DNA from: a virus
Strand: one strand, 5' to 3'
Virus record (IMG/VR): IMGVR_UViG_3300017742_002445
Location: 1 to 30,176 of that record
DNA: 30,176 bases
Shown: positions 1 through 30,176 of the stretch, piece by piece
Numbering within the stretch: position 1 is the stretch's first letter
How the letters are laid out: every line of letters begins with the position of its first letter
Program-made: the position numbers and the translations under genes
The notes under the pieces: model-generated
What the model was told of the DNA's origin: nothing
The model's input: the letters and a program-made list of their open reading frames with translations, nothing else
Databases searched by the model: none

Positions 1-1
1 G

Positions 2-388
2 TTAGTTGTGCGTAGTGAACTTACAAGTATGTGTTCACATCATCACCAGATTGTTAGAGGTGTTGCATACATTGGTATTATTGCTAGTGACAAACTAATT
101 GGACTAAGCAAATACACAAGGATTGCTCAGTGGTGTGCAGAACGTGGTACACTACAGGAAGAACTTGCTAATGACATTGTTAGAGAGATTCAAAAAGCAA
201 CAGGTGCAGAACACTTAGGCGTTTACATACAAGCAACACATGGATGTGTTGAAAACAGAGGTGTTAAGGCACACAGTTCGCTAACACAGACAACTGTACT
301 AAAAGGTGCATTTAAGGATGATGCAGGCACAAAGAAAGAGTTTATGGACAATATTAAACTACAACAAGAATTTGCTTGTGGAAAATAA
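2..388 (+). CDS. folE: GTP cyclohydrolase I, C-terminal part (5' end outside window)
   Basis: Catalyses GTP to 7,8-dihydroneopterin triphosphate, the first step of folate synthesis and of the 7-deazaguanine (preQ0/queuosine) pathway. The reading frame is open to the left edge, so the GTG at 8 is internal and the gene is truncated by the window. Visible family marks: the zinc/active-site CSHHH (family CEHH), the GLSKYTRI core with a Q-rich follow-up, a later THGC whose Cys is the other zinc ligand, the RGVK loop, and a TTVLKGAF segment matching the usual T-x-ALRG-F near the C-terminus. All are in family order, and the length fits the last two thirds of a roughly 190-residue enzyme. Its TAA overlaps the next ATG by one base. 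With queE 0.5 kb downstream, a 7-deazaguanine role (DNA or tRNA modification) is more likely than folate supply, but this is inference because queD is not in the window. Confidence 0.93.
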   Translation, partial: LVVRSELTSMCSHHHQIVRGVAYIGIIASDKLIGLSKYTRIAQWCAERGTLQEELANDIVREIQKATGAEHLGVYIQATHGCVENRGVKAHSSLTQTTVLKGAFKDDAGTKKEFMDNIKLQQEFACGK

Positions 389-924
389 TGGTTAGTTTAT
401 TTACAAAGAAAAGTAATTTATTAAATGATAATATAGATGATTGGTTTCATGTATATAAAAAATTTAGTGATTTAGAACCCTGTGCAGTAAAAGTTATGGA
501 TGTCAATGGCGTTCATATTGCAATGGAACATATAGACCTTTCTAATTGTGTTAACATTATAGACTACTTAACAAACTACGATACACATGTTAACAAAGTA
601 ACTTCTGAGTATTTTAGATTAATATCTAATATATTTCTTTTTCAAGATAATTATCCCTTTATATATTTTGATCTTCACAAAGAAAATATAATGGTGAATA
701 TCAATACTGGACATATTACTTTATTAGATCCAGATTCATTTTTCTTTTATAATCCTAGTACATTTTATGCACCAGGTAAAGACAAGGATATAGATTCAAT
801 GAGATATTTTGAAGTAAGATTAAAGTTCCAAAACTTTACAGCAGAAATTTTTAATTCATACTTTACTAATAGTAAAAACTGGTCAAAGCATAGAAATTTA
901 GTAGAAGAGAGAAATATAGCATGA
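388..924 (+). CDS. Miniature protein-kinase-like / aminoglycoside-phosphotransferase-like protein
   Basis: A 178-residue protein with a kinase-like signature. Near residues 93-103 there is a catalytic-loop-like YFDLHKENIMV (Asp95, Asn100 in the D-x4-N pattern). About 14 residues later comes LLDPDS (Asp114), in the position of the metal-binding DFG/DxD. Near the N-terminus AVKVM (Lys35) and a hinge-like AMEH resemble a stripped-down N-lobe. No glycine-rich loop is visible and the whole is much shorter than a standard kinase (250-300 residues). ATG 388 is chosen because it overlaps the folE stop (TAATG); the TTG at 376 lies inside folE. The stop overlaps the queE start (ATGA). The gene is strikingly AT-rich (about 20-23% GC in two 60-base stretches I counted), unlike queE, suggesting separate acquisition. 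The substrate is unknown; it could phosphorylate a small molecule or protein, or be inactive. Confidence 0.6.
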   Translation: MVSLFTKKSNLLNDNIDDWFHVYKKFSDLEPCAVKVMDVNGVHIAMEHIDLSNCVNIIDYLTNYDTHVNKVTSEYFRLISNIFLFQDNYPFIYFDLHKENIMVNINTGHITLLDPDSFFFYNPSTFYAPGKDKDIDSMRYFEVRLKFQNFTAEIFNSYFTNSKNWSKHRNLVEERNIA

Positions 925-1814
925 AGTTGAGATATTCAGAAGCGTTTTATAGCGTACAAGGCGAAGGCAAGTTCGTAGGAGTGCCTAGTGTATTCTTACG
1001 TACATTTGGGTGTAACTTCCGTTGTATGAACTTTGGTGTAGATACTAAAAAGAATCGCACAGAGTTACATGCAGAAGGACAACGATACAATCAAGAAGTA
1101 AAAGATTTGATTGATGCAAAGGTACACGAAACAACTGAGAAGTTTGAGGACCTGCCCATTATACATACAGGTTGTGATACATACGCAAGTATCTATCCTG
1201 AGTTTAAACACTTTAATAAACAAGCAGATGTAGAAGATGTAGTTGAACATCTGCTATCGCTCACTCCTAATGGTAAGTGGGTACAAGATAACGGACAAGA
1301 CGTACATCTTATCTTGACAGGCGGTGAACCGTTGTTAGCGTGGCAACGGCTTTACGTAGAGCTATTTGAACATCCACGTATGCAGGATTTAAAAAATGTT
1401 ACATTTGAAACAAACACTACACAAAACTTACACGACGAGTTTAAAAACTATCTCATCAATCAAGATAGATTTACAGTCACTTGGAGTTGTTCCCCAAAAC
1501 TTAGCGTTAGCGGAGAACCTTGGGAGACTGCTATTAAGCCTGATGTTGCTAGTGAGTATAGCAGTATTAACGGTAGTGACATGTATCTTAAGTTTGTTGT
1601 CGCTACTCAAGATGACTTTGCAGAAGTTGAAAAAGCTGTCAGTGCTTATCAAAGTGCCGGGGTACAATGTCCAGTATATCTTATGCCGTTGGGCGGACGC
1701 AGTGAAGAATACGCCCTCAATGTTAAAGACGTGGCAGAAGCGTGTATGGAAAAAGGATGGCGATTTACGCCCAGACTCCACATATCCTTATTCGGAAATG
1801 CGTGGGGCACTTGA
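921..1814 (+). CDS. queE: 7-carboxy-7-deazaguanine synthase, phage type (radical SAM)
   Basis: Radical SAM enzyme that rearranges 6-carboxy-tetrahydropterin to 7-carboxy-7-deazaguanine, the third step from GTP to preQ0. The N-terminus has the family opening EAFYSVQGEG then VPSVFLR, and there is a TGGEP SAM-binding motif at 133-137, an SPKLS segment at 191-195 and a C-terminal PRLH...FGNAWG. The cluster motif is unusual: Cys31 and Cys35 are in the C-x3-C spacing, but the expected third Cys is Phe38. An insert follows (about residues 40-95) carrying Cys85 in a TGCD context, which may provide the third ligand. At 297 residues it is longer than many bacterial QueE (about 210-250), owing to this insert. 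It is translationally coupled to the kinase-like gene upstream. Together with folE it indicates a phage 7-deazaguanine pathway, whose product may modify phage DNA or host tRNA. Confidence 0.9.
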   Translation: MKLRYSEAFYSVQGEGKFVGVPSVFLRTFGCNFRCMNFGVDTKKNRTELHAEGQRYNQEVKDLIDAKVHETTEKFEDLPIIHTGCDTYASIYPEFKHFNKQADVEDVVEHLLSLTPNGKWVQDNGQDVHLILTGGEPLLAWQRLYVELFEHPRMQDLKNVTFETNTTQNLHDEFKNYLINQDRFTVTWSCSPKLSVSGEPWETAIKPDVASEYSSINGSDMYLKFVVATQDDFAEVEKAVSAYQSAGVQCPVYLMPLGGRSEEYALNVKDVAEACMEKGWRFTPRLHISLFGNAWGT

Positions 1815-1908
1815 TCAAGTGCAAAAAGAAAGACTCGAAAAGGCAATGAAGGCTCCAATTAACAAGCCTATGAGTCCAGAAGAAATGAGACAAAAAGGAT
1901 TAATATGA
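1798..1908 (+). CDS. Small 36-residue hypothetical protein coupled to queE
   Basis: A short frame whose ATG lies inside the last codons of queE in another frame and whose TGA overlaps the next gene's ATG (ATGA at 1905). This double overlap is the arrangement used throughout the window, and the frame fills what would otherwise be a 90-base gap in a tightly packed operon. The product is charged and probably helical (Lys/Glu-rich, with a PMSPEEMRQ segment), with no signal peptide or membrane segment. No family recognised. The frame stays open further upstream inside queE, but that part is a shadow. A strong ribosome binding site is not visible, so it may depend on coupling to queE translation. 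Confidence 0.5.
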   Translation: MRGALDQVQKERLEKAMKAPINKPMSPEEMRQKGLI

Positions 1909-2297
1909 AAAACTTTTTAAAAAGACTAACAGGATTAGATAAAGTAGAAGCGGCAAAAGCACATGTTGAAGCTGAAAAGATGGCTCTTTTAGAAAAGAAA
2001 GATCCAAAAGAATATCACACAAGACGCAAAGAACCTTGGGTTAATGTACTTGATGTTAAAGTTAATCAAGATAATGTAAGAAATGGTTTCTTTGAACTTG
2101 ACTGGAATCAATACTTTATTACGCAGCTTATTCAAGCAGGATATGGTGTTGATAACGATCCAGAAGAAGAAATTGTTGATAGATGGTTTCGTGATATCGT
2201 ATACAATATGCTAGAAGACGAAGGACTTGACACTAATCGTGGAGCAGGTTATATAAACGTTACTCCTATCGACAAAGGCAAAAGTGAAGTATCATAG
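1905..2297 (+). CDS. Conserved-looking phage hypothetical protein (130 aa)
   Basis: A 130-residue soluble protein with a basic amphipathic N-terminus (FLKRLTGLDKVEAAKAH), an acidic middle (DNDPEEEIVDRWF) and a Trp-containing central section (ELDWNQYFITQL). No catalytic motif, signal peptide or membrane helix. The start is the ATG overlapping the TGA of the 36-residue frame. It is the last gene before the sigma70 promoter at 2301, so it probably belongs to the folE-queE transcript. I have the impression that similar proteins occur in marine T4-like phages but cannot name a family. Confidence 0.75.
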   Translation: MKNFLKRLTGLDKVEAAKAHVEAEKMALLEKKDPKEYHTRRKEPWVNVLDVKVNQDNVRNGFFELDWNQYFITQLIQAGYGVDNDPEEEIVDRWFRDIVYNMLEDEGLDTNRGAGYINVTPIDKGKSEVS

Positions 2298-2300
2298 TGC

Positions 2301-2330
2301 TTGACACAAGCCAGATCTGGTGCTATAATA
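2301..2330 (+). promoter_or_regulatory. Consensus sigma70 promoter with extended -10, upstream of the 5' nuclease
   Basis: TTGACA (2301-2306), a 17-base spacer and TATAAT (2324-2329), both perfect to consensus. A TGC just before the -10 makes it an extended -10 promoter. It starts 4 bases after the stop of the previous gene, and the transcript would begin about 20 bases before the nuclease ATG. The leader carries an AAAGGCAAA stretch also seen after the two other sigma70 promoters in the window. Such a promoter is read by host RNA polymerase without phage factors, implying early or middle expression. Confidence 0.9.
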
Positions 2331-2358
2331 GTACTATAAATTACACAAAGGCAAACTA

Positions 2359-3354
2359 ATGGCAACTTATATTCTAGTAGACACTGCTAACACTTTCTTT
2401 CGTGCAAGGCATGTAGTACGTGGTGATATTGACACTAAGGTCGGTATGGCACTGCATATTACACTCAACAGTGTTAAAAAGGCATGGCAAGACTTTGATG
2501 CTAGTCATGTTGTATTTTGTTTAGAAGGACGCAGTTGGCGCAAGGATTATTACGAACCTTACAAGCGCAATAGGCAAGTAGCACGTGATGCATTATCTCC
2601 GCGTGAAGCTGAAGAAGATAAACTGTTTTGGGAAATCTTTGACGAGTTTAAAGATTTTGTAAATAACAAGACTAACTGTACTGTTATGCGGCATCCACAA
2701 CTAGAAGCAGATGATCTCATTGCTGGCTGGGTGCAATCACATCCTAATGACAATCATGTTATTATTAGTACCGACGGTGACTTTGCACAACTTATTGCTC
2801 CTAATTGTAAACAATACAACGGTGTTAGTAACACTACAATTACGCACGAAGGCTACTTTGACGACAAAGGCGCACCTATTATAGACAAAAAAACAAAAGA
2901 CATAAAGCCTGCGCCTGAGCCTGACTTTATGTTGTTTGAGAAATGTATGCGTGGCGATACTAGTGACAATGTGTTTAGTGCATATCCTGGTGTACGAAAA
3001 AAAGGCACTAAGAACAAAGTAGGTCTTATCGAAGCGTTTGCAGATAAACAAAACAAAGGCTATAATTGGAACAATATGATGTTACAGCGTTGGGTAGATC
3101 ATGAGGGTACAGAACATCGTGTACTAGATGACTATCAGCGTAATGTTGTGCTATGTGACTTAACTGCACAACCCAGCGAGATTAGAGAGATAATTAATAA
3201 CACTATAGCAGAAGCAACAACTAATCCGAAAGATATCAAACAAGTAGGATTACGATTAATTAAATTTTGTGCTAAATGGGATATGCAACGTATTGCAGAT
3301 AACGCTCAGCACTATTCAGAAGCATTACAAGCGAGGTATATAAATGACTATTAA
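2359..3354 (+). CDS. 5'-3' exonuclease / flap endonuclease of the T4 RNase H type
   Basis: Removes RNA primers and 5' flaps during phage DNA replication. The 331 residues follow the FEN/5'-nuclease plan: an N-terminal metal-binding VDTAN, then EADDLIAGW with a metal-site acidic cluster, STDGDFAQL, and RGDTSDNV leading into the helix-hairpin-helix-like AYPGVRKKG segment. Length and motif spacing match T4 Rnh (305 residues) with a slightly longer C-terminus. The ATG follows an AAAGG stretch and lies directly downstream of the sigma70 promoter at 2301. The end overlaps the next gene by 11 bases. It is a standard replication enzyme for this phage group; the gene name rnh is used in T4 but I leave the symbol blank because the distinction from other phage 5' nucleases cannot be made here. 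Confidence 0.92.
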   Translation: MATYILVDTANTFFRARHVVRGDIDTKVGMALHITLNSVKKAWQDFDASHVVFCLEGRSWRKDYYEPYKRNRQVARDALSPREAEEDKLFWEIFDEFKDFVNNKTNCTVMRHPQLEADDLIAGWVQSHPNDNHVIISTDGDFAQLIAPNCKQYNGVSNTTITHEGYFDDKGAPIIDKKTKDIKPAPEPDFMLFEKCMRGDTSDNVFSAYPGVRKKGTKNKVGLIEAFADKQNKGYNWNNMMLQRWVDHEGTEHRVLDDYQRNVVLCDLTAQPSEIREIINNTIAEATTNPKDIKQVGLRLIKFCAKWDMQRIADNAQHYSEALQARYINDY

Positions 3355-3820
3355 TGCCAAACCTGTCTTAAAAGACAAATTTTGGATTATAGAACAAGAT
3401 AATCAAAGAGTAGGTACTCTTTCATGGAACGACGATCGTTACATTTTTTCTAGTAGTGTAGAAACTTGTTTCTTTGACAACACTAAACAAATGAAGAAAA
3501 AATTTGGGACAGATGTTGTATTTGTAAATAACACAAATATTATTGAAGAACAGCTACCTAAAGAAAATAACATACACGGTTTTCCAACAAGTGTTTCTCC
3601 GCATAATTCAATGTATGATGTTAAACGCAAATTACCGTTGTTTACAAAAAGTTTTAAAAGTAAAAGTATGTATTGCGCAGGTTATTATGTAATACAATTT
3701 GAAAAGGGTTGGGTCAAAAGTTTTTGTCCAAAGTTAATTACTGTTGAACGTTACAATACACATGGTCCTTTTAAAACTGAATTAGAAATGCGTCAGGAGT
3801 TAAGTCGTGTCAACAAATGA
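3344..3820 (+). CDS. Hypothetical phage protein (158 aa)
   Basis: A 158-residue protein beginning 11 bases before the end of the 5' nuclease gene and ending 14 bases inside the next one. The N-terminal half reads as a beta-rich fold (FWIIEQDNQRVGTLSWNDDRYIF), followed by a short linker, and a C-terminal section with several aromatic residues (YCAGYYVIQFEKGW). No catalytic motif or membrane segment is visible. It shares the transcript with the nuclease. I think similar proteins accompany RNase H in marine T4-like phages, but I do not know a function. Confidence 0.72.
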   Translation: MTINAKPVLKDKFWIIEQDNQRVGTLSWNDDRYIFSSSVETCFFDNTKQMKKKFGTDVVFVNNTNIIEEQLPKENNIHGFPTSVSPHNSMYDVKRKLPLFTKSFKSKSMYCAGYYVIQFEKGWVKSFCPKLITVERYNTHGPFKTELEMRQELSRVNK

Positions 3821-4046
3821 ACCACTGAACACTATTCCAATTCAACAGTTTATACAAGTTGTTAAATCTGCTGAAAATAGCAGATCTAACGAAGTAAGAA
3901 TTGATATCAATACTGCAAAAAATCTTGCATTTACTTTAGGAATTGTAATGTCAAGATTGAACGGCGATCTAGAAAAGTTATTACAACGTAATACTAATTC
4001 ACAAGAATCTATTCAAATTAATATGGATGGCGGAAGTAATTTTTAA
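3807..4046 (+). CDS. Small hypothetical phage protein (79 aa, GTG start)
   Basis: A 79-residue soluble protein. The start is GTG at 3807, supported by an AGGAG ribosome binding site 7 bases upstream; the ATG at 3817 is in another frame. The middle (EVRIDINTAKNLAFTLGIV followed by a leucine-rich helix) suggests a small alpha/beta fold, with a polar Gln/Asn-rich tail. No known motif. It ends the transcript before the late-type promoter at 4063. Confidence 0.68.
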   Translation: MSTNEPLNTIPIQQFIQVVKSAENSRSNEVRIDINTAKNLAFTLGIVMSRLNGDLEKLLQRNTNSQESIQINMDGGSNF

Positions 4047-4047
4047 A

Positions 4048-4077
4048 CTACGTACATAAAAGGATAAATATACGTAG
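4048..4077. repeat. Short inverted repeat around the late promoter box
   Basis: CTACGTA at 4048-4054 is the exact reverse complement of TACGTAG at 4071-4077. The 16 bases between them contain the GATAAATA late promoter box. A further ATTACGTATAT follows just before the next start codon. The arms are short and not followed by a T-tract, so this does not look like a rho-independent terminator. It could be an operator or chance. Confidence 0.45.
4063..4070 (+). promoter_or_regulatory. T4-type late promoter box (GATAAATA)
   Basis: Matches the NATAAATA late -10 box of T4-like phages, which is read by host polymerase with the phage late sigma (gp55 type). It lies 26 bases before the ATG at 4096, in the only real gap in this stretch, and no -35 element is needed for this class. 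The same box recurs upstream of 11386, 13340, 20483 and 25869. Confidence 0.62.
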
Positions 4078-4095
4078 TTAATAAGGATTACGTAT

Positions 4096-4383
4096 ATGAG
4101 TAGACCAAAGCCAAACATACTTTTAGAAAAAGTAAATAATAAAACATACAGAAGCGAACAAATACTTGCTGCAGAAGCTATTTGGGCTGTATTCCACCAA
4201 GATAAACCATTTAATTTAAAAAGCTCAAATGCTCTTACTAATTACCCTGGTCCTAAATATAAAAAAACTAGTTTTTCTAATCCTGGCCATGCACATAATT
4301 TAGCAAAAAAACTTAATGATATGTTCAACTGCAAAGACTTTACTGTAGTTAAACTTACACAAGGTGAAAAAGTTACAGAATGA
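4096..4383 (+). CDS. Conserved-looking phage hypothetical protein (95 aa)
   Basis: A 95-residue soluble protein with a Tyr/Lys/Asn-rich sequence and the phrases LLEKVNNKTYRSEQILAAE, IWAVFHQDKPFNLKS and NPGHAHNLAKKLN. I recall similar small proteins from marine T4-like phages but no function is known to me. It follows a late-type promoter box and an ATAAGGA ribosome binding site, so it is probably the first gene of the transcript that continues into the amidinotransferase cassette. Its stop overlaps the next start (ATGA). Confidence 0.75.
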   Translation: MSRPKPNILLEKVNNKTYRSEQILAAEAIWAVFHQDKPFNLKSSNALTNYPGPKYKKTSFSNPGHAHNLAKKLNDMFNCKDFTVVKLTQGEKVTE

Positions 4384-4769
4384 ATAAAGAGGCTTACACT
4401 AAGATATTCCTTAAAGAAAAAGGAATGGCAATGAGCGAAGCCAATATCAAACAGTACATGCCTTTGTGGTGGAGAAATATACGTAATAAGGAAAAAGGCG
4501 GACTACGTTTAACTGAAGATGGTTTTGACCTACTTTCAGAAATAGGTATAGAATTATACGATATTCCTTATCCTAAAGATATGCCACTTACAACACAAGT
4601 TATAATATTTTTAGATCAATTTATTGATTGTCCCTACTATTTTACAAATAGAAGTATTTTTGTAACAAGCGAAAAGAAAGCAGTCGAACTTACTCTTTTT
4701 AGTGGCGATTTGCGCAAATACGGTATTACAAAAGCTATGAATCGTGACGAAAAAAATGCCAACGAATGA
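4380..4769 (+). CDS. Hypothetical phage protein (129 aa)
   Basis: A 129-residue protein starting at the ATG that overlaps the previous stop. It contains a basic segment (LWWRNIRNKEKGG), a segment resembling a small winged-helix-like alpha/beta unit (LRLTEDGFDLLSEIGIELYDI) and a C-terminal ITKAMNRDEKN. Proteins with this general text (growth through a helix, then L-T-x-x-G) occur in cyanophages and other marine T4-like phages, where they are annotated as hypothetical. No active-site motif or membrane helix seen. It overlaps the next gene by 14 bases. Confidence 0.73.
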   Translation: MNKEAYTKIFLKEKGMAMSEANIKQYMPLWWRNIRNKEKGGLRLTEDGFDLLSEIGIELYDIPYPKDMPLTTQVIIFLDQFIDCPYYFTNRSIFVTSEKKAVELTLFSGDLRKYGITKAMNRDEKNANE

Positions 4770-5718
4770 ATGGAATCAACTTAAAAAGGTTATTGTAGGA
4801 ATAGCAGATAATGCAAAAGTTTCTGCTATAGATAAAAGTGTGCGTACAGTTAATTACGCACATTTAGATGATGTAAGTAATATTCAAATTGGTATATATC
4901 CACAACAAGTAATAGACGAAGCAAACGAAGATTTAAATATATTCGTAGACTTTCTTAAAAAAGAAAATATAGAAGTATTAAGACCAAACGCAACAGATTG
5001 TGCTTATTACAACTATTGTCCTAGAGACAGTGTGTTTATACACGGAAATAGAACTATTGCAACTCCGATGCCTATACGTGCAAGAAGTAATGAATGGAAA
5101 GCATTTGAACACCATTTACACAATCCAATAGATTTATCAAGTTTAATGCCTGATAGTTTATATAATTTAGACTGTATTGGCAATAAAGATGTATTAGCAC
5201 TAAATGAAACTTGTCCTGCATTTGATGCAGCTAATATAATACGTGCGGATGATCATATACTATACCTCGTAAGCAATAGTGGAAACAAACTAGGAGCACA
5301 AATTTTACAAGATACACTTCCTACAGCAAGTGTACATATCTTAGAAGGAGTGTACTCATACATGCACATAGACAGCACTGTAGCGTTTCTAAGAGAGGGG
5401 TTAATGCTACTTAACCCTAGTAGAATAAAAGACGTTAACGTGCTTCCTGCACCGTTTAATAAGTGGGATTACATTATGTGTCCAGAGCCAACAGATATAG
5501 GCTACTATGGCGATTATAATAATGCTAGTACATGGATCAATATGAATTTGTTAAGCATAAATCCTAACTTAATAGTTTTAGAAGAAAATCAACATAGTTT
5601 AAGAAAAGAATTAGAAAAATACAATATAGAGTGTGCTATGTTGCCAACTAGGCATCAGCGTACTTTAGGTGGTGGATTTCATTGTGTAACATTGGATATC
5701 GAACGTGCAGTGGACTAG
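4756..5718 (+). CDS. Amidinotransferase (arginine:amine guanidino-transferase family)
   Basis: Transfers an amidino group, normally from arginine, to an amine acceptor (glycine in AGAT, inosamine-phosphate in StrB-type enzymes). The 320 residues carry the superfamily's active-site plan: CPRDSV near 88-93, FDAAN with Asp157, MHIDSTVAFL with His204, and C-terminal GGGFHCVTLD with the nucleophile Cys310. I start at ATG 4756, since family members begin just before the NEW...LK-VIVG segment; the GTG at 4744 would only add four residues. It overlaps the genes on both sides and is coupled to the downstream 2OG oxygenase-like and glycosyltransferase-like genes. The acceptor cannot be read from the sequence; an amino sugar or amino acid is plausible given the neighbours. 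Active-site residues look intact. Confidence 0.85.
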   Translation: MPTNEWNQLKKVIVGIADNAKVSAIDKSVRTVNYAHLDDVSNIQIGIYPQQVIDEANEDLNIFVDFLKKENIEVLRPNATDCAYYNYCPRDSVFIHGNRTIATPMPIRARSNEWKAFEHHLHNPIDLSSLMPDSLYNLDCIGNKDVLALNETCPAFDAANIIRADDHILYLVSNSGNKLGAQILQDTLPTASVHILEGVYSYMHIDSTVAFLREGLMLLNPSRIKDVNVLPAPFNKWDYIMCPEPTDIGYYGDYNNASTWINMNLLSINPNLIVLEENQHSLRKELEKYNIECAMLPTRHQRTLGGGFHCVTLDIERAVD

Positions 5719-6202
5719 TGGAAATGTATACCCGATATGGGACGATAGTTACAAAAATTATAACTTTGTGAAGCAACCTATTTCGCAAGACGAAATAAAT
5801 TTATGGCGTTCACAAGGGTATGATCACAAAAGTTTTAGTGGCACAATGTATGGTGGTAAAAATGTTATGCCAGCTTGGATACACAAAGTTTCAGATATAC
5901 TAAACTTACAAAAAAGTGGCCACGTAATTTATCGTATGGACACTAATGATATTATGCCTACACATTCAGACCACTATAATACATACTGCAAAGTCTTTAA
6001 TGTAGAATATAACGATGTATATCGTGCAATAGTCTTTTTAGAAGACTGGAGGCCTGGGCACTATTTTGAAATAGATAATACAGGATGTACAAATTGGAAG
6101 GCAGGAGATTACTATTTATGGAAGGGGGATGTAGTACATGCCGCAAGTAATATAGGAATTGATCCTAGGTATACGCTACAAATAACAGGAACTATATTAT
6201 GA
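5705..6202 (+). CDS. 2-oxoglutarate/Fe(II)-dependent oxygenase-like protein
   Basis: A 165-residue protein with the iron facial triad of the double-stranded beta-helix oxygenases: HSD at 87-89 (H-x-D), His145 in GDVVHAAS, and Arg155 in RYTLQITG, placed to bind 2-oxoglutarate. The spacing (about 56 residues from HxD to distal His, then 10 to Arg) is typical of compact 2OG oxygenases. GTG 5705 is the only start that keeps the conserved-looking N-terminal segment (GNVYPIWDDSY); it overlaps the amidinotransferase end by 14 bases. It ends with an ATGA overlap to the next gene. Likely an oxidative tailoring enzyme acting with the amidinotransferase. Substrate unknown; prolyl-hydroxylase-like activity cannot be excluded. 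Confidence 0.75.
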   Translation: MQWTSGNVYPIWDDSYKNYNFVKQPISQDEINLWRSQGYDHKSFSGTMYGGKNVMPAWIHKVSDILNLQKSGHVIYRMDTNDIMPTHSDHYNTYCKVFNVEYNDVYRAIVFLEDWRPGHYFEIDNTGCTNWKAGDYYLWKGDVVHAASNIGIDPRYTLQITGTIL

Positions 6203-7368
6203 GCGACCATATGGATCGATTATTTTTTTATAATTTTCCATTCAAGACGCCTCGGAATCATAGTTGGGCAACTGGCAAATGGACAGAAAGACTGCCTAGT
6301 GATAAGCCTTACGTAATATCAACAGCACACAATAAATTAGATTTATCAACATTAATGAGTCATGCTAAAATTAACAAACTAAAAACAACAGGTGTTGATT
6401 TTTATCTTTATGAAGTGTTAGCATCTTATACATGGAAGCGCGGCGAAAAAGTAAAAAATCGAGCATTCTATAATGAAATAGATTATACTCAAGAAGAACA
6501 CGATAGATTGTATTGTGACGAATTTGACGCAATACAAAAACTTGCAGAACTTCTAGGCATTACAATTAATGTATATACCTGTGATTATAATGTAAATGAA
6601 ATATATAAAAAACAATATAATCGACTTAACTTGTTTTGTTTTGATGTATTTTTGCAAAGTGTTTATAGGCACAAGAAATTTCAATTTCCTTTTATTCCTA
6701 TAGTAAAAAAATTCCACTGTCCTAATTGGAGATATACACCTGCTAGACATGCTATAATGTCCTATCTTGCAAACAAAGAAGGGCATTACAGTTGGTATTT
6801 TAATACTACTGATATCGAATTTATAAAAGTTGATAAAAAATATATGTCTCAGATACACAAAGGCAATAAGATACTAAACGACACAAAGTTTGAAATTGAT
6901 CACAATATTGATAAAACTAACATACACGATGTGTTTTCAGTAAAATATCCAAATAACGATAAAAATCAAGATCCACAATGGGATATGAATTTTTACAATT
7001 CACTACTAGAAAGCTTTGTTGGTATAGTTACAGAAACTAGATTTGCACAACCTACAGGAAATTTAAGTGAAAAAACTATACATACTATACATTGTAAAAG
7101 ACCATTTGTATTAGTTGCTCCTCCATTTACTTTACAATATATGCATAAATTAGGTTACAAAACGTTTGATAAATGGTGGAGTGAGGATTATGATACTACG
7201 ACTGATCATTTCAAAAGAATGGAAAAGATATTCGACATAATTGACTACATTAATTCACTAGATTTGCAAGAAATGCAAAAAATACTTGAAGAAATGGAAG
7301 ATATTTTTTTACATAATTTGCAAGTCATTGATTATTATAAAGAAAATTTTCACCCAATTTTCAGATAA
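6199..7368 (+). CDS. Putative glycosyltransferase-like protein, paralog of the gene at 27082-28320
   Basis: A 389-residue protein without a family I can name with certainty. Two blocks are shared with the gene at 27082-28320 on the other strand: a KFHCPNWRY...RHAIMSYL segment in the middle, and a C-terminal block VTETRFAQPTG-LSEKT...RPF-LVAPP-TLQYM...GYKTF...DYD. The TEK-x-RP-x-PP layout recalls the C-terminal nucleotide-sugar-binding half of GT-B type glycosyltransferases (compare the YVTEK of fucosyltransferases), hence the call. The N-terminal half is diverged. It starts at an ATGA overlap with the 2OG oxygenase-like gene and ends just before a sigma70 promoter, so it closes the cassette. 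An adjacent role with the amidinotransferase in building a modified glycan is inference. Confidence 0.55.
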   Translation: MSDHMDRLFFYNFPFKTPRNHSWATGKWTERLPSDKPYVISTAHNKLDLSTLMSHAKINKLKTTGVDFYLYEVLASYTWKRGEKVKNRAFYNEIDYTQEEHDRLYCDEFDAIQKLAELLGITINVYTCDYNVNEIYKKQYNRLNLFCFDVFLQSVYRHKKFQFPFIPIVKKFHCPNWRYTPARHAIMSYLANKEGHYSWYFNTTDIEFIKVDKKYMSQIHKGNKILNDTKFEIDHNIDKTNIHDVFSVKYPNNDKNQDPQWDMNFYNSLLESFVGIVTETRFAQPTGNLSEKTIHTIHCKRPFVLVAPPFTLQYMHKLGYKTFDKWWSEDYDTTTDHFKRMEKIFDIIDYINSLDLQEMQKILEEMEDIFLHNLQVIDYYKENFHPIFR

Positions 7369-7371
7369 CGG

Positions 7372-7400
7372 TTGACATTTTGCGTAGTGATGCTATAATA
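7372..7400 (+). promoter_or_regulatory. Sigma70 promoter with extended -10, upstream of the MoxR ATPase
   Basis: TTGACA (7372-7377), a 16-base spacer and TGC-TATAAT (7391-7399). The downstream TATGTATAGTTAATAAA and the leader AAGGGCAAAT resemble those after the promoters at 2301 and 8517. It lies in a 66-base gap and should fire early with host polymerase. Confidence 0.88.
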
Positions 7401-7434
7401 TATGTATAGTTAATAAAACATAAGGGCAAATACA

Positions 7435-8520
7435 ATGGAAGCTACATCACGTACAGTATCACCAAACAGTGCTAAGACTAGCATTACTCATGCGCTTAAG
7501 AAAAAGCGTCCGATCTTCTTATGGGGACCTCCAGGCATTGGTAAATCTGAAGTAGTTGAGCAGATTACTAGTACGCTTGGTAATTCACATTTAATTGATA
7601 TTCGGCTATCTCTTTGGGAGCCAACTGATATTAAAGGTATTCCGTACTTTGATAGCAACTCAGGTACAATGGTTTGGGGTGCGCCTAGCGAACTACCTAC
7701 AGAAGAGTTTGCAAAAGCATATGATAACATTGTACTATTCTTAGACGAAATGAATTCGGCGGCGCCAAGTGTACAAGCGGCTGCATACCAGTTAATTCTT
7801 AATCGTCGAGTAGGTCAGTATAAACTTCCAGACAATGTACTAATTGTAGCCGCTGGTAACCGTGATGCCGATAAAGGTGTTACTTATAGGATGCCTGCGC
7901 CGTTAGCTAATCGTTTCATACACTTAGAACTTGCTGTATCATTTGATGATTGGTTTGATTGGGCTGTAAACAACAATATCCATAACGATGTTGTTGGTTT
8001 TTTAACTTTTAGTAAGAAAGACTTATACGACTTTGATCCTAAATCTTCAAGTCGTTCTTTTGCAACTCCTCGTTCATGGACATTTGTGTCCGAACTTATA
8101 GATGATGCATTAGATGATGCTACTACAACTAATCTTGTAAGCGGTGCTGTAGGTGAAGGACTAGCAGTTAAATTTATGGCACACCGGCAACATGCCGCTG
8201 ATATGCCTAACCCAACTGATATCCTTAACGGTAAAGTAAAAGAGCTAAAAAAGAAAGAAATAAGTGCAATGTACTCATTAACTGTGTCATTGTGCTATGA
8301 GCTTAAAGAAGCATCCGACAAGAACGACAAGAAATTTGATGCAAAAGTTAACAATTTCTTACGCTTTGCTATGGATAATTTCGATACTGAATTAGTTGTT
8401 ATGGGCATTAAGCTTGCACTGACACAGTATGCATTACCAATTGATCCTGACGAAGTAGATTGCTTTGACGAGTTCCACGAGCGATTTGGTAAGTACATTA
8501 AAGCGGCACAAAGTTCTTGA
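7435..8520 (+). CDS. MoxR-type AAA+ ATPase
   Basis: An ATP-driven chaperone-like enzyme that usually works with a VWA-domain partner to remodel or activate another protein. The 361 residues show Walker A GPPGIGKS at 31-38, Walker B LFLDE at 101-105 followed by MNSA, a sensor-1-like VAAGNR, and MPAPLANRF with the arginine-finger region, in the order expected for the family. Length is within the MoxR range. It has its own sigma70 promoter, and its stop codon overlaps the -35 of the next promoter, which drives the likely partner at 8574. In T4-like marine phages this pair is recurrent but its target is not known to me. Confidence 0.88.
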   Translation: MEATSRTVSPNSAKTSITHALKKKRPIFLWGPPGIGKSEVVEQITSTLGNSHLIDIRLSLWEPTDIKGIPYFDSNSGTMVWGAPSELPTEEFAKAYDNIVLFLDEMNSAAPSVQAAAYQLILNRRVGQYKLPDNVLIVAAGNRDADKGVTYRMPAPLANRFIHLELAVSFDDWFDWAVNNNIHNDVVGFLTFSKKDLYDFDPKSSSRSFATPRSWTFVSELIDDALDDATTTNLVSGAVGEGLAVKFMAHRQHAADMPNPTDILNGKVKELKKKEISAMYSLTVSLCYELKEASDKNDKKFDAKVNNFLRFAMDNFDTELVVMGIKLALTQYALPIDPDEVDCFDEFHERFGKYIKAAQSS

Positions 8521-8546
8521 CAAATTGGTTAAACTTTGCTATAATA
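8517..8546 (+). promoter_or_regulatory. Sigma70 promoter with extended -10, overlapping the MoxR stop codon
   Basis: TTGACA (8517-8522) begins inside the end of the MoxR gene. A 17-base spacer leads to TGC-TATAAT (8537-8545). CATGTATAG and the AAAGGGCAAAT leader follow, as after the promoter at 7372. This gives the metallopeptidase/VWA gene an independent supply of transcript even though it follows the MoxR gene directly. Confidence 0.88.
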
Positions 8547-8573
8547 CATGTATAGATTGAAAGGGCAAATGAT

Positions 8574-9872
8574 ATGAGTTTAGAAGGCACAAAGACTTGG
8601 ACACCTGATCCAAATATTACTCCAGAACAATTAGATGAAATGCGTGTTGAAGTATACGATCGCATTATTGTTGCTCGTGTTGGCTTACTTCTACGTCATC
8701 CTTTCTTTGGTAATATGGCAACTCGTTTACGTATACTTGCCGCTGACGAGTGGTTACCTACTGCCGCTGTAGACGGCCGTAATTTATACTATAACACACA
8801 ATTCTTTAATGCAATGAATAACAAAGAAATTGAATTTGTTATTGCACACGAAATATTGCATTGTGTGTTTGATCACTTAGGTCGCAGAGGCGACAGAGAT
8901 GCACTCATATACAATATTGCTTCTGATTATATTGTAAACAATACTTGTGTACGAGAACGCATCGGACAAATTCCTAGCATTGTAAGTTGCTATCAAGACT
9001 TCAAATACGAAAACTGGTCTAGTGAAGATGTATATGACGACTTGTTTTCTAAATATGACGAAGAAGAACTTAGACAATTAGGCGAAATGCTTGATGAACA
9101 TCTTGAACTAGATGAAGGTAATGGCGAAGGTCAGCAAGACGGTGGTGAAGATACAAAAGACGCCAACGGACATAACGTAAGCAAAAGTAAGCCTACATAT
9201 TCTAATGATGAGTTACGTAAAATACGTGACGAAATAAAAGAGAATATGCTAAGTGCAGCGCAAAGTGCAGGCGCAGGCAACGTTCCGGCCGGTGTTGATC
9301 GTATGATCAAAGAACTAACAGAACCTAAAATGAACTGGCGCGAAATACTACGTCAGCAAATACAAAGCATAATTAAGAGTGATTTTACGTTTAGTCGTCC
9401 TTCACGTAAGGGCTGGCACACTGGTGCAATATTACCCGGAATGGACAATGACGAAACAATTGATATTTGTATTAGTTTAGATATGAGTGGTTCAATTGGT
9501 AATAAGCAAGCTGCAGACTTTTTAGGTGAAGTAAAAGGCATTATGGACGAATATCAAGACTACAATATTAAAATATGGTGTTTTGATACAAAAGTCTATA
9601 ACGAAGATGACTTTATGGCAGATGACGGACGAGACATTACAGATTACGAAATCTATGGTGGTGGTGGAACTGACTTTGTAGCTAATTGGGAGTATATGAA
9701 AGCAAACGACATTACACCTAAGAAATTTTTAATGTTTACTGACGGTTATGCTTGGGATAGCTGGGGTGATCCAGACTACTGTGATACAGTGTTCCTTATT
9801 CATTCAAATGCAGATAAGAACATACAAGCACCTTTCGGAACAACTGTACATTACGATCAAGAAGCAGCATGA
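8574..9872 (+). CDS. Putative metallopeptidase with C-terminal VWA domain
   Basis: Two-part protein of 432 residues. The N-terminal part (about 20-160) has the zinc-protease signature AHEILHCVFDH with HEILH at 92-96. A low-complexity acidic linker follows (about 165-215, rich in Glu/Gly/Asp). The C-terminal part (about 295-425) is a VWA domain with a MIDAS-like DMSGS (Asp303, Ser305, Ser307), then a Gly-rich GGGGTDF and a FTDGYAWD. This matches the DUF2201-type arrangement of VWA-containing predicted metallopeptidases, which pair with MoxR ATPases such as the one just upstream. The ATG at 8574 is downstream of its own promoter and an AAAGGGC stretch. The ATGA overlap links it to the next gene. 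Substrate unknown. Confidence 0.86.
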   Translation: MSLEGTKTWTPDPNITPEQLDEMRVEVYDRIIVARVGLLLRHPFFGNMATRLRILAADEWLPTAAVDGRNLYYNTQFFNAMNNKEIEFVIAHEILHCVFDHLGRRGDRDALIYNIASDYIVNNTCVRERIGQIPSIVSCYQDFKYENWSSEDVYDDLFSKYDEEELRQLGEMLDEHLELDEGNGEGQQDGGEDTKDANGHNVSKSKPTYSNDELRKIRDEIKENMLSAAQSAGAGNVPAGVDRMIKELTEPKMNWREILRQQIQSIIKSDFTFSRPSRKGWHTGAILPGMDNDETIDICISLDMSGSIGNKQAADFLGEVKGIMDEYQDYNIKIWCFDTKVYNEDDFMADDGRDITDYEIYGGGGTDFVANWEYMKANDITPKKFLMFTDGYAWDSWGDPDYCDTVFLIHSNADKNIQAPFGTTVHYDQEAA

Positions 9873-10159
9873 TAAAAGAAAAAACAGTAAATCCATATGA
9901 AGTATTACAAGCAAGGCGTGTGACGTCAGCACCTCCTCACTTTGAATATATAGATATTCCTCTACGATATAATTTACAAGAAAGCTTAGACAAGTGGATA
10001 CAGAAAGCATGTAAAAAAAGATATTATATCGGTATGAAGCTGAATATAAATTCTAAAACAGTAGCTAGAACTAAAACTACTGATATTACTATTGGATTTG
10101 AAGATTCCAAAGAACTTAGTTATTTCATGTTGGCGTGTCCACATTTGAAGTATAACTAA
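9869..10159 (+). CDS. Hypothetical protein coupled to the metallopeptidase/VWA gene (96 aa)
   Basis: A 96-residue protein translated from the ATGA overlap with the VWA gene. It is basic overall, with a helical centre (LQESLDKWIQKACKKRYYI) and a final beta-like stretch (TTDITIGFEDSKELSYFML). No catalytic motif, signal peptide or membrane helix. The coupling suggests it belongs functionally with the MoxR/VWA module, but I do not recognise the family. Confidence 0.7.
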   Translation: MIKEKTVNPYEVLQARRVTSAPPHFEYIDIPLRYNLQESLDKWIQKACKKRYYIGMKLNINSKTVARTKTTDITIGFEDSKELSYFMLACPHLKYN

Positions 10160-10162
10160 ATA
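10155..10162 (+). promoter_or_regulatory. Probable late promoter, one mismatch (ACTAAATA)
   Basis: One base away from the NATAAATA box, sitting on the stop codon of the previous gene and 39 bases before the next ATG. The following bases (TAAATAATATGCGCATATA) closely match those after the exact box at 25897-25904 read on the - strand (TAAATAATATACGCATATA), which supports a shared promoter type. Confidence 0.45.
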
Positions 10163-10201
10163 ATATGCGCATATATAATAATACATAGGAGAAAAAACAT
10201 T

Positions 10202-10441
10202 ATGAGCGACGACAATTTAACACCTGAAGAAGCAACTACAGCACCTGCTGCAGAAGCAACACAAGGTCCAGATTTAACTGTTAACGATCTTCAGGCATTA
10301 AGAAGTATCATTGACGTTGCTAGTCAACGTGGTGCATTTAAACCGAACGAAATGGTTGCTGTAGGTCAAACGTATCAGAAGTTAGAAACATTTTTAACCG
10401 CAGTAGCACAACAACAAGGCGAGCAGACACCTGCTGCCTAA
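10202..10441 (+). CDS. Small acidic conserved-looking phage protein (79 aa)
   Basis: A 79-residue protein. The first 25 residues are disordered and Ala/Thr/Glu-rich; then comes a helical core (VNDLQALRSIIDVASQRG, GAFKPNEMVAVGQTYQKL) and a Gln/Ala-rich tail. The ATG is preceded by AGGAG. The helical core resembles short proteins seen near structural genes in marine T4-like phages, but I cannot name a family. It lies 9 bases before the next start, with AAGGAG between them, so the two form a transcript. Confidence 0.74.
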   Translation: MSDDNLTPEEATTAPAAEATQGPDLTVNDLQALRSIIDVASQRGAFKPNEMVAVGQTYQKLETFLTAVAQQQGEQTPAA

Positions 10442-10450
10442 GGAGATAAA

Positions 10451-11038
10451 ATGAATAATTTAAAACATGTAGGTAGAATTAAGAGCAATCAACGTAAAGT
10501 AGTCTTAGCATATATGACTGTTCCTAACGAGCCAGATAATTGTATTTGTGTAACTACAGAAAATTTGATGGCCGAAGAACACGATACGTTAATGAAATTA
10601 GTTGAATCTGATTCTGGACAAAATGAAGATGTACTTGCAAACGCCATGGCTAGAACTAGACTGCCAGATGGTAAAATAATGCTTTCATCTTTTCATCAGA
10701 CTGGTAAAATGGTTAAAGTTCCAACTAATCAGGTTGAAATGACTCCTAATACCAAAACAACTATTCCATTAGACGATCTGATTCAAGCTATTGCACAACA
10801 AAAAGGTGTAGGAACAGAAGATTTAGCTAATGTAATGCAGGGTCAACCTGCCGCAACGACACCAGTAACAGAAGCACCACAAACAACAGACGGAGTTTTA
10901 ACAGACGAAGAACTTGCAACACAATATCGATCACAAGCCGATGCGATGTTTAAAGAAGCAAAACGGTTAAGAGAACAAGCAGAAGAGTTAGTTCCTACTA
11001 AGCGTAAAGTTAAAACAAAGACTGAAGAGAGTGCCTGA
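10451..11038 (+). CDS. Conserved-looking phage hypothetical protein (195 aa)
   Basis: A 195-residue protein. The first 95 residues look beta-rich (KHVGRIKSNQRKVVLAYMTVP, then VLANAMARTRLPDGKIML). A disordered Pro/Ala/Thr linker follows near 130-150, then an amphipathic C-terminal helix (YRSQADAMFKEAKRLREQA) ending in a Lys-rich tail. No catalytic motif. The start is supported by AAGGAG 7 bases upstream. The stop overlaps a GTG start. I think related proteins lie beside tail or head genes in marine T4-like phages, but the role is unknown to me. Confidence 0.74.
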   Translation: MNNLKHVGRIKSNQRKVVLAYMTVPNEPDNCICVTTENLMAEEHDTLMKLVESDSGQNEDVLANAMARTRLPDGKIMLSSFHQTGKMVKVPTNQVEMTPNTKTTIPLDDLIQAIAQQKGVGTEDLANVMQGQPAATTPVTEAPQTTDGVLTDEELATQYRSQADAMFKEAKRLREQAEELVPTKRKVKTKTEESA

Positions 11039-11336
11039 TAAATTACCAGATAGTGTTGTAGAACATTGGCCTGAAATTTTCGAAGACATAGAAATAAAGG
11101 CAGTCCCTGTTGAGTATTTAAAGTTTGTCGTTATCCGTTTTATAGACGGTGAAACTTGGGAAATAGATGTTCGTGAACAGACCTCAGAGTCTGGCGTTAG
11201 TGCTGAAGAAATGCTAGAAGAGTTTTTTGACAACTACGACGATAGTATTTTGAGTGTTGAATTCCAATTAGATACTATGAAAATCAAAAAAGATGTACAA
11301 TCACGTACTAAATCTTTCATGAAGAAAAGAAAGTAA
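11031..11336 (+). CDS. Conserved-looking phage hypothetical protein (101 aa, GTG start)
   Basis: A 101-residue protein starting at GTG 11031, which overlaps the previous stop. Sections: a short helical start (LPDSVVEHWPEIFEDIEIK), a beta pair around a DGETWEIDV turn, an acidic helix (AEEMLEEFFDNYDDSI) and a basic C-terminus (RTKSFMKKRK). No active-site motif. Overall form suits a small structural or assembly protein, and the neighbours suggest virion morphogenesis, but this is inference. It ends just before the late promoter of the tail-fibre-like gene. Confidence 0.75.
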   Translation: MPDKLPDSVVEHWPEIFEDIEIKAVPVEYLKFVVIRFIDGETWEIDVREQTSESGVSAEEMLEEFFDNYDDSILSVEFQLDTMKIKKDVQSRTKSFMKKRK

Positions 11337-11348
11337 TATCAGTCTTGT

Positions 11349-11356
11349 GATAAATA
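11349..11356 (+). promoter_or_regulatory. T4-type late promoter box (GATAAATA) for the tail-fibre-like gene
   Basis: Exact NATAAATA box, 29 bases before the ATG at 11386. An AGGAG ribosome binding site lies between it and the start. It drives a structural gene, the classical position for a T4-type late promoter, which is what gives weight to calling the other boxes in the window late promoters. Confidence 0.72.
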
Positions 11357-11385
11357 CATATAATAAATGATTCAGGAGTAATATA

Positions 11386-12789
11386 ATGGCATTACGTCTA
11401 AGACGCGGCACCGACGTTGAACGTCAAACGTTAACACCAGTAGAAGGTGAATTAATATATGTAACTGATACTAAGTCGCTGTACGTAGGCGACGGTACTA
11501 CAACGGGCGGTATTTTAATTGCTGCATCCGGCGAAGTTAGTAATACATTAGCCGGTTTACTAGATACACAAATTATTGGGTTAGCAGACGGCGATTTAAT
11601 AAAATATGATGCAGCTACAGGCGAGTGGATCAACAGTCAATCTGCATTAGAGTTAGAAGACGTACAAGATGTTATCTTTACTGCTACAACTAACGGCGAT
11701 TTAGTACAATATGACGGGTTAAGTTGGGTTAACGTACCAGCTGGACAAATTGTAGGTAATAATGTTGCTGGATTAAACTTATCTGACTTTAACGATGTAT
11801 TTTACACAGGTACTCCTAATGTAGATGATATCCTTATACACGATGGAAACAAATTTACAAACGTTGATATTAGGGAATTTGGTGATAAAGTTTTAAGTAG
11901 AGAAGGCACACATACTATTACTATTGCTGCAGATGATAGTACTATTATGGTAAATCCAAATAATAATCGTTTAACAGGTGATTTACACGGTAGTGTATAT
12001 GATGACTTTGGTAATCTTATTATTGACGAGTTTGCTAAAAGTGCAGTAGTAGATATTAAAGATCCTACTAACACACATATTGTGTTAGATAACTTTACTG
12101 GCGATCTTAGAAGAGGCGAAACAGGTGATGTAATTATCCAAGGTGGCGCGGCTCCAGTATTTATTGGTGACGTTGACGGAAACCTAGCAGGAGACCTATT
12201 TGATCCTAACCTAGTAAAAATACTAGATTCAGGTGATAGAGAAATTACAAATGTTTTACTTACTAACAGTGATCTAAAGGGCGGCAGTATTTTTGCTGAC
12301 GACAGCACTATTATCTTTGATAGTATAAGCGGTAAATTAAATCTAAATGATACTATTGCTGGCGATATAAGAACTAGTGTTCTTGATGATGTATCTAGAT
12401 TAGTTTTAACAAAGGAATCAGATTCTGATCTTTCTGCAAGTTCAGATTTATACGGTCAGTTAAGATTTGACATTGACGATGCAGTTGGTTCAAAACCAGT
12501 AGCGTTTATAGGCGCCGGGCACGATCAAATCATAATTGGTCAAGACAATGGCGGTACTTTTGCAGACGATTCTAAGTTTATTATGTTTAAAGGTAATCAG
12601 CTTGGCGTGGGCACTAAAACACCTACAGCAACATTAGATGTCCGAGGTGCAATTAAGCCCGGAGTTTATGCAGACGATGCAGCACGTGATGCAGCTATTA
12701 CTGCTCCAGTAGCAGGTATGATGGTGTTTAACTCAACAGGCACTAAGTTCCAAGGTTATACTGGCGCAGCTTGGGTAGATTTAAACTAA
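11386..12789 (+). CDS. Tail-fibre-like structural protein with tropism-determinant-like N-terminus
   Basis: A 467-residue beta-rich virion protein, probably a tail fibre or appendage subunit used in host recognition. The N-terminus (LRLRRGT...TPVEGELIY...LYVGDGTTTGG) matches the attachment domain found in Mtd-like and many marine phage fibres. Residues about 45-160 hold about three related units of the form L-x-DV...GDL-x-YDG. The centre has repeated ADDSTI...GDL turns, typical of beta-helical or fibrous repeats. The C-terminus has GVGTKTPTATLDVRG and a GMMVFNSTGTKFQGYTG...WVDLN ending, common on fibre and adhesin tips. A late promoter lies upstream and a terminator 13 bases after the stop. 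Repeats make the exact oligomer and folding class uncertain. No frameshift or variable-region cassette (diversity-generating retroelement) was seen in the window. Confidence 0.82.
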   Translation: MALRLRRGTDVERQTLTPVEGELIYVTDTKSLYVGDGTTTGGILIAASGEVSNTLAGLLDTQIIGLADGDLIKYDAATGEWINSQSALELEDVQDVIFTATTNGDLVQYDGLSWVNVPAGQIVGNNVAGLNLSDFNDVFYTGTPNVDDILIHDGNKFTNVDIREFGDKVLSREGTHTITIAADDSTIMVNPNNNRLTGDLHGSVYDDFGNLIIDEFAKSAVVDIKDPTNTHIVLDNFTGDLRRGETGDVIIQGGAAPVFIGDVDGNLAGDLFDPNLVKILDSGDREITNVLLTNSDLKGGSIFADDSTIIFDSISGKLNLNDTIAGDIRTSVLDDVSRLVLTKESDSDLSASSDLYGQLRFDIDDAVGSKPVAFIGAGHDQIIIGQDNGGTFADDSKFIMFKGNQLGVGTKTPTATLDVRGAIKPGVYADDAARDAAITAPVAGMMVFNSTGTKFQGYTGAAWVDLN

Positions 12790-12801
12790 TATATAAGAGA
12801 T

Positions 12802-12829
12802 AAAAAAAACGCCCAATGGGCGTTTTTTT
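12802..12829. terminator. Bidirectional rho-independent terminator
   Basis: A perfect hairpin, AACGCCC / AAT loop / GGGCGTT, flanked by an A-run on the left and a T-run on the right, so it works on both strands. It separates the + strand tail-fibre gene (stop 12789) from the converging - strand operon (last stop 12848). Confidence 0.93.
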
Positions 12830-12847
12830 ATGACTAAATTTTATGTC

Positions 12848-13120
12848 TTACTTCTTTGCAGCGTCTTCTGCTTTAATTGTAGATTTTAGTTCAGCTATCA
12901 TTTCCTCTGCCATTTCAACAGTACGCATTGCTATCCTATGTGGCGTATTTGGAAACAGGAACGGAAAAAAGGCGTGGATATATCCTGTAATAGGATTTAA
13001 CAACCCCCAAGAAGAAATTTTAATTGCATACCACATATGCTTAAAATAACTACTACGGACTTCTTTGAGATGTTCAGTGTTTACTAACCATCCATATTTG
13101 CCTAAATCTCCAAACTTCAT
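12848..13120 (-). CDS. Small membrane protein, DUF6356-like, second of a tandem pair
   Basis: A 90-residue protein starting at ATG 13120, two bases after the stop of its twin and behind a GAGG ribosome binding site; the longer frame from 13153 would overlap the twin by 32 bases. It shares with the twin a TEHLKEVRSSYFKHM opening, a single hydrophobic segment (WGLLNPITGYIHAFFPFLF) with the I-H-x-FFPF motif, and a C-terminal helix. The C-terminus is longer and ends Lys/Ala-rich. The motif pattern is that of the DUF6356 family, whose function is unknown to me. The pair ends the - strand operon before the terminator. Confidence 0.7.
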   Translation of the reverse strand: MKFGDLGKYGWLVNTEHLKEVRSSYFKHMWYAIKISSWGLLNPITGYIHAFFPFLFPNTPHRIAMRTVEMAEEMIAELKSTIKAEDAAKK

Positions 13121-13121
13121 T

Positions 13122-13340
13122 TTATACCTCGTGATGACTAAATGTTTGCTCAACTAAGCTTGCTAGCTTTTTTGCACAATACATAGATGAATCATTTAGT
13201 AAAAACGGAAAGATTCCGTGAATTGTACTTGTGACAAATACTGCTGCTGACCACGTGATCATATTAAGCCCAATTTTTAGGTGCCCAAAATAAGTTTCGC
13301 CTGCGCCTTCTTTATTTAAATGTGTTGTTAGTGTTGTCAT
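13122..13340 (-). CDS. Small membrane protein, DUF6356-like, first of a tandem pair
   Basis: A 72-residue protein with an HLN-x-EGAGETYFGHLK opening, one hydrophobic span (about 28-50: MITWSAAVFVTSTIHGIFPF) carrying the IHG-x-FPF motif, and a short helical tail. The HL...GETYF-H...IH-x-x-PF pattern matches the DUF6356 family. The ATG is preceded by AAAGGAG, and a late promoter box lies 32 bases upstream. It may insert in the host inner membrane; a role in lysis or virion assembly cannot be told from the sequence. Confidence 0.75.
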   Translation of the reverse strand: MTTLTTHLNKEGAGETYFGHLKIGLNMITWSAAVFVTSTIHGIFPFLLNDSSMYCAKKLASLVEQTFSHHEV

Positions 13341-13371
13341 TGTGTTCTCCTTTATATAACTTGTAAAGTAA

Positions 13372-13379
13372 TATTTATA
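13372..13379 (-). promoter_or_regulatory. T4-type late promoter box (TATAAATA) for the DUF6356-like pair
   Basis: Read on the - strand the bases are TATAAATA, the exact T4 late consensus, with an AAAGGAG ribosome binding site and the ATG at 13340 downstream (31 bases from the box). It sits in a 39-base gap immediately after the methyltransferase stop. Confidence 0.72.
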
Positions 13380-14012
13380 TTAATACCCAACTAAACTTGC
13401 TATAACTGGTAGACGTACTTGAATATCAATATAGTTAAACCAGTTAGTTGTTCCTACTTCTATTGTATGATAAGATAAATGTTTTTTCAAATATTCAGTA
13501 TCAAATGCACTCCAAAGAATTCCATTCTTATCTGTAGTATAAGAAACATCGCCGCCTTCAAAGGATAGATCATAATATTTTTCTTTAAATTTTTCAAGAA
13601 ATTGATTGTTATTAGGATCTATATAAGTAAAAGCTATTCTATTAGTATACCGAGATAGATTATCTATACAATACAACATTTCTTCTAGTGTATGATGTGT
13701 AAACACACTGTTTGCAAATATAATATCATAATATTTAATCTTAGGAAAGGGTTCTTTTATATTTCCTGTAGGATTATAGTAAGAATGATACTTATTCCAA
13801 TGAATACTATTGACTAGCGGAAAATCGTTATGCAAAAAATTAAGAGCTTCTTTACTGACATCTAAACAAGTATAGCTTTCCTGGCGTATTTTTCCTTCGC
13901 TGGAAGCGATAAGATTGCCTCTGTTACCTCCAAAGTCTAATATTGTTTTGTCATTGTAGTTATCTACAAATTGATCAAAAATTGAAAATGTATTAGTTTT
14001 TCTAAATATCAT
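13380..14012 (-). CDS. SAM-dependent methyltransferase (class I)
   Basis: A 210-residue class I methyltransferase. Motif I is ILDFGGNRGN (about 24-33), the acidic end of beta2 is CLDVSKEAL (Asp51), and a motif-IV-like DIIFANSVFTHH follows near 95-106, with the usual helices between. Family members of this kind are often small-molecule O- or N-methyltransferases. It is the last gene of the P450-halogenase operon, coupled to the 2OG oxygenase by an ATGA overlap, so a tailoring role on the same product is the reasonable inference. Substrate unknown. Confidence 0.8.
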   Translation of the reverse strand: MIFRKTNTFSIFDQFVDNYNDKTILDFGGNRGNLIASSEGKIRQESYTCLDVSKEALNFLHNDFPLVNSIHWNKYHSYYNPTGNIKEPFPKIKYYDIIFANSVFTHHTLEEMLYCIDNLSRYTNRIAFTYIDPNNNQFLEKFKEKYYDLSFEGGDVSYTTDKNGILWSAFDTEYLKKHLSYHTIEVGTTNWFNYIDIQVRLPVIASLVGY

Positions 14013-14539
14013 GGAAATATATCAGCAACGATATGTATACGATCCTCTTTGCTGCCGTTAAGTGCTGTATGAGCGTGTGTAGTACGTGTAAGACACCATT
14101 TATCTTGCTCTAAGTGCTTTACTTCGTCTTGTATTACCATTAAGCAGCCTTCCTGCGTTTTGATAGGATAGTGTAGTCTAGGTACAGGATCTTGATGCCA
14201 TGCTAAACAAGTATTAGGAGAAGATTTCATAAGACGTATCCTGCCAATTTTATACATTGACTTAACGGCATAAAATAATTCCGCAAATGGTGTATCTACA
14301 AATATGTCGCATAAATGCCAATTTCCGTCCTTTAAGGATTGAATTACTTCACTTTGTCCTATCTTATCTCCAAAATTGTACTCTTTCAATAATCTGCCAA
14401 CTCCGAATGTAGTATCATGAGTTAAATTTTGCGGAGCATTTATACAAATTTGGTTTCCGGTCCATTCAATATCTAGCTGTTGTAGCTGTGCATACAAGTT
14501 CAAAAAAGGTGGTAAGTCAACGTTTTCATAATATGACAT
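14009..14539 (-). CDS. Aspartyl/asparaginyl beta-hydroxylase-type 2OG-Fe(II) oxygenase
   Basis: A 176-residue protein with the facial triad of the aspartyl/asparaginyl hydroxylase group: WHQD with His115 and Asp117, Arg121 a few residues later, His157 in HTALNG and Arg167 in EDRIHIV, which should hold 2-oxoglutarate. The H-x-D-x3-R and H-x3-N pairing is characteristic of this group. The small size is usual for bacterial and phage members. GGAAA lies in front of the ATG, nine bases after the small membrane protein. Probably hydroxylates the product of the operon; the known family acts on peptidyl Asp/Asn or free amino acids, so a peptide or amino acid precursor is an option. Confidence 0.78.
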   Translation of the reverse strand: MSYYENVDLPPFLNLYAQLQQLDIEWTGNQICINAPQNLTHDTTFGVGRLLKEYNFGDKIGQSEVIQSLKDGNWHLCDIFVDTPFAELFYAVKSMYKIGRIRLMKSSPNTCLAWHQDPVPRLHYPIKTQEGCLMVIQDEVKHLEQDKWCLTRTTHAHTALNGSKEDRIHIVADIFP

Positions 14540-14548
14540 TGCGTTTCC

Positions 14549-14773
14549 TTACAACGGCCTAGGAAACCAATTAGGTTTTCTGTTTTGGATATACAAGATT
14601 ATTAATATAAATTCTCTATACAAAGGTATCATGCATGCAACTACACGCTCAAGTAGTGTAACTTTACTCCAAACACTACCAACAAAAGTATTATGTTTTA
14701 CTTCCTTTTCAATTATATATATTGCAAAAAATGTAACAGGAAAATAGGATATGTAGAATAATAGTTCAAACAT
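14549..14773 (-). CDS. Small membrane protein (74 aa)
   Basis: A 74-residue protein with two hydrophobic spans (about 2-20, FELLFYISYFPVTFFAIYI, and 45-62, CMIPLYREFILIILYI) and a polar loop between them, ending in a Pro-rich basic tail. ATG 14773 is chosen because it overlaps the upstream radical SAM stop and follows a GAGA ribosome binding site; a start at 14797 would lie deeper in that gene. Its place inside the tailoring operon suggests anchoring of an enzyme or export of a product, but no transporter signature is visible. Confidence 0.6.
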   Translation of the reverse strand: MFELLFYISYFPVTFFAIYIIEKEVKHNTFVGSVWSKVTLLERVVACMIPLYREFILIILYIQNRKPNWFPRPL

Positions 14774-16787
14774 TAAAAATCTCACTTTCATTTTCACTAA
14801 TAAGTTGCAGTACTTCTTCGTATGATCTATCTAATATTGTCATATGTAAGAAAATTCTATCCTTTTTATTAGTTTGTATACTATGCATCCTGCTAAGATT
14901 TAATACAGCACAGTCATAGTATACATCAACTGCTTCGTCCCAGGTGACAGGACTATCTGTGTCTAGCACTATTTGTATAGCAGTAGCATCTTGTTCAGTT
15001 CTTGGTTTTAAATAACTGTCTGCAGCCTGAATAAAAAAACTAGGAGAAACTGTACAACCAAGAATTTTTTCCATCTTTTGCACAATAGCATTAGCAGTTG
15101 TACATTCTGTAATATCTTCTACTGCCTTGAGAACTTCTAATTGAGGAATATCTACTAAATTTGTTGCTTGTAAAAATTCTTCTTTCAATGTGTCTTTAAG
15201 TGTTTGCTCTATTGATAAATTTTTCATGTATTTAATATTAGGTGCGGAAGGTTCTACATCTAAAAAGTTTTCAACTTTAGAATAATAACTTTTTTCTAAA
15301 TACTGTCTAGCTTGCCTTCTAACTTTATTGTTTGCAAAAAGTTCTGTGAATGTCATTACTCTAAGCTCATCAAAAGTAAATCCTAAGCATTGATAAAACA
15401 TCAAAAAGAAAGTAGACACTCTAATATCCTCTAAAATTGTGCCTTGCAAATGCTTTACATATTCAACTGTTTCATCTGCAGACCAATGCTCATTTGTCCA
15501 CTTGTTTGCGGTGTCTGCAGAGTTATCAATTGTGTATCCATACAGTTCTGGATTTTTAGAAAGGATAGATGCAGTTCCTAGTTCTAAGGGACTAAACGAA
15601 AATGCATCAAATAAATGTTTGTTCTCTACAAGTTCAGCAGTCCATTTATCCATAGTTTCTCTACTATCATGCGGAAGTCCTGCAATAAAACTACCGTATA
15701 CACTTAATGATCCGTTAAATTCTTCTTTTGCATTTCTGATTGTTTCGAATATAACTTCTTTAGGACATCCTTTTCCAATTGCTTTTGCTGACTCGAAATT
15801 TAAACTTTCTACACCTAAAAACCAAGCACGTACATTTATTTTCTTTAGCAGTTCCAGTTGTTCTGGATATCTTGCTATCAAATCAATTCTAATAAAAGCT
15901 GCAAATTGTAATTGTTCTGGCAAATCTATTTCATCAATAGCATCTGCTATTGCTTGTAATTTTATTGTTTGCTCGTTAAATGTATCATCTATAATTACAT
16001 ACTTAGTAGTGCCATATAATTCATAGTTTTGTTTTAATTCATCTTTTATGCGGTCTTTTTCTCTTAGAAAGGACAAGTCTCCTTTCTTCTTACCAATCAA
16101 TGGATATGCACAAAACTTACATCTAAAAATACATCCTCGCCCAAACTCTATGCCCATACCGTCACCAGAATTCCAAAAATCTTCTGGGACATAATTTATA
16201 TGTGCATTTCTAAAGTCAAAAAGCTCTCCTCTTTGATCGTAATCAATTACTTTTGGTTCTAATCCGTAAGCAGGATTATAATTAAGTATAGTACCATTTT
16301 TTATATGATCTGTTATGTGTAAAGCTGCATGTTCGCCCATTCCTACTACATAATAGTCTATACAATCCTTAACTAATGGCACACGATATGCATCCATTAT
16401 ACCGCCATAGACAGTTTTTATTCCTTTAGAACGTATGTAATCTGTCATTGATTTTATATCAACGTCATTAGTAGGCCAATGCCATAACATGTTCTGTTTT
16501 GCTGTATCTCTTGTGTGACGTTTTCTATAAACATCTTTTTGTGATCTCATAAACAGTGTAGAACTAAATCCTACCCATAAAGTATTATCACCTATTAATT
16601 TATCCAAGATTTGATTAATATTACCTTTTTGTATAAAGTGGGAAAAGTTACTTAATACAAATACACTATACCCTTCGTTACGAAGTGCAGAAGCAATTTT
16701 GTACCCGCCGACTGCTCTTGCAACATTAAAAACAGGATCACTTCCTTCTGTCATTATAATTATATCATATGTGTTTTTTATTTTCAT
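14766..16787 (-). CDS. Large radical SAM protein with B12-binding-like N-terminal domain
   Basis: A 673-residue enzyme. Residues about 5-165 form a Rossmann-like domain of the type that precedes B12-dependent radical SAM enzymes (IASALRNEGYSVFVLSNF; YYVVGMGEHAAL), but no D-x-H-x2-G cobalt-ligand motif is visible, so cobalamin may be absent or bound another way. The cluster motif is GCIFRCKFC (Cys219, Cys223, Cys226), followed by a TIM-barrel-like domain up to about 420. A C-terminal region of about 250 residues is less conserved. It lies one base after the adenylate-forming gene and overlaps the small membrane protein. Such proteins do methylations, C-C bond formation or ring rearrangements in natural-product pathways; the reaction here is unknown. 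Confidence 0.8.
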   Translation of the reverse strand: MKIKNTYDIIIMTEGSDPVFNVARAVGGYKIASALRNEGYSVFVLSNFSHFIQKGNINQILDKLIGDNTLWVGFSSTLFMRSQKDVYRKRHTRDTAKQNMLWHWPTNDVDIKSMTDYIRSKGIKTVYGGIMDAYRVPLVKDCIDYYVVGMGEHAALHITDHIKNGTILNYNPAYGLEPKVIDYDQRGELFDFRNAHINYVPEDFWNSGDGMGIEFGRGCIFRCKFCAYPLIGKKKGDLSFLREKDRIKDELKQNYELYGTTKYVIIDDTFNEQTIKLQAIADAIDEIDLPEQLQFAAFIRIDLIARYPEQLELLKKINVRAWFLGVESLNFESAKAIGKGCPKEVIFETIRNAKEEFNGSLSVYGSFIAGLPHDSRETMDKWTAELVENKHLFDAFSFSPLELGTASILSKNPELYGYTIDNSADTANKWTNEHWSADETVEYVKHLQGTILEDIRVSTFFLMFYQCLGFTFDELRVMTFTELFANNKVRRQARQYLEKSYYSKVENFLDVEPSAPNIKYMKNLSIEQTLKDTLKEEFLQATNLVDIPQLEVLKAVEDITECTTANAIVQKMEKILGCTVSPSFFIQAADSYLKPRTEQDATAIQIVLDTDSPVTWDEAVDVYYDCAVLNLSRMHSIQTNKKDRIFLHMTILDRSYEEVLQLISENESEIFNV

Positions 16788-16788
16788 A

Positions 16789-17550
16789 TTAACCTTTTTT
16801 TGGATTGTTAAAATCTACTGTAGCGTTACTTCTACCAGTGTAAAATAAATATCCATCTTTTTCTATAACAGTATCATTAGTGTTGAACCATCCGTCGTAT
16901 ACACAAATATCCCCGCATACCCACAAACACGAATCAACAACATGCCAATTACAATTAAAAATGCTGCCAAGGATAGTTGAATTATTGGGTGTTACTTCTT
17001 TAATACTATTTACATCTTCAATACTATTAAACATCTCCATAATAGCATTTACTCCTATCTCAGTCATTCCCCAAATTGTAATTACTTTTGCTCCTCTGTT
17101 TATAAATGCCTCTATTATATCATAAGTAACAGGTTCTGATCCTATTAAAAATGTTTTGCCTGTTAAATCTAATGTTTTGAAGCCTTTGGTTAACATAACA
17201 GCCTTTGCTTGTTTAGGTGTTAAATGCGTATGTGTATATTTAGTAGCTACACGAACGTATTCGTAAGGACTAAACTTACCGTAGTCTACAGTTGCTCCTA
17301 CTAATAGTGCAGGTATTGTTTGTGCAAATAATCCGCCTGCACGTTGAGGATTTAGACAAGTGTACACTGTACTTTCTTTTGTAATATTTTGTATATGTGC
17401 AGCAAACTTTGCGTCTGCTTGTATCTTTACAGGTGACTGAAAAATTGCTTTTGGATCTCCTGCAGAGCCAGAAGTATATATAGTAACTCCGTTATCTATT
17501 ACATTTTGAAAATAACCATTATCGTACTCATCATAATACTGTCTAATCAT
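16789..17550 (-). CDS. Minimal adenylate-forming (ANL) enzyme core without C-terminal domain
   Basis: A 253-residue protein related to the AMP-binding/acyl-CoA synthetase superfamily. Motif A3 is YTSGSAGDPK (25-34), motif A5 is WGMTE (160-164), A7-like WFNTND (221-226) and A8-like YTGR (237-240). The protein stops 13 residues after this, so the roughly 110-residue C-terminal domain with the catalytic lysine is missing, as is most of the usual N-terminal subdomain before A3. Full members are 450-550 residues. ATG 17550 is chosen (GGATA ribosome binding site, 8-base overlap with the halogenase) over an upstream TTG at 17568. Either a pared-down activating enzyme or a binding protein derived from one; the missing lysine argues against normal thioester chemistry unless a separate protein supplies it. 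Confidence 0.72.
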   Translation of the reverse strand: MIRQYYDEYDNGYFQNVIDNGVTIYTSGSAGDPKAIFQSPVKIQADAKFAAHIQNITKESTVYTCLNPQRAGGLFAQTIPALLVGATVDYGKFSPYEYVRVATKYTHTHLTPKQAKAVMLTKGFKTLDLTGKTFLIGSEPVTYDIIEAFINRGAKVITIWGMTEIGVNAIMEMFNSIEDVNSIKEVTPNNSTILGSIFNCNWHVVDSCLWVCGDICVYDGWFNTNDTVIEKDGYLFYTGRSNATVDFNNPKKG

Positions 17551-18727
17551 TGAAATATCCGAATTCAAATTCTTTATCTACATATCGCAATACATGGTGA
17601 CCCATAAATCTTTCAGTAATAGTTTTGAACATCGCATCATTTTGATTTGCAACATATCTTTTTAAAACATCAGTCTTTTCAATACGCTCTGATGTAGTTT
17701 TCTTTGCCCAATCCCAAAACTCATTTTGGTATATAGAGCCGCCGTGGTAGATTAGGTTAATTAAATCTTCTACTGCACGATAGTTTAGGATGCACAGTTC
17801 GTTAGCTTCATCTTGGGTAATCTCTCCGCGTATGTATTGAGAATGAATTTCAGCATTCTTGACTGCCATATAAAGAGAGTTTGCACTCATTGGTTCAAAG
17901 AACACTGCACGATTTCCACTCTTTAATATTTTATCATTAATAGTTTTCTTGCAGTAATATGGTTTTAAATCAAATGTTCTAAAATTACCCCTATCATCAT
18001 CTGATGCTTCTGTGATACGAACAAGTTCATCTTCTGCTTCTTTACGTGTACAAAACTTATTATTGTATAGGAAACCGTGTGATGTCCTATGCTGTAGAGG
18101 AATAACAAACATCCATCCGTACTTGTGTGCAACGTGTTTTGTAAAACCAAAATCAGATGGTGTTGGATCATCGTAGACTAATGCAGAGTTTAAAACAAGT
18201 TTACACTCTTCGTAATCAGAGAAATCTGTTGGTTTGCCACGACAGTCAATAATGTAATCAAAAGAATGGATATTTCCATGACCGGGCCATCCTTCATCTT
18301 GTTTGATTAATATGTCACCATTGTTTGGCATAAGTTGTGCATCGCCATCAATACAATTGTAGTTTGGATATATCTTTTGTAATCTCTTTAGCCCCATTTC
18401 GGCAAAGTCACGAGCATCAAAATGGACAGCATGATAACCAGATTGAAATGGGAATATAATTTCCTTTTCGCGCCAATCAATATACTGTGTGCCATACTTC
18501 GTTGTGCTGTTTATTTCGTTAGCTTCTGTTGCGAATATGAAATCAAATGCTTGACCAATAGCAAAGGTTACTTCTGAGGTTGTGCTTTCGCCAACGCCAA
18601 GAATAGGTTTACTTGTATCAAATATATGCGTAACTTTGCAATCAATACCGCGATTTTTAAAATCTTTAAGTATACAACCAGTAGTAAGAATACCAGCACT
18701 GCCTGCTCCTAAAATTGCAATTTTCAT
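17543..18727 (-). CDS. Flavin-dependent halogenase (tryptophan-halogenase-like)
   Basis: A FADH2-dependent halogenase-like enzyme, oxidising halide through a flavin hydroperoxide to halogenate an electron-rich substrate. The 394 residues show GAGSAG at 7-12 for FAD, GVGEST at 44-49, and TKYGTQYIDW with Lys77 in the position of the catalytic Lys79 of PrnA. GWMFVIP (205-210) is a WxFxIP form of the WxWxIP signature that marks halogenases apart from monooxygenases. A final FAD-contact segment EPMSANSLY at about 278-286 stands where PrnA has PLESTGI, so the PrnA Glu346 equivalent seems to be Ser. It is shorter than PrnA (about 540). AGGAG precedes the ATG. A halogenase from a marine cyanophage (VirX1) is known, so viral halogenases are real. 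A separate flavin reductase is not in the window. Confidence 0.85.
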   Translation of the reverse strand: MKIAILGAGSAGILTTGCILKDFKNRGIDCKVTHIFDTSKPILGVGESTTSEVTFAIGQAFDFIFATEANEINSTTKYGTQYIDWREKEIIFPFQSGYHAVHFDARDFAEMGLKRLQKIYPNYNCIDGDAQLMPNNGDILIKQDEGWPGHGNIHSFDYIIDCRGKPTDFSDYEECKLVLNSALVYDDPTPSDFGFTKHVAHKYGWMFVIPLQHRTSHGFLYNNKFCTRKEAEDELVRITEASDDDRGNFRTFDLKPYYCKKTINDKILKSGNRAVFFEPMSANSLYMAVKNAEIHSQYIRGEITQDEANELCILNYRAVEDLINLIYHGGSIYQNEFWDWAKKTTSERIEKTDVLKRYVANQNDAMFKTITERFMGHHVLRYVDKEFEFGYFND

Positions 18728-19239
18728 TTTACTCTACTCCTTGCGTCCAAGTAAATTTTATTATTTAATTTCCATATATTTTGATTAGTGTAAAATACTT
18801 CTTCTTCTGCAACAAAATCTACTATGCCTGATTTTTCTAATATAGAGTACAATTTGTTTAGTTTTAACATTTTTCCACTTGCATCGTTATCTGTATTAGT
18901 TGTAATATAGATTGGACCGTCTACATGATCTATAACTAAAGGTAAATGATAATAAAACATCCAACAATTCATATGATTTTTAGATAAACCTCCCGGAATA
19001 GAATGCAGCTGACAGCCTCTAAAAAGTGAACGATATCCGTCAGCAAATTTGTGCAAGCCACTTATGCCAACAATTTTATTATCAGCAAATGTAGCATACC
19101 AAGATCCGCCATTTGCTAAACACCAATCAAACTTCATTGCTTCTAATGTGTTATTATTTTTATATCCTAACTTATCACACTCTTGTATAAACGCGATTAA
19201 TTCAGGCGTTGCATGATATAACTGTTTTGTTTTTATCAT
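18724..19239 (-). CDS. GNAT-like N-acyltransferase (probable)
   Basis: A 171-residue protein with a WYATFADNKIVGISGLHKF stretch resembling the beta4 region of GNAT acetyltransferases, then a beta-alpha run with SLFRGCQLH; the acetyl-CoA loop (R/Q-x2-G-x-G/A) is not clearly seen. A late segment (GSWYATF...LNKLYSILEKSGIV) fits the usual C-terminal part. It sits between the P450 and the halogenase with ATGA overlaps on both sides. Probable role: transfer of an acyl group to an amine in the product. Confidence is limited because the acyl-CoA motif is weak. Confidence 0.5.
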   Translation of the reverse strand: MIKTKQLYHATPELIAFIQECDKLGYKNNNTLEAMKFDWCLANGGSWYATFADNKIVGISGLHKFADGYRSLFRGCQLHSIPGGLSKNHMNCWMFYYHLPLVIDHVDGPIYITTNTDNDASGKMLKLNKLYSILEKSGIVDFVAEEEVFYTNQNIWKLNNKIYLDARSRVK

Positions 19240-20483
19240 GAAAACTTTAACTCTAGGTCTTTATACACAGTTGTAGAACCAAACATAGCCGGTAGTAGTT
19301 CTGGTTCTTTTGTAATTTCAAATTCACTAAACCTATCTAACACAGCGTTAGTGATAATTTCTAAAAAATGTTTTACAAGAAAATCACCAGTGCAATGATG
19401 TGGACCGTATGCTAGAGTAACAGGCAACGGTTCGTTATCTCTTTCTAATTTAAACTCAAGTGGATCTTTAAAATATTTTGGATCTCTATTTGCTCCGTAT
19501 GTATAAAGAAGTATTCTGCCACCTTTGTCAAATTTGTATCCATGGTAATCTACAGTGCGTGTAATATCTCTTATTCCGCCCTTCATAGGTCCTAAACGTA
19601 AACTTTCACGTGCAAATGCAGGAACAAGGGATCTATCTTTTTTAACTCTCGCAGTAATTTCTGGATATTTACAAAAGTTCATTAAGATATTTTGATATAA
19701 ACTTAATGAAAATGTAGGTATTACAACCGTCCACAAAGATTGTATAAACATATATGCCATTTTTTTAGGATTATCATTATACTCCGATTGCTTGTCACTA
19801 AGATTTTTTGTCATGTTGATCATTGTGTCTGCATTAGGTTCGTCAATATGATAATAGTCAATTGCTTTATCTACTATTTGTGCAAACATGTTGTAAAATT
19901 CGGTTGTTTCTGCAACAGGTTTATCATAATCGAAGTCAGGATTAAAATTGCTAAAAACACCGCCAGGTTTCATCCATTGAAAGTAAGCATCCTTAACAAA
20001 CTCTTCATTAACATCTAGTATATGCCAAGGAAATTCTATGCTTTGTATCTGTGTATGTGTAACTGTGTTACCAATTATATCGTATGCTTTGAAAGGTTTT
20101 CCCTTTTTTATACTATCAAGATTACTGTATAAGTTGTTAGTGAAGATTTTAGTAAAGTCGGTAGCTCTACGCTTTAGCCAATCTAAGCTGTTCTTTTTTG
20201 CCAAATGATGATGTGGGCCTTCACGCAATGTAAGTGCATATCCTGCTCTCCATATTCCTCCTAAAGGTGTTGGATCAAAAGGAGCAGGAGATGTATTTGC
20301 TAAACTAAAATCCTCGTTCATCTTAGAAGCTTCTTTAAGCCTATCCATCGAAAATATAATCCAATGTTTATATATTGGGTGCCAATAAAACCCGCGAGGT
20401 TCTGTAGCAAATAAACATTCTGCGTGTTCGTCCATTTTATAAAGAAATTTTGGATTAACTATCTCAAAATCATTTTTGCGCAT
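19236..20483 (-). CDS. Cytochrome P450
   Basis: Heme-thiolate monooxygenase of 415 residues, length typical of soluble bacterial P450s. The heme loop is LAYGPHHCTG with Cys364 as thiolate ligand, H362 and G360 at the usual places and L357 for the common Phe. The K-helix ExxR is ESLR (293-296), and the meander carries ANRDP (331-335). The I-helix segment is VVIPT (253-257): Thr257 is kept but the acidic residue before it is Pro, which is unusual. No membrane anchor is present, so it should be cytosolic and need a ferredoxin or other electron donor, not seen here. It is the first gene of the tailoring operon, with a late promoter box 26 bases upstream. Phage P450s are rare. Confidence 0.9.
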   Translation of the reverse strand: MRKNDFEIVNPKFLYKMDEHAECLFATEPRGFYWHPIYKHWIIFSMDRLKEASKMNEDFSLANTSPAPFDPTPLGGIWRAGYALTLREGPHHHLAKKNSLDWLKRRATDFTKIFTNNLYSNLDSIKKGKPFKAYDIIGNTVTHTQIQSIEFPWHILDVNEEFVKDAYFQWMKPGGVFSNFNPDFDYDKPVAETTEFYNMFAQIVDKAIDYYHIDEPNADTMINMTKNLSDKQSEYNDNPKKMAYMFIQSLWTVVIPTFSLSLYQNILMNFCKYPEITARVKKDRSLVPAFARESLRLGPMKGGIRDITRTVDYHGYKFDKGGRILLYTYGANRDPKYFKDPLEFKLERDNEPLPVTLAYGPHHCTGDFLVKHFLEIITNAVLDRFSEFEITKEPELLPAMFGSTTVYKDLELKFS

Positions 20484-20509
20484 TTTTATCTCTAATTTAA
20501 CAGTAAATG

Positions 20510-20517
20510 TATTTATT
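20510..20517 (-). promoter_or_regulatory. Late promoter box (AATAAATA) for the P450-halogenase operon
   Basis: On the - strand this reads AATAAATA, matching NATAAATA. The ATG of the P450 is 26 bases downstream, with a TTAGAGAT ribosome binding site. It lies in the 66-base gap between the PP-loop gene and the P450, one of the largest gaps in the - strand block. If real, the eight-gene tailoring operon is expressed late. Confidence 0.6.
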
Positions 20518-20549
20518 GGGGGTTGACACTTATGTTGCTCCTTGTGAAA

Positions 20550-21299
20550 TTATTCTAACTTTCCAAATGCATACAAACGTTCTGCACAAAAGAAGCAATA
20601 ACCACAATGCTTCCAATCATGCTGTTCTTTTGTATTAAATCTATGCTCTTGGTATCTTGTTTCACAACTATACGTTAGCGGATAAAGCTCTTCTAGCATA
20701 CCAAAATATTTGTAAACATCATAGACTAATTTTTTATCAGCATGAATAAAAGGACGTATATTACTAAATTTACTATTACTAATTTTACCATTAGATACTG
20801 ATACGTTTTCGTATACTTCGCTACCCAATTCTCTTTTTGGATCAGCCCCTTTGATATATCCTAGTGCAATATTAGTTATCTTGTCATCGCCATATTTTTT
20901 TATCACTGCTTCGCTTATATCTTCTTTTGAAGGATTGCTAGTAAGTCCGCTATACACTACATCTAGCCTATACTGTTTTATAGTGTTCCTAGACATCTCA
21001 ACTTGTTCCTCTGTATAAAAATTTACAGTGTCCCTATCTTTGTGCTTATTGGAATATTTTATAATATGTTTAGCAGGAGATTTTCCAGTTAACTGTGTTA
21101 CTTTATCAATAATTTTTTTAGCGCCTTCGCTATACCACGGTTTGAACTCAGTATCTAAAGTCATTGGGTAAATGTTTACATCGGTCCTATCCTTAAAGTA
21201 ATTACATACTGCATAATATAATATCGAACTGTCGGCTCCGCCTGATAATTTAACTCCAATATTTTTCCAATTATCGTCAAAGTAAAATAGTTCATTCAT
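20550..21299 (-). CDS. QueC-like PP-loop ATP pyrophosphatase
   Basis: A 249-residue enzyme of the adenine nucleotide alpha-hydrolase fold. LSGGADSS at 18-25 is the PP-loop that binds ATP phosphates. The C-terminus has a likely zinc site: Cys212 in TYSCE, then CGYCFFC (Cys232, 235, 238) and an R..AF, as in 7-cyano-7-deazaguanine synthase (QueC); the first gap is 19 residues where QueC has about 8-10. The phrase HADKKLVYDVYKYFG matches the helix before this site. QueC converts 7-carboxy- to 7-cyano-deazaguanine using ammonia and ATP. Because folE and queE lie in the same window, it might be the phage's QueC, but its place beside radical SAM and P450 genes allows another amide- or nitrile-forming role. 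It overlaps the neighbour at 21292 by 8 bases. Confidence 0.68.
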   Translation of the reverse strand: MNELFYFDDNWKNIGVKLSGGADSSILYYAVCNYFKDRTDVNIYPMTLDTEFKPWYSEGAKKIIDKVTQLTGKSPAKHIIKYSNKHKDRDTVNFYTEEQVEMSRNTIKQYRLDVVYSGLTSNPSKEDISEAVIKKYGDDKITNIALGYIKGADPKRELGSEVYENVSVSNGKISNSKFSNIRPFIHADKKLVYDVYKYFGMLEELYPLTYSCETRYQEHRFNTKEQHDWKHCGYCFFCAERLYAFGKLE

Positions 21300-22182
21300 A
21301 AACTTCTACCCTTTTCATTTTATTATATTCACACAAGTTGTAGATAATTTCTTTTTGGTCTTTATTAGTTTCTAACATTGCTACAGGAATATTTCCTATT
21401 GCATTTTTAGGATCATCTTTTGTAAATCCTAGTGCAGTTAAATAATTATTATTTTGATCCCACCATTGACTCATACCTTGTAAAAACTTATCTACGTTAT
21501 GTTGCGACCTATTAAAAAAGTATGTGTTAAATCCTGCGCTGTAATATCTTAACGGACGTATGTTATCTTCACCTACAATATCATCGCCGTCTTTGTATAT
21601 ATCATATAAAGGTTTTCCTACTTCACAATAATTGATATATACTTCACCAAAGTTTCTTAACAAAGTAAAATGTTGATAATCTTCGTCCAACAAATCATAA
21701 CGAAGACTGCGGTTAAATCTACACACAAGTCTCGGATAATTTTGTTTGTATGTACTACTGCTATAAAAACTTTCAGCTCTATGAATTATAACATTATATC
21801 TTTCAAGGGCTACTTTCTCTTGATCTGTTGCAGTTTTCCAATACTCTGCTGAAGACAATATTCCGCCACGTAATGTTTCAAAATAATGATGTAAATGATT
21901 TAATTGTTCTTGCGGCATACCTACAAATGCTGTATGATGTATAACTGTATTAGTAGAGTTTATTATTTCAATACAATGATTTAATTCATTTACTATTTTT
22001 TCTTCTGTCCAATTATCATTAGGAAAATTATATAATCTGTCAGGCTCTGCAACTGTATTATCTATTGAAACTTGCTCTATTAGCGATTCAAACCATCTAG
22101 CTGAACACGGTGTGTTATATACATTATACGTTAATGCATATTCTTGATCTAAACTGTTAGCAAATATAATACTAAACTTCAT
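21292..22182 (-). CDS. Hypothetical protein with a His-rich central stretch (296 aa)
   Basis: A 296-residue soluble protein with no family I recognise. It has a beta-rich N-terminus (KFSIIFANSLDQEYALTY), a charged helical region with HHTAFVGMPQEQLNHLHHYF and a later RNFGEVYINYCEVGKPLYDIYK, and no signal peptide or membrane span. The His pairs at about 82-83 and 97-98 may be a metal site, but this is only a visual impression. It overlaps the radical SAM gene upstream at TAATG and the PP-loop gene downstream, so it is part of that unit and may be its substrate-binding or accessory partner. Confidence 0.62.
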   Translation of the reverse strand: MKFSIIFANSLDQEYALTYNVYNTPCSARWFESLIEQVSIDNTVAEPDRLYNFPNDNWTEEKIVNELNHCIEIINSTNTVIHHTAFVGMPQEQLNHLHHYFETLRGGILSSAEYWKTATDQEKVALERYNVIIHRAESFYSSSTYKQNYPRLVCRFNRSLRYDLLDEDYQHFTLLRNFGEVYINYCEVGKPLYDIYKDGDDIVGEDNIRPLRYYSAGFNTYFFNRSQHNVDKFLQGMSQWWDQNNNYLTALGFTKDDPKNAIGNIPVAMLETNKDQKEIIYNLCEYNKMKRVEVYE

Positions 22183-23342
22183 TAGTTGTCCAATCCAAAG
22201 TATTCTCGTGTCATAGGTCCTATAACGTCTACTGCCTTCATTTTACGTTGGGCTAGTAAAACATCAAACTCGTGCTTTAGTGATTCCTTACTGTGATTAA
22301 ATGATGCTGTTGTTAATGTATTGCATAGTTCTGTCGACTTCAATTGACTTTTTACTTTATTAATTATATGGTCTGGTAAGTTTTGATAATTCTGTAAATG
22401 TGTTGCAGGTTTAATTTCGCAACTATAAGATACTAAATGTCTTACATCCCAGAAGTATTCTTCTATTTCTGGCAGAAATTCAAAATTAAAAATGTTTACT
22501 AAGTTAGCTACATTAATAGATATGTTTTCATATTTGTGAGAATTATTTTTTAGATACTCTATATTCTTATTCATTTTTTTCCAACTGTGCGGCCATCTTA
22601 TAAATTCATAGTTATTGCCTACAGAATCAATACTTATTCTTAAATGGGCTCTTTTAGTTTTAGATAGTCTAGACATTATTTCATCGTTAAGTATTGTACC
22701 GTTAGTTGTAACTTCTAACCTTAAATCTTTGCCATAATCTTGATCTATAACGTCAGCAATTTTATCCCAATTTTCTTTTAGGAATGGCTCGCCTCCTAGT
22801 AATTTAAGGGTATGAACTTTATAATTTTTTAAAATTTCTGCAACAATATTCGAAGTACTTTTAGATCCTGCTAAAGTTGAATTTATCAAAGGTATCCAAG
22901 ATTTGGGTCTATTTTCTTTTTCTAGTGTACTAGATAGTTTGTGAATTAAACTACTTGCATTACTACTACAAAATGGACATGCTAAATTACAATCATTGCC
23001 TAATACAACATCTAACTTATTAATGTCATAATTATTGTACTCTGTTTTTTGATTAAGTTTAATCCTAGGACTATCTATTCCTTTATCTTCGTAATTTTTA
23101 CAAGCCAAACATGCAGGATGTAAATCATCATTAGCTTCAAAATAATCTCTAAAGTGTTGTAACGGCATAAGTTGCATTATATCTTTTGGTGAGTCTATTT
23201 TTATAGACTTAGATATATGTGCAGGAATTAACTCGTGATTTAAATGACAACAAGGTTTAAGATTAGCATATAGACCGTCAGGATAATCGTAAAGTCTTAT
23301 ACGAACTCCTTTTTCAACAAAGCCGCAATGATTTGCCTTCAT
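22182..23342 (-). CDS. Radical SAM protein with Cys-rich N-terminus
   Basis: A 386-residue radical SAM enzyme. The cluster motif CNLACPFC lies at 118-125 (C-x3-C-x2-C), followed by a GGEPF at 183-187 and an EVTTNGTIL stretch. Ahead of it, about residues 1-100 hold five cysteines (6, 31, 32, 78, 81) with a PACLACKNYE pair, the layout of twitch-type radical SAM proteins found widely in marine phages, probably ligating a second iron-sulfur cluster. The gene starts at a TAATG overlap with the methyltransferase. The reaction is unknown; peptide, sugar or nucleoside substrates are all possible. Confidence 0.82.
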   Translation of the reverse strand: MKANHCGFVEKGVRIRLYDYPDGLYANLKPCCHLNHELIPAHISKSIKIDSPKDIMQLMPLQHFRDYFEANDDLHPACLACKNYEDKGIDSPRIKLNQKTEYNNYDINKLDVVLGNDCNLACPFCSSNASSLIHKLSSTLEKENRPKSWIPLINSTLAGSKSTSNIVAEILKNYKVHTLKLLGGEPFLKENWDKIADVIDQDYGKDLRLEVTTNGTILNDEIMSRLSKTKRAHLRISIDSVGNNYEFIRWPHSWKKMNKNIEYLKNNSHKYENISINVANLVNIFNFEFLPEIEEYFWDVRHLVSYSCEIKPATHLQNYQNLPDHIINKVKSQLKSTELCNTLTTASFNHSKESLKHEFDVLLAQRKMKAVDVIGPMTREYFGLDN

Positions 23343-23995
23343 TACTTTATTCCTATTCTCATGTATCGAGTATACTTAGATAATTGTAATTCTCCTGCAA
23401 AATATAAATGTGAAGTAGGAGTCAATCTAGCAAAATGATCTAAATCATTGCAACAATTTACGTGCTCTGTTAATTTAAAATAATTATTAGTTTGTAAAAC
23501 AACAAGTGTTCCTACAGGTATGTTATTGTACCATTTTATAAAATCGCTTGTTGGTATATGTTCGCAACTTGTATTAATAATAGTATTAGGCATTTCTACT
23601 AAGTCTTGTGTAGTTCCGTTTGAACGATATGTTTTATACTCTAACGGATAATCCATGTCACATACGTCTAGAGTAGTTGCTTTAAACTGCCAGCCATCCA
23701 TTGTTTTATTTCTATTAAAAGTTTCTGCAATGCTTGCACAGGAGTCGTCTATATCAAAACTTCTTATTTTAGCTAGTTGTATATTGCTTTCAAACAAAAA
23801 CGAGGCTAAACTGCCATACCAACCGGCACATAAAAATACAGTACCTAGAGGCTGTTTAATCTTTTCTAATTCGTTTACTAACCAACGTTTTGACTCCATT
23901 TGACCTTTTGAAAATAGGTCTGTTAGATCTATATTTGGAAACTTTTTAAGTACTTGACCAAAATTGTCAAAGAATTCACTATTGTGTATTGACAT
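23342..23995 (-). CDS. SAM-dependent methyltransferase-like protein
   Basis: A 217-residue class I methyltransferase fold: a TVFLCAGWYGSLASF segment (motif I, with Ala and Tyr replacing common Gly residues), then SFDIDDSCAS with the acidic beta2 end, and NTSCEHIP in the motif-IV place. The unusual motif I leaves room for a non-methyltransferase Rossmann role. ATG 23995 is preferred to 24019 because AGGAG lies 7 bases upstream. It overlaps the GT-A-like gene and the radical SAM gene, so it belongs to that unit. Confidence 0.6.
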   Translation of the reverse strand: MSIHNSEFFDNFGQVLKKFPNIDLTDLFSKGQMESKRWLVNELEKIKQPLGTVFLCAGWYGSLASFLFESNIQLAKIRSFDIDDSCASIAETFNRNKTMDGWQFKATTLDVCDMDYPLEYKTYRSNGTTQDLVEMPNTIINTSCEHIPTSDFIKWYNNIPVGTLVVLQTNNYFKLTEHVNCCNDLDHFARLTPTSHLYFAGELQLSKYTRYMRIGIK

Positions 23996-24647
23996 TAAAC
24001 TGCTCCTGTAGCCAATCAAAATTGTTTATTAACGAAATATCATTATCGCCTTGCCCAAATTTTTTGCCAGCAATAGCACCTTGTACTGCATAATATCCAA
24101 ATTCTCCGTCTTGGATTGTACACCATGTGTTTAATCTTTGCTCAGTTTCTTTATCTTTTTGTCTAGCAATTACACGGCTGGAAAGTTTAGCACACTCTCT
24201 AAATGCTCCTTTCCATGCTTCGTACGGACTTGTATCAAATTTTGTAATATTAGAAATAAAAGGAACCGCTTTAAATTTATTGCTTATACTTGTAGTCATA
24301 TCAGAAGTAGTTGTATCTACATCGATTGTTAATTTTCGGGGAAGTAACTTTACCCCACCATAACCATATATTAATCCGTTAACTGGATTTAGACTGCGCC
24401 ATACATGTACAGTATCTAAATTATATTCGTCAACTACATAATTAAATAACATGTTTTCTGTTATAAATGCGTCACCGTCAACTGCCCAAAACATTTTTGT
24501 AAAACTTTTTTTTGCAGCGGCAACATGTGCATTATGTATACCTTTTACACCGTGAACACGTTTAGCTAGAGGAAAACGTTTTTTTAATCTTTTATAGTTC
24601 TCATCTGCATTTGGTTCTTGATAACTAATAAAAACAATATCATACAT
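23979..24647 (-). CDS. GT-A-like glycosyltransferase (probable)
   Basis: A 222-residue protein. MFWAVDGDAFI gives a DxD motif (Asp57, Asp59) at the position expected for metal-nucleotide-sugar binding in GT-A enzymes, and GYGGVKLLPR is a downstream acceptor-side segment of the kind seen in procollagen-galactosyltransferase-like and phage glycosyltransferases. The N-terminal IVFISYQEPNADENY...RFPLAKRVHG fits the first Rossmann unit. It is coupled to the dehydrogenase upstream, which should supply an acidic sugar nucleotide. The sugar and acceptor are not known. Confidence 0.62.
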   Translation of the reverse strand: MYDIVFISYQEPNADENYKRLKKRFPLAKRVHGVKGIHNAHVAAAKKSFTKMFWAVDGDAFITENMLFNYVVDEYNLDTVHVWRSLNPVNGLIYGYGGVKLLPRKLTIDVDTTTSDMTTSISNKFKAVPFISNITKFDTSPYEAWKGAFRECAKLSSRVIARQKDKETEQRLNTWCTIQDGEFGYYAVQGAIAGKKFGQGDNDISLINNFDWLQEQFNVNTQ

Positions 24648-25869
24648 TTCTTGTATTGCCGTAGCCTATTACTTTATTTTTATCACTTGTATATTTTCTC
24701 CAAGGGTCAACTACAACACTTCCAGTAGGAATAGTACAATATAGTTGATCGTTGTCGTCGCCTTCTTCCTTCATATATTTGTAAGTTGTACTTGCACTAT
24801 GTGCAAGTAAGATAACACATGGTATACCGGGTTGGTTAATATCGCCTGTAAGAGGATCTACATAAGTTGGTTGTACGCCTAACTCTATACAATAATGTCC
24901 TACTAGCAAACTGTAACTTCCGTCACAATAAGGAACACCTGGTTTGTACGCTTTGCCATGTATAAAAATAGGCATATTATTTTCTTTAGAAAGTGTAACA
25001 AGTTTTTTAGCTAAATTAGATGCTTGTATTTCTCTTGCATTCATAATGCTATCAAATAAGTCGTATCCAAGGCCTAACTCATTTGCCATAAATCTTAATG
25101 CAATATTATCTCTAGGATGACAGCCGCCGCCGTCACCCATACCTGCTGTCATGTATTGTGGGCCCATGATACGTTTGTCACTATGCGCAAGTGCGTTAGT
25201 AACTACATCAACATTTATATTACCTTGCTTTTCTGCTACGTCTTGAATCATATTCACAAGTCCAATCTTAGCACTAATAAATGTATTGTAAAATACTTTG
25301 ATACATTCACACTCGTCCCATGTACCAATCTCATATCTTGGATTATTTTCCATTACAGTTTTGTAAAAATCTACAAGCTGTTTTGCATCCCCAGTTTCGC
25401 TACCGTCTTCTGTACCTATCATTACCATTTCTGGATTAACCATGTCCCATGCTACACTGCCCATAGCAATTAAGTAAGGATTATATACAAATCGAGTATT
25501 GGGAACAAGTTTAACAAACTCTTTACGTGTTGTTCCCGGCAATACTGTGCTAATAAGTACAAGTAACTGATCTTTGTTCATGTGTTTATTAGCTTCTATC
25601 ATAACTTCTTTTACAATATCATAGCTGAAATCCTTTGGATCTAAGTGTGCAGTTGGCTCTCTTCCATCATATGCAGGGTCGTGCGGAGTAGGAACTGCAA
25701 TAAAAACAATATCTCTATCTTGTACAGCGCCTTGTATTGTTGGGAACATGTTTATTAAATGACTTTTTCTTTTTTCAATGTCGTACCCTGTTACATCATG
25801 GCCTTTACTGGCAATAGCCTCTGCGCATGGCATTCCAAGTTTACCAGTTCCTATAAAACCAATCTTCAT
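24640..25869 (-). CDS. UDP-glucose/GDP-mannose-type sugar-nucleotide 6-dehydrogenase
   Basis: Oxidises a nucleotide sugar at C6 to the uronic acid in two NAD-dependent steps. The 409 residues have the NAD site GTGKLG at 7-12, a VPTP at about 59-62, the substrate stretch ECECIKVFYN (Lys191, Asn195), and GGGCHPRD with the catalytic Cys250, followed by GKAYKPG. All domain marks are in order, and length is normal for the family. An AGGAG ribosome binding site and a late promoter box precede it. Which sugar it uses cannot be read; UDP-glucose is the commonest. It supplies an activated acidic sugar for the glycosyltransferases nearby. Confidence 0.88.
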   Translation of the reverse strand: MKIGFIGTGKLGMPCAEAIASKGHDVTGYDIEKRKSHLINMFPTIQGAVQDRDIVFIAVPTPHDPAYDGREPTAHLDPKDFSYDIVKEVMIEANKHMNKDQLLVLISTVLPGTTRKEFVKLVPNTRFVYNPYLIAMGSVAWDMVNPEMVMIGTEDGSETGDAKQLVDFYKTVMENNPRYEIGTWDECECIKVFYNTFISAKIGLVNMIQDVAEKQGNINVDVVTNALAHSDKRIMGPQYMTAGMGDGGGCHPRDNIALRFMANELGLGYDLFDSIMNAREIQASNLAKKLVTLSKENNMPIFIHGKAYKPGVPYCDGSYSLLVGHYCIELGVQPTYVDPLTGDINQPGIPCVILLAHSASTTYKYMKEEGDDNDQLYCTIPTGSVVVDPWRKYTSDKNKVIGYGNTRNV

Positions 25870-25895
25870 TAATCTACTCCTATTATATGCGTATA

Positions 25896-26492
25896 TTATT
25901 TATCGTGAAATATTGGCATAGTTGACAGGTTTGGATAATCCTTCCATGACCAAGATTTTGGCATTTTGTTTTTTGCATCATCTAACTTAGATAATCCTAA
26001 ACTTGCTGTTTCTGGAGTCATGTAGTAATGATATCCTATTGTTTCTATGCTCTGTTCTTGCCAATTAGGAAATCGAGTCCTTCCATCATAACTTAGCTTT
26101 ATTAATTCGTTTTTGTCATTCTGATTGTCGCAAAGTATCATGCCGCCGCGTCCAAGACTTAGATGTTTTTTAAATTGGAAACTAATACACATAAGCGTGT
26201 TAGGTACATAGCTATTTTCGCGCCATGTTACTGCGGCATCAATTATATTTGTGTGTGCTAAATGATAATACTCTTTCCATTTTGCATCTACTAAACGATA
26301 TTGTATACCTAATTTTTCAAATGTCATAGGTACACTAACATATGTGTGTTTAGGACAGGCAGTATGTTTAACATTATTATATCTTAGACATAATTCTATA
26401 GCATGTGTACAACTATCTACAGCTACAGCATAAGGTGAACCAAAAAAATGTGCTATCTTATCTTCAAATTCATCTATACTAACAAAACTCAT
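25896..26492 (-). CDS. Short DegT/DnrJ/EryC1-type aminotransferase
   Basis: PLP-dependent aminotransferase-like protein that in full-length relatives aminates keto-sugars. VDSCTHAIELCL at 26-37 is the cofactor-phosphate region, NIIDAA carries Asp85, which holds the PLP ring nitrogen, SFQFKKHLSLGRGG carries Lys109 as the Schiff-base lysine (with GRGG for the usual GEGG), and YYMTPETASLGL follows. At 198 residues it is about half the usual 370-400: the C-terminal domain is missing and the stop lies just past the core motifs. No continuation is seen in another frame. It is coupled to the hexapeptide acyltransferase. Either a compact phage form or a reduced protein; full activity is doubtful. Confidence 0.78.
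   Translation of the reverse strand: MSFVSIDEFEDKIAHFFGSPYAVAVDSCTHAIELCLRYNNVKHTACPKHTYVSVPMTFEKLGIQYRLVDAKWKEYYHLAHTNIIDAAVTWRENSYVPNTLMCISFQFKKHLSLGRGGMILCDNQNDKNELIKLSYDGRTRFPNWQEQSIETIGYHYYMTPETASLGLSKLDDAKNKMPKSWSWKDYPNLSTMPIFHDK
25897..25904 (-). promoter_or_regulatory. Late promoter box (GATAAATA) for the dehydrogenase operon
   Basis: Reads GATAAATA on the - strand and overlaps the stop codon of the aminotransferase gene. The dehydrogenase ATG is 27 bases downstream, with TAGGAG between them. The bases after the box (TAAATAATATACGCATATA) nearly match those after the weaker box at 10155 on the + strand. Confidence 0.68.
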
Positions 26493-27085
26493 CTTAATTT
26501 CCTTGCCGGTGTCCCAACATATACTCCTGGATTGTCTATATTTTTTGTTACGTTACTAAATGCACCAATGACTGTATTATCACATATGTCTAGTTTATTC
26601 ATTACACCAGATCTAAAATTAAACATACAATTTTTTCCTATAGTAGTTTTACCCGCAATCATTGTGCCACTGTGTAACATACAGTTATTTCCAACTGTAG
26701 TGTTATGACTAATTAAACAGTACGTTTCAACAAAACAATGTTTACCAAGAACGGCTCCTTGCATAACTGTACTAAAATTAGCAACACACGAACCTTTACC
26801 AATTACAGCACCTTCGTGTACACTAGCAGTTTCATGTATAAATGTTACACAATCGCTGTCATATTCGTCTAACAAGTCTATTGTTTGTTCTCTTTCTTTT
26901 AAGTCTAATGCAAACCCAATAAAATATTGGAAGTCATCTTTACTTTGTAAATTTTTAAATTCATCCGGAGTCATAATACTAATATCTTCATTTACAAAGT
27001 TTTTTCCATAGTACATACTGTCTTGGGTTAACATACTTTCGGAATAACCAATTATTTTTAATGGTTTTTCATTTTTTATCATCAT
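26489..27085 (-). CDS. Left-handed beta-helix acyltransferase (NeuD/PglD-like)
   Basis: A hexapeptide-repeat acyltransferase of 198 residues. After an N-terminal alpha/beta part (about 1-90), the hexads run from about 95 to 185 with IGKGSCVANFSTV, LGKHCFVETYCLI, VGNNCMLHSGTMI, IGKNCMFNFRSGV as successive turns, and a GVYVGTPARKL ending that is common in PglD/NeuD-type sugar N-acetyltransferases. The likely job is N-acylation of an amino sugar made by the neighbouring aminotransferase. It starts at an ATGA-type overlap with the glycosyltransferase-like gene. Confidence 0.82.
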   Translation of the reverse strand: MMIKNEKPLKIIGYSESMLTQDSMYYGKNFVNEDISIMTPDEFKNLQSKDDFQYFIGFALDLKEREQTIDLLDEYDSDCVTFIHETASVHEGAVIGKGSCVANFSTVMQGAVLGKHCFVETYCLISHNTTVGNNCMLHSGTMIAGKTTIGKNCMFNFRSGVMNKLDICDNTVIGAFSNVTKNIDNPGVYVGTPARKLR

Positions 27086-28320
27086 GACCGTATCCTTTTG
27101 TATATTTTGTTTTTTGTTATAGGTGCTTGTAGTAACATTTCTTGTAGTTCTTCAATCCAAACTTTGTTGTGTAATAATGTTGGTAACATGTCATCATACA
27201 TTTCTTTTAACTCTTTAATACTTTTGCCGTTTATCCAGTCAATTAATTTAAATATTTTTTCCATACGCTTTGCATGGTCTTGTTCTAGGTCGTAACTTTC
27301 GTCAAACCAATCACTAAAAGTTTGAAATCCCCATGCCCTCATATATTCTAAATTGCCAGGCGGTCCTACCATAATAACAGGCCTATAGTTTAGCATAGCA
27401 TTCATTATCTTTTCTGTCAAGAGTCCAGTTGGCTCTGCATAGCGTGTTTCGTTTACAATAGCACAAAAGCATTCTGCATATGATTGTTTAGGATTAGTGT
27501 CAATATGAATGTCTATGTATTCATCTATACTTAATTTTTCACTTATAGGTGTGTCCATAGTTACAGGAGCCATTGTGTTTAATTTATCTGCACCAATTAA
27601 TAATGTTTCTTTACAAGGTAACTTATCTGTAAAAGAGTTTTTTAATAATATATCTTTACTACTATTATACAACCAACTTACATTGTAGCTATCTGTTTTA
27701 GTTACTAGATAGCTTGCTATACAATGTCTGTGGCTTGCATATCTCCAGTTGCCGCACCAAAACTTTTTTGTTATTGCTTGACTGTTATAGATTCCTTCTT
27801 CTTGCATTACATTTATCGTAGCAGGATAAATCCATCCTACTGGTGTGCAATTTATTTTTATATCAGGATAAAACTTTTGTAAATATGTTTTACACTTATA
27901 GCTAGGACAATATACATCTACATTTTTTAATTTATTTCTAACTACATATTCATGTATACTATCAAATTCTTTTGCACGAATAAATTCTGAATCATTTGCA
28001 CTCCAATTTGTATAAAGATTATTGGTGTTTTTCCTATTATCGTAAGTTGATAACGGCTCCCATAGATATATTTTAAAACCTTTTTTATTACAAAAATTAA
28101 CTTCTTTGCTTTTCATTGTAGCTGTGCGCAACCAATTTATAGAATTTACACCAAAATAAACAGCATAAGGAGAAGTAACTTTTTTAAAATAAGTTTTTTG
28201 TAATGCTTCCCAACATACATTCCACCCTCTTTGTAGATTAGTCTTATTACTGGGAAACCATTGCTTCCCTAGCAATATATTACTAAACAGTCCATGGTCT
28301 TTTGAACTTTCTAACGCCAT
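27082..28320 (-). CDS. Putative glycosyltransferase-like protein, paralog of the gene at 6199-7368
   Basis: A 412-residue protein sharing two blocks with the + strand gene at 6199: KFWCGNWRY...RHCIASYL (about 188-207) and a C-terminal VNETRYAEPTG-LTEKI...RPVIMVGPP...GFQTF...ESYD. Between and before these the two differ strongly. The TEK/RP/GPP order suggests a GT-B-like nucleotide-sugar half. It overlaps the radical SAM gene upstream and the acyltransferase downstream. The product probably joins an amino sugar to an acceptor, but no acceptor clue is present. Confidence 0.57.
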   Translation of the reverse strand: MALESSKDHGLFSNILLGKQWFPSNKTNLQRGWNVCWEALQKTYFKKVTSPYAVYFGVNSINWLRTATMKSKEVNFCNKKGFKIYLWEPLSTYDNRKNTNNLYTNWSANDSEFIRAKEFDSIHEYVVRNKLKNVDVYCPSYKCKTYLQKFYPDIKINCTPVGWIYPATINVMQEEGIYNSQAITKKFWCGNWRYASHRHCIASYLVTKTDSYNVSWLYNSSKDILLKNSFTDKLPCKETLLIGADKLNTMAPVTMDTPISEKLSIDEYIDIHIDTNPKQSYAECFCAIVNETRYAEPTGLLTEKIMNAMLNYRPVIMVGPPGNLEYMRAWGFQTFSDWFDESYDLEQDHAKRMEKIFKLIDWINGKSIKELKEMYDDMLPTLLHNKVWIEELQEMLLQAPITKNKIYKRIRS

Positions 28321-29750
28321 TTATTCATTAATCCTTTAAACTCAGGAAATACATTTTCAAAATTTATGCCTCTTCTTTTATCATACTCTGTAAAAAACTT
28401 TACAAAATTTTGTTGTGCATCTATACGTTCTTGATCAGTAGTAAATCCCTCTTTCATAAATTCAATACTACGTTCAAATCTACTAATTTGATGTGGTTTG
28501 AATCCTGTCCAACGTGTGTCTCGTTGACCGTCAAGATTAGCTTTCATATAGTCTAGTGCTTCTTCTGCATAATGCCAATGCTCTTGTGGTGCAAGTTTTA
28601 AGCTTTGCCATGCAGGATGGTGTAGAGCAGGAGTATCCACAAATACTCTGTGATTACCGTAAGATATTAATTTACCCGTGTTTTCGTCCCTACGTACCTT
28701 ACGCACATTATGGGCCTTTTGTAGCGCATGTATGCCCTCTAGCAAGCGTTTTATGCTAGGTAAGCTCAACATATTAAATGTAACAATAAACGTTACTAGA
28801 CCGTTGTGTGTGTTTGCTAGATAGTTGTTTACGTTATTCCATAAAAGATCAAAATCTAGTCCATCTCGCATGTACTCTGCTTGTTCTCCCCAACCGTCTA
28901 CACTTACAAATAATCTAAAAGAATTTAATTTGTCATATTCTGTAATAAAGCCAACAGTATCTACAAAACGGTTCCAGTTCTTCTCAGGTACACTAGCATT
29001 TGTAGTAATACTCATATCTAAATCAGGACGGCCGTTATCTACAACATAGTCTAGCACACGGAATGTATTCTTATCTAGTAGTGGCTCACCACCTGTCATT
29101 CTAAAGTGTTTTAGTTTAGGATATAAAGTTGGCCACCATTTCCAAAACGCTTCCACATAAGGATTATGTTCTTTTACTGGAATAGGATATTGTCCTGTTT
29201 CTTTGAAATACTCTATACTATTGTGCGGGACTTTTGTAGGATAAGGTCCGTTGCGTTCTATATCTTCTGCCCACTTGCTACTTAAATGAGGGCTACAATA
29301 GCTACACGCTAAATTACATGCATGATTAAAATTTACTTCTAAGTAGCGTGGCTCAATGTCTCCATCTGCACCTTTAGCAAGTACATCGTTCCAGCCTTCT
29401 TGTGCCCATTGCTCTGATGAACGATAAAATCTGTCACTTAAATGATCCCCTTGCATTGCTTCTACTTTCCAACAGGTACTGCACCCGCTAGGTTTGCCGC
29501 CAGATAACATCTCAGCACGTTCTTGTTTCTTTTGTTTAGTATTATGAAGTGCTTTAAAATTTTGTTCAACTTCTTCTGCATCAATTTTATGCAGGGGAGG
29601 CAAGAAACAACTATTTGTTAATCCAGTAGTAAGATGTATACTACTCCAAAGCCACTTAGCCATGCACATTGTAGGTGACAACTCGTCAAGTAATGGAATT
29701 ACTTGCTGTGCAGCAGCTTGTGGGTCAGTTTCTGTTATTCTTTTAGCCAA
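28311..29750 (-). CDS. Radical SAM protein with Cys-rich N-terminus (twitch type)
   Basis: A 479-residue radical SAM enzyme. N-terminal part (about 1-130) has Cys29, Cys48, and CSTC (90-93), a layout seen in twitch-type proteins that bind an auxiliary cluster. Core cluster motif CNLACSYC at 145-152 follows EVNFNHA, with a TGGEPLL and a SITTNAS downstream. Similar proteins are widespread in marine T4-like phages, with unknown substrates. The larger size relative to the one at 22182 comes from inserts and a longer C-terminus. The gene overlaps the SGNH-like gene upstream by 16 bases. Confidence 0.82.
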   Translation of the reverse strand: MAKRITETDPQAAAQQVIPLLDELSPTMCMAKWLWSSIHLTTGLTNSCFLPPLHKIDAEEVEQNFKALHNTKQKKQERAEMLSGGKPSGCSTCWKVEAMQGDHLSDRFYRSSEQWAQEGWNDVLAKGADGDIEPRYLEVNFNHACNLACSYCSPHLSSKWAEDIERNGPYPTKVPHNSIEYFKETGQYPIPVKEHNPYVEAFWKWWPTLYPKLKHFRMTGGEPLLDKNTFRVLDYVVDNGRPDLDMSITTNASVPEKNWNRFVDTVGFITEYDKLNSFRLFVSVDGWGEQAEYMRDGLDFDLLWNNVNNYLANTHNGLVTFIVTFNMLSLPSIKRLLEGIHALQKAHNVRKVRRDENTGKLISYGNHRVFVDTPALHHPAWQSLKLAPQEHWHYAEEALDYMKANLDGQRDTRWTGFKPHQISRFERSIEFMKEGFTTDQERIDAQQNFVKFFTEYDKRRGINFENVFPEFKGLMNKWR

Positions 29751-30176
29751 GGATATTCCTCTAAAATATAGTTTGCAAATCTTATGTTAGACGTTAAGCC
29801 TGGATGATCTCCGTCATCGGCTAGATCAGTATATCCTTTTTTGGCAGATACAAATTTCTGCCAATGTAACAAATTACAGTTGTCAAAAATTGTTGTGCAA
29901 TCAATATTTTTAGTCCAGTAGTCTAACTCCCAATCAGTAGCTTTATCTTTATAAATCATAGGCTCAAAGTTTATACATCTTATGCCCTTTTTTTCAAATT
30001 TGTTATTAATATAATCTATTAATATTTCAGTATCATGCATCATATGAACTTCTGACCAATTAAAATAGTGCATTTTAGGTCTTTTACTTTTATTCTTTAA
30101 CATCCAATTTCCAATTTTCGTTGTTTGTACTCCTTGAAATTTGCTGTGCCAATCAAGATAAAAATACCTATTTATA
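29735..30176 (-). CDS. SGNH-hydrolase-like protein, partial (5' end beyond right edge)
   Basis: The frame is open to the window edge. An ATG exists at 30103, but the upstream codons continue with natural-looking text (RYFYLDWHSKFQGV, then TTKIGNWML) that joins smoothly, so I treat the gene as truncated by the window, not as a 122-residue protein. The C-terminal part has a DGDHPGLTSNIRFANYIL, the D-x-H-P block typical of SGNH/GDSL esterases, which would provide the catalytic Asp/His. The N-terminal Ser block is outside. Probable O-acyl esterase or acetyltransferase-like role on a glycan, given the neighbours. Confidence 0.6.
   Translation of the reverse strand, partial: INRYFYLDWHSKFQGVQTTKIGNWMLKNKSKRPKMHYFNWSEVHMMHDTEILIDYINNKFEKKGIRCINFEPMIYKDKATDWELDYWTKNIDCTTIFDNCNLLHWQKFVSAKKGYTDLADDGDHPGLTSNIRFANYILEEYPWLKE

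Follow-up and report, generated by a model that had tools for sequence, protein, structure and literature searches.

A conserved, predicted late operon of natural-product-type enzymes in uncultivated phages

The window analysed here is a stretch of 30,176 nucleotides of IMG/VR virus record IMGVR_UViG_3300017742_002445. Its minus strand carries, from 20517 to 12803, a ten-gene unit that, as judged from its sequence, is a conserved late operon of P450, GNAT, halogenase, radical SAM, oxygenase and methyltransferase genes in uncultivated phages. The ten genes quite probably form one late operon that specifies a single tailoring pathway with one common substrate. Single auxiliary genes are known from phages, and in rare cases bacteriocin clusters are too. 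If the pathway is real, viruses maintain and diversify a specialised metabolism of their own, with an operon found in no cell or cultured phage searched.

The initial annotation described eight consecutive genes separated by -8 to +9 bases. Every one of these genes is present, and the gaps from the P450 to the methyltransferase are -4, -4, -8, +1, -8, +9 and -4 bases, the ATG start of the small membrane protein at 14773 yielding a -8 gap. The T4-type late promoter box AATAAATA (20510 to 20517, minus strand) is also where it was reported, ending 26 bases before the P450 ATG. However, the unit does not end with the eighth gene. Two DUF6356 genes follow, and then a strong, 12-pair intrinsic terminator (12803 to 12829, minus strand) that separates two convergent operons. 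A second late box, TATAAATA (13372 to 13379, minus strand), is situated 31 bases before the DUF6356 pair.

There are nine NATAAATA boxes in the window, five of which stand 25-31 bases before a gene start; none of 20,000 random placements reached as many. The permuted AT-rich word TAATAAA likewise reaches five gene-start sites, but among 26 sites. Sigma-70 promoters occur at chance level within the stretch scanned. The AATAAATA box also precedes the P450 gene in three related loci (L009, L010 and L015) and, in six other loci, the c13 gene with which the operon begins there, so that the late box before the operon is kept although the flanks differ. The upstream NATAAATA box predicts a late operon of the T4 type, which would be expressed late in infection.

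The gene order is conserved in other viral DNA, a point that the initial annotation had left to be checked. The arrangement P450-GNAT-(halogenase)-AMP-radical SAM-2OG/methyltransferase, where AMP is the adenylate-forming protein, recurs at 60-80% protein identity in 21 IMG/VR contigs, which represent 14 P450 types at 95% DNA identity, the window among them, and the block sits in at least five flanking contexts. All ten genes are under purifying selection (dN/dS 0.04-0.22). Together with the conserved synteny in the 21 contigs, this shows that the ten genes are no chance set of open reading frames. The gene trees of the block members are not fully concordant, so their histories are partly separate.

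Scanned separately, the P450, radical SAM, AMP and halogenase proteins all lead to the same contigs and to no others. In 2.9 million viral contigs the P450, AMP and radical SAM genes are never found apart, within the sensitivity of the scans, and this obligate linkage strongly suggests that all the enzymes act on one product. A scan with DUF6356 adds two contigs that begin inside the block and two distant matches elsewhere. No P450 or radical SAM relative was found in 84,980 bacterial and archaeal genomes by scans that depend on conserved words of 7-8 residues, detect close relatives only and could miss remote ones. A bacterial source was rejected on these two scans at that range, and so was the earlier proviso that the genes might occur together only in bacteria. 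A tblastn search of 50,697 phages found no relative of the radical SAM or AMP protein; for the P450 it gave a single match, weak, partial and unconvincing, in Pseudomonas phage Y1.

The backbone genes of the contigs that bear the block resemble, by sequence, those of T4-superfamily phages of Alphaproteobacteria, some of them jumbo. The nearest relatives of the DNA polymerase (50%) and baseplate (40%) proteins are in Sinorhizobium phages Phosso and phiM12/phiN3, Agrobacterium phage Atu_ph07 and Caulobacter phage Cr30, in which no block P450, radical SAM or AMP gene was found by tblastn. The block-bearing phages are probably lytic. A cyanophage origin was considered and dropped, as psbA is present in none of 13 contigs and the backbone genes are closer to phages of Alphaproteobacteria. 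A search for T4 gp23 gave no match anywhere, the controls being likewise blank.

The cytochrome P450 (415 aa; 19236 to 20483, minus strand) matches Pfam PF00067 (7e-12) and, among PDB profiles, P450tol (8e-22). In alignment A1, with a mean identity of 87%, the heme-thiolate Cys364 in AYGPHHCTG and the ExxR motif E293-x-x-R296 are invariant. The I-helix motif (A/G)Gx(D/E)T, typical of P450s but not universal, serves oxygen activation. All aligned copies have VVIPT here; the threonine is kept and the acid is replaced. P450 activity is therefore uncertain. The structure model is poor (pLDDT 58), and neither it nor its Foldseek list was used in assigning function. A CYP152-type peroxygenase, to which the proline in the I-helix might have pointed, was dropped because the arginine characteristic of that family is absent.

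The GNAT-fold protein (171 aa; 18724 to 19239, minus strand) matches no family HMM. Its AlphaFold2 model (pLDDT 87.5) matches GNAT acetyltransferases in Foldseek (E 1e-5), predicting a GNAT fold with a non-canonical acetyl-CoA motif. The minimal adenylate-forming (ANL) protein (253 aa; 16789 to 17550, minus strand), the ATG start of which is backed by alignment, matches PF00501 (5e-14, over 167-357 of 384) and TIGR01733 (3e-11). Motifs A3, A5, A7 and A8 are present (alignment A4). The protein lacks the N-terminal third, and no copy has the C-terminal domain that carries the A10 lysine, which leaves the acylation named in the initial annotation unproven. Lacking the A10 lysine, it may be inactive.

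The radical SAM protein (14766 to 16787, minus strand; PF04055 8e-15) has an invariant CxxxCxxC motif at 219-226 (C219, C223 and C226). Its nearest families are B12-radical SAM proteins, with NCBIfam matches down to 2e-16, and its N-terminus is B12-domain-like, with a B12-binding Pfam match of only E 0.03 and no DxHxxG motif. A second domain, called oxygenase-like from an HxD...H...R pattern alone, matches no Pfam or PDB profile. Some loci have it fused to the radical SAM protein and others encode it separately, and in the window this C-terminal domain is degenerate, its HxD having been lost (alignments A2 and A6). The small membrane protein (14549 to 14773, minus strand; weak DUF1240 match, 0.006) has homologues in some loci. 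The next protein (14009 to 14539, minus strand) is a 2OG oxygenase of the aspartyl/asparaginyl beta-hydroxylase type (PF05118 1.7e-9; PDB 'Beta-hydroxylase' 1e-8) in which the HxD...H residues H115, D117 and H157 and the 2OG-binding R167 are invariant (alignment A7). The class I SAM methyltransferase (13380 to 14012, minus strand; PF08242 9e-7) is conserved across all complete loci. The two DUF6356 proteins (13122 to 13340, PF19883 2.5e-6, and 12848 to 13120, PF19883 1.5e-10; both minus strand) are paralogues (alignments A8 and A9), the first having a conserved His and YFxH, IH and PF motifs (alignment A8).

The flavin-dependent halogenase is short (394 aa; 17543 to 18727, minus strand; PF04820 2e-27, phrog_2928 8e-63). 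PrnA and VirX1 (1.6e-8) are among its matches to PDB profiles. It has the GAGSAG motif, K77 aligned with the lysine of solved halogenases, and GWMFVIP, in which the second Trp of WxWxIP is replaced by Phe. The Glu of the PLES motif found in free-Trp halogenases, E346 in PrnA, is absent. All 11 aligned copies read PMSANS, with Ser-Ala-Asn where PrnA-type enzymes show Leu-Glu-Ser, and the substrate need not be free Trp. The gene is absent from four loci (L023, L024, L031 and L035), and an allele swap is seen inside the otherwise constant block. Within the operon, then, the halogenase gene is optional and can be exchanged, which fits an optional decoration step.

Halogenases of the VirX1 and cyanophage type (phrog_2928; for example those of S-SSM7 and S-MS29) have the same fold and motifs and belong to T4-superfamily marine phages. 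In all, 71 phage records match the block halogenase, at up to about 34% identity, and a halogenase is present in 20 of 153 cyanophages (PMC10452541). Unlike the block enzyme, which is also shorter, they are not accompanied by the enzyme set described here. The pathway context now known makes the role of a phage halogenase directly testable. The same cyanophages yielded no biosynthetic cluster with antiSMASH (PMC10452541). The phage biosynthetic clusters of Dragos et al. (2021), which PMC10452541 summarises, mostly encode bacteriocins and sit in temperate phages whose hosts are commensals or pathogens; they too are phage-carried, whereas the block is a predicted late operon with no known core enzyme. 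Viral P450s have been described in giant viruses and Mycobacterium phage Adler (PMC9405906). Like these, the block P450 is virus-borne and has no redox partner of its own, but it is fixed in a multi-gene operon, in 14 types.

The claim that this phage operon resembles a tailoring cluster with natural-product-type enzymes stands in part; the halogenase is not a constant member, and the P450 I-helix is non-canonical. We infer the catalytic activity of each enzyme. In the proposed pathway the P450, the radical SAM protein, one or two 2OG oxygenases and the methyltransferase would oxidise and methylate a common substrate in succession, late in infection. The GNAT-fold protein, perhaps with the adenylate-forming protein, would attach an acyl or aminoacyl group, and in many lineages, though not in all, the halogenase would place a halogen on an aromatic part. 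Host redox partners would power the P450 and the halogenase. The constant gene order, the obligate linkage, the purifying selection, the radical SAM-oxygenase fusion in some loci, the conserved late box and the exchange of the halogenase speak for this pathway. The analysis turned up no scaffold synthase, exporter or redox partner, nor a ferredoxin motif in any of the DNA examined. The first three absences count against the pathway, as do the altered P450 I-helix, the possibly inactive adenylate-forming protein, the lost HxD of the window's fused domain and the discordant gene trees. The product might be diffusible, bound to a scaffold, or a decoration of the virion or cell surface. The minimal ANL protein, the unusual P450, the short halogenase and the radical SAM-oxygenase fusion make a compact target for new enzyme chemistry.

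The flanks are rich in glycosyltransferases (GT8 1e-7; phrog_1962 2e-12) and also encode a UDP-sugar dehydrogenase, a DegT aminotransferase, a hexapeptide acyltransferase, further radical SAM and methyltransferase proteins and fibre-like proteins. Such neighbours, together with the late boxes and the absence of an exporter and a scaffold synthase, are consistent with decoration of the virion or host envelope, where the neighbouring glycosyltransferase, sugar-nucleotide and radical SAM genes would help to place a modified group on a tail fibre, the capsid or a surface glycan. This is possible but doubtful: the flanks vary among lineages while the block is constant, T4-type phages hold such flank genes in variable islands anyway, and we know of no P450 or halogenase chemistry on phage glycans.

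A substrate encoded by the operon itself is suggested by c13, a block-specific protein of 100 aa ending in GWxIxFxPxTADL. Its gene opens the block in twelve relatives, first behind the late box, and is found only beside the block P450 (12/12 contigs); its tail is far more conserved than the remainder (9/13 invariant, compared with 12/87; Fisher 7e-5). In a RiPP- or pearlin-like pathway the enzymes would modify the C-terminus of such a small ribosomal protein, the Trp of the tail serving for halogenation and the Asp for hydroxylation. The aminopyruvatide (apy) cluster is a precedent: there a P450, a B12-radical SAM protein and a methyltransferase work together on a peptide whose C-terminal Asp is conserved (PMC10635010). 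The block P450 and radical SAM protein weakly match ApyO (3e-4) and ApyD (2e-5), far below the NCBIfam cut-offs. The window differs from apy in lacking an MNIO, an RRE protein and a clear precursor, and in having a halogenase, GNAT and ANL proteins and 2OG oxygenases. We consider this pathway unlikely, since neither the window nor its closest relatives have c13, the candidate precursor; the window's substrate would then be a DUF6356 protein or the product of a gene elsewhere. Moreover, no RRE match or peptidase was seen, and c13, with no significant match to known folds, resembles a folded alpha/beta protein, the last strand of which may be merely structural. Rather speculative, too, is a virus-exclusive pathway of T4-superfamily phages in which a compound built late in infection on a c13-type scaffold would be hydroxylated, methylated and, optionally, halogenated, with exchange of the halogenase between phages varying the product.

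Marine phages gather auxiliary genes, and the block might be a loose assortment of these, sharing a promoter and having separate functions in detoxification or in cofactor or heme metabolism. The inseparability of the P450, AMP and radical SAM genes and their constant order make this improbable, even with the neighbours of the block in two related contigs taken in its favour. An assembly chimera, a concern of the initial annotation, or bacterial contamination has nothing in its favour and a negligible chance, as the block and both flanks recur in L009, L010 and L015 from three other metagenome accessions, the halogenase swap is no join of two genomes, and related contigs carry DNA polymerase, baseplate and gp32-like genes, which, like the late boxes, indicate phage origin. 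The neighbours in the two related contigs are bilin reductase, heme-oxygenase-like and HemJ-like genes.

The window, a fragment of 30,176 bases from a virus record, carries plus-strand genes at 1-12789 and minus-strand genes at 12848-30175, the two sets converging on a strong hairpin terminator (12829-12803). The tailoring block lies on the minus strand, from 20517 to 12803. The eight coupled genes described in the initial annotation are present, with gaps of -4, -4, -8, +1, -8, +9 and -4 bases, but the unit is longer than was stated, because two paralogous DUF6356 genes follow behind a second late box and bring it to ten. Domain matches were found for the P450 (PF00067, 7e-12), the halogenase (PF04820, 2e-27), the minimal adenylate-forming (AMP) protein (AMP-binding, 5e-14), the radical SAM protein (8e-15), the oxygenase (Asp_Arg_Hydrox, 1.7e-9) and the methyltransferase (9e-7). 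The GNAT assignment has no HMM support; it is backed by an AlphaFold2 model (pLDDT 87.5) that matches GNAT acetyltransferases.

The late-type box reported ahead of the first ATG was located as AATAAATA, with its end 26 bases upstream of the P450 start. Of the nine NATAAATA sites in the window, five lie 25-31 bases ahead of gene starts. The same box stands 15-34 bases ahead of c13, a small protein preceding the P450 in some relatives, in all six c13-type loci tested. It also occurs shortly ahead of the DUF6356 pair in the window and in four of the six relatives examined. Together these boxes support the prediction that the operon is expressed late in the T4 manner.

Scanning viral contigs with the halogenase gave 15 contigs and with the P450 alignment 20, or 21 combined; these represent 14 P450 types at 95% DNA identity, including the window. 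Scans with the radical SAM protein and the AMP protein, and a second scan with the halogenase, returned only contigs of this set. The DUF6356 scan recovered the known contigs, two more whose sequence begins inside the block, and two remote hits elsewhere among phages. As the initial annotation had proposed checking, the gene order is conserved in other phage contigs: wherever a contig from the halogenase scan is not cut by its end, the order P450-GNAT-halogenase-AMP-radical SAM is constant, followed by an oxygenase and/or methyltransferase and then by one or two DUF6356 genes (there is no oxygenase in L007 and a single DUF6356 gene in L005). Compared with its nearest relatives, the window has dN/dS values of 0.04-0.22 for every one of the ten genes. 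Among catalytic residues, the P450 Cys and ExxR, the radical SAM CxxxCxxC, the oxygenase HxD...H...R and the ANL motifs A3, A5, A7 and A8 of the AMP protein are invariant in the alignments.

The block occurs in at least five flanking contexts: flanked by a sugar/radical SAM region on one side and a fibre gene on the other (window and its close relative L015); in L003/L004/L005, with bilin and heme genes nearby in the latter two; behind fibre-like genes and glycosyltransferases (L007/L011/L013); in L008/L016; and in L024/L031. The halogenase is missing from four contigs with intact neighbours (L023, L024, L031 and L035). Around the window halogenase (about 18.7-17.4 kb) identity to L015 is only 68-76%, against 87-96% over most of the remaining block, whereas the core of the gene is about 90% identical to that of L003; elsewhere, identity to L003 mostly falls to about 70% or below. 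In the P450, GNAT, AMP and radical SAM trees the window clusters with L015, in the halogenase tree with L003. Judged from these absences, identity shifts and groupings, the halogenase is an optional gene exchanged by recombination. In L023, L024 and L031, all without the halogenase, the oxygenase gene sits within the block in inverted orientation; L023 and L031 carry another copy of it close to the fibre gene. A C-terminal HxD...H...R domain of the radical SAM protein is fused in some loci and a separate gene in others; its HxD is lost in the window and L015.

A scan of 84,980 bacterial and archaeal genomes, the kind of database comparison suggested initially, confirmed no relative of the P450 or radical SAM protein within the reach of a method that depends on short conserved words. 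A search of 50,697 phage records gave no match to the radical SAM protein, the AMP protein or the first DUF6356 protein. The P450 had a single partial match there, and the halogenase had 71 at identities up to about 34%. Single halogenases occur in 20 of 153 cyanophages, where antiSMASH detected no cluster (PMC10452541), whereas here the halogenase belongs to a multi-gene operon. P450s unaccompanied by redox partners have been described in giant viruses and in phage Adler (PMC9405906). Phage biosynthetic clusters, as summarized in one account, are rare, mostly bacteriocins and from temperate phages (PMC10452541). No earlier account of this operon was found in the literature searched, which is mostly from outside subscription journals.

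The initial annotation read the genes as a tailoring pathway. The genes themselves, their linkage, folds and conservation are observed; from them we infer activity, reaction order and a common substrate. Obligate linkage, constant order, a shared late promoter and the optional nature of the halogenase are consistent with a single pathway working on a single substrate, most likely as follows. The P450 and 2OG oxygenase(s) would oxidize it, the radical SAM protein would methylate it or form C-C or C-X bonds, the methyltransferase would methylate it, the GNAT protein would transfer an acyl group, and the halogenase, where present, would halogenate it. The glycosyltransferase and fibre-like genes near the block make decoration of the virion or cell surface a serious alternative to a diffusible product.

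A possible scaffold peptide is encoded in some relatives. The protein c13, about 100 residues long, lies directly upstream of the P450 in the L003/L004/L005/L006/L007/L011/L013/L035 groups; it is present in 12 contigs, always before the block (for example L025:9679-9981, L028:9683-9985, L029:9674-9976, L033:7951-8262, L036:9674-9982 and L035:9672-9986), and has no match in phages. Its last 13 residues, GWxIxFxPxTADL, are invariant at 9 of 13 positions, against 12 of 87 in the remainder. In this, c13 resembles the scaffold peptides of peptide-based small-molecule pathways, for example those of aminopyruvatide (PMC10635010) or the pearlins (PMC9303977, PMC12715798). Since c13 is absent from the window contig and from the 91-kb relative of its group, a scaffold role is possible, a lead rather than a conclusion.

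On related contigs, the T4-type DNA polymerase is nearest to those of Sinorhizobium phage Phosso (469 kb) and Agrobacterium phage Atu_ph07 (490 kb), and the baseplate genes to those of Sinorhizobium phages phiN3/phiM12 and Caulobacter phage Cr30; gp32/UvsX-like proteins were recognized by inspection. The window ATPase and HNH-family genes have their nearest relatives in jumbo phages. Such relationships make alphaproteobacterial hosts likely. Contig G013 shares almost no genes with G005/G009; these contigs may span different genome parts.

Upstream of the block, 20550-30175 is a variable region with two additional radical SAM proteins, a QueC-like PP-loop protein (20550-21299), a UDP-sugar dehydrogenase, a short DegT aminotransferase (198 aa), a hexapeptide acyltransferase and several unassigned genes. 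The QueC-like family is multi-copy in these phages (10 copies in 13 loci); in L029, L021 and L022 one copy lies within the block, between the methyltransferase and DUF6356. Outside the block, the window encodes an amidinotransferase/deiminase-like protein (4744-5718; phrog_25854, by inspection) and, next to it, a small protein (5705-6202) whose HSD...H...R pattern is 2OG-oxygenase-like. Near the block in L028:2620-7703 and L029:3114-6870 are genes for a bilin reductase (PF05996, 3e-15), a heme-oxygenase-like protein, and porin-like and PHO4-type transporter proteins; L028 also has a HemJ-like gene (the last-listed of these assignments by inspection). Opposite the block, the L008/L016 and L024/L031 types carry a large subtilase-domain protein (PF00082, 1e-11; L021:18484-21216), and the 91-kb relative of the window encodes a Nol-like carbamoyltransferase (L054:16364-17884; phrog_1601, 1.5e-168).
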